Assembly (NCBI GenBank): GCA_003224145.1
Contig: QHYN01000201.1
Span: 1 to 56,763, forward strand
Source: Acidobacteriota bacterium
Lineage (GTDB): Bacteria > Acidobacteriota > Terriglobia > Acidiferrales > UBA7541
Direction: 5' to 3'
DNA: 56,763 nucleotides
Shown here: piece by piece, positions 1 to 56,763 of the stretch
How the letters are laid out: each line of letters opens with the position of its first letter
How positions within the stretch are numbered: the first letter of the stretch is position 1
Translations under genes and position numbers: made by a program
Notes under the pieces: model-generated
The model's database searches: none
The model's input: the letters and a program-made list of their open reading frames with translations, nothing else
What the model was told of the DNA's origin: nothing

Positions 1-108
1 TTTCGTTTCGAGGACGGACTCCATCAGCAGCTTGCCGCCGGAATTCATCACCGCGATCGAAACGGTTTCCTTGTGCACGTCCATGCCGATATACTTCGTA
101 CTGTCCAT
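1..108 (-). CDS. IS110-family transposase, N-terminal fragment cut by window edge
   Basis: The reverse strand from 108 reads 36 codons beginning MDSTKYIGMDVHKETVSIAV and runs off the window. The YIGMDVHKE stretch is the start of the RuvC-like DEDD domain of IS110-family transposases; the Asp in GMDVHK is the first acidic catalytic residue of that family. A strong ribosome site (AAAGGAG) lies about 7 bases before the ATG. Only the N-terminus is visible, so completeness, the C-terminal serine domain and the IS110/IS1111 subgroup cannot be judged. The adjacent non-coding stretch is described separately as the element end. Confidence 0.8.
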   Translation of the reverse strand, partial: MDSTKYIGMDVHKETVSIAVMNSGGKLLMESVLETK

Positions 109-263
109 TTAGGGTGCTCCTTTCGGTAGGGGATGAGGTCAGCGCTCAAACCTACTCCAAAAGGGGCGCCCTTTTATAATGCGTAATCCGGATGGGCCCG
201 GATCGGTACCGGGAAGTCGTATTGTCGGAAACTCGCCCACTATCGGGAACTGGGGCAGTTCGA
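109..263 (-). mobile_element. Probable non-coding end of the IS110 element (candidate bridge-RNA region)
   Basis: This 155 base stretch lies directly upstream of the transposase start and contains no gene. It shows three short perfect stems: GTAGG 126-130 with CCTAC 151-155, AAAAGGG 159-165 with CCCTTTT 169-175, and CCCGG 197-201 with CCGGG 209-213. In IS110-group elements the long non-coding end before the transposase gene encodes a structured bridge RNA that pairs with target and donor. The length and folding potential fit, but the assignment is inference. The proposed outer boundary is 263/264, where identity with a second copy of the neighbouring repeat begins at a CT. Confidence 0.45.
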
Positions 264-456
264 CTCGTCATCAAGGGCGCTAGGCCGCCAGCGCAGGACG
301 CACAGCCTCATCGTCGGCGGCTGGTTTAAAGCGAAGCAAAGAATTGCCCACCCTTGTCCCGCAGAATCGTCCGGGACGCAAACGACGCGCACAAAACAAA
401 ATCGCAAAGGGAAGGCCACTCGGAGCCGTCTCAGCCTTTTAAGGATGCGCCACCCG
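264..456. repeat. ~200 bp dispersed repeat, copy 1
   Basis: From CTCGTCATCAAGG (264) to CACCCG (456) this stretch matches 1136-1363 in the same orientation with scattered substitutions. The second copy carries about 35 extra bases near its middle. Both copies contain GGGTGG/CCACCC motifs in opposite orientations, suggesting a foldable palindromic repeat rather than a gene. Reading frames through it are not conserved between the copies because of indels. Copy 1 abuts the proposed IS110 end. Confidence 0.8.
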
Positions 457-464
457 TGATGAAG

Positions 465-893
465 CTAGTCGGCCCGCTTGCTGCTCGCTCGCCGGGGCTT
501 CGGCTTGCTCTTGCCCTTGAGATTGAGCGCCACTGCAGCGCGGATGAGATCCTTCAAGGCCGCCTCATCGACCTTGTCGCCTTCGTGGATGTCGATGGCG
601 CGCCTGGAATTCCCGTGGAGGCTGGAGTTGAATAGACCTGAAGGGTCCTTCAACGCAGCTCCCTTGGCAAATGTCATCTTGACGACTTTCTTGTACGTCT
701 CTCCCGTGCAGACGATGCCGCCGTGAGACCAGACGGGAGTCCCCATCCACTTCCACTCTTCGAGGATCTCAGGGTCTGCCTCGTGCATGATTTCGCGCAC
801 TTTCGCGAGCGTCTTCCCGCGCCAGTCCCCAAGTTCCTTGATCTTCTCGTCGATTAATGCAGAGGCAGATTCCACCGGGACGAGCCTTTTCAT
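465..893 (-). CDS. DUF1801 (YdhG-like) domain protein
   Basis: A 142-residue soluble protein with the DUF1801 signature: helices followed by EEWKWMGTPVWSHGGIVCTG, then KMTFAKGAALKDPSGLFNSS and a basic tail rich in Lys, Arg and Ser. DUF1801 proteins are small alpha/beta proteins related to YdhG/YjhX-type folds; their biochemical role is not established. The ATG at 893 was chosen because GGAG lies 6 bases upstream; a GTG at 914 would add seven residues but lacks a clear ribosome site. The gene sits alone between the two copies of the ~200 bp repeat, so it may have moved with them. Confidence 0.8.
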   Translation of the reverse strand: MKRLVPVESASALIDEKIKELGDWRGKTLAKVREIMHEADPEILEEWKWMGTPVWSHGGIVCTGETYKKVVKMTFAKGAALKDPSGLFNSSLHGNSRRAIDIHEGDKVDEAALKDLIRAAVALNLKGKSKPKPRRASSKRAD

Positions 894-1135
894 GTACAGC
901 TCCAACTCTCGCACCTACTTTAGGTGTGCTCAGCGTAACCTGCAACCTCCGCAAGTGGAAGCCTCTTCTGGTTCGATAGCAGTTCGGAAAGATGGTGGGC
1001 GGGTGGCAAGGAAGAGGAATCCGGAATCTTTCAGGCTCCCTTCAATCGAACGAGGAAGCTCTCGCACACTCACAACTCAAAACAACTCTTCTCCTTTCTC
1101 TGACTTCTAGTTTCTAATTTCTAGTTTGCCCCTGG

Positions 1136-1363
1136 CTCGTCATCAAGGGTGGTAGGCCGCCAGCGCTGGACGCCACAGCCCCATCGTCGGCGGCTGGTCA
1201 AAGCGAAGCAAAGAATTGCCCACCCTTTGTCGCGCAGAATCGTCCGGGACGCCCCAGTAGAAACGACCGGGATGCAAAAAACGCACAAACGACGCGCACA
1301 AAACAAAATCGCAAAGGGTAGGCCACGCGGAGCCGTCTCAGCCTGTTAAGGATGCGCCACCCG
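1136..1363. repeat. ~200 bp dispersed repeat, copy 2
   Basis: Direct repeat of 264-456, longer by about 35 bases (insertion near 1257-1292). It begins CTCGTCATCAAGGGTGG and ends GATGCGCCACCCG, so its two ends carry loosely complementary GGGTGG/CCACCC motifs. The rest of 894-1442 holds no supported gene; just before this copy (1100-1128) is a degenerate TTTCTA-rich tract of the kind that recurs at 2420-2462. Confidence 0.8.
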
Positions 1364-1393
1364 CGGATCCAGAGCGGGAGAGAAATCCGCCGT

Positions 1394-1417
1394 TTCTAGC
1401 GGTGCCGATTGCTAGAA
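1394..1417. promoter_or_regulatory. Inverted repeat upstream of the PIN-like gene, possible operator
   Basis: TTCTAGC (1394-1400) and GCTAGAA (1411-1417) form a perfect 7 base inverted repeat with a 10 base spacer, ending 25 bases before the proposed TTG start at 1443. No convincing -10/-35 pair was found around it. A binding site for a dimeric regulator is possible but unproven. Confidence 0.3.
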
Positions 1418-1442
1418 TTCGCCTTAGGAGAATGCCCAATCT

Positions 1443-2366
1443 TTGCGGCCGACGCCCATTTTCGACACGGACATCTTCGGCCACGTTCAAGATGGTTCGA
1501 TCTCGCAGCAGGACTGGCGGCTCCTACTTGCGCATCGCCCCGGCCACGGCTGGCGACTTAGTTCGGTCACCACTCTGGAACTTCTCGCAGGCGTTCACGA
1601 TGAGGTGCGCCCCGAGAATTTTATTCAACAAAGAAAGCAGATCGAATTCGCCTACCAACTTTTGAAGGGCCGCATCCATGAAGAACCTCGTTTCTTAATT
1701 TGCAACGAAGTGCTCGGGCGCCCACTGCCTCCCGAAGTTCCACGACTCCCGATCGAAGTCCTCGCCGACTACATGACGGTCGTGCGCCGCGCTAATTCGC
1801 TGGAAGAGATTCTCTCAAATCGTGTCCGAGTAAATAGATTAGTGACTCGAGGAAAGGGCCAAGCAGGACTTGCAGGATTCAAACCGTCAGCACTTACAAA
1901 TTTGGCTTCAGGTCCGAGGCGCGCTTGGCAGAAAGAAGTCGAGCGTAACGCCAACGAAATCTATCCGCGTTGGCGCGAGCACTTTCAAGAAACGAGAAAA
2001 CGTCTGCCCGCTGAACTCCGCAAGGAAGTTGCGACTCGTCTAGTTTCGGATACCGAGCGAGTGGAATACAGCGAGAGTTTCCTTCGATGGATGGGTGCGC
2101 CGACGGAGCCTGGCTCCGTTGCTGAAATCACGAAGAGACTCGACGCCGTTCTTGAATTCACGATCTTCGTGACGCGCGAATTCCTCACACGAAACTACAA
2201 CTTAGAAAAGAATAAGTCGGACGTATACGACCAGTTCCAGCTGTACTACCTTTCGATGGATCGATTCATCATAGTGAGCGAGGACAAGAATCTTCGAACG
2301 AGAACGGCCCGGTCCAGTCAAGCGAGGCGAATCATGTCGTTCGATGAATTCCTCAAAACCCTCTAA
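1443..2366 (+). CDS. PIN-like domain protein with long helical insert, function unknown
   Basis: A 307-residue soluble protein. It opens with PIFDTDIFGH, resembling the first strand and acidic pair of PIN nucleases, and ends with DRFIIVSEDKNLRTRT and RIMSFDEFL, resembling the last strand and acidic residue of the fold. About 200 mostly helical, charged residues lie between. This is longer than toxin PIN domains (about 130). No antitoxin-like partner is adjacent. The start is uncertain: TTG at 1443 is the only in-frame candidate near AGGAG (1426-1430) and sits 12 bases from it; an ATG at 1432 is out of frame. PIN assignment is by motif resemblance only. Confidence 0.55.
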   Translation: MRPTPIFDTDIFGHVQDGSISQQDWRLLLAHRPGHGWRLSSVTTLELLAGVHDEVRPENFIQQRKQIEFAYQLLKGRIHEEPRFLICNEVLGRPLPPEVPRLPIEVLADYMTVVRRANSLEEILSNRVRVNRLVTRGKGQAGLAGFKPSALTNLASGPRRAWQKEVERNANEIYPRWREHFQETRKRLPAELRKEVATRLVSDTERVEYSESFLRWMGAPTEPGSVAEITKRLDAVLEFTIFVTREFLTRNYNLEKNKSDVYDQFQLYYLSMDRFIIVSEDKNLRTRTARSSQARRIMSFDEFLKTL

Positions 2367-2475
2367 CTGCGGCGGGTGGCGGCGCCTTAATTCCGAAAAA
2401 CGCCTTTGGGTCTTTCTCTTGCCCTTCTCCAATTTCTATTTTCGAATTTCTACTTTCGGGTTCTACGCTTTGGTT

Positions 2476-2898
2476 TTAGGAGAGTAGATGCGGCCCGACG
2501 ATGCCGATCAATTCGCGGGGGCTGATGATTTTAGTTTTCTTCCAGAACTTTGGGAAATGGCGCTGATTGCCGGTGATCAAGTAGTCCGCCCGGGCGGCGT
2601 CGGCACATTCGAGGAAAATATTGTCGGCGGGGTCAGAGGTGACTTGAAGCGAGCCGGAGGGCGCGACGAAATGGGCCCGGTTTTCGAGGAGTTGAAGAAA
2701 CTGCTGCCGGAGCCCTTTGCGGATATGAAGTTCCGCCCGCGATAGGACGGAACGGTACTCCGCGAAGACCGGCTCCGACAGGTAGACGCGGGCCGGCTTC
2801 GTGAGGGCCAGGAGAAAGACGGTGCGTTGCAAATCGGCAGGCTTGAGCGCAGCCGATACAACGATATTTGTATCGAGGACTAAACGAAGGGGAAGCAT
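2476..2898 (-). CDS. PIN-domain toxin (COG1569-type) of a type II toxin-antitoxin pair
   Basis: A 140-residue PIN-family protein. LRLVLDTNIVVSA carries the first catalytic Asp (D9) with the following TN; SEPVFAEYRSVL supplies the second acidic residue; SDPADNIFLECADAARADYLITGNQ holds the remaining acidic cluster before the typical ITGNQRHFP segment. PIN toxins are Mg-dependent ribonucleases that cleave tRNA, rRNA or mRNA. The gene lies 34 bases downstream of a Phd-like antitoxin gene on the same strand, the usual antitoxin-first order, so both are probably transcribed from the promoter before the antitoxin. Confidence 0.85.
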   Translation of the reverse strand: MLPLRLVLDTNIVVSAALKPADLQRTVFLLALTKPARVYLSEPVFAEYRSVLSRAELHIRKGLRQQFLQLLENRAHFVAPSGSLQVTSDPADNIFLECADAARADYLITGNQRHFPKFWKKTKIISPRELIGIVGPHLLS

Positions 2899-2932
2899 CC
2901 AGTCCTCTCACTGGTGCATGGCCGGTGAGGCC

Positions 2933-3256
2933 TTACTTCTTAGCGCTGCTTTTTCGGCTAGCCTTTTTTCCCCTGCGGGCCGCTCTGATGATGCCGTCAA
3001 TCTGGCGCGAAGAAAGGGACGCGGTGCCCTTGCGCCTGGATTCCTCGCCGATGGCTCGCAGAACTTCGGGCTCGGGAGCGGCAAGCCGGACATAGTCCCG
3101 GATGCTCAGCAGGATCGCTCGGGGAGTGCCGCGCTTCTCGATCACCAGGGAGCGGCTTTCCTTATCGACGCGGTTCAGCAGCTTGCCGAAGGTCGACCTG
3201 GCCCGCAGGGCGGGAATCACGATGCTATCCTTCGCAGCGGTCTTAGTGCTTGGCAT
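2933..3256 (-). CDS. Phd/YefM-family antitoxin
   Basis: A 107-residue small protein whose first half has the Phd/YefM pattern: SIVIPALRARSTFGKLLNRV (DNA-binding fold), ESRSLVIEKRGTPRAILLS (hydrophobic strand with the RGxPxA motif), IRDYVRL. The lysine- and arginine-rich C-terminus (ARRGKKASRKSS) is where toxin binding usually resides. It precedes the PIN toxin gene, and a palindrome sits on its promoter, consistent with autorepression by the complex. Ribosome site GGAG is 6 bases before the ATG. Confidence 0.8.
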   Translation of the reverse strand: MPSTKTAAKDSIVIPALRARSTFGKLLNRVDKESRSLVIEKRGTPRAILLSIRDYVRLAAPEPEVLRAIGEESRRKGTASLSSRQIDGIIRAARRGKKASRKSSAKK

Positions 3257-3279
3257 AAACTCTCCAGTTCATCTACTTG

Positions 3280-3309
3280 AACTGTACAGTTAAAAATTTC
3301 ACTTGTCAA
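3280..3309 (-). promoter_or_regulatory. Toxin-antitoxin promoter with overlapping palindromic operator
   Basis: On the minus strand TTGACA (3304-3309) is followed after 17 bases by TACAGT (3281-3286), a plausible sigma-70 promoter. The -10 lies within the perfect 12 base palindrome AACTGTACAGTT (3280-3291), and a second inverted repeat AGTTCA/TGAACT (3266-3271, 3278-3283) follows it. Repressor binding here would cover the -10, as expected for Phd-type autoregulation. The -35 overlaps the 3' end of the HNH gene. Confidence 0.6.
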
Positions 3310-4012
3310 TAGCGAGGGAGGGGCGGAGCTTGCCGGAGGCGAGGGCGTCGAGGGCGCGGAGGCGGGCGGCGAGTTCGGTGGCGGTCAAGCGGCGCTCGCG
3401 GTAGAGGCGGCGGAGAAAATCGTCGGCGGCCTTTTCCCCTTTCTGGACGTTGCATTCCATACAGCTGGAGACCAGGTTGCGGTAGGAATTGCGCCCCAAC
3501 CGCGCCTGCGGCACGAAGTGGTCCAGGCACTGCACCGTCGGCGTGGTCCGGCGCAAACAGTAAAAGCATTGGCCGCGCTCGCGCGCGTGGATGGCCTTTC
3601 GCAGCGGCTTGCTGCGCAGAAAGTCCGCTTCCTCGATGTTAACCGCAGCGCAAGCGCCCGTCCCCTGTTCCTTGGCGGCGGCCCGGCTTTCGATGCGATT
3701 CAGCCTCACGGCGCGAATCTCGTCGGGCAGCCGCACCTCGACCACGTGCCCGGCTTTGCTGCGCTGGACCAAGCGCAATGCACCTTGGGCCGCGAGCCGG
3801 CGTACGGCCTCGCGCACCGGCCCCGTGGATAGCCGGATATTGCGTCCCAGCCACTGAATCGAAAAGCGGAGGCGGAGTTTTCCTTCCAGCCGGCTGTGCC
3901 GCAGGAGATGCGAATAGACCGTGCGGTCGATGACCGACAGGCGCAGGCGCGGCACGAGTAGGTCTTCCAATTGTTTCCAGATAAGTTCGGCGTTCGGTTT
4001 TTTGTTTTTCAT
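3299..4012 (-). CDS. Winged-helix-like HNH endonuclease domain protein
   Basis: A 237-residue protein. Residues about 20-100 look like a winged helix-turn-helix (IDRTVYSHLLRHSR ... STGPVREAVRRLAAQGALRLV), similar to GntR-type regulators. The C-terminal part is an HNH nuclease: paired cysteines in CFYC, then CLDHFVPQARLGRNSYRNL with the HNH His/Asn, then a second pair CMEC and NVQKGEK. The cysteine pairs would bind a structural zinc. The combination suggests a DNA-binding nuclease, perhaps a defence or mobile-element relic; the target is unknown. It is transcribed toward the toxin-antitoxin pair. Confidence 0.75.
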   Translation of the reverse strand: MKNKKPNAELIWKQLEDLLVPRLRLSVIDRTVYSHLLRHSRLEGKLRLRFSIQWLGRNIRLSTGPVREAVRRLAAQGALRLVQRSKAGHVVEVRLPDEIRAVRLNRIESRAAAKEQGTGACAAVNIEEADFLRSKPLRKAIHARERGQCFYCLRRTTPTVQCLDHFVPQARLGRNSYRNLVSSCMECNVQKGEKAADDFLRRLYRERRLTATELAARLRALDALASGKLRPSLAIDK

Positions 4013-4038
4013 GGTTGGATCCTAGGGAGGTTGACAGC

Positions 4039-4073
4039 CCCGACAAGGTCGGGATCCCCGGCAAGAGCCGGGG
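4039..4073. repeat. Paired small hairpins in an intergenic region
   Basis: Two adjacent perfect stems: CCCGAC/GTCGGG (4039-4044, 4048-4053) and CCCCGGC/GCCGGGG (4056-4062, 4067-4073), each with a 3-4 base loop starting AAG. No T-tract follows, so this is more like a REP-type palindromic repeat than a terminator. It lies 27 bases from the HNH gene start. The stretch 4013-4509 otherwise holds a short GGCCGGAGCACGGA tandem duplication (around 4152-4181) and the hairpins at 4198-4244, but no supported gene. Confidence 0.55.
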
Positions 4074-4197
4074 CACACAAACCGCGCTTCGATGGTCAGT
4101 TAACAGTTCACAGGGGAAAGTAAGGACAAAGACTTAACACAGAGAACACAGAGGCCGGAGCACGGAGGCCGGAGCACGGAGGTCACAGAGAAGAAAC

Positions 4198-4252
4198 TAA
4201 GGGCACGACATATCGTGCCCTTACTTGGGACGCGCTAAAGCGCGCCCCTACA
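4198..4252. repeat. Tandem palindromic element ending CCCCTACAAGG
   Basis: TAAGGGCACGA (4198-4208) and TCGTGCCCTTA (4213-4223) form a perfect 11 base stem with loop CATA; next to it CGCGCT/AGCGCG (4231-4236, 4239-4244) forms a second stem. The right edge, GCGCCCCTACAAGG, is also found at the right edge of the palindrome at 56227, 52 kb away, suggesting a family of small palindromic repeats. Confidence 0.55.
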
Positions 4253-4509
4253 AGGACTCGGGACGATCAGGACCGGAGATGTCGCCGGTCAACTTCTCAG
4301 CAGGGGCAAAGCCCGAGCCGGGGGAAATGCGGCGCAAAAAGAAAAAGGGCGAAACCGCGGTGGGGCCGCAGATTCACCCGAGAGTCCTTATACCAAAACT
4401 AAAACGCTTTGCAAGCCCTAATTTCAGGTAATTCTATGTAGCCTGGGCAGCGGAACACCGATCACGCACCGTCTTGCTACAGCACGCCCATCAGCCTAAA
4501 CTGGAATCC

Positions 4510-4764
4510 ATGGTTCCCGCGAGCTTCCGAATTCGTGATCGGCGGAAAGTTGTTGCGCACAACGCCGAACCGGACCCCATCAAGGTTGTGCCGTTCGGCC
4601 GTTACGGCGGCGGTGAATGGACCGGGCATCCCATCGGTTTGGTCATAGCTCTCGGCCTTCTTTTGATGGGGCTGATAGGTTTACCTCAGTTCCGGTTGTT
4701 CTTTGTGGGTGCGCTTGTGCTGGGCAGTCTCTGTGGACCCTTACTCTGGCTGCATCATCGATAG
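4510..4764 (+). CDS. Small two-helix membrane protein, hypothetical
   Basis: An 84-residue protein with a short basic N-terminus (MVPASFRIRDRRKV), a linker, and two hydrophobic segments (HPIGLVIALGLLLMGLIGL; LFFVGALVLGSLCGPLLWL) ending in HHR. The ATG at 4510 is taken; a TTG at 4474 would add 12 residues. It ends 4 bases before dusB, so the two may be co-transcribed. Its first ten residues closely match the first ten of the DusB protein (MIPASFQIRD), and the DNA is similar too, suggesting a local duplication. No function can be given. Confidence 0.5.
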   Translation: MVPASFRIRDRRKVVAHNAEPDPIKVVPFGRYGGGEWTGHPIGLVIALGLLLMGLIGLPQFRLFFVGALVLGSLCGPLLWLHHR

Positions 4765-4768
4765 GCCA

Positions 4769-5869
4769 ATGATTCCGGCGAGCTTCCAAATCCGCGACCT
4801 GACCATTCGCCCCGCTGCGATCCTCGCACCGATGGCGGGCGTGACGGACACGCTCTTCCGCCGCGTGATTCGCGGCCTCGGTGGCTGCGGCCTGCTGATG
4901 ACCGAGTTCACCAGCTCCGAAGGCATCACACGCAGCGCCAAAAAAACTCTGCGTTATCTCTATTTCCAGGAAGACGAGCACCCCATCACGGCGCAGCTCT
5001 TCGGCGCGAATCCCGTAGTGATGGCCGAAGCCGCAAAAATGGTCGAAGACCTCGGCTACGACGCCGTGGACATCAATCTTGGCTGTCCCGCCAAGAAAGT
5101 GGTGAAGTGCGGCGGCTCCGGCCTGCTCCGCGACCTGCCGCTACTCGAACAAATCTTCAGAGCCGTCCGCGCCGCCGCAAAAATTCCTCTCACCATCAAG
5201 CTGCGCGCCGGCTGGGATGAAAACTCCATCGTTGCCGTGGACGTCGCGAAAATGGCGGAAAGCATCGGCGTCGAGGCCGTCGCGGTCCACCCGCGCACGC
5301 GTCTCCAGGGCTACAGTGGCGCTGCCGACTGGTCTCTCATCACCGCCGTCAAGCAAGCCGTGAAAATTCCCGTCATCGGCAACGGCGACGTCAACGTGCC
5401 CGAAGATGCCGCGCGCATGTTTCGCGAAACCGGCTGCGATGCCGTGATGATCGGCCGCGCCGCCGCCACCAATCCCTGGATTTTTTCGCAGATGCGGCAA
5501 TTTGCGGAAACCGGCCGCTACACCACTCCAACAGAGGAGGACCGCTATCGGTTACTGATTGACTACTATGGGCAAATTTGCGCTGCCAACCTGCCCGACG
5601 GTATAGGCAAAATGAAGCAGTTCGCTTGCTGGTTTACTCATGGCGTGGGGAACGGCAGCGAGCTTCGCCGAATCGTACACGCGGCGCGAACGCCCAGCGA
5701 GGTCCTCTCGAGCGTCGAACGCTTCTTTGAGGGCCGAGCCGCCGCACTCGCCCGGCTTACGGGCGCGCAGGAAATGGACGGCCACGACCCGGTCGAGGCC
5801 GCCAGAATCGAGGACCCAGCCCATGGTCCGAGTCAGCACGTCCGTCTCGAGCCAACGCTCGGAACGTAG
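4769..5869 (+). CDS. dusB: tRNA-dihydrouridine synthase (DusB-type)
   Basis: A 366-residue FMN enzyme that reduces uridine to dihydrouridine in the tRNA D-loop using NADPH. The TIM-barrel hallmarks are present: LAPMAGVTDTLFR near the start, TEFTSSEG, NLGCPAKKV with the catalytic cysteine at 106, IKLRAGWD, VHPRTRLQGYSG, IGNGDVN and MIGRAAATNPWIF for phosphate/FMN binding. The C-terminal helical domain follows. The start at 4769 gives the family's usual N-terminus; an upstream in-frame start would run through the preceding gene. The last 47 bases overlap the PilZ gene. Confidence 0.93.
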   Translation: MIPASFQIRDLTIRPAAILAPMAGVTDTLFRRVIRGLGGCGLLMTEFTSSEGITRSAKKTLRYLYFQEDEHPITAQLFGANPVVMAEAAKMVEDLGYDAVDINLGCPAKKVVKCGGSGLLRDLPLLEQIFRAVRAAAKIPLTIKLRAGWDENSIVAVDVAKMAESIGVEAVAVHPRTRLQGYSGAADWSLITAVKQAVKIPVIGNGDVNVPEDAARMFRETGCDAVMIGRAAATNPWIFSQMRQFAETGRYTTPTEEDRYRLLIDYYGQICAANLPDGIGKMKQFACWFTHGVGNGSELRRIVHAARTPSEVLSSVERFFEGRAAALARLTGAQEMDGHDPVEAARIEDPAHGPSQHVRLEPTLGT

Positions 5870-6185
5870 AATCGCCGTCCGCCTACCCATGTATGTTCGC
5901 GGCCGCGACTCCCGCGGCATCGTCTTCGAGGAAGAAACCTCCAGCGAAAATCTTTGCCGCAGCGGCGCCGCTTTTCTGACGCGCTTCGACGTCGCCGTCG
6001 GCTCCGACCTCGAAATCCGCATTCCATTTTCGAACTACGTCTCGCGCCGCATGGAATCCGATTTCGCCACGCGCGGCCGCGTCGTGCACGTCGCTGAGGC
6101 GCAGTCGCACGGCGAAAAGCTCGTTGGTGTCCATTTCACTGGCCCGCGCTTCCAGCGCCTGTTTCGCTCCGAATCCGCCGCCTAG
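5823..6185 (+). CDS. PilZ-domain protein
   Basis: A 120-residue single-domain protein. RSERRIAVRLPMYVRG contains the RxxxR motif and SSENLCRSGAAF corresponds to the [D/N]xSxxG motif, the two signatures that bind cyclic di-GMP in PilZ domains. Here the second motif reads ENLCRSG, with Asn-Leu-Cys-Arg-Ser-Gly spacing like the NxSxxG class but degenerate, so ligand binding is uncertain. The start at 5823 overlaps the end of dusB by 47 bases, suggesting translational coupling. No motility or exopolysaccharide genes are adjacent to suggest a target process. Confidence 0.75.
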   Translation: MVRVSTSVSSQRSERRIAVRLPMYVRGRDSRGIVFEEETSSENLCRSGAAFLTRFDVAVGSDLEIRIPFSNYVSRRMESDFATRGRVVHVAEAQSHGEKLVGVHFTGPRFQRLFRSESAA

Positions 6186-6218
6186 CCTGATCCTCAAGTG
6201 GAATTCCTGGCTCGCCTG

Positions 6219-7478
6219 CTACTCCGGTACGATCACGGGTTTTGTTTTGGGTAGCGCGTCGAGCGTGGTCTTGTCCAGGTTCAAATGCGCGGCGACAAGT
6301 TCCGGGGGCGTGTGGGTGAGCCACTCGGAAAGCGCGAGGTCTTGATAGTAGCTGCTCTTAAACATTTCCAGGAATTTCAACTCCGTGTTCCCGGTATTTT
6401 CGATGTAGTGCGGAAGCGCCTTCAGCACGTAGCCGACGTCCCCGGTTTCAAAGTCCATGGTGCGCGCGCGGCCCCCCGTGGCGAACACCGTCATGCGCGC
6501 CTTGCCGCCGATATAGAACTGCCACTCGTCGGCGTTGGGATGCCAGTGCAGTTCGCGCAGCCCGCCGGGACGCAACGTGACCACCGCCGCGGCGATATTC
6601 GCTGCTACCTTGAAGCTGCTCGAATCGATGACCCGGACCTCGCCGCTCTTGGAGCGCTTCGTGGGCGGCTGCTGCATGGTGCGAAAGGCAAAATCAATCG
6701 GGGAAACGCCCAGCGCTCCTGCCGCAATGCGTTGGTCTTCCGCCAGCGGTCCGGGGACCTCGGCCTGAAAAATAAACAGCTCTTTCCTGGGCATCTTTTC
6801 CAGCGCTCCTTGAGAGACGCCGAAATTCTTTGCCATAACGTCGCGCGGCGTGTGCGCCATCCAGTCGGAGAGCAGCACTGTCTCATACTCGGAGAAGTTG
6901 CCATCATCGAACACCAGCAGAAATTCGGTCCCGTCCGGAGCAAGTCCCTGAATCGAATGGGGAATTCCGGGCGGAAAGTACCAGAGATCGCCCTCCTTTA
7001 CGTCGGTAACAAAGCTCTTGCCGTCCGAATCGATGCAAGTGATCCGCGCGGTGCCATACAGCATGTACGCCCACTCCGCTGCCGTATGCCAATGCAGTTC
7101 CCGGACGCCGCCGGCGGTGAGTCGCATGTTCACTCCTGCGAGCGCCTTCGAGACTGCCAGTTCGCGCACCGTCACCTCACGCGACCACCCTCCCTGGTGA
7201 AGCCGCTTGTGAGCGAAAGAGAAGGGATACTTGAAGGTTTGTACCCCGCCCGCGTCCGTCGCCAGCGGGTTGTTCGAGTCCGGGTTTGCGGCGTCTAGAG
7301 CGGCGTTCGTCGGACCCGGGTCGCTTCTGCTTCGATCGGTCTTTGGCTTTTGGGCTGACTCCTGCCCCTGTCCCGCAGCACCCTTTGCCGACAGCATGCC
7401 GGCAGCAGCCAGGGCGGCTGAGCCTACTCCCAGAAACCCTCGCCGTGTCCAACGGTCTTTCTCCGTTCCCTTGGGCAT
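6219..7478 (-). CDS. Exported bicupin, oxalate decarboxylase family
   Basis: A 419-residue protein with a twin-arginine signal (TRRGFLGVGSAALAAAGML, RR at 12-13), so it is probably exported folded. Two cupin domains each carry a complete Mn-binding set: H129, H131, E135, H174 and H311, H313, E318, H357. The N-terminal lid reads FSEYET (195-200), keeping the Ser-Glu pair that in Bacillus OxdC (SENST lid) provides the proton donor distinguishing decarboxylase from oxidase activity; the rest of the lid differs. It probably converts oxalate to formate and CO2. GGAGG precedes the ATG. It stands alone; no formate dehydrogenase or transporter is adjacent. The 300 bases upstream (7479-7780) hold nothing recognisable. 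Confidence 0.88.
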   Translation of the reverse strand: MPKGTEKDRWTRRGFLGVGSAALAAAGMLSAKGAAGQGQESAQKPKTDRSRSDPGPTNAALDAANPDSNNPLATDAGGVQTFKYPFSFAHKRLHQGGWSREVTVRELAVSKALAGVNMRLTAGGVRELHWHTAAEWAYMLYGTARITCIDSDGKSFVTDVKEGDLWYFPPGIPHSIQGLAPDGTEFLLVFDDGNFSEYETVLLSDWMAHTPRDVMAKNFGVSQGALEKMPRKELFIFQAEVPGPLAEDQRIAAGALGVSPIDFAFRTMQQPPTKRSKSGEVRVIDSSSFKVAANIAAAVVTLRPGGLRELHWHPNADEWQFYIGGKARMTVFATGGRARTMDFETGDVGYVLKALPHYIENTGNTELKFLEMFKSSYYQDLALSEWLTHTPPELVAAHLNLDKTTLDALPKTKPVIVPE

Positions 7479-7780
7479 GTTTCACCGCCTCCTGCGGGAG
7501 CAAACCAGCCTTTACTTTTTTCGTGCTTCCCGGTCGCACGATAACCTACACCGAAGCATCTCCGTACACAATCCCCGTTGAGGTGGCTCAATCCACATCT
7601 CCCTTAGAGTTTCCCGCGTGCTTAGCTCCCTTTGCTTACGATGGGCATGGCGCATGCTTCGTGCTCTGAGTCGGCCCAGCGGATTCCCTAGGTGGCAGCG
7701 GACCGGAACACGCAGAAGGGGCACGGAAAAGTCCCTCGAAGAGAGATGAACACTGCTGCGGGGGCGACCGCGTCGCCCTT

Positions 7781-8779
7781 CTACTTCCCCAAATACGTCG
7801 CAATAAACCAGCTATTCCCAAACGGGTCCTTCACGCCAGCCGCTCGATCGCCGTAGGGCTTGTTCGTGGGCGCCTCGACGGAGGTGGCTCCGGCGCGGAG
7901 AGCCTGGGCGTAAAGGGCGTCCGTATCAGGAACATAAATGTGGAGGTAGCAGGGCATCGGCTGAAATTCGCCGTGGGCTTCGTCGATCTCGAGGGTAGCG
8001 TTGCCGATGCGGATGGTGGCGTGGAGGACATGACCCTCGGGCGATTTGTGAACGCCCAAAGCCTCGGCGCTGAAAGCGGACTCGAGGAAGGGAATCATCT
8101 TGTGGGCGTCGCGTAGGTGGAGATAAGGCTGGATGGAACGAAGGCCTTTGGGGCCGGGAGTCCAGCCTTTGGGCGTAGCGATATACCAGCGGTTGCCGAA
8201 TTGGTCTTGGATGGCACCCCAGCGGTCGCCCGAAGGATGGTCGTCGGTCGGTGGGTAGATAGAAGTGGCGCCAGCTTGCAGGGCGCGGGTGTAGGTGGCA
8301 TCGGCGTCGTCGACGTAATGATGAAGAGTAACGGGAGTGGCAGGATATTGGTCGTTTGCGTCGCCCAACTCGATCATGCCGTTACCGACAGCGACCTCAG
8401 CGTGCATGATCGTGCCGTCAGGGGCCGGAACGCGGAGACGTTCAACGCCATTGAAAGCAGCTTTGAGGAATTCGACGAAGCGCGTCCCGCCGGCCACCAG
8501 GATGTACGGCGTGATGGAAGTGAAGCCGGGACGCATGTAATGCAAGGACCTTTCCGGGGATGGTGCTACAGCTTCGTTCATGGATGTTCTCCTTTGCAAG
8601 TCGGACTTCAGGGCGATTCGGAAACTTTCGCGCGGAAGGTCGCGCAAGACCTGGGCAATGGGCACGAGAACAGCAAGGCTGGGGCTAGGGTCTCGCTCTG
8701 GACGCGGCCGCAGCGATACCAGCATGGCCTGTACGGCCTCGTCCACTTGTTCACTGAGGGGGCGCTTAGGCATGGCCAC
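7781..8779 (-). CDS. N-terminal regulatory-looking domain fused to two VOC (glyoxalase/PhnB-like) domains
   Basis: A 332-residue protein. Residues 1-66 (MPKRPLSEQVDEAVQAM ... VLRDLPRESFRIALKSDL) form a helical segment of the kind found at the start of small sigma-associated proteins. Residues about 80-190 and 205-330 are VOC domains, each with a PYI/PYL start, HAEVAVGNGMIELGD or HATIRIGNATLEIDEA strand, and DRWGAIQDQFGNRWYIAT or DRAAGVKDPFGNSWFIAT ending. The gene starts 14 bases inside the upstream sigma gene. A second start, ATG at 8581 (residue 67), has a strong AAAGGAG 7 bases upstream, so a shorter two-VOC protein may also be made. Enzymatic activity is not predictable. Confidence 0.8.
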   Translation of the reverse strand: MAMPKRPLSEQVDEAVQAMLVSLRPRPERDPSPSLAVLVPIAQVLRDLPRESFRIALKSDLQRRTSMNEAVAPSPERSLHYMRPGFTSITPYILVAGGTRFVEFLKAAFNGVERLRVPAPDGTIMHAEVAVGNGMIELGDANDQYPATPVTLHHYVDDADATYTRALQAGATSIYPPTDDHPSGDRWGAIQDQFGNRWYIATPKGWTPGPKGLRSIQPYLHLRDAHKMIPFLESAFSAEALGVHKSPEGHVLHATIRIGNATLEIDEAHGEFQPMPCYLHIYVPDTDALYAQALRAGATSVEAPTNKPYGDRAAGVKDPFGNSWFIATYLGK

Positions 8780-9383
8780 TCTCCATCTGCGCCCGCAAAC
8801 GTTCCAGCGCCCTCAACTGCAATTGCTTGATCGCGCCCTCCGTTTTTCCCAGCCGCCCGGCAATCTCCCGGATGCTCCGCTGGTCGACGAACCGCTGATG
8901 CACCACTTGCCGCTGCGCCTCCGGAAGCTGCCCCACGAGCCGGAACAATCTCGCGTGGTTCTCGATGGCCCGCAGCTCGGAAGGCCGCAAGCCGGGATCG
9001 GCGACCAGCTCTGCCGGATCCTCCGGGGAAGGGAACTCCCGCGCGACGCGCTTGGCTTGATCCACAACGGCATTCGCCGCGATTCGTAGCAGCCACGCCG
9101 CGAACGAAACCCCGCGCCATTCAAATCGCGTCAGGTTAGCGAGCGCTTTGTGAAACACGTCCGAAGTTACATCCTCGGCGGTAGCGCGATCGCGGACCCG
9201 GCTGGCGATGAACGCGTACACGCGCTCAAAATGCATCTCGTAGAGTGCTCCAAATTTCGCCGGATCGGTTTGCGCCGCCTCGACAAGCGCGCGCTCGTCC
9301 GCCTGCTCGGCAGAGCCCGCCTTCTGAAGCGGGCCGCCTTCCGGCAGAGCGGCCTTCCTTCCCGGTCGTTGGGTGGCCTTCAT
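8766..9383 (-). CDS. ECF-type RNA polymerase sigma factor
   Basis: A 205-residue sigma-70 family protein of the two-domain ECF class. After a 30-residue Ala/Gly/Lys-rich N-terminal tail comes region 2 (FGALYEMHFERVYAFIASRVRDRATAEDVTSDVF with the -10 recognition helix WLLRIAANAVVDQAKR) and region 4 (LPEAQRQVVHQRFVDQRSIREIAGRLGKTEGAIKQLQLRAL), the -35-binding helix-turn-helix. It is translationally coupled to the following VOC fusion gene by a 14 base overlap, and that partner's N-terminal domain is the likely regulator. No zinc-binding anti-sigma factor is adjacent. Confidence 0.9.
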   Translation of the reverse strand: MKATQRPGRKAALPEGGPLQKAGSAEQADERALVEAAQTDPAKFGALYEMHFERVYAFIASRVRDRATAEDVTSDVFHKALANLTRFEWRGVSFAAWLLRIAANAVVDQAKRVAREFPSPEDPAELVADPGLRPSELRAIENHARLFRLVGQLPEAQRQVVHQRFVDQRSIREIAGRLGKTEGAIKQLQLRALERLRAQMESGHA

Positions 9384-9541
9384 CGCTCTGTGAATAATAA
9401 CTGCCAGGCGCGCAAAAGGTTACGGTCCAGAATTTACGTCTGTTGGATTACGGGAACGCCCTCGAGCAGTGGTTCATTGGAATTCGACAGTACGCCATCA
9501 GGAAACACGTTAATCACCGTGGCGCGCCGCGGTGCGGGCGT

Positions 9542-9673
9542 GGCGGTGGGATTTGAGAATCTTGAGTTGACCGGTGGGGGAATCGAGTCAAGAATGTTTG
9601 AACTATGACTAGCCATACGGCGCAAAAACTAGCGGACAAAAACTGGCGGTTCTGGGAACGGGGAAGCTCGGCG
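9542..9673 (+). repeat. Direct repeat copy 1: duplicate of the proC 5' end
   Basis: This 132 base stretch matches 12411-12543, which contains the upstream region and first ~23 codons of proC, at about 94 percent by eye. It includes the ATG (9605) and codons for [12 protein letters not shown], after which one A is missing from a run of As, shifting the frame. Past 9673 the sequence is unrelated. The pair brackets a 2.7 kb segment carrying the surface-protein gene. Confidence 0.9.
9605..9673 (+). pseudogene. Frameshifted 5' fragment of proC
   Basis: Begins ATGACTAGCCATAC exactly like proC at 12474, but has five instead of six As after codon 10, so the frame is lost at residue 13. Homology ends at 9673. 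It is a dead remnant left by duplication or integration. Confidence 0.85.
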
Positions 9674-9774
9674 CAAAGCGCCATAACGAAGAGCTGCGCT
9701 AGTAAGAATGGCGACCCGGACAGCGTCGGAGCCGCGGTAGAGAGGAAACGCTAGAAATTACTAGAGATGTACTT

Positions 9775-9788
9775 CTTTAGTACTAAAG
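9775..9788. promoter_or_regulatory. 14 base perfect palindrome, possible operator
   Basis: CTTTAGTACTAAAG (9775-9788) is a perfect palindrome, followed by AGTACT so that TAGTACTAAAGTACT carries two overlapping TAGTACT-type half-sites. It lies about 240 bases upstream of the surface-protein gene. Whether it belongs to that gene's control region is unknown. The rest of 9674-10026 shows no supported gene. Confidence 0.35.
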
Positions 9789-10026
9789 TACTGATAGTCC
9801 TGATGCTCACTCGGGTTTTCCCTGGCTTCTAGAATCAGGTATTCGCCGAGTTGTTGTTTTCCACAACACATTCACCATGCCGACCAGCGTTAACCGGAAG
9901 CGGACCGGGTTCCATCTCAGATTTCTCGGACACCTGGCCGCCCCTGCCCTTCTGGAAGCCGCATATAACCTAAGCATCCATCCTGCCTGAAAAGGGAGAG
10001 TGTAACGCCTGGGTAAGAAGGGACCT

Positions 10027-12234
10027 ATGACGACCAAAGTACGTTTCCACAAGCATTGGCGCGCGGTTGGAATCACTACCCCGCGCCTACTATTTACCAT
10101 CACAACTTTTCTATTGTTGCTCCTGATTGGCACGCGGGTCGCAAATCGCACCACGTTTGCCGGCAACACGGTAGGCAGCTTCGAGATCGACGGAAACCTG
10201 ACCGTCGATCACTTGGTGCCGCCGTCAGAGCCCATAGATTGGGACAGCAGCCCCTTTCCCGCCGCCCTCACCACGTTCACCGACAGGACGGGGCCAACCG
10301 ATGATATTTTCGGCCAGGGCTCCAAAGAGAACGACCAGAGCAGTTGGGTCTGCACCACGGGAAGCGCTCCTCCCAAAGACGACGTCGTAAACGAAATCTC
10401 AGTCAATGGCGCTGCTCCAATAGCCGGCGAGATCGCCTTCCGGTTCTTCCCTGTCAGCGGCGCGCAGAAGCAGTTCCTCTACGCCAACTGGTCGCGCCTA
10501 TCAAACAACGGCGACGCCCATATCGATTACGAGTTCAACCAGGCGGACCCCTCGACGAATCCCGTTCCCGGCTGCCCGCAACTGCCGGTACGTACGCGCG
10601 GCGACTTCCTGATCGCATTTGATACACAGTTTGGGGGTGCCGTCATCGGCGTTAGCGCCTTCACGTGGAACGGCACTACTTTCGTGCCGCTTTCCGTGGG
10701 GAGTAAGGGGATTCTTTGGGACGCCGCGGTAAACACCGCACCCAGCATCACCGGATTAACAGCGACAGGAATCAACCTATTCGGCGAACTGGCCCTCAAT
10801 GTCACCGATACAATCGGAGAAATCGCGTGCAACAAGGTTCTTTTCGTGGCCATGAAGACGCGGGCTTCGACGTCATTGAGTGCGGAACTAAAGGACCGCA
10901 CCAGGATTAAGCCGGTCAATTTCACCATCTTTAATCCTGCAGGTGCGAACGCAAGCGGGAACGCCGCAGCGGCCCAAATCCAAGACAAGCTCCTGGGAAT
11001 CAACCAGACGCTACCGGCCGCCACCCCTGCGACCTGCACACAAGGTGTTTGCAGCTCGCAGTCCGGCACCGGCTCCACGAGCAACAGCAACCAAGTCCTG
11101 AACGTAGCGGTTCCGCCTCCTGGTGGCGCTGTCCTGAAGGCCAACGTGCTCAGCGCTTCGAGCACGAGCACGGTTGACCCGACAACGAACACGGCGACCG
11201 ATACCGGCATTGCCGAAACGGCCGGAGTCAACCTCGTGGGTGGATTGGTCACTGCAGACGTGGTGCGGGCAGTGGCTACTGCACAAGCCTCTGCTTTCAA
11301 CTCTTCGTTCAGTTCAGCGGGATCGGCCTTCAAGAACCTCGTCGTTAACGGCACCCCGATGAATAACGTCAACCCGAACACAACGATAGACCTGCCCGCG
11401 GCCCAGTTCGGAGCTGGCAGTTTTGTCAAGCTCTTCGAGGAGATAGGGTCTAGTTCGCAGCCTCCATCCGGCCAGCTCGCTGGCGGCACCTTCGCCGCCG
11501 ATCTAACGGTCAACATGATCAGGGTTCACATTACTGGCCTAGCGCTGATCGGCGATGCCATCGATGTGGTGGTCTCGCATGCCCAAGCGCACGCCGACTT
11601 CCCACAGCCCGCTGGATGTCCCTCGTTGGTCGGAACGGTGAGCGGAAATGCCACGATCGTCAATGAGCAGACCAATCCGTCACAACTACCCGTGGTAGTT
11701 GGCTTCGTGAGCATTCCGCCGCAGGGCGGACATGATCATCAGGACTTAGACCAGCTATCTACCTCGTTGGTGAACGGCGGAACCTCGGTGAGCGACAGTG
11801 CTGGTACCATTCTCGCCTCCAGCAGCAACTCGTCGAGTTTTGCCAAGGCGCAAAATGTTTGCGTACTCCCGGTGAGCGGTTCGTGCACGGTGCTCGCCAG
11901 CGCAATCATTTCGCAAGCCAACAGCTCCTCGGGTGGCGGAAAATCTTCATCCGACGCGAAGGGCACTAGTCTGCTTGGACTCTCAGTCGGAGGCATGTCG
12001 GTGAGCGACAATCCTCCGCCCAACACGACTATCCTGGTGCCCGGGATCGGCTCGGTCACCCTCAACGAGCAGACCTGCGATGGCGGAGGCGCTCCACCAT
12101 GCGCTGGCACCACCAGCAGCGGTATACGAGTACGTGCAATCCATGTGATCGTTGACAACCCGAATGCTTTGGGCGTTCCTCAAGGCGCGGATGTCATCGT
12201 GGGCGAGGCGCACGCCGACTCGTCTCACCCGTGA
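10027..12234 (+). CDS. Large secreted protein with a choice-of-anchor P-like C-terminal half
   Basis: A 735-residue protein with an N-terminal signal or anchor segment (LLFTITTFLLLLLIGTRVA). Residues about 45-300 form a beta-rich domain (FEIDGNLTVDHLVPP, GDFLIAFDTQFGGAVIGVSAFTWNG). Residues about 350-560 contain repeated small-residue beta segments (VGGLVTADVVRAVATAQA; GGTFAADLTVNMIRVHITG) typical of the choice-of-anchor P family of surface proteins, and a similar block follows to the end (SVGGMSVSDNP; GIRVRAIHVIVDN; GADVIVGEAHAD). It is rich in Ser, Thr, Asn and Gly and low in Lys, as secreted proteins often are. No enzymatic motif was seen. A strong terminator follows. The gene sits between the two direct repeats and may be a recent insertion. 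Confidence 0.75.
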   Translation: MTTKVRFHKHWRAVGITTPRLLFTITTFLLLLLIGTRVANRTTFAGNTVGSFEIDGNLTVDHLVPPSEPIDWDSSPFPAALTTFTDRTGPTDDIFGQGSKENDQSSWVCTTGSAPPKDDVVNEISVNGAAPIAGEIAFRFFPVSGAQKQFLYANWSRLSNNGDAHIDYEFNQADPSTNPVPGCPQLPVRTRGDFLIAFDTQFGGAVIGVSAFTWNGTTFVPLSVGSKGILWDAAVNTAPSITGLTATGINLFGELALNVTDTIGEIACNKVLFVAMKTRASTSLSAELKDRTRIKPVNFTIFNPAGANASGNAAAAQIQDKLLGINQTLPAATPATCTQGVCSSQSGTGSTSNSNQVLNVAVPPPGGAVLKANVLSASSTSTVDPTTNTATDTGIAETAGVNLVGGLVTADVVRAVATAQASAFNSSFSSAGSAFKNLVVNGTPMNNVNPNTTIDLPAAQFGAGSFVKLFEEIGSSSQPPSGQLAGGTFAADLTVNMIRVHITGLALIGDAIDVVVSHAQAHADFPQPAGCPSLVGTVSGNATIVNEQTNPSQLPVVVGFVSIPPQGGHDHQDLDQLSTSLVNGGTSVSDSAGTILASSSNSSSFAKAQNVCVLPVSGSCTVLASAIISQANSSSGGGKSSSDAKGTSLLGLSVGGMSVSDNPPPNTTILVPGIGSVTLNEQTCDGGGAPPCAGTTSSGIRVRAIHVIVDNPNALGVPQGADVIVGEAHADSSHP

Positions 12235-12253
12235 CAACCTCTAAACGGACGAA

Positions 12254-12288
12254 GAGAGCCCGGCACGAAGCTGGGCTCTCTTTTTTTT
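12254..12288 (+). terminator. Rho-independent terminator after the surface-protein gene
   Basis: GAGAGCCCGGC (12254-12264) pairs with GCTGGGCTCTC (12270-12280), one G-U pair, loop ACGAA, followed by eight Ts (12281-12288). It is 20 bases downstream of the stop codon and separates this gene from proC. Confidence 0.92.
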
Positions 12289-12410
12289 GGCCAAGGCAGG
12301 TGGACGAGACGCCGTTGATTCAGAGACTAGCAGCGGGCAGATTTGAGGCGCAATCATCTGAAAGCGGCCTTTCCTTCGTGCCTCCGATTGATCCCGGCAG
12401 CCGCGGGCCG

Positions 12411-12543
12411 GGCGGCGGGATTTGAGAATCTTGGGTTGACCGATGGGGGAATCGAGTCAAGAATGTTTGGACTATGACTAGCCATACAGCGCAAAAACTA
12501 GCGGACAAAAAACTGGCGGTTTTGGGAACGGGGAAGCTCGGCG
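12411..12543 (+). repeat. Direct repeat copy 2: proC upstream region and 5' end
   Basis: The intact partner of 9542-9673. It starts about 63 bases before the proC ATG and runs to codon 23. The functional gene lies on this copy. Differences from copy 1 are a few substitutions and one A. Confidence 0.9.
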
Positions 12544-13313
12544 GGATACTGCTGCGGGCTTACTTGAAGCAGGAGCTGTTCCCGCCGAAACGGGTGACGG
12601 CGACGGTGAAGCACAGCGAGAAGGCCGCGGCGCTCGGGAAAGAGCTGGGCGTGGCGGTGACGACGGAGAACCGCAAGGCGGTGCACGGCGCGGACATCGT
12701 GTTGCTGTGCGTCAAGCCGCAAGTGGTGAGCGAGGTCTTGAAGGAGATCGCGCCGGAACTACATGAGAAGACACTGGTGATCTCCGTGGCGGCTTCCGTG
12801 CCGACGAATTACATCGAGCAACACCTCGGCGGAAAAATTCCCGTGGTGCGCGTGATGCCCAACACGCCTGCGACGGTGGGATGCGGCATGACAGGGATTT
12901 GCCGCGGCGCGCATGCCGGGGCGGAGCATCTGGAGATGGCGCGCGCCATGTTCAATGCCGTGGGGCGCACGGTGGTCGTCGACGAGAAAAATATGGACGC
13001 GGTGACGGGGCTTTCCGCGAGCGGCCCGGCGTTTGCGTACATTATTCTGGAATCGCTCGCGGAGGCGGGAGTCAAAGTGGGCCTGCCGCGGGACATAGCG
13101 ACCTTGCTGGCGGCGCAGACGATGAAGGGTGCGGCAAGCGTGGTGCTGGAGACGGGCGACCATCCCGCGCTGCTGAAGGACGCGGTGACTACACCGGCGG
13201 GCTGCACCATCGATGGAATTCTGGAATTGGAAGAAGGGAAGCTGCGCGTGACGCTCATTAAGGCTGTGGTGAAGGCCACCAGCCGCGCGGGCGAATTGCT
13301 CTTCGAGAAGTAA
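12474..13313 (+). CDS. proC: Pyrroline-5-carboxylate reductase
   Basis: A 279-residue NAD(P)-dependent enzyme that makes the last step of proline synthesis, reducing 1-pyrroline-5-carboxylate to L-proline. The N-terminal Rossmann motif (LAVLGTGKLGGILL), VLLCVKPQ, VVRVMPNTPATVGCG and the C-terminal dimerisation/active-site motif (GLSASGPAFAYIILESLAEAG ... LLKDAVTTPAGCTIDGI) are all present. Length is normal. The gene is 51 bases upstream of nuoA on the same strand with no terminator visible between them. Confidence 0.95.
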   Translation: MTSHTAQKLADKKLAVLGTGKLGGILLRAYLKQELFPPKRVTATVKHSEKAAALGKELGVAVTTENRKAVHGADIVLLCVKPQVVSEVLKEIAPELHEKTLVISVAASVPTNYIEQHLGGKIPVVRVMPNTPATVGCGMTGICRGAHAGAEHLEMARAMFNAVGRTVVVDEKNMDAVTGLSASGPAFAYIILESLAEAGVKVGLPRDIATLLAAQTMKGAASVVLETGDHPALLKDAVTTPAGCTIDGILELEEGKLRVTLIKAVVKATSRAGELLFEK

Positions 13314-13364
13314 CACACTCCTAAGAATCGAAATTAGTGATACGATGCTGCGCGTGAGGGGGAC

Positions 13365-13739
13365 ATGCCCGGAGCATACCTACCCGTTTTGATCTACGCC
13401 GTGCTGGTGATTGCGTTTCCGGCGGTGACGCTCATCCTGGCGAAGTATATCCGGCCGACGTCAACGTCATACGGGGCGAAGCTGAAACCCTACGAGTGCG
13501 GGATTGCGCCGGAAGGCGGCTCCAGGGGGCGGTACTCGGTGCGGTTTTACATCATTGCCATGTTGTTCGTGATATTTGACGTGGAAACGATGTTTCTCAT
13601 TCCGTGGGCCATCTTGTACCGAGGTTGGGTCGCGGCGCACACGGGGCTGTTTGCGCTGGTTTCGATGTTCGTCTTCCTGGGGATCTTGCTCGTCGGGTAC
13701 GTGTGGCTGTACAAGAAGGGCGCGCTGGAGTGGGCGTGA
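13365..13739 (+). CDS. nuoA: Complex I subunit NuoA (left cluster)
   Basis: A 124-residue three-helix membrane subunit of NADH-quinone oxidoreductase. The conserved loop KPYECGIAPEGG (with the family Cys) and VRFYIIAMLFVIFDVETMFLIPWA, including the acidic residues of helix 2, are present. It sits in the quinone/E-channel region next to NuoH. Ribosome site AGGGGG is close before the ATG. It begins the left cluster. No nuoB gene follows: the 191 bases to nuoC contain no reading frame with the NuoB cysteine motif. Confidence 0.95.
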   Translation: MPGAYLPVLIYAVLVIAFPAVTLILAKYIRPTSTSYGAKLKPYECGIAPEGGSRGRYSVRFYIIAMLFVIFDVETMFLIPWAILYRGWVAAHTGLFALVSMFVFLGILLVGYVWLYKKGALEWA

Positions 13740-13930
13740 TTTGCAAGATTCAATTTGCTTCCACACGCTACCTTTCGAATCCGAAGCTCTTGTGATAGGT
13801 TTTCTGCATGTGTTAGAAACGCGGCGTCTGCAATCACATTGTTGGGTACCGTTTTGTTGGGATCGGAGAGCGATTGTTTTTGCACTCCGGCCGCAGAGGG
13901 TGTGACCGCGGCGCATATTGCACAGGGTCC

Positions 13931-14608
13931 ATGGCCGACGAGCCCAAGGAACAACAACCTTCTGCCCCACCCGCGGGCGAAAAGCCCGCAAGCAGCCCGT
14001 CTTCCGCGTCAGCTCCCCCCGCCAAACCCGCCGCCCCGCCGCCACCGCCGGGCGGCGTACCGGCAAAACCCGCAGCACCTGCGCCTCCCAAGCCGCCTGT
14101 AGTGCTGCAAACACCGCTGAACAATGAACTGGTCGAACGAGTTCGCGCCAAGTTCGGCCCGGCACTTGTGGAAGCCACCGAGGACCGCAAACAAGCAATA
14201 CTCACAGTGGAATGCGCGCGGCTGGCGGAGATTGCGCTTTATTTCCGCGATGAAGAAAAGTTCGACCTGCTCTCCGATTTGACGGCGGTGGATTGGCCGA
14301 AGCGCGAAAAACGGTTCGATGTGGTGCTCAATCTTTATTCTTTTGCGAAAAATGAGCGCTTGCGCGTGAAAGCGCGGGCGGGCGATGGGGAAGAAGTGCC
14401 TAGCCTGCACGGAGTGTGGCCCACGGCAAATTGGCTGGAGCGCGAGGCGTTTGACATGTTCGGGATTGTCTTCGCCGGGCATCCGGACTTGCGGCGCATT
14501 TTGCTGCCCGACGAGTGGAAAGGGTATCCGCTACGGAAGGACTACGACATCATCGAGCAGGACACCGCGTGGGTGAAAGAAAACCTGGGGATCGAGAGCG
14601 GGCAATAA
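13931..14608 (+). CDS. nuoC: Complex I subunit NuoC (left cluster) with Pro/Ala-rich N-terminal extension
   Basis: A 225-residue protein. Residues 1-60 are a low-complexity Pro/Ala/Lys tail ([15 protein letters not shown] and following), not part of the usual subunit. The 30 kDa-subunit domain follows: [28 protein letters not shown], then the signature [43 protein letters not shown]. NuoC packs against NuoD in the peripheral arm. The ATG at 13931 is used; an upstream in-frame start would add 19 unlikely residues. The right-cluster NuoC lacks the tail. Confidence 0.93.
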
Positions 14609-14613
14609 CGAGC

Positions 14614-15756
14614 GTGGCGAAGACCTCCATCACGGATAGCGGCGAGAAGCAGCACACGCTGCTGGGCGCGGATGAACTCATCCTGAATATGGGTCCGCAG
14701 CATCCGTCCACGCACGGGGTGCTGCGCGTCAAGCTCAAACTGGATGGCGAGCGCGTGATCGGCTCCGAATGCATGATCGGATACCTGCACCGGGGCGTGG
14801 AGAAAATCGCGGAGCACCGCACGTACCAGCAATTCGCGCCGTACGTGGACCGCATGGATTACGTCGCGGCGGTCAGCAACGGGCTGGGATATTGCGAAGC
14901 CATCGAGAAATTGCTACTGGTGGAAGCGCCGGTGCGCGCGCGGGTGATTCGAACGATCCTGACGGAGCTCCAGCGGATTGCCAGCCACCTTTTGTGGTTG
15001 GGGACGCACGCGCTGGACATCGGCGCGCTCACACCTCTGTTTTATTGCTTTCGCGAGCGGGAAGAAATTCTGAAAATTTTCGAAAAGTATTGCGGCGCGC
15101 GGTTGACGACGCACGCGTTTCGAATCGGCGGATTGCAATACGAAGCCTACGACACGCTGGAAAAAGACGTCGAGCGGTTTTGCAAGAATTTCGAGTCGCG
15201 CATCGTCGAATACGAAGATTTGCTGACGCAAAACCGCATCTGGCTCGGGCGGACGAAGGGTGTGGGGATTTTGACGTCAGCCGAGGCCATTGCGTTTGGG
15301 GCCACGGGGCCGGTGCTGCGGGCCAGCGGCGTGAAATGGGACATTCGCAAGGCCATGCCGTACGCGGCTTATGACCAATATAAATTTGAAATTCCCGTGG
15401 GCACGGCCGGCGACACCTACGACCGGTACCTCGTGCGCATGGAAGAGATGCGGCAGTCGCGGCTGATCTGCTTGCAAGCGATCGAAAATATCCCCAGCGG
15501 GCCGATTCTCGCGAAGGTGGGCAAAGTGCTAAAGCCGCCGCCGGGAGAGGTCTATCATTCGATTGAAGCGCCCAAGGGCGAATTGGGCTACTACGTTGTG
15601 AGCGACGGGACGGTGCAACCGTACCGCGTGCGCATCCGGCCACCGTCGTTCGTGAATCTGCAATCGTTTGACCGCATGGTGAGAGGACACCTGGTGGCGG
15701 ATGTGGTCGCCATCATTGGAACGCTGGATATCGTTTTGGGAGAGGTCGACCGCTAG
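14614..15756 (+). CDS. nuoD: Complex I subunit NuoD (left cluster)
   Basis: The 49 kDa subunit, 380 residues, which forms the quinone pocket with NuoB. The loop [14 protein letters not shown] carries the conserved quinone-binding His; [60 protein letters not shown] and the C-terminal [12 protein letters not shown] are all conserved. GTG at 14614 gives the family N-terminus; a longer frame would overlap nuoC. Position 5 bases after nuoC indicates one transcript. Confidence 0.95.
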
Positions 15757-15801
15757 TCGCAGCACAAGAATAGCGATTAGATTGACGGAGACATAAGCTC
15801 A

Positions 15802-17178
15802 GTGATGCAGGCCGTAACGCAAGGCACGATCGAATTCCTGAAGCTGTACTGGGCGCCGCTGCTTTGCGGCGTGGTCATTGTTGCGTTTCTGCCGCTGATC
15901 GTCGGATATGTGGTTCTCGTGGAGCGCAAGCTGATGGCAGACATGCAGGCGCGGCTGGGGCCGATGCGCGTGGGGCCGCACGGTTTGCTGCAGCCCATTG
16001 CCGACGCGGTGAAGCTTCTGATCAAGGAAGACATCATCCCGGAGGACGCGGACAAGCTCGTCTTCTGGCTCGCGCCCGTACTCTCGGTAGGAGCCGCACT
16101 GCTATCCTTGGCCGGCATCGCCATCGGTCCGGCTTTCCAAATCGCCAAAGACATCAACATCGGAATTCTTTTTGTCGTGGGCGTCAGCGCCATGGGGATT
16201 TTTGGCATCGTGCTGGGCGGCTGGGCCTCGAACAGCCACTACTCGTTGATGGGCGCTCTGCGGAGTGCGGCGCAGTTGGTGAGTTACGAAACGGCTGCGG
16301 GCATGGCGCTGGTGAGCGGGTTGCTGTTTGCCGGCACGCTGAATATCACTTCCATTGTGGAGGCTCAGCGACAGCAAGGAATTTGGTTCGGATTGCTCGC
16401 ACCGGTGGCGTTTTTCACTTATCTAGTGGCTTCCATCGCCGAAACAAACCGCGCGCCATTTGATTTGCCGGAAGCGGAATCCGAATTGGTCGCAGGTTAC
16501 ATGACGGAATTCAGCGGCTTCCGGTGGTCGCTTTATTTTCTTGCGGAATACACGAACATGATCGTCGTCGCGTCCGTGGCGACGACCCTGTTTCTTGGTG
16601 GATGGCTGCGGCCGTTTCCCCGGACACAGTGGCTGAATTTTCTGGATTTTCTGCCGCCGCTCCTGATGGTGGCCATTGGCCTGTATTGCCTCGTTCGCGT
16701 GCCCAAGCAGCCGGCGCGCGTGCAGCAGTTTTTCATGGTGGCGGTGGCGGGACTGTGTTTTTTCTTGGCCCTGGTCCTGGCGGTGCCGGTGCTTGTGCCG
16801 GTGGTGAACCCATCGCTGGCCGCAGGCGTGAAGCCACTTTACGAGGGGATTCACGGCAGCTTCTGGTTTCTCTTCAAGGTGAGCGCGTACCTTTACTTCT
16901 TCATGTGGCTGCGCTTCACGCTGCCGCGCTACCGCTTTGACCAGTTGATGCGCCTGGGATGGCATTTCCTGATTCCCTTGTCCATCATCAACGTGCTGGT
17001 GATCGGTATCGCCATGATCGTCGGAACGTACTTGCACCTGGAAGGCTGGTGGCTGCTGCTGGCCACGCTTCCTGCGTCCATCATCGCGCTGCTCATCGCG
17101 CTCTTCATTCTGGCTGCCGAACAGAAAAGCGGGCAACAACAGGCGGGGGGAGCCGCCTCGGATTCCTATGCTGGATAA
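15802..17178 (+). CDS. nuoH: Complex I subunit NuoH (left cluster), long form
   Basis: The membrane subunit that joins the quinone site to the pumping arm. Conserved features: ERKLMADMQARLGPMRVGPHGLLQPIADAVKLLIKED, GGWASNSHYSLMGALRSAAQLVSYE, AETNRAPFDLPEAESELVAGYMTEFSG with the acidic E-channel residues, and MWLRFTLPRYRFDQLM. At 458 residues it is over 100 longer than the usual ~330, with an extra hydrophobic pair inserted before the LPRYR segment and added C-terminal helices. GTG at 15802 or ATG at 15805 may start it. The end overlaps nuoJ by 11 bases; nuoI, normally between H and J, is missing. Confidence 0.95.
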   Translation: MMQAVTQGTIEFLKLYWAPLLCGVVIVAFLPLIVGYVVLVERKLMADMQARLGPMRVGPHGLLQPIADAVKLLIKEDIIPEDADKLVFWLAPVLSVGAALLSLAGIAIGPAFQIAKDINIGILFVVGVSAMGIFGIVLGGWASNSHYSLMGALRSAAQLVSYETAAGMALVSGLLFAGTLNITSIVEAQRQQGIWFGLLAPVAFFTYLVASIAETNRAPFDLPEAESELVAGYMTEFSGFRWSLYFLAEYTNMIVVASVATTLFLGGWLRPFPRTQWLNFLDFLPPLLMVAIGLYCLVRVPKQPARVQQFFMVAVAGLCFFLALVLAVPVLVPVVNPSLAAGVKPLYEGIHGSFWFLFKVSAYLYFFMWLRFTLPRYRFDQLMRLGWHFLIPLSIINVLVIGIAMIVGTYLHLEGWWLLLATLPASIIALLIALFILAAEQKSGQQQAGGAASDSYAG

Positions 17179-17686
17179 AGTTATCTTTTACTTTTTTGCA
17201 GGCATTGCGGTGGCCAGCGCGGTGCTCACCGTCACACGGCGCAACGCCGTTCACAGCGCCATCTTCCTGATTACTGCGCTGCTCGCGACGGCAGGGATTT
17301 TCCTGCAATTGCGCGCGGAGTTTTTGTTCATCGTGCAAATTATTCTCTACGTCGGCGGCATCATGGTGCTTTTCGTTTTCGTGATTATGCTCGTGAACCT
17401 GGACGTGGCGGTGCGCCAGATCCAGTTTGCGCGGCAGAAATGGGTGGCTTTGGTTATCTCACTAGCGCTGGCCGCGCAGGTCGGCCTGATGTTCTGGTCC
17501 AGCGGGAGAATGCCCGGGCAGGGGCTGCCTGTGTTGGCGGCGGCTCCGGCAGACAAGCTGCCGCCTAATTCCGAAGAAGTAGCGAAAAGTCTGTTCTCGT
17601 CCTATTTATTACCATTTGAGATTGCTTCGGTTTTGCTGTTGGTGGCCATGGTGGGCGCCGTCGTTATGGCAAAAAAGAGGACATAA
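17168..17686 (+). CDS. nuoJ: Complex I subunit NuoJ (left cluster)
   Basis: A 172-residue membrane subunit with five hydrophobic segments. RRNAVHSAIFLITALLATAGIFLQLRAEFLFIVQIILYVGGIMVLFVFVIML is the conserved block that contains the pi-bulge helix involved in coupling. It overlaps the end of nuoH and is followed 6 bases later by nuoK. Confidence 0.94.
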   Translation: MLDKVIFYFFAGIAVASAVLTVTRRNAVHSAIFLITALLATAGIFLQLRAEFLFIVQIILYVGGIMVLFVFVIMLVNLDVAVRQIQFARQKWVALVISLALAAQVGLMFWSSGRMPGQGLPVLAAAPADKLPPNSEEVAKSLFSSYLLPFEIASVLLLVAMVGAVVMAKKRT

Positions 17687-17692
17687 GAATCC

Positions 17693-17995
17693 GTGCTTCC
17701 GATTGGACACTATCTGTTTCTAGGCCTCGCGCTCTTCATCATCGGAGTGATCGGCGTGGTCACGCGGCGCAATGTAATCATCGTGCTGATGTCCATCGAG
17801 CTGATCCTGAACGCAGTGAACATCAATCTGGTGGCCTTTTCGCGCTTGTACGGTGATGTCGCCGGGCAGGTTTTCGCGCTCTTTATCATCGCAGATGCGG
17901 CAGCGGAGGCAACCGTGGGCCTGGGCATCATCATCGCGTTTTTCCGCAACCGCGAAACGGTGCTGGCAGACGAAATGGATTTGTTGAAGTGGTGA
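17693..17995 (+). CDS. nuoK: Complex I subunit NuoK (left cluster)
   Basis: A 100-residue three-helix subunit homologous to MrpC. The two buried glutamates needed for proton transfer in E. coli are in place at 36 ([12 protein letters not shown]) and 72 ([12 protein letters not shown]). GTG start at 17693; TTG or ATG alternatives are not nearby. Length is normal. Confidence 0.95.
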
Positions 17996-18034
17996 CGCAG
18001 CGCGCGAAACCATGAAGCTAGGAAAGAACATCGC

Positions 18035-20248
<2,214 letters not shown>

Positions 20249-20258
20249 GAGGCGAAGA

Positions 20259-21836
20259 ATGGACTTTGTTGCAAATCACATCTTGAGCGTAGTTCTCTTC
20301 ACCCCGCTCGTCGGGGCGCTGCTTCTGCTCTTCGTTCCGCGCGAGAACGAGAACGCGCACCGCATCGCCGGCAATGTCTTTGGCGTGCTCGGATTTCTCG
20401 TTTCGCTTCCGCTGATTCGCTGGTGGCATCCCGGCGCGAGCAAATTCTCGTTCGAGGAAAACGTTGCATGGATTCCTTCTATCGGCGCGAGGTATCACCT
20501 CGGCATTGACGGCATCAGCTTGCTGCTGGTGCTGCTCACCACATTCCTCGGAATGATCGCCATCCTTTCTTCCTGGAGCGCGATCCACCAGCGCACCAAG
20601 GAATATTACATTCTGCTGCTTCTGCTCCAGACGGGCATGATCGGCGTCTTCATGGCCCTGGATTTCTTCCTCTTCTACGTTTTCTGGGAAGTGATGCTCG
20701 TTCCGATGTACTTCCTCATCGGCGTCTGGGGAAGCGACCGGCGGCTCTACGCGGCCATCAAATTTTTCCTGTACACGCTGGCCGGTTCGGTGGTCATGCT
20801 GCTGGGAATTCTGGCGCTGTACTTCTATGCGCCGTTGCCGGCGGGCGCGACGCGCACGTTTGATGTTCCCACGCTGCTTGCCGGCGCACAGACGTTTTCA
20901 GATCCGCTGAAGGTCTGGCTCTTCTGGGCATTCTTTTTCGCGTTTGCCATCAAGGTGCCGATGTTCCCGTTCCATACCTGGCTGCCGGACGCGCACACGG
21001 AAGCGCCCACCGCGGGATCGGTCATTCTGGCTGGCGTTTTGTTGAAGATGGGCACGTACGGTTTCATCCGCTTTTCACTGCCGCTCTTGCCCACCGACAC
21101 CGCCTTGCGCTCACGAATCATCTCCATCGTTATTTTCCTGTCGCTCGTTGGCATCGTCTACGGCGCTTTGGTCTGCCTGATGCAGAAGGACATGAAGAGG
21201 CTGATTGCTTACAGTTCCGTCAGCCACCTGGGTTTTTGCACGCTCGGAATTTTTGCCCTCACGCCCAACGGCCTTTCCGGCAGCGTGCTTCAGCAGATTA
21301 ATCACGGCATCTCCACCGGCGCGCTCTTCTTGATCGTGGGCGTGCTTTACGAGCGGCGGCACACCCGCATGATTTCCGACTTCGGCGGTTTGGCGACGCC
21401 CATGCCGAATTTCGCGGCGATCTACCTGATCATCAGCCTCAGCTCTCTGGGAATGCCGCTGCTGAACGGCTTCATCGGGGAATTCACCATTCTGCAGGGC
21501 GCATTCCAAGTCAGTAAAGCCTGGGCCGCCTGGGGCGTGCTGGGCGTGATTCTCGGCGCGGCCTATCTGCTGTGGCTCTACCAGCGCGTGATGTTCGGGC
21601 CGGTCACGCAGCCTGCCAACGAACATCTGCCGGACTTGAACCTGCGCGAACTGGCGACGCTTGTGCCGCTCGTGTTTCTGGCGTTCTGGATCGGCATTTA
21701 TCCAAAACCATTTTTTGCGCTGATCGAAAAGCCCGTGGAGAACATTGTCCGGCAGGTGAACCCGAACTTTTATCCTGCGGAACGCGCAAAATTGCCCGTG
21801 CCGGAGCTTCCTTCTGCCGCGGCAGAAACGAAATAA
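20259..21836 (+). CDS. nuoM: Complex I subunit NuoM (left cluster), antiporter-like
   Basis: A 525-residue antiporter-like subunit. E144 (FYVFWEVMLVPMYFLIGVWG) and K232 (AIKVPMFPFHTWLPDAHTEAPTAGSV) match the essential Glu/Lys of E. coli NuoM, and the LIAYSSVSHLGFCTLGI helix follows. Length is close to the family norm. It starts 10 bases after nuoL and ends 9 bases before nuoN. Confidence 0.96.
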   Translation: MDFVANHILSVVLFTPLVGALLLLFVPRENENAHRIAGNVFGVLGFLVSLPLIRWWHPGASKFSFEENVAWIPSIGARYHLGIDGISLLLVLLTTFLGMIAILSSWSAIHQRTKEYYILLLLLQTGMIGVFMALDFFLFYVFWEVMLVPMYFLIGVWGSDRRLYAAIKFFLYTLAGSVVMLLGILALYFYAPLPAGATRTFDVPTLLAGAQTFSDPLKVWLFWAFFFAFAIKVPMFPFHTWLPDAHTEAPTAGSVILAGVLLKMGTYGFIRFSLPLLPTDTALRSRIISIVIFLSLVGIVYGALVCLMQKDMKRLIAYSSVSHLGFCTLGIFALTPNGLSGSVLQQINHGISTGALFLIVGVLYERRHTRMISDFGGLATPMPNFAAIYLIISLSSLGMPLLNGFIGEFTILQGAFQVSKAWAAWGVLGVILGAAYLLWLYQRVMFGPVTQPANEHLPDLNLRELATLVPLVFLAFWIGIYPKPFFALIEKPVENIVRQVNPNFYPAERAKLPVPELPSAAAETK

Positions 21837-21845
21837 ACGCGCCGC

Positions 21846-23390
21846 ATGCATATCCCCATCCTCAGCGCGTTGATGAATTACTTCCAGGGAGATGGCAGGG
21901 TCATCCTTCCCGAGATCGAACTGACTCTTTTTGGACTGGGAATTCTGCTGATCGATTTCACCCTCGGCGTCAAAGAAAGATATCTGAATGCCGGGCTGGC
22001 GCTGTTGGGCACGTTGTTCAGTGCCTACACAGTGTGGAAGCTGCGAATCCCCGTTGACGCCGATGGTTCGCTGCTTGGATTTCATGACTCCGTAGTTGTA
22101 GACCCTTTCTTCCTCTTTTTTGCAGCACTCTTTCTTGCCGCTACTGTGCTCGTGGTTCTGCTCTCGGTGAAATACCTGGAGATTGAAGAAGAGCAGGAAG
22201 GGGAATACTACGCGCTGCTGCTCTTCGCCTGTGTCGGAATGATGTTCATGGCTTCGGGCATCGACCTCATCGTGATGTTCCTTGGCCTGGAGACGATGGC
22301 GCTGAGTTTCTATGTGCTGACCGGCTTCTTGCGCCGGGAAAAGCGTTCCAATGAAGCGGCCTTAAAATACGTCTTGCTGGGGGCCTTCAGTTCCGGAATT
22401 CTCGCGTACGGATTCTCCTTGCTCTATGGTCTGAGCGCTTCCACAAACATAGTTAGAATCAGCGCGATGCTGGGCAGGCGCAGCGCGTTCATAAGCGCTA
22501 TTTTGCATAGCCCGCAGCCTGCAACGGCGCAGTTCAATCCCTTCCTGCTTCAGTTGTTGCCTGTCCTGGCTTTCGTCTTGATAGCGGTGGGACTGTTTTT
22601 TAAAGTGGCAGCCGTGCCGTTTCACCAGTGGGCGCCGGACGTTTATGAAGGCGCGCCGACGCCGGTCACCGTGTACGTCAGCGTGGCCTCCAAAACGGCG
22701 AGTTTCGCTCTGCTTCTGCGATTGTTCCTCGTGGTGTTTGGCGCCACTCAGGTGAACTGGATGTATCTCGTCGCCGGAATTGCGGTTGCGTCACTCACCT
22801 GGGGCAACCTCGCCGCCCTGACACAGACCAACGTGAAGCGGCTGCTCGCCTACTCTTCCATTTCCCATGTGGGCTATATCCTGCTCGGCCTTGTCGCCGG
22901 GAACGACACCGCCCGCACGGGAATTGCGTTTTACCTATTCGCGTATGTGTTCATGACCGCGGGCGCTTTTGCGGTGCTCATCGTCCTGCGGCAGAAAGGC
23001 CTCATCGGCGAGGAACTCGAAGACCTGAACGGGTTGTACCAGCGCAGCCCCGCCGCTGCCGTCTTGCTCTTGATCTTCATGCTTTCGCTCTCAGGCATTC
23101 CCCCCACCGCCGGCTTCATGGGCAAGTATTTCATTTTCCTCTCGCTGATCGAAACCAAGCATCCCGTGCTCGCGGTTTTCGCCGTGCTCTACATCGTGCC
23201 TGCGCTGTACTACTACTTCCGCATCGTGGTGCACGCCTGGCTCAAGCAGCCGGGCGAGGCGCCGCGTATCGCAATGAGCAGCGCGCAAGCCGTGGCCCTC
23301 GGCGTCGCATTATTTGTCACGCTCGCGGCCGGGTTGTATCCTGAGCCGTTCACGCGGCTCGCTCACTATGCCCTCACCTTCGGACCATAA
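21846..23390 (+). CDS. nuoN: Complex I subunit NuoN (left cluster), antiporter-like
   Basis: A 514-residue antiporter-like subunit. The conserved Glu lies in MFLGLETMALSFYVLTGF and the Lys in LFFKVAAVPFHQWAPDVYEGAPTPVTVYVS; RLLAYSSISHVGYILLG and the Lys in AGFMGKYFIF are also present. A Ser/Arg-rich loop (NIVRISAMLGRRSAF) is longer than in the right-cluster copy. The last 23 bases overlap the following atpZ gene, so complex I and F0 genes here are one transcription unit. Confidence 0.95.
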   Translation: MHIPILSALMNYFQGDGRVILPEIELTLFGLGILLIDFTLGVKERYLNAGLALLGTLFSAYTVWKLRIPVDADGSLLGFHDSVVVDPFFLFFAALFLAATVLVVLLSVKYLEIEEEQEGEYYALLLFACVGMMFMASGIDLIVMFLGLETMALSFYVLTGFLRREKRSNEAALKYVLLGAFSSGILAYGFSLLYGLSASTNIVRISAMLGRRSAFISAILHSPQPATAQFNPFLLQLLPVLAFVLIAVGLFFKVAAVPFHQWAPDVYEGAPTPVTVYVSVASKTASFALLLRLFLVVFGATQVNWMYLVAGIAVASLTWGNLAALTQTNVKRLLAYSSISHVGYILLGLVAGNDTARTGIAFYLFAYVFMTAGAFAVLIVLRQKGLIGEELEDLNGLYQRSPAAAVLLLIFMLSLSGIPPTAGFMGKYFIFLSLIETKHPVLAVFAVLYIVPALYYYFRIVVHAWLKQPGEAPRIAMSSAQAVALGVALFVTLAAGLYPEPFTRLAHYALTFGP

Positions 23391-23661
23391 GCCGGACAAA
23401 GACGAATCGCCGAGACCAGCGCTCCGGAAGGTGCAAAACACTTCTAGCCAACTCGCCACCGCGATGGAGTTGCCATTTACCTTTGTTGCGGCTGTTGCTG
23501 TGGGTGGGCTGATCGGCTATTTTCTCGACCAGTGGCTTCACACAGGCCCATGGCTGATGGTCCTCTTCGGCTGTTTCGGCTTTGCCGGGGGGATTCTCGA
23601 AATCTCTCGAAGGTTTCGTCCCAGAGATTCGAGTAGCAATGACGACAAGCCCGACTCCTGA
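23368..23661 (+). CDS. atpZ: AtpZ/ATPase gene 1-like membrane protein
   Basis: A 97-residue protein with a charged N-terminus and two hydrophobic segments (LPFTFVAAVAVGGLIGYFLDQWL; WLMVLFGCFGFAGGILEISR), the pattern of the AtpZ/AtpQ accessory protein of F0F1 ATPase operons. AtpZ is thought to act with AtpI in c-ring assembly or divalent cation transport. ATG at 23368 lies inside the nuoN 3' end; the next gene starts 23 bases before its stop. Confidence 0.8.
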   Translation: MPSPSDHKPDKDESPRPALRKVQNTSSQLATAMELPFTFVAAVAVGGLIGYFLDQWLHTGPWLMVLFGCFGFAGGILEISRRFRPRDSSSNDDKPDS

Positions 23662-24070
23662 GCCGGCAATCGCATCTCCCGTCGGTGAAAGAACCGTCCG
23701 CCGGATTGCCTACTTGATTCCCCTTTTTGGGGTGGTGGGTGGACTTCTGGCCGCTCTACTGCACCGGTTGGATTGGGCCGAAGGCCTTGTCCTCGGCTCA
23801 GGCCTCGCGTGGCTTAATTTCCGGTGGTTGAAGCGAGGGTTAGAGGCTTTTATTGCCGCTGCTGGCGGGCAAGTCGGCACCGAAAAACCTCGCCCGTCTG
23901 GCGCGACCTACCTAGCCGCGCTTTTCCGCTACGTCTTGTTAGGCTTCGCCGTGTATGTTATTTTTAATTATCTGCACGTTCCACTTGTAAGTATTGTGCT
24001 CGGGTTGTGTGCTTTCGCAGCCGCAACAATCACGGCGAGTGTGTGGGAAATTCTGCAACCGGTTGAATGA
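23639..24070 (+). CDS. atpI: ATP synthase accessory protein AtpI
   Basis: A 143-residue protein with four hydrophobic segments (IAYLIPLFGVVGGLLAALLH; GLVLGSGLAWLNFRWLKRGL; ALFRYVLLGFAVYVIFNYLHV; SIVLGLCAFAAATITASVW), matching ATP synthase subunit I, a non-essential chaperone for c-ring assembly. Its position between atpZ and atpB supports this. The sequence itself is poorly conserved in the family. ATG at 23639 was chosen over a longer frame that reads through atpZ. Confidence 0.75.
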   Translation: MTTSPTPEPAIASPVGERTVRRIAYLIPLFGVVGGLLAALLHRLDWAEGLVLGSGLAWLNFRWLKRGLEAFIAAAGGQVGTEKPRPSGATYLAALFRYVLLGFAVYVIFNYLHVPLVSIVLGLCAFAAATITASVWEILQPVE

Positions 24071-24100
24071 GGAGTTGAGCCCATCGCGGGCGCGCAGAAG

Positions 24101-24919
24101 ATGGAAGAGAATCTCAGTCCGATCACACACCTGGTGAACCACTACCTTGGGCCTCTGGCTTTGGCAATACTTCACGCACTGCACATTCAGCCAGAGAACC
24201 CCGACCTTCCGATCCCGGAGCACGTCATTATGGGATGTTTGGTCCTTGTTCTGGTCACTATTCTGGCCCTAATCCTGAAATCGCGCCTTTCTGTCGAGAA
24301 GCCCGGTGCAATGCAGCAGATCGCAGAGCTTTTGATTACCAATCCCATGCGTCTTGGGATTCAGGATATCCTTGATGAGAGTGCTGGAAGTAACGCGCGC
24401 TCGTATATCTATGCTGTAGGGACCGTCAGTCTTTTCATTCTCTTCTCCAACTTGTTTAGCCTGTTCCCTTGGTTTTCTGCGCCTACTGGCAATGTTACTG
24501 TGCCACTGGCATGTGCCACCGTTACCTTCCTCTATTTCAACTGGCAAGGGATACGCCACCACGGGGCGCTCAATTACGCCAAGCATTTTGCGGCTGGGAC
24601 GCAGTGGTGGATTGCCTGGCTGATTCTACCTGTCGAAGTCATTAGCACGCTGGCACGGTTGTTATCTCTTACTGTCCGCCTCTATGCCAACATATTTGCA
24701 AGCGACATGATCTACGTTCTGTTCTTGGGTTTGCTCGCTCAGGCAACCACGATCGCTTGGGAAAAATCCCCCGTGGCAGGCATTCTTGTGGGAGTGTTTC
24801 CCGCGCTGATCCCGCTTTTGTTTATTGCCTTGCACCTTCTTGTGGCTTTTGTGCAGACAATCCTATTCACGGTCCTGCCGGCCTCCTATCTCGGGATGGC
24901 CACGGCTGAGGAGCATTAA
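24101..24919 (+). CDS. atpB: F0 ATP synthase subunit a
   Basis: A 272-residue membrane stator subunit providing the ion half-channels. The essential Arg is in SLTVRLYANIFASDMI (family pattern LxxRLxxNxxxG); the C-terminal helix (ALIPLLFIALHLLVAFVQTILFTVLPASYLGMA) contains the conserved His/Gln-equivalent region LHLLVAFVQ. It ends with a typical AEEH tail. F1 genes and subunit b are not in the window, so the ATP synthase genes of this genome are split. Confidence 0.95.
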   Translation: MEENLSPITHLVNHYLGPLALAILHALHIQPENPDLPIPEHVIMGCLVLVLVTILALILKSRLSVEKPGAMQQIAELLITNPMRLGIQDILDESAGSNARSYIYAVGTVSLFILFSNLFSLFPWFSAPTGNVTVPLACATVTFLYFNWQGIRHHGALNYAKHFAAGTQWWIAWLILPVEVISTLARLLSLTVRLYANIFASDMIYVLFLGLLAQATTIAWEKSPVAGILVGVFPALIPLLFIALHLLVAFVQTILFTVLPASYLGMATAEEH

Positions 24920-24927
24920 ATCGATAT

Positions 24928-24950
24928 TTGCCGGTGACGTCTGCCGGCAA
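24928..24950 (+). promoter_or_regulatory. Hairpin between atpB and atpE
   Basis: TTGCCGG (24928-24934) pairs with CCGGCAA (24944-24950) around a 9 base loop, just after the atpB stop. No T-tract follows. Such a stem could protect the downstream atpE message or be a processing site, helping the c subunit to be made in the excess its ring requires; this is inference. Confidence 0.4.
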
Positions 24951-25025
24951 GTTGCCGTTCCAGCGTGAGCCTGGCTGCACGGTGTCCGGGGAACCACCTC
25001 CTGGCGGCACTCATAAGGAGGCAGT

Positions 25026-25340
25026 ATGAAGAAGTGGAGCATGCTGTTGATGGCAATAATTACCGCCATGGCCTTTGCCCCGGCGGCGTTTGCGCAGGGA
25101 GGCACTGGAGGAGTCGGAGAAGGGCATTCCGCATTGTGGATTGCCGCTGCGTTTGGCATGGGTATCGCTGCGTTTGGTTGCGGGCTGGCACAGGGTAGAA
25201 TCGGCGCAGCAGCCCTTGAGGGTATTGCACGCAATCCGGGGGCTGCCAAGAATATATTTACTCCGATGTTGCTCAGCTTGGCCTTCGTAGAAACGCTGGT
25301 CTTGTTCACATTTCTGATGATCATTCTCAAGGTGAAGTAG
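25026..25340 (+). CDS. atpE: F0 ATP synthase subunit c
   Basis: A 104-residue proteolipid. The first 23 residues (KKWSMLLMAIITAMAFAPAAFA) form a cleavable-looking leader, unusual for E. coli c but seen in other phyla. The hairpin has helix 1 (GMGIAAFGCGLAQGRIGAAALEG), the polar loop IARNPGA, and helix 2 with the ion-binding glutamate E89 (SLAFVETLVLFTFLMI). A strong GGAGG 5 bases before the ATG suggests high translation. It is the last gene of the left transcription unit. Confidence 0.95.
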   Translation: MKKWSMLLMAIITAMAFAPAAFAQGGTGGVGEGHSALWIAAAFGMGIAAFGCGLAQGRIGAAALEGIARNPGAAKNIFTPMLLSLAFVETLVLFTFLMIILKVK

Positions 25341-25369
25341 AATCTGGTTTGGCGGCATCTAGAAGTTTG

Positions 25370-25398
25370 GCCCGGGGCCGAAGCCTCCGGGCAATTTT
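25370..25398 (+). terminator. Terminator-like hairpin after atpE
   Basis: GCCCGG and GGC pair with GCC and CCGGGC (25370-25392, one bulged T, loop CGAA), followed by AATTTT. It lies 29 bases after the atpE stop and is well placed to end the left operon. The T-tract is short. Confidence 0.6.
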
Positions 25399-25523
25399 CA
25401 TTCTCCGGTATCGATTCGACAATGGACCGCGCCGCCGAAGTGGGGTCACATAGGGTAAATTTTTCATACAAAATGAGATACCCTATTTCGGCAGGAGCGG
25501 GGGAGACGTCACGAGGCCACCCA

Positions 25524-25580
25524 TAAGCTAGCTTGCACGGTAAGCTAGCTCTCAGAAGAGACTACTTTGCAAGGCAAAGT
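25524..25580. repeat. Two palindromic repeats in the convergent intergenic gap
   Basis: AAGCTAGCTT and a second TAAGCTAGCT (about 25526-25553) flank a 7 base core, and ACTTTGC/GCAAAGT (25564-25570, 25574-25580) form a perfect 7 base stem around AAG. They lie between the 3' ends of the two convergent complex I operons and may serve as a two-way terminator or be small dispersed repeats. The gap 25341-25708 has no gene. Confidence 0.5.
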
Positions 25581-25708
25581 GGCTAAGATTTTACCTGGAC
25601 TCTGCTCGCGATGACACCTAAGAAGCCCCCGGCAATTTCAGGATACGGTAGCAGGCCAGCTTCCTGATTGACCGCTATTCTGAACTCAGGCCGATTCACG
25701 GGGACTTG

Positions 25709-27172
25709 TCAGTGGCCGAGAAGATTCGGTTGCAGAATGAAGTTAATGACGGGATTTGGGTACACGCCGAACAAAATGGTTCCGGCGAAGGTAATCAGAA
25801 GCGCGAGGTTCACGCCAACAGGGAACTGCACCGGGGCCAGGGCTGCAGCCTCCGCGCTGGGCTCGCGCATGTACATCACCACAATCACGCGCAAGTAGTA
25901 GTACGCGCCAATCACGCTGTTAATCGCCATCAGCACGGCGAGCCATAGCAAGTGCGAGTTCACCGCTGCCTTGAAGATGTAGAACTTGCCGAAAAAACCA
26001 GCCGTCACCGGCAGCCCGAGGAGCGACAGCAGGTACACGCTCAACATGGCCGCCACGAACGGCTGGCGCTGGGAAAGCCCCGCGTAATCGTCTAGCGAAA
26101 GATTCTTTTCGCCCGCGCCGCCGAGCTGCGAAACGACGGTGAACGCTCCAAGCTTTACCAGCGCGTAGCTCAGCAGATAGAAGAGCACCGCCGCGTACGC
26201 CGGTGCCGCGCCGACGTCTGAATTCGAAGTCATCGTCGTGACGGCAGCAAACGCCACCAAAATGTATCCCGCGTGTGCGATCGAGCTGTAGGCCAGCAGC
26301 CGCTTGATGTTCGTCTGCACCAGCGCGCCCAGATTGCCCACGAACATCGTCAGCACCGCAAGCATCCAGAAAGCCCAGAACCAGAACTTCGTGGCCGCCG
26401 GAACCGTTGCGAAGATGCGAAGCAGCAGCGCAAACGCCGCGGCTTTCGGACCTGCGGAGAAAAGCGCCGTGACCGGCGTCGGCGCGCCTTCGTACACGTC
26501 CGGCGTCCACACCTGGAACGGCGCCGCGGCCACTTTGAATCCAAGCCCGATTAAAATCATGGCGAGGCCCAGCTTCAGCAATGTGCTCGTCGTGTCGGCC
26601 CCCGCCATTTTGTCCAGCATGGTCGTGCCCGTCGCGCCGTACACCAGCGCAATGCCATAAAGAAAAAACGCCGTCGCGAACGACCCCAGCAGGAAATACT
26701 TCATTGCCGATTCGCTCGATTTCAACGAATCGCGCCGGTAGCCCGCCAGGATGTAACTCGAAATCGAGCTCATCTCCAGTCCGATGAACGCCGTGAGCAA
26801 CTCTTGCGCGCTTGCCAGTACGCCCATGCCCGCCGTCGCGAAGAACAACAACGCGTAAAACTCCGGAATCGGCAGCCGCTCGCGGTCCAGATACGGCCCG
26901 GCAGCCAGCAGCACCAGAAACGCGACCGTGCCCACGAGCAGCCGGAAGAAGAAACTGAACGAGTCCGACTGCACCAGTCCGTAGAAGCCCGGCCCGCCGT
27001 GAATCAACGCGAAGACCGAAGCAGCGGTTCCCGCGAGCGAGCCAAGCAACGCCAGAAACGATAAAAAGTGCCGGTTGCGCACGAACGGCTGCACCAGCAT
27101 CAGCAGCACGCCGAAGCCGCACCAGATCAGTTCCGGCAGCACGCGTTGAATGTCGATGGCGCGGGGCAGCAT
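25709..27172 (-). CDS. nuoN: Complex I subunit NuoN (right cluster), antiporter-like
   Basis: A 487-residue antiporter-like subunit. The conserved Glu is in FIGLEMSSISSYILAGYRR and the Lys in GLGFKVAAAPFQVWTPDVYEGAPTPVTALFS; KRLLAYSSIAHAGYILVAFA and FFGKFYIF are conserved. Its start shares one base with the nuoM stop (TAATG). It is clearly diverged from the left NuoN throughout, so the pair are not a recent copy. Confidence 0.95.
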   Translation of the reverse strand: MLPRAIDIQRVLPELIWCGFGVLLMLVQPFVRNRHFLSFLALLGSLAGTAASVFALIHGGPGFYGLVQSDSFSFFFRLLVGTVAFLVLLAAGPYLDRERLPIPEFYALLFFATAGMGVLASAQELLTAFIGLEMSSISSYILAGYRRDSLKSSESAMKYFLLGSFATAFFLYGIALVYGATGTTMLDKMAGADTTSTLLKLGLAMILIGLGFKVAAAPFQVWTPDVYEGAPTPVTALFSAGPKAAAFALLLRIFATVPAATKFWFWAFWMLAVLTMFVGNLGALVQTNIKRLLAYSSIAHAGYILVAFAAVTTMTSNSDVGAAPAYAAVLFYLLSYALVKLGAFTVVSQLGGAGEKNLSLDDYAGLSQRQPFVAAMLSVYLLSLLGLPVTAGFFGKFYIFKAAVNSHLLWLAVLMAINSVIGAYYYLRVIVVMYMREPSAEAAALAPVQFPVGVNLALLITFAGTILFGVYPNPVINFILQPNLLGH

Positions 27173-28764
27173 TAACGGATTCCCAGCCTTTCGATCGAGA
27201 TTGTGCGTGACGACTGCGAGGAATCAGTTTTCGTCAACGGTTTTGTTCGTGAGCGAGCGCGCGCCTCGTAGGCCCGTTGTGGTTCCACCTGGTCCATGAC
27301 AGTTTGCGTGGCGGCGGCCGTGCGGCGCGTGATAAACACCGAGCCGATGCCCATCCACAGCGTCACCACCGCCATGGTTGCGAGTATCCACTTCTCGCGC
27401 GCCGAAGCGTCGGGCAGCGTGCGATTTTTCTCCACCGTAATTTCGCCAAAGAAGACGCGCTGATACGACCACAGCAGGTAGCAAGCGGAAAGAATCACGC
27501 CGAGCGCCGCCCACGAGGCCCATCCCCAATGACGCTGGTAGGTGCCGAGCAGAATCAGAAATTCGCCGACGAAGCCATTGAGCATCGGCAAGCCCAGCGA
27601 AGAAAGTGCCACGAACAGGAAGAACGCCGCCAGTTTCGGCATAGGCGTCGAAAGCCCGCCAAACTCGCTGATCTCAAACGTGTGCCGCCGGTCGTAGAGC
27701 ATCCCCACAAGCAAAAACAGCGCGCCGGTCGAAATCCCGTGCGCCAGCATCTGGTACACCGCGCCTTGCATGGAAATGTTGTGAAAGGCGAAGATGCCCA
27801 GCACTACGAAACCGAGGTGGCTCACCGAAGAATACGCGACCAGCTTTTTCAGGTTCGGCTGCACCATGGACACCAGCGCGCCATAAATAATTCCGATGAT
27901 CGCCAGCACCGCGACCCAACGCGCCGCGCGGTGCGAAGCCTCTGGGAAGAGCGGCAGGCAGAAGCGCATCATGCCGTAGGTGCCCAGCTTCAGTAGCACG
28001 CCCGCGAGCATTACCGAACCTGCCGTGGGTGCTTCCACGTGCGCGTCTGGCAGCCAGGTGTGCAGCGGGAAAAGCGGCACCTTGATCGCGAACGCCAAAA
28101 AGAACGCCAGGAAGAGCAGCATTTCTGTTCGCGGCGCAAGGACGAGCAAGCCATTCGCGAGCGTTTGCTGAATCGCCGGCAAATCGAATGTTCCGGTGGC
28201 GTTGTACAGCCAGATGATGCCCACCAGCATCAGGATCGAGCCCGTCATGGTGTACAGCACGAACTTCACCGCGGCGTAGACGCGGCGCTCGTGGCCCCAG
28301 ATGCCGATCAGGAGGGCCATGGGAATCAGCATCACTTCCCAGAAGAGGAAAAAGAGAAAAAGATCGAGGGAGAAAAATACGCCGACGACGCCCACCTCGA
28401 GCAGTAGCAGCATCACGAAGAATTCTTTCACGCGGTTCTGGATGCTGCTCCACGAAGCCAAAACCGAAATCGGCGTGAGGAATGTCGTCAACAGCACGAG
28501 AAACATGCTGATGCCGTCCACACCGAGGTGGTAGTTAATCGGCGGCGCGCTGATCCACTTCGCAAATTCTTCCAGTTGATATCCGGTTGCGCCAACGGGC
28601 ACGCCACGCAGCAGTATCAGGGAGAAAAGAAATTCGGCTGTGGAAACGATCATCGCAATAGAGCGGATGAACTTGTGATCGTCGCCGCGCAGCAGCATCA
28701 GTGCCAGCGCGCCCACGGCGGGGAAGAAGATCAGCACCGAAAGCAGATGCCCGCCGTGCAGCAT
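27172..28764 (-). CDS. nuoM: Complex I subunit NuoM (right cluster), antiporter-like
   Basis: A 530-residue antiporter-like subunit. E143 (FFLFWEVMLIPMALLIGIWG) and the Lys in AIKVPLFPLHTWLPDAHVEAPTAGSVMLAG are retained, with KKLVAYSSVSHLGFVVLGIFAF following. The C-terminus has an unusual basic, Ser/Thr-rich tail (YEARARSRTKPLTKTD and onward) absent from the left copy. ATG at 28764 overlaps the nuoL stop by one base (TGATG), so a longer frame starting at 28851 is rejected. Confidence 0.95.
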   Translation of the reverse strand: MLHGGHLLSVLIFFPAVGALALMLLRGDDHKFIRSIAMIVSTAEFLFSLILLRGVPVGATGYQLEEFAKWISAPPINYHLGVDGISMFLVLLTTFLTPISVLASWSSIQNRVKEFFVMLLLLEVGVVGVFFSLDLFLFFLFWEVMLIPMALLIGIWGHERRVYAAVKFVLYTMTGSILMLVGIIWLYNATGTFDLPAIQQTLANGLLVLAPRTEMLLFLAFFLAFAIKVPLFPLHTWLPDAHVEAPTAGSVMLAGVLLKLGTYGMMRFCLPLFPEASHRAARWVAVLAIIGIIYGALVSMVQPNLKKLVAYSSVSHLGFVVLGIFAFHNISMQGAVYQMLAHGISTGALFLLVGMLYDRRHTFEISEFGGLSTPMPKLAAFFLFVALSSLGLPMLNGFVGEFLILLGTYQRHWGWASWAALGVILSACYLLWSYQRVFFGEITVEKNRTLPDASAREKWILATMAVVTLWMGIGSVFITRRTAAATQTVMDQVEPQRAYEARARSRTKPLTKTDSSQSSRTISIERLGIR

Positions 28765-30788
28765 CAGCGCACCAACCCCACAGGGGTCTTTGCGCCGCTT
28801 GGCCAAAAGAAAATAATCGCGAGCAGCACGATCGCTCCGACTACCACCCACACGGCGTAGCTGCGCGTGTTTCCGGATTGCGAGTGGCGCACGCCGTCGC
28901 CAATGGCGGCGGCCCCATGCGCGATTCCATTCACCGTTCCGTCAATCCCGGCCACGTCGGCTGCTTTCCACAATACGTTCGTGGATAGCCAGACGAGCGG
29001 CCTGACGACGACCGCCGCGTACAGCTCGTCCACGTAGTATTTGTTCAGCAGCGTGGTATACGCCGGTCTCAAGGACTTTGCCAGATCGTCAGCCTTCCTT
29101 GGTTGCCTGATGTACAGCCAGTAGGCAATCAGAAAGCCGATCAGTGCCGTACCAACCGCTATCGCCGCGTACGTCCATAGAATCTCCATCGATGCGCGCC
29201 CCATTGCCTCACCGAAAGCAAAAAGAAACTTACCCACTCTAGGGGCAGTATCTACAGGGATAGTTTTCACAGACTGGGTCGGACTGGCGAACACAGGGTT
29301 GAGAAAATCTTCGAAATAGTTTGCGTGCCCCCAAAATTCTGGTGCAGCTAACCAACCTCCGACGATCGAAAGCAGAGCGAGAATTACGAGGGGGATGAAC
29401 ATGCTTCTTGGTGATTCGTGCGCGTGAACTTTGTGCTCGTCATAGCGCGGTTTCCCGAAGAAAGTTAGGAAAATCAGCCGGAACATGTAAAAGGAGGTCA
29501 GTAAGGCGCTCAATAGGCCGAATCCGTAGAGCCAATACTTGCCCGCTACAGCTACCAGAATGGCGTCTTTGCTGAAGAAACCTGAAAACCCAGGGGCGCC
29601 CGCTATGGCCAGAGTTGCCACCAGCATGGTTCCGTAGGTCCAGCGAATTTTCTTGCTGAGGCCGCCCATCTTGGTCATGTCCTGCTCGCCGCCGATGGCG
29701 TGAATCACCGAACCCGCGGCCAGGAACAGCAGCGCTTTGAAAAACGCGTGCGTCATTAAGTGAAAAATGCCAGCCCCAAACGCGCCCACCCCGCACGCCA
29801 GGAACATGTAGCCGAGCTGGCTGACGGTGGAATAGGCAAGAACGCGCTTGATGTCGGTCTGCACCAGGCCAATCGTCGCGGCGAAGAAAGCCGTGGCGCA
29901 GCCTACAATGGCGACCACGAGCATCGCAGTCGGTGCGTACGTGAACAAAATGTGCGAGCGCGCGACCACGTAGACGCCTGCGGTTACCATCGTCGCCGCG
30001 TGAATCAACGCACTGACTGGCGTGGGGCCTTCCATGGCGTCCGGCAACCAGACGTAAAGCGGAAGTTGCGCGGATTTGCCCGTCGCGCCCATGAAGAGCA
30101 ACAAGCACGCGATGGTGAACGTTCCGAACTGTCCCATGGCTTCTGCCGGCCACAGACCGGCCTTGGCGAAGAGCGTTTGGAAATCGAGGGTTCCAAAAGT
30201 GCGGAACAAAAAGAACATTCCCAGCATGAAACCGAAATCGCCGATGCGATTGACGATGAACGCTTTCTTCCCAGCATCGGCAGCGGATTTTTTCAGGAAG
30301 TAGAAGCCGATGAGCAAATAGCTTGACAGCCCCACGCCTTCCCAGCCCACAAACAGCAGCACGTAGTTCGCGGCCAGAACCAGGATGAGCATGAAGAACA
30401 TGAACAAATTGAGGTACGAGAAAAAACGGTAGTAGCCGCCCTCATGCGCCATGTAGCCGGTCGCGTAGATGTGGATGAGCCAGCCAACGCCCGTCACGAC
30501 CAGCACCATGACCACCGTGAGCTGGTCCATCTGCAAATCGAAACCCGCGCGGAAATTCCCGGCCGTAATCCAGGCAAAAAATTCCTTGCGGAAAAGAACT
30601 TGCCCGGAGTCGAAGAACTCGCGCACCGCCTCCAGCGCGCACAGAAACGACAGGCCTGTCGAGCCGATCGCGGCGATGTTGACAATCCTGTTCGGCCATT
30701 TCGCGCCCAAAAGTCCATTGATCGCCGAACCCAGCAGCGGCAGCAGCGGAATGATCCACAAGTATTCGAGAATCGGGTGTGCCGGCAT
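28764..30788 (-). CDS. nuoL: Complex I subunit NuoL (right cluster), antiporter-like
   Basis: A 674-residue antiporter-like subunit. The coupling Glu (LFVGWEGVGLSSYLLIGFYFLKKS) and Lys (GATGKSAQLPLYVWLPDAMEGPTPVSALIHAATMVTAG) are present, with KRVLAYSTVSQLGYMFLACG. The C-terminal region includes LLNKYYVDELYAAVVV, parallel to the left NuoL. It is about 60 residues shorter than the left copy. Start and stop are both one-base overlaps with neighbours. Confidence 0.96.
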   Translation of the reverse strand: MPAHPILEYLWIIPLLPLLGSAINGLLGAKWPNRIVNIAAIGSTGLSFLCALEAVREFFDSGQVLFRKEFFAWITAGNFRAGFDLQMDQLTVVMVLVVTGVGWLIHIYATGYMAHEGGYYRFFSYLNLFMFFMLILVLAANYVLLFVGWEGVGLSSYLLIGFYFLKKSAADAGKKAFIVNRIGDFGFMLGMFFLFRTFGTLDFQTLFAKAGLWPAEAMGQFGTFTIACLLLFMGATGKSAQLPLYVWLPDAMEGPTPVSALIHAATMVTAGVYVVARSHILFTYAPTAMLVVAIVGCATAFFAATIGLVQTDIKRVLAYSTVSQLGYMFLACGVGAFGAGIFHLMTHAFFKALLFLAAGSVIHAIGGEQDMTKMGGLSKKIRWTYGTMLVATLAIAGAPGFSGFFSKDAILVAVAGKYWLYGFGLLSALLTSFYMFRLIFLTFFGKPRYDEHKVHAHESPRSMFIPLVILALLSIVGGWLAAPEFWGHANYFEDFLNPVFASPTQSVKTIPVDTAPRVGKFLFAFGEAMGRASMEILWTYAAIAVGTALIGFLIAYWLYIRQPRKADDLAKSLRPAYTTLLNKYYVDELYAAVVVRPLVWLSTNVLWKAADVAGIDGTVNGIAHGAAAIGDGVRHSQSGNTRSYAVWVVVGAIVLLAIIFFWPSGAKTPVGLVR

Positions 30789-31090
30789 CAGAGTTTGAGC
30801 AAGTCAACACGCTCGACATTGAGCGTCTGCCGATTGCGCGCAATCAAAATGATGATTCCCAGGCCCACGGCCGCTTCCGCCGCCGCCACTACGATCACGA
30901 ACAGCACGAAAACCTGGCCGTCCAGCCTGCCGAATGCCTGGCTAAACGCCACGAACGCCAGATTCACCGCGTTCAGCATGAGCTCGATGGACATGAAAAT
31001 GGTGATGAGGTTGCGCTTGAAAATGAACGCAAACACACCGAGGCCAAACAAAATCGCGCTGAGAATCACGTAATAGTTCGTCGGCACCAT
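30788..31090 (-). CDS. nuoK: Complex I subunit NuoK (right cluster)
   Basis: A 100-residue three-helix subunit with the essential glutamates at 36 (FMSIELMLNAVN) and 72 (VVAAAEAAVGLGI), exactly as in the left copy. ATG start one base after the nuoJ stop; its stop overlaps the nuoL start. Confidence 0.95.
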   Translation of the reverse strand: MVPTNYYVILSAILFGLGVFAFIFKRNLITIFMSIELMLNAVNLAFVAFSQAFGRLDGQVFVLFVIVVAAAEAAVGLGIIILIARNRQTLNVERVDLLKL

Positions 31091-31091
31091 C

Positions 31092-31595
31092 TCAGCTCTT
31101 CTCCCGCTGCGCCAGCACCGTCGCGCCCAGAATCGCCACCAGAATCAGGAACGAGGTCAGCTCGAACGGATAGACGAAGTCCTTGAAGACCATCTCCGAA
31201 ATTCCTTTGGTGGAAGACAGCACGCCCGTCTGCGCCGTTGCCTGCACGCTCGCTCCCGACTTGGCGACCGTCGCGGCCACGAATCCTGCCAGCGCCAGCA
31301 CCAGCAGCAAGCCCGGCGCTCCCGCCATCTTCGATAGGTTGGTGTGTTCTTCCACGCCCGCGTTGAGCAGCATGATCACGAATACGAAGAGCACCATGAT
31401 CGCGCCACCGTAGACGATAATCTGTACCGCGGCGACGAACTCCGCGCCCATCAGCAGATACAATCCCGCAAGCGCCACCATCACCACGATCAGCGAGAGC
31501 GCGCTGTGAATCGGATGCTTTTGCAGAATCAGGCTCACCGCGCCGATCACCGCGAGCGCCGCCAGCGCAAAGAAAACGACGAGCGGGGCCGTCAT
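31092..31595 (-). CDS. nuoJ: Complex I subunit NuoJ (right cluster)
   Basis: A 167-residue membrane subunit. KHPIHSALSLIVVMVALAGLYLLMGAEFVAAVQIIVYGGAIMVLFVFVIMLLN is the conserved coupling block. The ATG at 31595 overlaps the nuoH stop (ATGA), so the longer open frame to 31724 is not used. nuoI is absent between nuoH and this gene. Confidence 0.94.
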   Translation of the reverse strand: MTAPLVVFFALAALAVIGAVSLILQKHPIHSALSLIVVMVALAGLYLLMGAEFVAAVQIIVYGGAIMVLFVFVIMLLNAGVEEHTNLSKMAGAPGLLLVLALAGFVAATVAKSGASVQATAQTGVLSSTKGISEMVFKDFVYPFELTSFLILVAILGATVLAQREKS

Positions 31596-32812
31596 TTCGC
31601 GCCCCACATGAGGATCACGAAACTGGTGAGGATTACGTTCACGATGGAAACCGGCAGCAGCAATTTCCAGCCGAACGCCATCAACTGGTCGTAGCGGAAA
31701 CGCGGCAGCGTCCCGCGCATCCACACATAAACGAACAGGAAAAAGAAAATCTTGGACAGCAGCCAGAATGGCCCCTGAATGAATTCGTTCAAGCTTGGCA
31801 GCACAACAAACAAAGCCCCCAGCCCACTAATCGCCGCTCCCACAACCGGCAGGACCATTCGTCCGAAGATAGTCTCGTACCGGACTCCGTCCATGATGAC
31901 CCACAATCCGAACGGAACGAGGACCACCGAGGGCAGGTAATGCGTGACCGTCCAGGAAGCAGGGAAGGGAGAGAGCCAGCCGCCAAAGAACATGATCGAG
32001 CAGAGGCACGAAACCGTGATCATGCTGGTGTACTCGGCAATGAAAAACATCGCGAACTTGAAGCTGGCATATTCCGTATTGAAGCCCGCGACCAGTTCCT
32101 GCTCCGCTTCGGGCAGATCGAAAGGCGCGCGGTTCGTTTCCGCGATCGCCGCCACGAAGAAGCAAAAAAATCCCAGAATCTGCGGCCAGATATTCCACCC
32201 GAAGATGCCCCACTGTGGATGACGGGCCTGCGCATTGATGATGTCGCGCAAATTGAAGCTGCCCGCCATCAGCAGCACGCCAACCACGGACATGGTCAGC
32301 GACAGTTCGTAGCTGATCATCTGCGCCGAACTGCGCAGCCCACCTAGAAGAGAATACTTGCTGTTCGAGGACCAGCCGGCAAGCGCCACCCCATACACGC
32401 CCAGGGCGGTAATCGCAAAGAGCGCCAAGATCCCGATGTTCAGATCCGGCGGTGCAATGCCCAAATAAATATCGTGGCCGAACAGCCGGATCGGCTCCGG
32501 TCCGAAGGGAATGATGGCGATCGAGGTCATTGCGAGAGTCAGGGCGAGAAGGGGAGCCAGGTAGTACACAAATTTATCGGCGCCCGCGGGCGTGGGATCT
32601 TCTTTAAACAAAAATTTCAGGCCATCCGCCAGCGGCTGGAGCAAACCGTGGGGACCCACCCGGTGCGGCCCCCAGCGTGACTGGATATGCGCTACAACTT
32701 TCCGTTCAAACCACGTGAGGTAAGCATTGACCGTCAGCACGATAAACAGCAGCAGCACGATTTTGACAATCGTGATGACCAGCTCGGCGTTTGCGGCTAA
32801 GAGGGAACGCAC
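31592..32812 (-). CDS. nuoH: Complex I subunit NuoH (right cluster)
   Basis: A 406-residue subunit linking the quinone site to the pumps. Conserved: ERKVVAHIQSRWGPHRVGPHGLLQPLADGLKFLFKED, GWSSNSKYSLLGGLRSSAQMISYELS, AETNRAPFDLPEAEQELVAGFNTEYASFKFAMFFIAEY, and MRGTLPRFRYDQLMAFGWK. It is longer than E. coli NuoH because of a loop after the first SIAIIPFG segment and an insert before the LPRFR motif. It follows nuoG by 2 bases. Confidence 0.95.
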   Translation of the reverse strand: MRSLLAANAELVITIVKIVLLLFIVLTVNAYLTWFERKVVAHIQSRWGPHRVGPHGLLQPLADGLKFLFKEDPTPAGADKFVYYLAPLLALTLAMTSIAIIPFGPEPIRLFGHDIYLGIAPPDLNIGILALFAITALGVYGVALAGWSSNSKYSLLGGLRSSAQMISYELSLTMSVVGVLLMAGSFNLRDIINAQARHPQWGIFGWNIWPQILGFFCFFVAAIAETNRAPFDLPEAEQELVAGFNTEYASFKFAMFFIAEYTSMITVSCLCSIMFFGGWLSPFPASWTVTHYLPSVVLVPFGLWVIMDGVRYETIFGRMVLPVVGAAISGLGALFVVLPSLNEFIQGPFWLLSKIFFFLFVYVWMRGTLPRFRYDQLMAFGWKLLLPVSIVNVILTSFVILMWGAK

Positions 32813-32814
32813 GG

Positions 32815-35049
32815 CTAGGTTTCCGCCTCTGGCAGGGATTCCATCATCGTGCAGAAGCGGCCGAGCGTGCCGCTGGTGAAAAGCGTGTCATTCGCAGAAC
32901 GAATCAAGCCCGCCGGAACGTCATACGGCGCGTGACTGTTCCTGGCAATTTGCACGCGCGTGGCTTCCGCGCCGCCGGTCAACAGTCCTGCAATCGGCAC
33001 GTTGTAAGCAGGCACTGCCTTGCGAATCTCTTCGAAGACCGCCGCCGGGGTCTTGTCATGAAACGCTTTGCCTAGTCCCAGCTTCTCGAGCTGATGCGAG
33101 AGGATGCGCAGCAAGTCGAGGTCGCTCCGCGGCCCCATTACTTCCGCGCCTTTACGCAGCAGTTGAATTTCGCCCGAGGTGTTCGTGACCGTGCCATCCT
33201 TTTCGTACGCCGAGGCCGCCGGAAAAACGATGTCCGCGACCTTCGCCGTTTCCGTCAAAAACATTTCGTGCACGATCAGCAACTCCAGTTTTCCTCGTCC
33301 AAAGCCAAGCGTCCCGAAATGCGCCAGCGGATTTGCTCCGACGACGTAAAGCGCCTTCAACTTTCCCGCTTGCGCCGCTCCCACCATTTGCGGCGCACTC
33401 ATTCCCGGCTTCGAGGGGAGCACGGCGCCCCATAGCCGTTCGAACGCTTCCCGCGCCCCCCCATCTTCTACATACTCGTAGCCCGGGAACCGGTCCGGCA
33501 ACAGTCCCATGTCTGCCGCGCCGCGCGAATTCGCGTAATCGCCGAGCGCCATGTAGCGCGCCTTGCCGGGCAGCTTGGAACCAAAAGCAACGAGCGCGGC
33601 GATCGCTGCGCCGGAAACTTCCGCGCCAAACACAACGGCAATATCGCTCGCTGTCTCGAGTCCCGCCTTCAGTTGCACCAGTTGCTCGACTAGAACCGGA
33701 TCAAGCTGCCCTTCTTCGTGCGCCAGCCACTTCAAAATGGCTGCTTCCTGCCCCGTTGCTATCTTCACGAATTGTTGCGCTTTGCGCTTCAGCTTGATTT
33801 CGTTCGCATTGATGAGGAACAGCTTCGTTCCAAAATGCCGGATTCCGCTGCGAATCTGCCAGGCCACCAGCGGATTCTGATTCGTGGGGTCGTTTCCGAT
33901 CAGCAGCACTGCTTTGGATTGATACAACTGCTCCATCGTCAGCAGGGAATCGGCGGCGCGCTCGCCGAGAGCGGTGATCAACCCGGTGTAATCCGCAGAG
34001 CGATGATGATCGATGTTGTTTGTTCCAAACGTCGCGCGCGCCAGCAGTTGCAGCAAATAGTTTTCTTCATTCGAAGTGCGATTCGAGCCGATGAAGCCGA
34101 TTGCGTCTTTTCCGCCCGCGTCGTAAGCGGCCTTGAACTTCTTCGCCGCTGCTTGCGCGACTTCATCCCAGGACACGGGAAACAACTTCTCTCCCTTGCG
34201 GAGCAGCGGTTGGCGGAGGCGTTCCGGATGGCTGGTGAAATCAAATCCAAAGCGCCCCTTCACGCATAGAAAATCCTGGTTGATTCCGCTCAGATCGCGG
34301 TTGTTTGCTCGAAGAATTTCATGATTGCGGACGCTCAGCGTGGTCTTGCATCCGTTCGAACAGTGCGCGCAAACCGTCGAAACGTACTGCATCTCCCATG
34401 GGCGCGTTTTATAGCGATACGTCCCGCTCGTCAGCGCTCCCACGGGGCAAATATCAATGCACATCCCGCACTCTTCGCACTCCAGGTGATCCTCACGGTT
34501 GGGGATAATCACGCTGTTCGCGCCGCGCATGCCCACGCCCAGCGCCTTCACGTCCATGCCTTCATCGCATACGCGCACGCAGCGGAAGCACAGGATGCAA
34601 CGCGGCGCATCGTAGTACACGAGTTCCGACCACTTTTCTTCCGGCCGGTGGATTTTCTCTTCCACGAACCGGCTGGAGTCCGCGCCATAGCGGAACACCA
34701 TGTCCTGCAATTCGCACTCGCCGCCCTTGTCGCACACCGGGCAATCCAGCGGATGATTCGTCAGTAGGAATTCGAGCATGTATTTGCGCGCCTGCCGCAC
34801 TTGCTCGGTGTCCGTTCGAACGATCATGCCTTCCGTCGCAATCAGCGTGCATGCCGTCTGCAGTTTCGGTGCTTTTTCCACTTCCACCAGGCACATGCGA
34901 CACGCTGCCTGTAGCGACAGACCGGGGTAGTAGCAGAACGATGGCACCTCTGTCCCCAGCCGCCGCGTCGCTTCAATGACCAGCGTGCCTTGCGGCACCT
35001 GCACTTCGCGGCCATCGATCTTCATCTTGATGATTTTCTGGTCCGGCAT
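32815..35049 (-). CDS. nuoG: Complex I subunit NuoG (right cluster)
   Basis: A 744-residue iron-sulphur subunit of the NADH-input arm. Ligand sets are all visible: [2Fe-2S] C39, C50, C53, C67; the His/Cys [4Fe-4S] cluster H99, C103, C106, C112; two [4Fe-4S] clusters from C151/154/157/161 and C191/194/197/201; and C227, C230, C234, C262, the extra cluster N7 seen in E. coli and Thermus. A degenerate molybdopterin-oxidoreductase domain follows (GFIGSNRTSNEENYLLQLLAR ...). It starts 21 bases after the nuoEF stop. Confidence 0.95.
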   Translation of the reverse strand: MPDQKIIKMKIDGREVQVPQGTLVIEATRRLGTEVPSFCYYPGLSLQAACRMCLVEVEKAPKLQTACTLIATEGMIVRTDTEQVRQARKYMLEFLLTNHPLDCPVCDKGGECELQDMVFRYGADSSRFVEEKIHRPEEKWSELVYYDAPRCILCFRCVRVCDEGMDVKALGVGMRGANSVIIPNREDHLECEECGMCIDICPVGALTSGTYRYKTRPWEMQYVSTVCAHCSNGCKTTLSVRNHEILRANNRDLSGINQDFLCVKGRFGFDFTSHPERLRQPLLRKGEKLFPVSWDEVAQAAAKKFKAAYDAGGKDAIGFIGSNRTSNEENYLLQLLARATFGTNNIDHHRSADYTGLITALGERAADSLLTMEQLYQSKAVLLIGNDPTNQNPLVAWQIRSGIRHFGTKLFLINANEIKLKRKAQQFVKIATGQEAAILKWLAHEEGQLDPVLVEQLVQLKAGLETASDIAVVFGAEVSGAAIAALVAFGSKLPGKARYMALGDYANSRGAADMGLLPDRFPGYEYVEDGGAREAFERLWGAVLPSKPGMSAPQMVGAAQAGKLKALYVVGANPLAHFGTLGFGRGKLELLIVHEMFLTETAKVADIVFPAASAYEKDGTVTNTSGEIQLLRKGAEVMGPRSDLDLLRILSHQLEKLGLGKAFHDKTPAAVFEEIRKAVPAYNVPIAGLLTGGAEATRVQIARNSHAPYDVPAGLIRSANDTLFTSGTLGRFCTMMESLPEAET

Positions 35050-35070
35050 GGATTCCTATCGCGGGGCCCT

Positions 35071-36885
35071 CTACCTTGAGCCGACAAGCGCTTCCGCGGA
35101 CTTATAGGGGCAACGCCCCTTCAAGTGCTCTTCAAACTCCCCGCGCCACTTTTTCATGATGCTGATCGTGGGCATCGCCGCTGCGTCTCCCAACGGGCAA
35201 AACGTGCGACCTAGCATGTTTTTCGCCAGGTCGCCGATCATGTCGATATCTTCCTCGCGCCCCAGCCCGGCATGGAAACGCTCTAGGATCTTCCGCAGCC
35301 ACGCGGTTCCCTCGCGGCACGGAATGCACCACCCGCAGGATTCATGCGCGTAGAAATGCATAATGCGCCGTGCCATGTCCACCATGCAGGTGTCTTCGTC
35401 CATCACCACCATCCCGCCGGAGCCCAGCATCGAACCGGCCTTGGCGACCGAATCGTAATCCATCGGGATGTCGATCTCGTCCGCGGCGAGCAGCGGGCAA
35501 GAGCTTCCTCCGGGAATCACCGCCTTCAACTTCTTCCCATCCGGAATTCCTCCCGCCACTTCGTACAGGAACTTCTTCATGTTCATGCCCAGCGGCACTT
35601 CGTAAATCCCCGGCTTGTTCACATGCCCCGAAATGCACAGCAGTCGCGTCCCGCCATTTTTTGGCGTGCCGCGATTGGCGTACGCTTCGCCGCCTTCGCG
35701 GATAATCGACGGCACGGCGCTCAGCGTCTCCACGTTATTGATAATCGTCGGGCATCCATACAATCCCACGACGGCGGGGAACGGCGGTTTGATCCGCGGG
35801 TATCCACGCTTGCCCTCCAGCGATTCCATCAGCGCCGATTCTTCACCGCATTCATAGGCGCCCGCGCCGGTATGGATCAGCAAATCAAAATCAAATCCCG
35901 TGCCCCGAATGTTTTTCCCCAGGTAGCCCGCTGCATACGCTTCCGCGATGGCCGCGTCCACGATGTCCAGCACGTAGCGGTATTCCCCGCGTATGTAAAT
36001 GAATCCCTGGTGCGAATGAATGGCGCGCCCCGCGATCACCATGCCTTCAATCAACTGGTGCGGGTCCATCTCCATCAGTGGCCGGTCCTTGCAGGTGCCC
36101 GGCTCGGATTCATCTGCATTGCAAATCACGTACTTCGCTTTCGGCGAATCCTTCGGCACGAACGACCATTTCATCCCCGTGGGAAAACCCGCGCCACCGC
36201 GCCCGCGCAGATTTGATTTCTTCACCTCTTCGATGATGGACTCCGGCGTCATTTCCTTCAGCGCTTTTTCGAGCGCCTGATAACCGCCCTGCATCACGTA
36301 CACATCCAGCTTGTGCGAATCCTTCATTCCCCAGCGCCGACTGATCAGCGGCGTTTCCGCCCAGTGACGATCGTGGAGTGCGCCGGAAGTCACCGGCTCG
36401 GGCGCGGGCTGTCTTCCGGCGTCCAGATCCTCGATGATGCGGTCAAACTTCAACGCGGTTAAATTTTCGCAAAAATCATAATTCACCTGCATGGCCGGCG
36501 CGCCGGTGCAGGCACCAATGCATTCGACTTCTTCCAGCGAGAACATGCCGTCCTGCGTCGTTTCTTTGTGGCCAATCTCCAACCGCTTCTTGGCGCGGTC
36601 CAGCACTTCGTAACCGCCCTTCAGCATGCACGCCACGTTCGTGCAAACCTGCATGTGATACCTGCCCATGGGCTTGCGACGCAGCATCGAGTAATACGCT
36701 AGCGTCTCCTCGATCTGCACGTTGTTGAGGTCCAGCCGGCGCCCCAGCTCCGCAATCATCTCGTCGCTGACGTAGCCGTATTCGTCCTGCGCGTACATCA
36801 TCATGGGGATCAGTGCGCTGCGCTTCACCGGATAGCTGGATTGCAGCTTTTCAAATCTCGCCGAAAGTTTGGGAGAGAGCTCCAT
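35071..36885 (-). CDS. nuoEF: Fused complex I subunits NuoE and NuoF (right cluster)
   Basis: A 604-residue fusion. Residues 1-155 are NuoE, a thioredoxin-like [2Fe-2S] protein with ligands C81, C86, C122, C126. A Pro-rich linker (about 156-185, AGRQPAPEPVTSG) leads into NuoF: FMN-site GRGGAGFPTGMKW (228-240), NADH/FMN motif NADESEPGTCKDR (256-268), and [4Fe-4S] ligands C517, C520, C523 (ESCGWCIPC) and C563. Together they oxidise NADH and pass electrons to NuoG. The two are usually separate genes; there is one open frame here with no start or stop at the junction. It follows nuoD by 2 bases. Confidence 0.95.
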   Translation of the reverse strand: MELSPKLSARFEKLQSSYPVKRSALIPMMMYAQDEYGYVSDEMIAELGRRLDLNNVQIEETLAYYSMLRRKPMGRYHMQVCTNVACMLKGGYEVLDRAKKRLEIGHKETTQDGMFSLEEVECIGACTGAPAMQVNYDFCENLTALKFDRIIEDLDAGRQPAPEPVTSGALHDRHWAETPLISRRWGMKDSHKLDVYVMQGGYQALEKALKEMTPESIIEEVKKSNLRGRGGAGFPTGMKWSFVPKDSPKAKYVICNADESEPGTCKDRPLMEMDPHQLIEGMVIAGRAIHSHQGFIYIRGEYRYVLDIVDAAIAEAYAAGYLGKNIRGTGFDFDLLIHTGAGAYECGEESALMESLEGKRGYPRIKPPFPAVVGLYGCPTIINNVETLSAVPSIIREGGEAYANRGTPKNGGTRLLCISGHVNKPGIYEVPLGMNMKKFLYEVAGGIPDGKKLKAVIPGGSSCPLLAADEIDIPMDYDSVAKAGSMLGSGGMVVMDEDTCMVDMARRIMHFYAHESCGWCIPCREGTAWLRKILERFHAGLGREEDIDMIGDLAKNMLGRTFCPLGDAAAMPTISIMKKWRGEFEEHLKGRCPYKSAEALVGSR

Positions 36886-36887
36886 GG

Positions 36888-38084
36888 TTACCTGTCGACT
36901 TCTCCGAGGACGATGTCAATCGTCCCGATACACGCGACCACATCGGCAATCAATCGTCCTTCGACGAGCCTGGGGAGCGCCTGCAAATTGATATACGACG
37001 GAGCGCGGAAATGCACGCGCAGCGGTTTTGGAGAGCCGTCGCTGGCCACAAAGCATCCCAACTCCCCGCGCGGCGATTCCACGGTGACAAATGCTTCACC
37101 CGGCGGCGGCGAAAACCCTTCGGTGAAAATCTTGAAATGGTAGATGAGCGCCTCCATCTCGGTCTTCATCTTTTCCCGCTGAGGAGGGATGATGCCCGGG
37201 GCTTCTGCTTTGATGGGCCCCTCGTCGGTGATTTTATCCATCGCCTGGCGAACAATTTTCAGGCTTTCACGCATCTCCGCCACGCGCACCAGGTAGCGCG
37301 CGTAACAATCCGATTCCGTGCGGGTCGGCACGTTAAAATTGAATTCCTGGTAGCTCGAATAAGGGAACACCTTGCGGTTGTCGTACGCCACGCCTGCCGC
37401 CCGCAGCGTCGGCCCGGTCATGCTCAGCGCAATCGCATCTTCCGGCGAGATGTACCCGATGTCTTTCGTGCGCCCGATCCAGATGGGGTTTTGGGTCAGC
37501 AGCGTCTCGTATTCATCCACGCGGCTCGGCATCATGCGCAAAAACTTTTCCACGGCCTGCCGCCAGCCCGTCGGCGGATCCAGCGCCACTCCGCCGATTC
37601 GAATATAGCTGGTCATCATGCGCTGGCCCGCGAACATTTCGAAAATGTTCAGAATCTCTTCGCGCTCGCGGAAGCAATACAGAAATACGGACATCGCTCC
37701 CAGGTCGATCGCATGCGTCCCCAGCCACACCAGATGCGAAGAGATCCTCTGCAGTTCCACCATCAATACGCGGATGTACTGCGCGCGCTTCGGTACTTCC
37801 AGCCCCAGGAGCTTTTCCACTGCCAGGCAGTACACCAGGTTGTTGCCCAGCGGATTCAGGTAATCGATCCGGTCGGTCAGCGTGATCACCTGTGAATACG
37901 TTTTGTCTTCGCAGGATTTTTCGATTCCCGTGTGCAGATAGCCGATGTCCGGCACCGCCTTCACCACCGTCTCGCCGTCCAGCTCGAGCAAAATGCGCAG
38001 CACGCCGTGTGTCGAAGGATGTTGCGGTCCCATGTTGAGGACCATCGTCTTGGTGGCGCCGATTACGGTTTCAGCGGTGCTCAT
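36888..38084 (-). CDS. nuoD: Complex I subunit NuoD (right cluster)
   Basis: The 49 kDa quinone-site subunit, 398 residues. [74 protein letters not shown] and [12 protein letters not shown] are conserved. The ATG at 38084 overlaps the nuoC stop (ATGA); the open frame beyond it reads back through nuoC and is not coding. Compared with the left NuoD it matches the standard bacterial consensus more closely, including LHTGIEK. Confidence 0.95.
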   Translation of the reverse strand: MSTAETVIGATKTMVLNMGPQHPSTHGVLRILLELDGETVVKAVPDIGYLHTGIEKSCEDKTYSQVITLTDRIDYLNPLGNNLVYCLAVEKLLGLEVPKRAQYIRVLMVELQRISSHLVWLGTHAIDLGAMSVFLYCFREREEILNIFEMFAGQRMMTSYIRIGGVALDPPTGWRQAVEKFLRMMPSRVDEYETLLTQNPIWIGRTKDIGYISPEDAIALSMTGPTLRAAGVAYDNRKVFPYSSYQEFNFNVPTRTESDCYARYLVRVAEMRESLKIVRQAMDKITDEGPIKAEAPGIIPPQREKMKTEMEALIYHFKIFTEGFSPPPGEAFVTVESPRGELGCFVASDGSPKPLRVHFRAPSYINLQALPRLVEGRLIADVVACIGTIDIVLGEVDR

Positions 38085-38605
38085 AGCGTGCTGCTCTTCC
38101 TGAAGAGCTCTCCCGTGCTCGGCACATCGCGGAAGCCTTCGACAGGATAATCTCTGCGCAGCGGATAGCCTTCCCAATCGTCCGGGAGCAGAATCCGCCG
38201 CAAATCGGGATGCCCGGAAAAACGAATGCCAAATAAGTCGAAAATCTCGCGCTCCAGCCAGTTTGCTCCCGGCCACACCGGCACGAGCGAATCCACGACG
38301 GGATCATCGCCGCTCACGCGCACTTGCAAGCGAACCTTGTCGCGTCTGGGAATGGACACCAGGTGGTAGTTCAATTCGAATCGCGGCCCCACGGGGTAAC
38401 GGTCCACGCAGGTGGCGTCCGTAAGCAGGTTGAACTGCAGCTTGGCGTCCGCCCGGCAGCGCCCCGCGGCGGGCCGCAGCAGTTCGCGCGGCACCACGAT
38501 GGTGGTCTCGCCTCGAAATTCAATGATTTCCGAGATTGCCTGTGGGTTCCACGACCGCAAACACTCAGCTACAACACTAGCTTTTTGGTTGGAAGACTCC
38601 GTCAC
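38081..38605 (-). CDS. nuoC: Complex I subunit NuoC (right cluster)
   Basis: A 174-residue 30 kDa-type subunit. FNLLTDATCVDRYPVGPRFELNYHLVSI and [44 protein letters not shown] are the family signatures. The start is GTG at 38605, 24 bases after the nuoA stop, a gap too small for nuoB. It lacks the Pro/Ala-rich tail of the left copy. Confidence 0.94.
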   Translation of the reverse strand: MTESSNQKASVVAECLRSWNPQAISEIIEFRGETTIVVPRELLRPAAGRCRADAKLQFNLLTDATCVDRYPVGPRFELNYHLVSIPRRDKVRLQVRVSGDDPVVDSLVPVWPGANWLEREIFDLFGIRFSGHPDLRRILLPDDWEGYPLRRDYPVEGFRDVPSTGELFRKSSTL

Positions 38606-38629
38606 GATTTCAAATCCTGCGAGCGCCGG

Positions 38630-39001
38630 TTATTTGTGCCAGTCCAGCGCGCCCTTTTTCCACAAATAGAGATATCCGACCAGAAGAACGGCGATGTAGA
38701 TCATCATCTCTACAAAGCCATACCATCGTAAGCTTCGAAAGATGTAGGCCCAGGGGTACAGGAAGATGGCTTCCACGTCGAACAGAATGAAAACCATCGC
38801 CACGAGATAAAATTTGACAGAAAAGGGTTCCCGCGCGTCACCCGTGGGTTCCATACCGCATTCATACGGCTGCTGCTTGGCCCGGTTCGGCCGCCGCCAA
38901 CCCACCAACACGGAAACAATGGTTAACGCCCCGGCCAGCCCGGTGGCAATCAGCAGGTGTAAGAGAAGCGGAGCATACGTGTGTAAACCCGAATCACTCA
39001 T
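38630..39001 (-). CDS. nuoA: Complex I subunit NuoA (right cluster)
   Basis: A 123-residue three-helix subunit. QPYECGMEPTGDAREPFSVKFYLVAMVFILFDVEAIFLYPWA carries the conserved Cys loop and acidic helix-2 residues. ATG at 39001 is preferred; no ribosome site precedes it, and the promoter candidate lies only a few bases upstream, so the message may be nearly leaderless. An upstream TTG at 39043 would add 14 poorly supported residues. First gene of the right cluster. Confidence 0.93.
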   Translation of the reverse strand: MSDSGLHTYAPLLLHLLIATGLAGALTIVSVLVGWRRPNRAKQQPYECGMEPTGDAREPFSVKFYLVAMVFILFDVEAIFLYPWAYIFRSLRWYGFVEMMIYIAVLLVGYLYLWKKGALDWHK

Positions 39002-39013
39002 GGGCGAATTGCT

Positions 39014-39043
39014 ATAATAACGATTGAGACGGCGCTGGGTCAA
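39014..39043 (-). promoter_or_regulatory. Candidate sigma-70 promoter for the right complex I operon
   Basis: On the minus strand TTGACC (39038-39043) and TATTAT (39014-39019) are separated by 18 bases, each one mismatch from consensus. Transcription would begin around 39007, leaving a leader of only about six bases before nuoA. The same AT-rich box also reads TATAAT on the plus strand, but no -35 was found in that direction. Confidence 0.4.
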
Positions 39044-39106
39044 ATAGGGCGGAAAGATTCCTCCGGGCTTGCTCCAGCCTTCGCGCAGGCCAAAGCGGAC
39101 AGGGAA

Positions 39107-39736
39107 ATGCTACTCGGTCACAACAGCAACGTGACAGTCGCCGACACCACCTTCCACGTCCAAACGGAAGAGGGCGGTCCCGTTCATGCCCTCATTGATA
39201 CGACCGTTTATTTCCGCGGCCATGTCTTACATCGCCGCACCAACAATTATTTTGACCTGCTTCCGCTCAACCCCGATCGCGAACGGGCTCTCAAACTCCG
39301 CGTGGAGGAACAGCATCGCAGCATCGTCGAGGAGGTGCGTTCCGGCAAGCTGAATCTTGCCGTTCCGGCGGACGAGAGGGCCGCGGCTCACAAGAGCGGG
39401 CCTCATTCCTCGTCTGGGACGAATCCGCTCCACTTGGAGCTGCTCAACGCCAAGTCGTGGCTCACCGGTAAACGCGCTCTTCTTCAAGTTGCCGTGCGCG
39501 ATCTGGCCAACCATGCTGTCGCGGGCGTCACGGTGACCGCCAAAGTGGAAGGTGCAGCGCAGCCTGCCGAGTTTTCTGCCCACACCGGTTCCTCGGGAAA
39601 TGCCCAATTCGAATTTGACATGCCCCGCTTGTCCCGTGCCGATGCCGCACTGGTCATCGAAGCATCTAACGGAAGTGCTCAGGCTCATTTGCGTTTCCAG
39701 TTGCGCGCCAAGCCTCGCGTGCCTTCCACGAGCTAA
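39107..39736 (+). CDS. Hypothetical protein with C-terminal Ig-like domain
   Basis: A 209-residue protein without signal peptide. The N-terminal third (VTVADTTFHVQTEEGGPVHALIDTTVYFRGHVLHRRTNNYFDLLPL) looks like a conserved small beta domain; a Ser/Gly/His linker follows; residues about 105-205 (ALLQVAVRDLANHAVAGVTVTAKVEG ... GSSGNAQFEFDMP) resemble a carboxypeptidase-regulatory or Ig-like beta-sandwich. Function unknown. It diverges from nuoA and lies 12 bases before thiS. Confidence 0.7.
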   Translation: MLLGHNSNVTVADTTFHVQTEEGGPVHALIDTTVYFRGHVLHRRTNNYFDLLPLNPDRERALKLRVEEQHRSIVEEVRSGKLNLAVPADERAAAHKSGPHSSSGTNPLHLELLNAKSWLTGKRALLQVAVRDLANHAVAGVTVTAKVEGAAQPAEFSAHTGSSGNAQFEFDMPRLSRADAALVIEASNGSAQAHLRFQLRAKPRVPSTS

Positions 39737-39748
39737 GGAATGACGCCG

Positions 39749-39952
39749 ATGGTAACCATCACGGTCAACGGAGAACAACGCTCTGCCAACCCCGGCTCCA
39801 CGGTGGCGGATTTGCTTCGCGAACTGGGCCTCGATACGGGGCGCGTTGCTATCGAACGCAACCTCGAAATCCTCTCTCGCCCCGACTGGCAGAAAACCAT
39901 CCTCCAGGCCGGCGACCGCTACGAAATTGTCCAATTCGTCGGCGGCGGTTAG
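39749..39952 (+). CDS. thiS: Sulfur carrier protein ThiS
   Basis: A 67-residue ubiquitin-like protein. VTITVNGEQRSANPGSTVADLLRELGL and the end DRYEIVQFVGGG match ThiS; the terminal Gly-Gly is adenylated and then carries the sulfur used to build the thiazole of thiamine. ATG at 39749 has AAGGA at a workable distance; an ATG at 39740 is too close to it. No other thiamine genes are nearby. Confidence 0.85.
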   Translation: MVTITVNGEQRSANPGSTVADLLRELGLDTGRVAIERNLEILSRPDWQKTILQAGDRYEIVQFVGGG

Positions 39953-40008
39953 GTCTGAATCCACCTCGTGCTCACCGCGAGCACGTCGTGAAGTTCTTGG
40001 AGAAGAAA

Positions 40009-40605
40009 ATGACCGGAGTACCCTCCACGCGCGGACCGATGTTCTTGGTGACGGCTGCTCTGATTTTTGGCCAAGCACGTTCGCCAGTACAACTCAAGGC
40101 TGCCGAGGAACCAGCCAGTTGCAACTTGGCATCCCTTCCCTCAGATATCCAGAGCCGTCTCAAAAAGGATTTCAGTTCGTGGAAGATTCAGGAACCCGAA
40201 AATCTAAACGAGAACGCTCGGAAGACTTGGGCAGGGAGAAAGCCGCCTGCATGTCCGAGCATCGCCGTGGGGCTATTTCAGAATACGAAGACTGCCTCTT
40301 ACGCCGTCCTGCTTGTCCCCGTTGATCACCCGGATGGGGCGTATAGGCTCCTCGTCTTCAGCCGCAAAGCTGGAGAGCCGTCCTATGAACCGACAGTTGT
40401 CGAGCAGTTCGACGACCACGGGGCCTCTAATTACTTCGTACGGAAAGTCCCTATCAGTGACTTCTTCAGTGTGGAGTCCAAGAAAAAGTTTCAGGTGCAA
40501 GCCACAGAAGCCATCGAGATGATAGATTCAGCGGAACAAGAATACGGAGCTGGAATCTACTTTTGGTCGAATGGCCGCTTTCGGCACGAGCCTGTGGACG
40601 ATTAG
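40009..40605 (+). CDS. Secreted hypothetical protein
   Basis: A 198-residue protein with an N-terminal signal-like segment (TRGPMFLVTAALIFGQARS) and a soluble body that alternates charged and aromatic strands (SYAVLLVPVDHPDGAYRLLVFSR; YGAGIYFWSNGRFRHEPVDD). Two cysteines (44, 83 approximately) might pair. GGAG is 7 bases before the ATG, preferred over a GTG at 39988. No family recognised. Confidence 0.6.
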   Translation: MTGVPSTRGPMFLVTAALIFGQARSPVQLKAAEEPASCNLASLPSDIQSRLKKDFSSWKIQEPENLNENARKTWAGRKPPACPSIAVGLFQNTKTASYAVLLVPVDHPDGAYRLLVFSRKAGEPSYEPTVVEQFDDHGASNYFVRKVPISDFFSVESKKKFQVQATEAIEMIDSAEQEYGAGIYFWSNGRFRHEPVDD

Positions 40606-40636
40606 TAGCGCCGGGGCTGTCTGCGTAACTAGCCAG

Positions 40637-42997
40637 CTAGTGATTCTTTCCGGCCTCTGAGGGCTTCGTCAGTTCTGTGACTCCTCCCTGAATCGCTTGT
40701 GCTTTCTCTCTTGCCTGCAAAGCCTTCTCTGTCTGCCCTTGTGCCTGGTACAAATCCGCCAGCGTTGTCCACCACGCCGCCTTTTCCGGGCTAAGCCTCA
40801 CTGCCAATTCTTGCTGAGACACGGCGCGGTCCAGATCATTCAATTCTCGATAGGCTCGCGCTCGTCCCTCCGCGAGTTGCGCGTTGAATTGTTTCCCCAG
40901 GTCCGAAGAATCTCCGCGGTAGGGGCTTTTTGCCTCTGCGCGTTGGAAGGCGGCCAGCGCCTCCTGTGGTTGATTCATGTAAACGTAGACCACACCTTGT
41001 GCGCGCAGCCTTTCGAAAGGGACTTGCGAGAGGGGAGTCGCCTTTTTGACGCAGCGCAGCGCTTCGGCATACTGATGTTTCGCCACATAGAGACGCGCCA
41101 GGGCGTACCACGCAGCGTCACTCGGACTGGTCCGCACCACGCGCAAATATTCGCGTTCCGCTTCCTCGGGACGATTCGTGGCGCCCAGAAATTGCGCTTT
41201 CACCAGGTGCAAGTTGGCATTGTCTGGGAAGAGCTGTTCCGCCTGGTCCAGCGCCCAGGCCGCTTCTTTGTCCCGCGACAGGAAATAAAAGATGGAGCCG
41301 GCATTCATGAAAAAATTGAATCGCTCGGCGCGTGCCCGGTAGGAGTTCGTCGGCGCCAGCGGCGGTGACGCGATCGCTGCCGTTCCGCAGCTCTGTGCGA
41401 ATTTTCGCAACACCTCACTGTTCTCGGGGCGGTTGCGAACGAAAACGACGGAAGCGTCGTCCAGATAGACCAGCTTCCACTCTTTGCTCTCGCAGTAGTC
41501 TTGAAACGGGAACGTTCCCAGGCCCGCGTACCGTGCTACGGGAAAGATCAACGTGTTGATCTTCCAGCGGTCGGCAGCCTCCTTCCATTCGGCGGAATCC
41601 GGCAGGGCCAACATCAATTGCTTTTGCTCGGCGAAAAGCTCGTTGCCGAACGGGATGTACCGCCCGTCCACAAAAACGGGATATTTCGGTCCGAGCCGCC
41701 ACGCCAGATATCCGCCCTGCCCGTAGTCGTGAAAGATATTTCCCGGCAAACGCTCCCGCTCGAGAAACGCCGCGGCCCGCTCCGGGTACCACCACGAGGG
41801 GCCGGTGCCGAACAATGAAATTTGATTGGAGTCGAGGTAATAGCGGTCCGAGATGAGGTCGGCAGCGCGCACTACTCCGAGAAAGCCCAAGACTATGGCA
41901 ACTAGAAATGCAAGACCACGCGAAAGTCTGGCTGACAGAATCATCCGAGCTGAATTGTCTGGATCCTCTGGTCGCTGTACTTGTGTAGTCGCGAGTGCTC
42001 TCGCGAATGAACTCAACAGCCCTCCTCCGATCACCACGACAACAACCGCGAAGAACGCTTGCAGGCGGATGTGTTGCACCGAGAGATACATCCCAGCGGC
42101 CAGAACGATCGCCGGCCCAAACCGTCTTTTCCAGATCGCGACGAAGATTGCGCCCAGGCCCGCGGTCAGCAGCCACCAATCCGCGCTCGCGGGATCGCGA
42201 GGGCTCAGCGCTTGCCGCCACGCCAGCGAATTGAATTGCACAGCGGACCATTCACTGATGAAGGCGCTGTGAACTTGCATCACTCTGTTCTGGCGGTAAA
42301 TGGCCTCGTAAATCCTCCAGCCCCAGGGATTGACCAGCGTCGCGCCGATGGAGGTCGCAAGCCAAATGGCAACCTGCTTCAGCCGTGCGAGCGCCCCCGC
42401 CCGGCGCTCGGCGAAAATCATGTCGCTTAATTCGAACAAGATTCCCGCGCCAAGGGCTCCCAGCCCCGCAATGAATCCAAGATGCAAATTCACCCACAAG
42501 AAAAAGACCACGGGAAGCACCCAGAGGCGCACGGATTTGCCTTGGTGATGTCTCCATATGACCGCAAGGACCATCGCAAACAGTACGGTGGTGAATAGCT
42601 CCGCGCGCGGAATCGTGCGAAACGCAATTGCCGGAACGGCAAGGAACGCAAGAACGGCGGTCAGCCTTCCCCCGGCGCTGCACAAGAATCCCACTGTGGC
42701 CGCGCACGCTATCGCGCCGAGCCAGGACAGCGTGGCGTATCCCCCAACCAGATAGAGTAGGTAAAAAATCGCGCCGGAAAATGGCGGGTAGATCCATTCT
42801 TTTCCTTGCGCCGTATAGGAAAAAAGTTCGGTTCGCGGAATGTGATGCTGCTCGACCACGTAGCGGCCCGTCGCCAGTTGCCAGCCCAAATCAAAATCGG
42901 ACACCGTGCGCAAGCCTGTGAACAAAGCATAAGTGAGAGCCAGAACAATCAACCAAACCCGTAACCAATCGCGCCCATTCTGTGTTGGAGAACTCAC
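40637..42997 (-). CDS. Large membrane protein with C-terminal TPR domain
   Basis: A 786-residue protein. The first ~400 residues contain about ten hydrophobic helices with short charged loops; the loop FDLGWQLATGRYVVEQHHIPRTELFSYTAQGKEW and later FHDYGQGGYLAWRLGPKYPVFVDGRYIPFG resemble GT-C-type or oligosaccharide-transfer membrane proteins of unknown substrate. From about residue 570 there are TPR repeats (ALDQAEQLFPDNANLHLVKAQFLG; EYLRVVRTSPSDAAWYALARLY; ALAAFQRAEAKSP; LADLYQAQGQTEKAL). Start is GTG at 42997, which sits in a perfect 7-2-7 inverted repeat (42989-43004). Function unknown; a cell-envelope role is likely. Confidence 0.7.
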   Translation of the reverse strand: MSSPTQNGRDWLRVWLIVLALTYALFTGLRTVSDFDLGWQLATGRYVVEQHHIPRTELFSYTAQGKEWIYPPFSGAIFYLLYLVGGYATLSWLGAIACAATVGFLCSAGGRLTAVLAFLAVPAIAFRTIPRAELFTTVLFAMVLAVIWRHHQGKSVRLWVLPVVFFLWVNLHLGFIAGLGALGAGILFELSDMIFAERRAGALARLKQVAIWLATSIGATLVNPWGWRIYEAIYRQNRVMQVHSAFISEWSAVQFNSLAWRQALSPRDPASADWWLLTAGLGAIFVAIWKRRFGPAIVLAAGMYLSVQHIRLQAFFAVVVVVIGGGLLSSFARALATTQVQRPEDPDNSARMILSARLSRGLAFLVAIVLGFLGVVRAADLISDRYYLDSNQISLFGTGPSWWYPERAAAFLERERLPGNIFHDYGQGGYLAWRLGPKYPVFVDGRYIPFGNELFAEQKQLMLALPDSAEWKEAADRWKINTLIFPVARYAGLGTFPFQDYCESKEWKLVYLDDASVVFVRNRPENSEVLRKFAQSCGTAAIASPPLAPTNSYRARAERFNFFMNAGSIFYFLSRDKEAAWALDQAEQLFPDNANLHLVKAQFLGATNRPEEAEREYLRVVRTSPSDAAWYALARLYVAKHQYAEALRCVKKATPLSQVPFERLRAQGVVYVYMNQPQEALAAFQRAEAKSPYRGDSSDLGKQFNAQLAEGRARAYRELNDLDRAVSQQELAVRLSPEKAAWWTTLADLYQAQGQTEKALQAREKAQAIQGGVTELTKPSEAGKNH

Positions 42998-43125
42998 GAG
43001 TTCTGATTTTGTGCGAGCGGCTGGGAGAGAACAACGCCGAAAGCGTTTGCCGCGACGTGACAGTCAATGAGCATCCATTGCTCTTGCCGGGTGTGAAGAA
43101 CCATCTTCCATCCGGTCTTACGCAC

Positions 43126-43764
43126 CTAAATTCCCTTGAGCAAGTGCCCCATTTTGCGCTTCTTGGTTTTCAGGTAGGCGCGGGAAATCTTCGAAACGCG
43201 CGGCTGGCACGGCAGGCGCTCCACCACCTCAATTCCGGCCTTCTCGAGTTGCCGCACTTTTTCCGGATTGTTCGAAAGCAGCCGGATTCGCATCGCGCCG
43301 AGTTTTTTCAGGATTTGCGTAGAGAAGTCGTAATCGCGCGCGTCCGCCGCGAATCCCAGCGATTCGTTCGCTTCCACGGTGTCCATCCCGCGGTCCTGCA
43401 ATTCATAGGCCCGGAGTTTGTTCATCAAACCGATACCTCGGCCTTCCTGCGGGAGGTAGAGCAAAATCCCCGAAGGCGCCTGCCCAATTTTCTTCAGCGA
43501 GAGCTCGAGTTGCGCCCGGCAATCGCACCGCAGCGACGTCAAAACGTCCCCGGTCAGGCATTGCGAATGCACCCGCACCAGCGGCGCGATTCTCCCTTTC
43601 AGGTTTCCGCGAACCAGCGCCACGGCTTCTTCATCTTTCCCGTGACCCCGAAAACCGTAAATCGTGAACCGGCCAAACCGCGTCGGAAGATTCGCTTGCG
43701 CAATCATTTGCAGGCCAGTGGTTTTTTTTATGGATCGCCCGCTTCGCTGTGATTTTGTTTTCAT
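43126..43764 (-). CDS. ribA: GTP cyclohydrolase II
   Basis: A 212-residue single-domain enzyme for the first step of riboflavin synthesis. The zinc ligands C69, C80 and C82 lie in RVHSQCLTGDVLTSLRCDCRAQLE, and LLYLPQEGRGIGLMNKLRAYELQDRGMDTVEAN holds the catalytic and GTP-binding residues. RVHSEC, usual in the family, is RVHSQC here. It is not fused to DHBP synthase (RibB). No strong ribosome site is seen before the ATG at 43764; ATG at residue 20 is an alternative. No other rib genes are adjacent. Confidence 0.92.
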   Translation of the reverse strand: MKTKSQRSGRSIKKTTGLQMIAQANLPTRFGRFTIYGFRGHGKDEEAVALVRGNLKGRIAPLVRVHSQCLTGDVLTSLRCDCRAQLELSLKKIGQAPSGILLYLPQEGRGIGLMNKLRAYELQDRGMDTVEANESLGFAADARDYDFSTQILKKLGAMRIRLLSNNPEKVRQLEKAGIEVVERLPCQPRVSKISRAYLKTKKRKMGHLLKGI

Positions 43765-44012
43765 TCGAAACCAGCAGTATACCAGGAACCACATTTCACG
43801 CCGGTTCCGCGCGGTTTCGCGTCTCCTTGCTCATTCGAACCGCGATTCGCATTGCGCGACGACGAAAAGTTGGGCTCCTTGGCGCCCCCAATTCCGCGAA
43901 GACGGCACACCCTCTCGCTGTCGCTTTACTTCGCACCGCGGATTGGCTAGCTTTACCCTCAGACCAGCGTTCTCATTGCCACGCGCTTTCGAATGAGAAC
44001 GCGCCTTTGCAT

Positions 44013-45338
44013 ATGGACACCGCCACTTCCGTCCGCGACTTCCTGTTCACCTTGCTGCTGAAGGTGGCGGTGGCCTCCTCGTTTGCGGCCCTCTTGGTCC
44101 GGTGGAACAGCTTGCGGCGCGTGCTTTTCACAGAGGAGCGCGACCCCGATCAAAAATTGAAATTGATGCTTTTCATGGTCCCTCCGCTGATTTTGGGCGT
44201 AACCCTGCGGCTGATTGGAGGCGCAGGTTATTCGTTCGCGGATTTGTCGTTGGAGGGGGCCTTCCTCATGGGACTGCTGGGTGGCCGGGTATTGGGACCG
44301 ATTGGAGGCGCCATTATCACCATCCCGGCGCTGGTGGCCCATGAGTGGTTAGCCATGCCGGCGGCTTCCACCGCAGGTCTGCTGGGAGGCCTAATCCGGC
44401 AAGCCATTCCCAACAAAGAGGAGCTCTGGAATTTCGGGCCGTTCACATTTTTGAACATCCCCAAGGCTACGGTGCGCTTTTTGCGGCACGCGCATTTGTC
44501 CTGGGAGATGGCGCCGCTCATGGCTTGCGTGGGCTTGGAACTCGGGCGCGTGGCTCTGGTGCTCGCGACCAAACCGAAGTGGCTGTTTGCGATCGACGCT
44601 CGCTGGGACTTGTGGCTTGTGCCGGTCGTGATTGCCACGCTGATGTCGGTGGCGGCGCCCCTGAAAATCTGGAACAACACGCGCAACGAGATGAAACTGG
44701 AGCGCCACCAGCAACTGCTGATGAAGGCACGCATGGACGCGCTGTCGCGGCAGATCAATCCGCACTTTCTCTTCAACACGCTGAATACCGTCACCTCGCT
44801 GATCCGCTTCGACCCGGACTCAGCGCGCGGCGTCGTGCTCAAGCTAAGCAATATTCTGCGGAGATTGCTGCGCAAGCACGAAACATTTGTGCCGCTGCGC
44901 GAGGAGCTGCAGTTCATCGACGATTATCTGGATATCGAGGTGGCTCGCTTCGGCCGGGAAAATCTGGAAATTGTGAAACATGTTGACGATGCGACCATGG
45001 AAGCCTTTGTGCCGAGCATGCTGTTGCAACCCATTGTCGAGAATTGCCTGAAGCACGGACTGGCGCCGAAGTTGGGCGGAGGAAAAATCGAGTTGCGCAC
45101 GGCCGGCCGTGACGGACGGCTGCGCATCGAGATTGAAGACAATGGCGTGGGAATTTCTGAAGAAAAGCTGCCTCACGTGTACGTGGAGGGCATTGGATTG
45201 AGCAATGTGCGCGAGCGCTTGCGCGTGCTGTACGGAACGGAATTTCATCTGGACATCCAGAGCCGGCCGGGGGAAGGCACGGTGATTCAGATTGAGATTC
45301 CCGAGCTGGTTTCGGCGATGCAGGAAGTAAGGACCTAG
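44013..45338 (+). CDS. LytS/YehU-type sensor histidine kinase
   Basis: A 441-residue membrane kinase. Residues about 10-215 form six or so hydrophobic helices of the 5TMR-LYT type (LLGGRVLGPIGGAIITIPALVAHEW). The phospho-acceptor His is 251 in ALSRQINPHFLFNTLNTVTSLIRFD, and a HATPase domain follows (VENCLKHGLAP; IEDNGVGIS; VEGIGLSNVRERL). Members act with LytR-type response regulators; none is in the window, so the partner is elsewhere. The ATG at 44013 gives a typical N-terminus; the frame upstream overlaps ribA antisense. Confidence 0.88.
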   Translation: MDTATSVRDFLFTLLLKVAVASSFAALLVRWNSLRRVLFTEERDPDQKLKLMLFMVPPLILGVTLRLIGGAGYSFADLSLEGAFLMGLLGGRVLGPIGGAIITIPALVAHEWLAMPAASTAGLLGGLIRQAIPNKEELWNFGPFTFLNIPKATVRFLRHAHLSWEMAPLMACVGLELGRVALVLATKPKWLFAIDARWDLWLVPVVIATLMSVAAPLKIWNNTRNEMKLERHQQLLMKARMDALSRQINPHFLFNTLNTVTSLIRFDPDSARGVVLKLSNILRRLLRKHETFVPLREELQFIDDYLDIEVARFGRENLEIVKHVDDATMEAFVPSMLLQPIVENCLKHGLAPKLGGGKIELRTAGRDGRLRIEIEDNGVGISEEKLPHVYVEGIGLSNVRERLRVLYGTEFHLDIQSRPGEGTVIQIEIPELVSAMQEVRT

Positions 45339-45450
45339 GGAGGCCATCAGGCCTGAGGGTCGGCGCGTTGCCGGTATAGACCGTGACCGTAGCGCCGTGA
45401 GCGATCTCGTCGCGGACGAGGAGTTTGTAGAGTTCGTCTGAATCACTCTT

Positions 45451-47223
45451 ATGCCAAAGGCCAGAACGGTTCCGATCTGTCTCATTGGTTTGTCCTTCGC
45501 GTGCCTAACCTTGGCTGGCCACAGAGCTATGGAGCAGGATCAAGGTTCCACGGAATATCTGAATGCCCGTCCTGGAGTGGCGTACGTCGGCGATGAAGCC
45601 TGCCGCGAGTGCCACGAACCTCAGTACAAGGACTTCAAGAAAACTGGAATGGGGAGATCGCTTTCTATTCCGGGCCCCGGCAACTGGCCGGAGTTTACAA
45701 AGCCTGTGAGGTTCTCGAGCGAGAAGCTTGGCCGCACCTATACCGTCAGTGTGAGCGGTAGAAAGATGTACCACACGGAGTCGAAGCGAGACGCGAACGG
45801 TAAATTGGAGTACTCCGAGACACACGAGGTCGCGTTCACTGTGGGTTCCGGAGACGTGGGACGAAGCTACCTGGTGGCCAAGGGCGATGCGCTGTTTCTC
45901 TCACCAATCTCTTCCTATTCGGGAATTCGCGGGTGGGATCTGTCACCGGGATTTGAGGTGGGACAATTCCGAGGCTTCACCCGGCCGGCGTGGAATCTCT
46001 GTCTTACGTGTCACTCCGGTCTCCCGAGGCCCATCGCAGACACGCGAAACCGGTATCAGGACCCGCCCTTTCGTTTCCTGGCGGTGGGGTGTGAAAGGTG
46101 TCATGGCCCAGGGGAACTCCACGTGCGCGAGCGGAGAGAGAACGCGCCGTTCCGCGGTCCCATTGATTTTTCGATCGTCAATCCCGCGCACCTGCCGCCG
46201 CAGCTTCGCGATGACGTGTGCAATCAATGCCATTTTCTTGGAGATGCACAGATCCTGCGCCCCGCTAAGACGTATCTGGATTTCCGGCCGGGAACGCCTC
46301 TCGGGAACGTGGTTTCCGTCTTCAGCGCGCCCATCAGACCAAAGATAGATGTGGTCAAGGCACTCAGTCATCGGGAGCAGATTGAAATGAGTCGGTGCTG
46401 GAGCGGGAGCAATGGCCGCCTGGGTTGCATCACATGTCATGATCCGCACGTACAATTGCATGGAGCCGAGGCGGCGGCATACTTTCGCACGAAGTGTCTG
46501 ACGTGCCATACGGTGAAAACCTGCGCCTTACCTGCGGCACGAAGGCAGTCCACTTCGCCGCCGGACAACTGCATTCACTGCCACATGCCGAAAAAGACGG
46601 TGGCTAACATAGGCCACTCGGCTTTGACGGACCATCGCATCCTGCGAATCCCCACGCAAAACCCGCCAGTGAGCGCGCCAATGGGAGAATCCCCCGACAA
46701 TTTGATCTATTGGACGAGACCTCGCCAAAACCCGGAGGCAAAACCGGATTTGCGGGCGTTGGCGCTCGCCTACTACGAAGTGAGCCAGGTCTATCCACAG
46801 TTCCAGCAAAGAGGCTTCGAGGTTTTGGAGCAAGCGGCCCGGGAACTTCCGAATGATGCAGAAGTCCAGGCGGCGTACGGACTGGTTCTCTTGTTGGCTC
46901 GCCCTGGCTCGTCCGCGAAGGCGTCTCAGGCGCTGCAAAAAGCGATCGACTCGGGGTCCAGATCCGTCGAGGTCCAAACCCGCCTCGCACGGCTTCGGCT
47001 TAGTGAGGGAAACGCCGCGGCGGCCCTCCTGCTTTACAACGAGGCCATTGAAGCAGACCCCTACTACACTCCGGCGTACTTCGGACTGGCACATCTTTAC
47101 GCAGGCACGCACGATCATCAGTCCGCCGCCGAAACACTGCAAAAAATCCTGGAGTATGACCCGGGCAATGAGGAGGCAAGCAGAGCCCTAGCAGATGCCA
47201 GGGGAAGCAGCAGCCATCAATAA
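45451..47223 (+). CDS. Seven-haem cytochrome c with C-terminal TPR repeats
   Basis: A 590-residue exported protein with an N-terminal signal segment (VPICLIGLSFACLTLAGH). Seven CXXCH haem-binding motifs are present: CRECH at 51-55 followed by the QYKDFKKTGMGRSL block, then CLTCH, CERCH, CNQCH, CITCH, CLTCH and CIHCH, the last near residue 375. This resembles the cytochrome c554/multihaem families. From about residue 425 there are TPR-like repeats (ALAYYEVSQVYPQFQQRGFEVLEQA; ALLLYNEAIEADPYYTPAYFGLAHLY). It probably carries electrons in the periplasm; its partner is unknown. No other cytochrome genes are adjacent. Confidence 0.9.
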   Translation: MPKARTVPICLIGLSFACLTLAGHRAMEQDQGSTEYLNARPGVAYVGDEACRECHEPQYKDFKKTGMGRSLSIPGPGNWPEFTKPVRFSSEKLGRTYTVSVSGRKMYHTESKRDANGKLEYSETHEVAFTVGSGDVGRSYLVAKGDALFLSPISSYSGIRGWDLSPGFEVGQFRGFTRPAWNLCLTCHSGLPRPIADTRNRYQDPPFRFLAVGCERCHGPGELHVRERRENAPFRGPIDFSIVNPAHLPPQLRDDVCNQCHFLGDAQILRPAKTYLDFRPGTPLGNVVSVFSAPIRPKIDVVKALSHREQIEMSRCWSGSNGRLGCITCHDPHVQLHGAEAAAYFRTKCLTCHTVKTCALPAARRQSTSPPDNCIHCHMPKKTVANIGHSALTDHRILRIPTQNPPVSAPMGESPDNLIYWTRPRQNPEAKPDLRALALAYYEVSQVYPQFQQRGFEVLEQAARELPNDAEVQAAYGLVLLLARPGSSAKASQALQKAIDSGSRSVEVQTRLARLRLSEGNAAAALLLYNEAIEADPYYTPAYFGLAHLYAGTHDHQSAAETLQKILEYDPGNEEASRALADARGSSSHQ

Positions 47224-47286
47224 ACTACGCTTACAACGCGGCCGAGCTCGGTCGGCAGAGACAATGAAATGCCTCTTTAGGACTTC

Positions 47287-47505
47287 GTGGCACTGATCCG
47301 CGATCGAAAGGATAACGTGGAAGTGGCGTTTTCGGAATCGGCGCTGTTCTACCAGCTAGCGGGGGGAAATCCAAATTTTGAGGAGATTCTACTGCGGCTG
47401 CGTGAGGCGAAGGAGAAGAAGCGCGCAGTACCCGTGCTCGTGGACTCTCCTGACGGTGACGAGGTCCGGGATGTACAGGCTGGCGACCAGGTTCCTGAGA
47501 GTTAA
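47287..47505 (+). CDS. Small hypothetical protein
   Basis: A 72-residue open frame with GTG start, AGGA 5 bases upstream. It is charged and helical (NFEEILLRLREAKEKKRAVPVLVDSPDGDEVRD) without signal or membrane segment. The frame ends inside the 3' end of the convergent doxX-like gene. No family recognised; it may not be expressed. Confidence 0.35.
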   Translation: MALIRDRKDNVEVAFSESALFYQLAGGNPNFEEILLRLREAKEKKRAVPVLVDSPDGDEVRDVQAGDQVPES

Positions 47506-47915
47506 GGTGCCGCCGACTTGTTCCGAAAAATAAGGCGGTCGAGCGAGAACCGGCCTCCGCCCGTCGCGGCCACCACCAACGCAGCCAACCCCAAAACCAA
47601 CGGGAGTTCGTACTCGCGCACGGCGTAGATGCCTTCGTTGAAATTGTATTTCCACATGGCCGCGCACATGTCGAGCAGGAGGAGAAATCCAGCTACAGGA
47701 GTGAAGAGCCCGAGGGCCAAGGCCACGCCGCCAAAGAGTTCAATCGTGCCAGTGAGGTAAACCACGTACGAGGGCAAGCCGATGGCCCGAAAGGACTCGA
47801 TGAACGTGGCTGTGCTTCCAAAGAGCTTCGGGTAGCCATGATAAATGAAAACCAGGGCCAAGCCGCATCGCAACAGGAGTAGCGCGAGCGGTTCGAGTTT
47901 TTTCAAGAAGCTCAT
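47502..47915 (-). CDS. DoxX family membrane protein
   Basis: A 137-residue protein with four hydrophobic segments. LLLLRCGLALVFIYHGYPKLFG is the DoxX-family signature (R...F..HG..K), followed by FRAIGLPSYVVYLTGTIELFGGVALALGLFTPVAGFLLLLDM. DoxX-like proteins occur as quinone-oxidoreductase subunits or in redox stress complexes, but most have no known function. GGAG is 7 bases before the ATG at 47915. Confidence 0.85.
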   Translation of the reverse strand: MSFLKKLEPLALLLLRCGLALVFIYHGYPKLFGSTATFIESFRAIGLPSYVVYLTGTIELFGGVALALGLFTPVAGFLLLLDMCAAMWKYNFNEGIYAVREYELPLVLGLAALVVAATGGGRFSLDRLIFRNKSAAP

Positions 47916-48124
47916 GAGTTTCTCCGGCGGGGATTCCGCCTCCAACTAAGCGTACCGCGCGATTCTAGCAGATCGGAATACCGTAAATCGCCCTGGCGCG
48001 TGACGACCGCGCCAGACGCCGTAAGTTCTGGTCATTGACATGGAAAGGCTTCCGACATAACGTTAAGCCTCTTCATTGGTGTCCCCCGAAAACGGCCTGA
48101 AATGACGCAGAGAGGAGACTTTCC

Positions 48125-48349
48125 GTGGAAAAGCACATCGTCAAGTGGAGTTATTGGTTGGGTCTAGCCTGTGCGGTGATCACTTTGGTCTTGCGGGGGC
48201 TGGATGCGGTTGGCGTGTTTCCGAACTTTTTGCCGGGGGGAAACATTGGCGCCATGAGTTTCTACAAAGCAGCGCTCCTGTTCTTGGCGGTGGCGATAGG
48301 GGCGGCAAGCACCATGTGGTCGCGTGCTCAAAAGGATCAAAAAGAATAG
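48125..48349 (+). CDS. Small two-helix membrane protein, hypothetical
   Basis: A 74-residue protein with two hydrophobic segments (YWLGLACAVITLVLRGLDAVG; SFYKAALLFLAVAIGAASTMW) and a charged C-terminus. GTG start with GAGGAG upstream. No family recognised; probably an inner-membrane protein. Confidence 0.6.
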   Translation: MEKHIVKWSYWLGLACAVITLVLRGLDAVGVFPNFLPGGNIGAMSFYKAALLFLAVAIGAASTMWSRAQKDQKE

Positions 48350-48425
48350 TCAAACCCGGCCCACAAAGGGAGTGCCGGTCTCCGCTCACACAAGCGACAC
48401 GGCTCCGGATCACAACACTGGCAAC

Positions 48426-48590
48426 TCAGCTTTTCTTGGACGTGGTGGCGTAGAATGCGGCCCACTGCTGTTCCACTTTCGTGCCACCGCACTTTGGGCA
48501 CTTCACTTTGCCTTTCTCATGTTCCTCAAGTGTCAGAACGACGGAGAACTTCTTGTTGCAGGCGGTACACAGATACTCGTAGTGAGGCAT
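48426..48590 (-). CDS. FmdB-family zinc ribbon protein
   Basis: A 54-residue protein that starts MPHYEYLCTACNKKF and has a second pair CPKCGG, the two CxxC pairs of the FmdB/CxxC_CxxC_SSSS zinc ribbon family. The tail VEQQWAAFYATTSKK is typical in length. Described members are putative regulators, but the function is unproven. GAGGAGGG precedes the ATG at 48590. Confidence 0.8.
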   Translation of the reverse strand: MPHYEYLCTACNKKFSVVLTLEEHEKGKVKCPKCGGTKVEQQWAAFYATTSKKS

Positions 48591-48760
48591 GACGCCCTCC
48601 TCAGTTCGCACCTTTTACACAAATCATAGTCTTGCGATTTCGTGAATGCAATTTGGGCAAGGCGGCATCTCCTCGTCGCCCGTTTGAGAAAGTGTCAAAG
48701 AGCGGCCTGCGGCACTCGGCGAAAAACAAAACTACCGCGCTGCGCCTGGCTACCGGCGTC

Positions 48761-49117
48761 TTACGCTTTTGCAGCCTTGGCAAGTGGCCGCGCGATCTTC
48801 GATTCCCACGATTTGCGCAACTGTTCGCGTTGCCCGAGGACGAATGCTTTGGCTTCGTCGAAGCTGGCATAGACGCGCGTGCCCTTGATCGTGTTGCACG
48901 GAGTGCAGCAGGCCACCAGATTGCTCGGGTCCTTTTTCCCTTTGCGGGCGCGGGGAACCACGAAATCGACGCGCATGACCAGAGCGTTTTCAAAACTGGC
49001 GCGGCCGTCCAGGCCACAGTACCGACAGACGTAATCGTCCCGTTCGAGAATCTTGCGGCCTTCTTCGCGAGTTACCGGTGAATCCACGATGGAAAGTGAT
49101 GTCAGGCTAATGGGCAT
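48761..49117 (-). CDS. HNH endonuclease family protein
   Basis: A 118-residue protein. The CxxC pair CRYC, VDFVVPRARKGKKDPSNLVACCTPCNTIKGTR with the second cysteine pair and the DPSNL Asn/His-equivalent region are typical of small HNH proteins. The usual first His of the HNH core is replaced by Asp-Phe (VDFVVP for xDHxxP), so catalytic activity is doubtful. GGAGG is 6 bases before the ATG at 49117. Confidence 0.75.
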   Translation of the reverse strand: MPISLTSLSIVDSPVTREEGRKILERDDYVCRYCGLDGRASFENALVMRVDFVVPRARKGKKDPSNLVACCTPCNTIKGTRVYASFDEAKAFVLGQREQLRKSWESKIARPLAKAAKA

Positions 49118-49290
49118 GGAATCCTCCAAAGCGGAAATCGTTTGAGGCGGGCGGGAAACTGCGATTTCCACTCTCTGTGCGCCAAACCTTAGGACGGACC
49201 GAAGACCGTGTCAAGACTGAACTGGCGCAATGCCGCGATTAGCGATTGGAAAGAAATCGCTCGACTACTTGCTGCGGAGCGGCTTGCGCG

Positions 49291-50151
49291 TCAGGGATTT
49301 GCGGAAGGAGCCGTCTTGGCAGTAGAGCCGCAGCTGGCATGCCAGGGGACCCCGTTTTGATCGAGAAGGGAAATGGCGTAGCGGATCGGCACAGCAGCTC
49401 CGGGAGGTTCGGCGGATCGGTTATTGGACTGGGCAAGCGAGCCCAGACTGTTGCGGAGCCAACGGCCTTCCACCAAGCCGATAACGGCACGGGAGTCGAG
49501 GTCGAGGACGGGGGAGCCGCTCTGGCCCAGCGTAACTGGATGACTCAACAGAAAAACTTCGGCCGCGGGGGCCGACTTCTCCAGTTGCGTGGTCTCGTAG
49601 GAGAGAACCTGGCCGGGAGAGCGATCTTCCACCGGAGCTTGGAAGCTCTTGGCGTTCTGAAGGCGCGCGGGATGCAGTGAGATGGCAAGCACGGGCTGGC
49701 CGGGGAGGGCGGGTTCGGAAGCTATGGATAAAAAGTCCACGCGGTAATGGCTGGCAAAGGGGTTGGGAGTAGCGCGGAGGATGGCCACATCGTGCTCCTG
49801 GTCTGCAGCGACGACGGTGACAGGTAGCAATTGAGGCGGCCGGTTTGGCCGAGCCAGCAGAATCGACGGCTGGCCGCCGTTACGGAACGTCTCCAGGACG
49901 TGGGCGGCGGTGAGCAAGTCGCCCTGCTCGTTGATAAAGAAAGCGTTGCCAAAGAAACTGTAGCGATAGCCACGCCCGGAGGGAGATTCGTCGAGGCGAT
50001 AGACGAGGGGGCAAATGGCGGCGCTCAGAGAGGAATCATCGCCGGGATCGTCGGCCGTCGCGCCAATGACTAAACCCGCAGCAGCCGCGCAGGCCAGCAA
50101 CGAGAAGACGAAAACAGCGATCTTGCAGCGAAGTTTCATGGGCAAGGGCAT
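49291..50151 (-). CDS. Secreted trypsin-like serine protease
   Basis: A 286-residue protein with signal segment (IAVFVFSLLACAAAAGLVIG). The S1 triad is readable: H84 in LTAAHVL, D121 in EHDVAIL, S211 in LGQSGSPV. FFGNAFFINEQGDLLTAAH and VIGLVEGRW match the beta-barrel core. It lacks a PDZ domain, unlike DegP, and has a C-terminal extension with a lone Cys. A periplasmic or surface processing protease is likely. ATG at 50151 or 50139; neither has a strong ribosome site. Confidence 0.75.
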   Translation of the reverse strand: MPLPMKLRCKIAVFVFSLLACAAAAGLVIGATADDPGDDSSLSAAICPLVYRLDESPSGRGYRYSFFGNAFFINEQGDLLTAAHVLETFRNGGQPSILLARPNRPPQLLPVTVVAADQEHDVAILRATPNPFASHYRVDFLSIASEPALPGQPVLAISLHPARLQNAKSFQAPVEDRSPGQVLSYETTQLEKSAPAAEVFLLSHPVTLGQSGSPVLDLDSRAVIGLVEGRWLRNSLGSLAQSNNRSAEPPGAAVPIRYAISLLDQNGVPWHASCGSTAKTAPSANP

Positions 50152-50263
50152 TCGATCAAATCCCGATACAAGCTCTCAATAGCAAGGTACAGCGGGCATT
50201 CGTGGCGGGGAAGACCGGAAAAGGTACAGGTGTGCGGAGGGCAGGAGGCCTCAAAAAAAGGAC

Positions 50264-50312
50264 TTGACAAGGTGGCAGTGTTTTTGGTACTTTCTGAATA
50301 GAGAGAAAGTAC
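50264..50312 (+). promoter_or_regulatory. Promoter with overlapping inverted-repeat operator for the GbsR-like gene
   Basis: TTGACA (50264-50269) is followed after 18 bases by TACTTT (50288-50293). GTACTTTCT (50287-50295) and AGAAAGTAC (50304-50312) form a perfect 9 base inverted repeat with an 8 base spacer that covers the -10 and the likely start. The next gene encodes a MarR/GbsR regulator 5 bases later, so autoregulation is the simplest reading. Confidence 0.65.
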
Positions 50313-50316
50313 AGAA

Positions 50317-50889
50317 ATGAGCGTACATACAAAAACTACACAAAATTCGCTGACGCCGGTGGCCCAGAAATTTATCCTCCACTGGGGCGAAATGGGCACC
50401 CGCTGGGGCATCAATCGCACCGTGGCGCAGGTGCACGCGCTGCTGTTTCTTTCGCCGCATCCGCTGCCGGCCGATGAGATTGCCGACACGCTAGCGGTGG
50501 CGCGCTCGAATGTCAGCACCAGTTTGCGCGAGCTGCAGGGCTGGCGCATCGTGCGCGTGGTGCATGTGCTGGGCGACCGGCGCGACCACTTCGAGTCGAT
50601 CAAGGACGTGTGGGAGATTTTCCGGATTGTTTCCGAGGAGCGGAAGCGGCGGGAGATCGATCCCACGCTGCGCGTGCTGGACGAATGCGTGCAGGAGGTC
50701 AAGACGAGCCCGCAAGGCGACGCGTACACGCGCGAGCGGCTGACGGACATGCTGGAATTCTTGACGGCGATGACGGGATTGTTTGAAGAGGTGATTCGCA
50801 TGCCGGCTGGAGCTCTGAAGGGCGTGGTGAAGCTGCGCGGGAAAGTCATCACGCTGCTTGGAAGCGAGAAGAAGAAGGCTGCTGGATAA
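50317..50889 (+). CDS. GbsR/MarR-family transcriptional regulator
   Basis: A 190-residue winged-helix protein. FILHWGEMGTRWGINRTVAQVHALLFLSPHPLPADEIADTLAVARSNVSTSLRELQGWRIVRVVHVLGDRRDHFES is the GbsR-type domain, with the recognition helix ARSNVSTSLREL and a basic wing. A helical C-terminal half (about 100-185) likely dimerises. In Bacillus GbsR represses choline/glycine betaine genes; here the downstream genes are a DCC thiol protein and a DUF805 protein, so the signal is unknown. Confidence 0.88.
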   Translation: MSVHTKTTQNSLTPVAQKFILHWGEMGTRWGINRTVAQVHALLFLSPHPLPADEIADTLAVARSNVSTSLRELQGWRIVRVVHVLGDRRDHFESIKDVWEIFRIVSEERKRREIDPTLRVLDECVQEVKTSPQGDAYTRERLTDMLEFLTAMTGLFEEVIRMPAGALKGVVKLRGKVITLLGSEKKKAAG

Positions 50890-50911
50890 CGGAAGCAAGG
50901 AATGAAAAGCC

Positions 50912-51325
50912 ATGATTTCGCTAGTGAGTGAGTACACAGACGTGAAGGGGCGGCACGCGCGCGGATGGTTGTTCTTCGACGCGGAGTGCAAGTTTTGCAC
51001 CCGCATCGCGCGATGGCTGGCGCCGATTATGGAGCGCCGCGGGATGGCACTGGCGCCGCTGCAGGATCCGCGCGTGGTGGAATTGCTGGGCTTGGCGCAC
51101 GACGATCTGATGAAGGAAATGCAATTTCTGTTGAGCGATGGAAGCCGGTACGGCGGAGCGGATGCAGCCGTAGAGCTGGCGCGGGAGATTTGGTGGGCGG
51201 CGCCGCTGGTGTGGGTTTCGAAGATTCCCGGGATGATGGAAATTTTGCGCAAGGGATATCGTTGGATTGCGGCTCGGCGGAAATGCGCCGCGGCACAGTG
51301 CCCGGTGGGACAGAGCCCACGATGA
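50912..51325 (+). CDS. DCC-family thiol-disulfide oxidoreductase-like protein
   Basis: A 137-residue DUF393 protein. The defining motif is [15 protein letters not shown], a DxxCxxC arrangement placing two cysteines in a thioredoxin-like redox site. The central region ([14 protein letters not shown] ... [15 protein letters not shown]) fits the family; extra cysteines occur near the end ([12 protein letters not shown]). It is 22 bases after the regulator and 12 before the DUF805 gene, forming one operon. Confidence 0.85.
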
Positions 51326-51337
51326 GTAGGGGAACCT

Positions 51338-52732
51338 GTGGCATTTCATTTTATTGATCTGTGGCGATGGAGCGGCAAGGTAGGGCGAGCACAGTACCTG
51401 ACCGTCGGTGTAATCGGCGTTCTCATCAAACACAATCTTGATCGGCTGATCGCATCTTCGTTCTTGGGTCACCAGAACAGTTTCAATTATTGGGCGCCGC
51501 TGGGAAAGGCGGCGCGGCTCAGTCATCTGTCGGATACGGAAGCAAAATTTCTCGCCACGCTGCTGCTGTTTTCAATCCCATTTCTGTGGGTGGGTGTGGC
51601 GATGACGGTACAGCGGCTGCGGGACGCACGTCTACCCGTGTGGCTGGTTGTGCTTTTCTTTGTTCCGATAATCAATGTTCTTTTCTTTATCGCACTCTGT
51701 ATATTGCCGTCGCGAGAGTGGCTAACAGAGCTGGAAGGAACGCCGTGGCCAGGACCGCATGGATTGGACCAATTCATCCCGCACGGCAGGCTAGGTGGCG
51801 CAATGTTAGCGATTCTCATCACCGCGATTTTGGGTCTCGGATTCGTCGCGATAGGAACAATTGCCATGGGGGCCTATGGCTGGGGGCTTTTCGTGGCCTT
51901 GCCGTTTTGCTTGGGAATGTTTTCGGTATTGCTGTACAGCTATCACGAGCCGCGCGGCTGGTGGGACTGCATGGGCGTGGCGCTGCTGCCCGTGGGTCTG
52001 GCTGGCGCGGCGCTGATTCTCGTAGCGATGGAGGGAGTGATCTGCGTGCTGATGGCCGCGCCGTTTGCCCTGGGACTGGCGGCGCTGGGCGGTGCGCTGG
52101 GCTTCATGATCCAGGCGCATCATTGGAGCCCGAAGCAGAAGCCGGTGATGTTGTCGATTGCGATTCTGATGATACCGGGGACATTTGGGATCGAGCACAG
52201 TTTGGATTTGCAGCCGCAGACGTTTGAAGTGCGCACGGCAATTGAAGTAAACGTGTCGCCGGAAAAAGTCTGGAACCAAGTGGTAGCGTTTGCGGAGATA
52301 CCGCCGCCGAAAGAATTGCTGTTTCGCGCAGGGATTGCGTATCCGATTCGTGCGGAGATTTCTGGGCATGGAGCTGGAGCGGTGCGGCATTGTATTTTTT
52401 CGACGGGGCCATTTGTGGAGCCGATTGAAGTGTGGGACAAGCCGCGACTGCTGAAATTTGGCGTAACGACGAATCCGGCGCCCCTGGAGGAACTGACCCC
52501 GTACGGACACATCGATGCGCCGCATTTGCATGCGTACTTTGTTTCCGAAAAGGGACAGTTCTCGCTGACGGCATTGCCGGGAGGGCGAACGCAGCTCGAG
52601 GGAACGACTTGGTACCGTCATACGATGTGGCCCACTACCTATTGGCACTTGTGGTCGGATTACATCATTCATCGAATTCATTGGCGCGTGTTGGAGCACA
52701 TTCGAGCCAAAGCGGAGTCCGCAACACACTGA
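51338..52732 (+). CDS. DUF805-like membrane protein fused to an SRPBCC domain
   Basis: A 464-residue protein. Residues 1-130 resemble DUF805 (WRWSGKVGRAQYLTVGVIGVL ... VQRLRDARLPVWLVVLFFVPIINVLFFIALC). Several more helices follow to about residue 285. The C-terminal 170 residues (VRTAIEVNVSPEKVWNQVVAFAEIPPP ... HCIFSTGPFVEPIEVWDKPRLLKFGVT ... RTQLEGTTWYRH) are an SRPBCC/polyketide cyclase-like lipid-binding fold, probably cytoplasmic. GTG start with AGGGG upstream. The fusion suggests binding a hydrophobic ligand at the membrane. Confidence 0.75.
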   Translation: MAFHFIDLWRWSGKVGRAQYLTVGVIGVLIKHNLDRLIASSFLGHQNSFNYWAPLGKAARLSHLSDTEAKFLATLLLFSIPFLWVGVAMTVQRLRDARLPVWLVVLFFVPIINVLFFIALCILPSREWLTELEGTPWPGPHGLDQFIPHGRLGGAMLAILITAILGLGFVAIGTIAMGAYGWGLFVALPFCLGMFSVLLYSYHEPRGWWDCMGVALLPVGLAGAALILVAMEGVICVLMAAPFALGLAALGGALGFMIQAHHWSPKQKPVMLSIAILMIPGTFGIEHSLDLQPQTFEVRTAIEVNVSPEKVWNQVVAFAEIPPPKELLFRAGIAYPIRAEISGHGAGAVRHCIFSTGPFVEPIEVWDKPRLLKFGVTTNPAPLEELTPYGHIDAPHLHAYFVSEKGQFSLTALPGGRTQLEGTTWYRHTMWPTTYWHLWSDYIIHRIHWRVLEHIRAKAESATH

Positions 52733-52772
52733 CGAAAATTGCGACGCAGAGATCACGGAGAAGAGAAGCTCG

Positions 52773-53762
52773 ATGCAACGCGACACGGTGCAAGGACAAA
52801 TCCAGGCCAACAATGGTAACGGCGGGACTGTTGTCATCACTGGGGCGTTCAGCTACACGGGAAAATACGCCACGCGGCTCTTGCTCAACCGCGGGTACGG
52901 AATCCGCACTCTGACATACCATCCCGAGCGCGTAAATCCGTTCGGTGACAGAGTTCAGGTTTTTTCCTACAACTTCGGCGATCCCGATCAACTCACCCAA
53001 ACTCTCCTTGGCGCATCAACGCTAGTCAATACGTACTGGGTGCGTTTCCCTCGCGGAACGGCAAACTTTGAGAGTGCGGTGCAAAACACGTGCACGTTGA
53101 TGAATGCCGCAAAGAACGCGGGCGTCCGGCGCATTGTTCACGTCAGTATCGCCAACCCATCGCTCGAATCGAAGCTGGGCTACTACAAGGGGAAAGCTCA
53201 ACTGGAGCAGGCCGTAGTCGAGTCCGGCCTCTCTTACACGATTCTGCGGCCTACCGTCATCTTCGGCCTCGAAGATATTCTCATCAACAACATCGCCTGG
53301 TTTGTGCGCCATTTTCCGGTGTTTGCCATCCCCGGTGACGGCCGCTACCGGATCCGGCCGATTTACGTTGAGGACATGGCGCGGCTGATCGCTGACGCCG
53401 TTGAGCGGGATGGGAATGCTGTGCTGGACGCCGTTGGACCGGAAACCTATACGTTCGGGGAGCTGGTGAGACAGATTGCTGCTCAACTGCGCCGGCGCAC
53501 TCGCTTGGTTCACCTGCCGATGCCCGTAGCGTATGTTTCAACGCTCCTGGCCGGCCAGCTGGTTGGCGATGTTGTCCTGACATGGGAGGAATACAAGGGA
53601 CTGATGGGCGATCTGCTTGCGCCCGATGGTCCGTCCTCCGGAGAAACCTCTTTGAGCCAATGGCTCGCGGCGAATCGGGAGCACATCGGCACGAAGTATG
53701 CGTCGGAGGTAGCGCGCCACTACACACGAACGCCAGCCGGGGCCGTGAGTCAGGGAATCTGA
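52773..53762 (+). CDS. NAD(P)-binding epimerase/NmrA-like (atypical SDR) protein
   Basis: A 329-residue Rossmann-fold protein. TVVITGAFSYTGKYATRLLLNRG is the nucleotide motif; ASTLVNTYWVRFP, RRIVHVSIANPSLESKLGYYKGKAQLEQAV (with YxxxK) and LRPTVIFGLEDILINNIAWFVRHFP mark an extended/atypical SDR like the NDUFA9/NmrA groups. These often act as structural or redox-sensing nucleotide-binding proteins; a complex I accessory role of the NDUFA9 type is conceivable given the window but has no direct support. The region before it repeats a GATCACGGAGAAG motif. Confidence 0.8.
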   Translation: MQRDTVQGQIQANNGNGGTVVITGAFSYTGKYATRLLLNRGYGIRTLTYHPERVNPFGDRVQVFSYNFGDPDQLTQTLLGASTLVNTYWVRFPRGTANFESAVQNTCTLMNAAKNAGVRRIVHVSIANPSLESKLGYYKGKAQLEQAVVESGLSYTILRPTVIFGLEDILINNIAWFVRHFPVFAIPGDGRYRIRPIYVEDMARLIADAVERDGNAVLDAVGPETYTFGELVRQIAAQLRRRTRLVHLPMPVAYVSTLLAGQLVGDVVLTWEEYKGLMGDLLAPDGPSSGETSLSQWLAANREHIGTKYASEVARHYTRTPAGAVSQGI

Positions 53763-53837
53763 ACTACACGGTCACGGAGGCACGGGTCCATTGATCATTG
53801 GTTAACCATAACTCTGCCCCTCCCCCCGGTTTCTTCA

Positions 53838-53905
53838 TAAGTGTTGATTCTAAAGGGAGTTAAAGTGCTTTGTTTTCATACACTTTTGTAAGTGTTGATT
53901 CTAAA
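53838..53905. repeat. Pair of 17 base direct repeats
   Basis: TAAGTGTTGATTCTAAA occurs at 53838-53854 and 53889-53905, 51 bases apart start to start, with a looser AGTTAAAGTGCTTTG between them. No gene lies in 53763-54225; the rest of that 460 base stretch shows nothing recognisable. The repeats could be regulator sites or part of a small dispersed element. Confidence 0.55.
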
Positions 53906-54225
53906 TAGGTTACAGCGAATATTATAGGACTGTCAATTCCTGGCCCCGGATGCTTACCGGGCGGGCGCGGCGAATTCTAAGGGATGAAGAGGGCGCCAGA
54001 AAAAGCAAAAGCGGCAACAGGGCTGCCGTCACACGGAAAACCGCGCAAGATTAGCTGCAAGGTACATTACCAGATTTTGTCCTAGAGTCAAGGGAAAAGT
54101 GCGGGCATGGGGGAGATCGAGAAAGGTGACCCTACTCGCGGCTGAGTCATTCACAGGGGGAGCACTCAAAGGCTCTGGCGGAGTGAACGTGCATTTCGTT
54201 TGAGCCCGAACCGGACGTACACCGA

Positions 54226-54912
54226 TCAGCCAAGCTTAAATGCAACTTCGACCATGACTATACAAGCTACTGGTTTGCCGTCGGGGCCCGTAGCGGGTCT
54301 AAATCGCCAATTCCTGACCGCCTCGATGGCCTTCTCTTCCAATCCGTAGCCATGGCCCTTCACGATCTGAGCTTTTTCCGCCAGACCGTCGGCGGTGACA
54401 ACGAGACTAAGAACAACGGTTCCTGTGACTTTGGCGGCACGAGCGTTTTCGCTGTAAGAGGGGGCTGGGCAGTAGATGCAAAGGGGCGACGTTACACCAC
54501 CCACGCCAGCGCGTGCGATGCCCGTCATGGGGGACCCCGATGAGCCTGCAAGATTCGTAGCACCACCTTCCAGCGCCCCGGAACCATGGCTTTGCGCATC
54601 CTGGACAGTTTCCTTGACCAGTTTATATTCATCCGGGATAGCAAAGAGCGCGGCGTCTGGCTCTTGCCGGACAAGCTCGGTGACCCGAACGGTTTGCACG
54701 CCGTAGCGGGGATCGGTGCGTTTGGTCAGGAGATTGATTTTGAGAACCTCGGAATACCAATACTCCGTGACGATGGTGAGAGGGCGATCATTGCCGAGTG
54801 CCCCGGCCGCGTAGGTCTGGTTCACGCGCACGCCGCGAACGGGAAGCCCTTCGATGGTGTCGGTGCCAATGTTTTCCCTGGAAGTTTCCGTGGCTGAGGT
54901 TCCCGTTTGAGA
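54226..54912 (-). pseudogene. 5'-truncated TonB C-terminal domain protein
   Basis: The intact part (54226-54831 from a GTG) has a segment GNDRPLTIVTEYWYSEVLKINLLTKRTDPRYG and a C-terminal TonB-like domain (PAPSYSENARAAKVTGTVVLSLVVTADGLAEKAQIVKGHGYGLEEKAIEAVRNWRFRPA). The frame is open further to 54912 and continues protein-like (ETSRENIGTDTIEGLPVRGVR), but no plausible start is available and a stop lies at 54913-54915. The N-terminal part of the original protein seems to be missing. The domain normally joins energy transduction or serves as a secreted domain. Confidence 0.6.
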
Positions 54913-55139
54913 TCAAGGTTCGCGACGACAATATGGTCGAATTCCGCAGTATTTTCCGGCGGGTAGTCGTCTCGCCGAACGAGATCAAGGCAGTACGGCC
55001 GAGACGGTACGCGCTAGGATTCGTGGACGTTGCGCACGAAAGAGGAAAGATTCATCTCCTGAATCAAATGGATGGGTTTCATGACTTCCTCGCCACGCTG
55101 AAATCGTTGAACCCCACTGTCAAGATACAAGGATGCTGA
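54897..55139 (+). pseudogene. 5'-truncated gene fragment, small beta-domain protein
   Basis: From about 54897 the plus strand reads RFPFEIKVRDDNMVEFRSIFRRVVVSPNEIKAVRPRRYALGFVDVAHERGKIHLLNQMDGFHDFLATLKSLNPTV, which has the strand pattern of a small PH-like or hypothetical beta protein with a C-terminal helix. Upstream the same frame reads as antisense of the TonB fragment, so the true 5' end is missing. Two truncated genes thus abut at about 54890-54912. Confidence 0.5.
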
Positions 55140-55304
55140 GGACTGGTCCAAGAAGCGATGAGGGAGTGGCGTCACAAAGTGCGCTGAATTATTCCTGAGG
55201 CGATCCACAGACGTTACTGATCTGAGTAAGTACTATGGTCTGAATGCTACGACACCACCTATCCTGAAACCTGCTGAGAAAGAACCAGGAAGGAGCCGCT
55301 CATC

Positions 55305-56141
55305 GTGAAGAAGAGGGAGTCCGGATTTTCTCGCCTGTTCCTCATCATCGTTGGGAGTATCGTGCTCGTGATCGTCACAGGATATTTGTGGGGATTCCAG
55401 ACGATGGTTTGGTGGGAGTACAGACATAATTTCGCGAAGAAGTTGCCCATCCTGAATCTAACTCCACAGGATCTCCCAAAGGTCGCGGCGAGCCCCGCGG
55501 AAGGCATGACGCTGTCGCATGCCGGTTTCGAGTTTGAGGTTCCGTGGGTGGATCTTGATGGCCAAAAGTCCAAATATTTCAAGAAAATCGTGATTTATGT
55601 GTTCCAGTCGGGAAGGGTTATCACAGTTTTTGGCCTTAATCCGACCCATGACGACTTGCTCGCGGCGGTCGAGAAGAGTTTCGACGACAAAAATGGGACG
55701 CTCCCAAAGTTATTCGGCGAAGAAACGACAAGAACCGATTATGTCTTCCTTAGGACGATGCTTGAACAGACTCCAGATAAATTAAAACCGTGGATGAATG
55801 AGCGTCAATCTTATCGTGTGAGTTTTCTGCTGATGATCAAAGGGATTTCGTCCGTCGGTGGAGAGACAGGATTGTTCCATGTCGAGGACAAAGGATGGAA
55901 GGGTTTTCAGTATGATGACCCGGCTAAGAAACCGAAGAAAGTAACGCTCGAACTATACGATTCGGAAGATCAACACATCGAGATCATGTTCAGTGCAGGA
56001 AAACAGGAGGGCGCAGAGATCTTGCAGTCGGATGTGAATCGCGTGCTGCAAACGCTAGTGCTTGCGGCAGCAAATTCCAATACTGCTGCCAAGAGCGACG
56101 TGACTCCTCGTTCGAAGGGCCAGAGAAAACCTCGTGGCTAG
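55305..56141 (+). CDS. Membrane-anchored hypothetical protein
   Basis: A 278-residue protein with one N-terminal membrane helix (RLFLIIVGSIVLVIVTGYLWGF) and a soluble extracytoplasmic domain with alternating strands and helices (GFEFEVPWVDLDGQKSKYFKKIVIYVFQSG; LELYDSEDQHIEIMF). The C-terminus is Ser/Lys/Arg-rich. GTG start with AAGGAG 9 bases upstream. No family recognised. It is slightly more AT-rich and Lys-rich than its neighbours. Confidence 0.65.
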   Translation: MKKRESGFSRLFLIIVGSIVLVIVTGYLWGFQTMVWWEYRHNFAKKLPILNLTPQDLPKVAASPAEGMTLSHAGFEFEVPWVDLDGQKSKYFKKIVIYVFQSGRVITVFGLNPTHDDLLAAVEKSFDDKNGTLPKLFGEETTRTDYVFLRTMLEQTPDKLKPWMNERQSYRVSFLLMIKGISSVGGETGLFHVEDKGWKGFQYDDPAKKPKKVTLELYDSEDQHIEIMFSAGKQEGAEILQSDVNRVLQTLVLAAANSNTAAKSDVTPRSKGQRKPRG

Positions 56142-56226
56142 GTCTGCGCATGAAGACTAAAGGATCGTGAGAAGACCTTCCCCCTGCAAGACTTCACACC
56201 CAGAAAAGAGGGATTACCACCCAAGA

Positions 56227-56249
56227 GGGGCGCAGCAGTGCTGCGCCCC
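56227..56249. repeat. 11 base palindromic hairpin, same family as 4198-4252
   Basis: GGGGCGCAGCA (56227-56237) and TGCTGCGCCCC (56239-56249) form a perfect stem around one base, followed by TACAAGG as at 4246-4255. It lies between a hypothetical protein and the convergent glycosyltransferase; without a T-tract it is a palindromic repeat that could still slow transcription. Confidence 0.6.
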
Positions 56250-56281
56250 TACAAGGAAAATCCAACGTTATGATTGGTCGC

Positions 56282-56763
56282 TCAGGATTCGGAGAGGATA
56301 CGTTTGTAGTAGGACTCGTAGACGGGGATGACGTCGTTGGCGCAGAATTTCTTTTTGGCGTTGACCCGGGCGCGTTGACCCATTTCGCGGCCGCGGTCGG
56401 GGCGGCATAGGATTTCGATGGCGTAGCGCGCCGCTTCCTGTACGTCACCCGGTTCCACTAAATATCCATCCACACCGTGCTCGACGACTTCGGGCATGCC
56501 GCCGGTGTTTGTGCCGATGACGGGAACTTCGCAGGCCATGGCTTCGAGAGCGGCGAGGCCGAAGGATTCAAGCTGCGAAGGAAGCAGGAAGAGGTCGGCG
56601 GCGGCGAGCTTTTCGTAGACGTTGGACTGCTTACCGAGGAAGAAAACGTCCTTTTGCAGCTTTTTCTTGCGCACGAGATATTCGGCGGCGCCGTGGTCCG
56701 GGCCGTCGCCGATGAGGACGAGCCTGGCGGGCATTTTGGCGCGCACGAGGGCGAAAATTTCGA
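56282..56763 (-). CDS. bshA: Family 4 glycosyltransferase, BshA-like, C-terminal part (cut by window edge)
   Basis: The reverse strand is open to the window end, so this is the last ~160 residues of a longer protein. [92 protein letters not shown] is the GT-B C-terminal domain; the [10 protein letters not shown] stretch is the EX7E sugar-nucleotide motif. FLGKQ and [23 protein letters not shown] closely match BshA, which makes the GlcNAc-malate precursor of bacillithiol. The assignment to BshA rather than another GT4 enzyme is likely but not certain. Confidence 0.75.

What the first reader, a model, noticed from the sequence alone, without database searches (positions are those of the whole stretch)
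13365..25340. Left complex I lacks the NADH module and runs straight into ATP synthase F0 genes
No nuoE, F or G is present in the left cluster, yet antiporter-like and NuoK residues needed for pumping are intact. The nuoN end overlaps atpZ by 23 bases, followed by atpI, atpB and atpE, and then a terminator-like hairpin. So a proton-pumping arm with an unknown electron donor is co-transcribed with subunits a and c of the ATP synthase. Lack of N-module genes is known in ferredoxin- or F420H2-linked complexes, but those normally keep B and I.
Basis: partly seen in the sequence, partly recalled or inferred. Interest (0 to 1): 0.65.

Follow-up and report, generated by a model that had tools for sequence, protein, structure and literature searches.

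The report
NADH-less complex I beside ATP-synthase genes
A soil acidobacterium carries a second, stripped-down respiratory complex I without its NADH-reading part, set directly in front of two ATP-synthase membrane genes; the missing pieces lie elsewhere in the genome, and some close relatives lack the complex but keep the ATP-synthase genes, so this looks like an old gene neighbourhood rather than a new machine.

Summary
Left cluster: proC, nuoA-C-D-H-J-K-L-M-N, atpZ-I-B-E, one strand, no nuoE/F/G/B/I; with an ATG start atpZ overlaps nuoN by 23 bases; a terminator-like hairpin follows atpE. The genome is a subdivision-2 Acidobacteriota. B and I are not missing: two nuoB and two nuoI lie at four other places. 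NuoI2 groups with NuoI encoded inside left-type clusters of other Acidobacteriota (100/100). nuoB2 and nuoI2 track the left cluster in the genus (B2: 16 of 18 genomes with it, 0 of 7 without; I2: 17 of 18 and 1 of 7). [quoted passage not shown] F1 and b genes are on another contig; this atpB is the only one. The nuo-atp order is old (25 of 36 Acidobacteriota loci) but not obligatory: 10 of 36 genus genomes lack the left complex, and all eight of these that were opened keep atpZIBE. Donor unproven; ferredoxin favoured. Oddity: three species keep only a left-type NuoN that lost a key lysine yet is under purifying selection.

The parts
12474..13313 (+). proC, pyrroline-5-carboxylate reductase; 51 bases before nuoA, upstream neighbour in many genus loci
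   Evidence: TIGR00112 276 bits, cut-off 197; synteny
13365..13739 (+). nuoA (left)
   Evidence: PF00507 1.3e-32
13931..14608 (+). nuoC (left), Pro/Ala-rich N-terminus; ORF open from 13874, start uncertain
   Evidence: PF00329, TIGR01961 over cut-off
14515..15756 (+). nuoD (left); longest ORF given, true start uncertain, conserved part from about 14670
   Evidence: TIGR01962 496 bits over cut-off; solved relatives
15802..17178 (+). nuoH (left)
   Evidence: PF00146 8e-111
17168..17686 (+). nuoJ (left)
   Evidence: PF00499 1e-38
17693..17995 (+). nuoK (left), both membrane glutamates present
   Evidence: PF00420; alignment to right NuoK
18035..20248 (+). nuoL (left)
   Evidence: TIGR01974 705 bits over cut-off
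20259..21836 (+). nuoM (left)
   Evidence: TIGR01972 620 bits over cut-off
21846..23390 (+). nuoN (left); E149, K253, K283, K427 present
   Evidence: TIGR01770 419 bits over cut-off; residues
23368..23661 (+). atpZ (AtpZ/Atp1-like), overlaps nuoN by 23 bases
   Evidence: PF09527 8e-14; overlap
23639..24070 (+). atpI; ORF open from 23582, start uncertain, overlaps atpZ
   Evidence: PF03899 2e-7
24101..24919 (+). atpB, F0 subunit a; only copy found in the genome
   Evidence: PF00119; single match in G000
25026..25340 (+). atpE, F0 subunit c
   Evidence: PF00137
25370..25392 (+). terminator-like hairpin followed by a T-rich tail
25709..39043 (-). convergent right complex I: nuoA-C-D-EF(fused)-G-H-J-K-L-M-N, also without B and I

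Best explanation
The left cluster encodes the membrane arm and most of the Q-module of a second, 11-subunit (NuoEFG-free) complex I-like enzyme. Its two other iron-sulphur subunits are made from solitary genes elsewhere (nuoB2 on contig C65, nuoI2 on contig C123). Electrons most likely enter at NuoI2 from a low-potential soluble carrier, favoured to be ferredoxin reduced by 2-oxoacid:ferredoxin oxidoreductases. They would pass through the iron-sulphur clusters of NuoI2 and NuoB2 to quinone at NuoD/NuoH and drive proton pumping through K/L/M/N. The cluster sits in an old co-directional block, proC-[nuo]-atpZIBE, whose a and c subunits assemble with F1, b and delta made from another locus. Shown here: gene content, existence and assignment of B2/I2, the single atpB, conserved order and repeated absence. 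Inferred: one transcript, pumping, the donor.
For: Family hits. Two nuoB and two nuoI in the genome. Own NuoI2 and 16 NuoI from left-type clusters of other Acidobacteriota form one clade at 100/100. B2 in 16 of 18 left-bearing and 0 of 7 left-lacking genomes, I2 in 17 of 18 and 1 of 7 (Fisher p 7e-5 and 3e-4, not corrected for relatedness). No EF or G on the same strand in any of 31 Acidobacteriota left loci with at least 8 kb before NuoN; NuoD was seen in all 31, so the usual place of EFG between D and H is covered. G040 (99% complete) has one NuoD, of the left kind; its only NuoF-domain and NuoG-type hits sit together and belong to a formate dehydrogenase (TIGR01591 908 bits, cut-off 666; NuoG model 340, cut-off 470). 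Two genes over the cut-off of TIGR03710, the 2-oxoacid:acceptor oxidoreductase alpha model (full name recalled), in this genome. Two b-type genes, delta and F1 on C224; one atpB.
Against: The donor is not tested. TIGR03710 is over cut-off in all 10 genus genomes that lack the left complex too, so it does not track the complex. Of 8 neighbours of nuoB2 and nuoI2 scanned, none is a recognised redox partner of complex I, and 3 have no family. I2 remains in one left-lacking genome (G003). Two of the 7 left-lacking genomes (G002, G015) show no NuoB at all, so they are weak witnesses. In the NuoI tree the left clade sits on a very long branch and the NuoI of the full right-type cluster of G033 joins next to it, weakly (67/57). 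The assembly is in 359 contigs, so B2/I2 cannot be linked physically to the cluster.
Confidence: 0.68

Rival explanations
1. The left complex borrows the NuoEF/NuoG N-module encoded in the right cluster and works as a second NADH:quinone oxidoreductase.
For: The genome has one complete NuoEF+NuoG set in the right cluster, and left and right Q-module subunits B, C, D, I are still 41-57% identical.
Against: No left locus of 31 carries EF or G; G040 has the left complex with no NuoG over cut-off; each complex seems to have its own B and I.
Confidence: 0.17
2. The nuo-atp junction reflects a functional coupling of the pump arm with F0, by shared dosage, regulation or contact.
For: The order is found in 25 of 36 Acidobacteriota loci, and nuoN and atpZ overlap with ATG starts in 16 of 28 loci.
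Against: Eight left-lacking genus loci were opened: all keep atpZIBE, four with no left nuo gene between it and proC, three behind a lone NuoN, one (G002) behind a NuoN cut by the contig end. The F1 genes are elsewhere.
Confidence: 0.08
3. The left cluster is a decaying partial complex without B and I.
For: No B or I in the cluster; repeated absence in relatives.
Against: B2 and I2 exist with their cysteine motifs and track the cluster; intact proton-path residues; NuoN dN/dS 0.06-0.24 in 7 left-type pairs.
Confidence: 0.04
4. The electron donor is another NADH module, such as the NuoEF / cNMP-domain iron-sulphur / multihaem cytochrome c set on contig C84.
For: A second fused NuoEF (675 aa) beside a protein with a HoxU-like N-terminus exists in the same genome.
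Against: NuoF-domain hits outside the right cluster also occur in left-lacking genomes such as G006 and G002 (these were not opened), and the C84 set is beside cytochromes, not nuo genes.
Confidence: 0.05

Closest known systems
[quoted passage not shown] Desulfitobacterium hafniense DCB-2
   Same: Q-module and pumping arm without NuoEFG; donor debated, ferredoxin proposed (passages of PMC11238625 seen)
   Different: Here B and I are scattered, a complex I with an N-module coexists, and the genes run into atpZIBE in a soil acidobacterium
Canonical 14-subunit complex I (right cluster of this window)
   Same: Paralogous subunits 37-57% identical
   Different: The left cluster has no N-module, and its B and I are distinct
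Cyanobacterial NDH-1 (photosynthetic complex I)
   Same: NuoN's best solved match is 6hum_B, NAD(P)H-quinone oxidoreductase subunit 2; no NuoEFG (start of the abstract of PMC9414918 seen)
   Different: Accessory subunits of NDH-1 were not looked for
Methanogen Fpo (F420H2 dehydrogenase)
   Same: Shares the 11 core subunit families (recalled)
   Different: The Fpo models listed for these proteins all score below cut-off, e.g. FpoD 358 of 600 and FpoL 437 of 1050 bits

Membership tests
[quoted passage not shown]
   0 of 31 related loci
[quoted passage not shown]
   A, C, D, H, J-N in the window; B2 and I2 elsewhere
[quoted passage not shown]
   sequences read by eye; NuoN residues; NuoK; motif meaning recalled
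[quoted passage not shown]
   needs biochemistry
14-subunit NADH:quinone oxidoreductase | Dedicated NuoEFG with the complex | tested here: not met
   sharing with the right cluster not excluded
Fpo F420H2 dehydrogenase | Fpo subunit models over cut-off | tested here: not met
[NiFe] hydrogenase (group 4) | Large subunit over hydrogenase cut-offs | tested here: not met
   NuoD equivalog model over cut-off; NiFe models 18-27 bits
F-type ATP synthase with split genes | a and c here, single atpB, with b, delta and F1 elsewhere | tested here: met
   the number of atpE copies was not searched

The most novel reading that the evidence does not exclude
In three species of this genus (G006, G015, G047) the left complex is gone except for its NuoN, which stays between proC and atpZIBE. 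All three have lost the TM7 lysine (K253 to L), kept by the other 25 sequences, and two have also lost the TM8 lysine; yet pairwise dN/dS among them is about 0.15-0.17. The bold reading is that a pump-dead complex I subunit was recruited as an accessory membrane protein of the ATP synthase (assembly, c-ring insertion or regulation), with the nuoN-atpZ overlap as its entry point.
Probability: 0.12. Interest if true: 0.75.

Novelty: new member of a known kind. Interest (0 to 1): 0.38.

Why it matters
It settles what first looked like an impossible enzyme: an NADH-less complex I whose two missing iron-sulphur subunits are encoded far away. Of 65 relatives with a left-type NuoD, 63 have more than one NuoD match, so two complexes I side by side are common here. 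The donor of 11-subunit complexes is an open question (passages of PMC11238625), and a genus in which the complex is present, absent, or reduced to one subunit gives a natural test set. The lone, pump-dead NuoN before the F0 genes is a concrete candidate for recruitment of a complex I part.

Tried and rejected
Ferredoxin-donor test by co-loss: TIGR03710 is over cut-off in all 10 left-lacking genus genomes, so there is no correlation.

Neighbours of nuoB2 and nuoI2 as donor clues: of 8 scanned, two short-chain dehydrogenases, a GGDEF protein, a GalT-like protein, a DUF218 protein and three without a family.

The C84 NuoEF / multihaem module as donor: NuoF-domain hits outside the right cluster occur in left-lacking genomes too; those copies were not opened.

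Terminator and promoter scans gave no excess over shuffles.

Lysine K283 as a mark of the lone NuoN: not specific, since two left-bearing genomes (G050, G061) have also lost it. Only K253 sets the three apart.

Left without right: only G040 was opened. G068 (79% complete) and G071 (90%) also list only left-type NuoD, but were not followed.

Species tree: G063, of another genus, was drawn beside G011 on a long branch, and G076 has a very long branch; I do not trust these places. The tree rests on 33 rows of NuoN, NuoM and AtpB, several partial, and is rooted at the midpoint. The label 'LEFTCL' printed for L200, L202 and L209 is wrong (other phyla); they were relabelled. Identical proteins were dropped before the count of 53 rows.

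Literature: the listings show no title or abstract start on the nuoN-atpZIBE order of Acidobacteria or on a lone NuoN with ATP synthase, and one search returned no paper; subscription papers are not held and most listed papers were not opened. Papers seen by passages only: PMC5900883 (no mention of NADH or complex I, korAB in select genomes), PMC6018796, PMC11238625, PMC12361115.

Full report
What is there. The window is contig C7 of a 4.79 Mb, 359-contig genome. Its closest named relatives are subdivision-2 (gp2) soil Acidobacteria MAGs; the class name Terriglobia is from recall and from some record titles there. On the + strand: proC 12474-13313, then nuoA, C, D, H, J, K, L, M, N (13365-23390), atpZ, atpI, atpB, atpE (to 25340), each identified by Pfam or NCBIfam. 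No nuoE, F, G, B or I is in this run. A convergent cluster on the - strand (25709-39043) holds a second complex I with a fused nuoEF and nuoG, also without B and I. With an ATG start, atpZ overlaps nuoN by 23 bases. In 28 loci where a left-type NuoN and atpZ are neighbours (own included), 16 have an ATG start overlapping by 17 (14 loci) or 23 bases (2 loci), and 6 of the other 12 have a TTG start overlapping by 11. The terminator-like hairpin with the most G-C pairs lies just behind atpE, though such sites are not more frequent than in shuffles. RNA evidence is not available.

Where are B and I? The genome has two nuoB (contigs C46 and C65) and two nuoI (C67 and C123), all apart from both clusters. 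In relatives nuoI2 lies inside the left-type cluster (G025, at a contig edge, and G031, G032, G033, G037, G040), as does nuoB2 in G040. In G033 a complete right-type cluster has B and I that match B1 and I1 best, but its NuoI is a long branch that the tree puts weakly beside the left clade (67/57). In that tree of 53 distinct NuoI rows the own NuoI2 groups with 16 NuoI encoded within left-type clusters at 100/100, and the own NuoI1 lies outside. Among the 25 genus genomes, with B1/B2 told apart by identity and I1/I2 by score band, B2 occurs in 16 of 18 with the left cluster (missing in G014, 63% complete, and G020, 77%) and 0 of 7 without; I2 in 17 of 18 (missing in G014) and 1 of 7 (G003) (Fisher p 7e-5 and 3e-4, not corrected for shared ancestry). 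Of the 7, G002 and G015 show no NuoB at all, so they tell little; G002 keeps a NuoN-like gene at a contig end and is counted as without, having no left NuoD. So the left complex is most likely A, B2, C, D, H, I2, J, K, L, M, N.

No N-module. Of 31 Acidobacteriota loci with at least 8 kb before left NuoN, none has EF or G on the same strand and all have NuoD; NuoI is inside in 10 and NuoB in none, though 8 kb may stop short of a nuoB. G040, 99% complete, has a single NuoD, of the left kind, one NuoF-domain hit and one NuoG-type hit. Its NuoEF/NuoG-like genes sit together, and the large one is a formate dehydrogenase alpha subunit (908 bits, cut-off 666) that misses the NuoG cut-off (340 of 470). 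A left complex without any NADH module of complex I therefore exists among these relatives, in the one case that was opened.

Residues. NuoN has Glu149, Lys253, Lys283 and Lys427. Left and right subunits align at 37% (J) to 55% (L), and B1/B2 at 57%. Residue roles and helix numbers are recalled from general knowledge of complex I.

ATP synthase. This atpB is the only one found in the genome; 39 of 41 genomes have one match and 2 have none. Two b-type genes, delta, alpha, gamma, beta and epsilon lie in order on contig C224. The a subunit made here must thus serve that F1.

How old and how tight is the link? Among 56 Acidobacteriota loci, 36 have at least 6 kb after left NuoN, and 25 of these have atpB on the same strand within 5 kb; several of the 36 are close relatives of the window. 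Of 13 such loci from other phyla it is 2, both Poribacteria with a full atp operon. Left-type NuoD (68% identity or more) is listed in 65 of 101 genomes. In the genus 26 of 36 genomes carry the left complex (24 by NuoD, G020 and G042 by NuoN) and 10 do not: G001, G002, G003, G004, G006, G015, G021, G041, G047, G049; some of these are only 73-85% complete. Eight of the 10 loci were opened. Four have proC and atpZIBE with no left nuo gene between (G003, G004, G021 close together; G001 with about 2.5 kb without a recognised gene between). Three keep a lone NuoN between proC and atpZIBE (G006, G015, G047). G002 ends in a diverged NuoN at the contig edge (G006 and G015 first). Six further left-lacking loci of the same family (G053, G054, G065, G066, G075, G076) also keep atpZIBE convergent to the right NuoN, while G062 and G072 do not show it in the stretch taken. 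A tree needs at least three label changes for 'no left'. The F0 genes clearly do without the pump.

The lone NuoN. The three form one clade by their right-complex and AtpB proteins (100/100), and none has a left NuoD. K253 is Leu in all three and Lys in the other 25 sequences; K283 is Met in two, but is also lost in two left-bearing genomes (G050, G061); E149 is Gln in one; K427 and H260 stay. Pairwise dN/dS is 0.153/0.911, 0.216/1.415 and 0.224/1.416, about 0.15-0.17, within the range of 7 left-type NuoN pairs in the same call (0.06-0.24); dS is high, so the ratios are rough. A gene that has lost a lysine thought essential for pumping but is kept by selection is the most unusual thing here.

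Mechanism. I take the left enzyme for an 11-subunit complex I-like quinone reductase fed at NuoI2 by reduced ferredoxin. Enzymes that could supply it are coded (two TIGR03710 genes over cut-off) but are also kept by all 10 left-lacking genus genomes, so the donor stays inferred. PMC11238625 (passages) describes the 11-subunit kind, the open question of its donor, and ferredoxin and PFOR as candidates. PMC12361115 (passages) reports complete complex I in most Acidobacteriota; PMC6018796 (passages) reports near-complete NADH dehydrogenase 1 operons in peatland Acidobacteria; the passages seen do not mention this arrangement.

Verdict. Observation right. Interpretation partly right: an N-module-free pump before F0 genes, but with B and I present elsewhere and no sign of dependence. 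A new member of a known kind, with one odd side finding.

Noticed in passing
L130:7729-9300 (-), L129:7918-9483 (-), L230:11296-12834 (+): Lone NuoN between proC and atpZIBE in three species that lost the rest of the left complex; TM7 lysine lost, purifying selection kept.
   Followed up: partly
L123 (own contig C84) 6276-12968 (-): Fused NuoEF beside an iron-sulphur protein with HoxU-like N-terminus and cyclic-nucleotide-binding domains, and a multihaem c7-type cytochrome: a possible NADH to multihaem-cytochrome module.
   Followed up: partly
window 25026-25340: Subunit c has Gln aligned with a Gln of its best solved match, 2wie, and Thr after the carboxylate Glu (ET, where 2wie has EA); a sodium-binding motif is conceivable from recall.
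   Followed up: no
L208 and L216 (Poribacteria): NuoN followed within a few kb by a full atpBEFHAGDC operon, a separate nuo-atp neighbourhood.
   Followed up: no
window 45451-47223 (+): TPR protein with weak multihaem cytochrome matches (MtrC/F-like, cytochrome c3) near a histidine kinase at 43749-45338.
   Followed up: no
L231:12576-13895 (-), genome G002: Diverged NuoN at a contig end with K283 to S, H260 to Q and K427 to R but K253 kept; perhaps a second, separate lone NuoN.
   Followed up: partly
window 35071-36885 (-): The right complex I has NuoE and NuoF fused into one protein.
   Followed up: no
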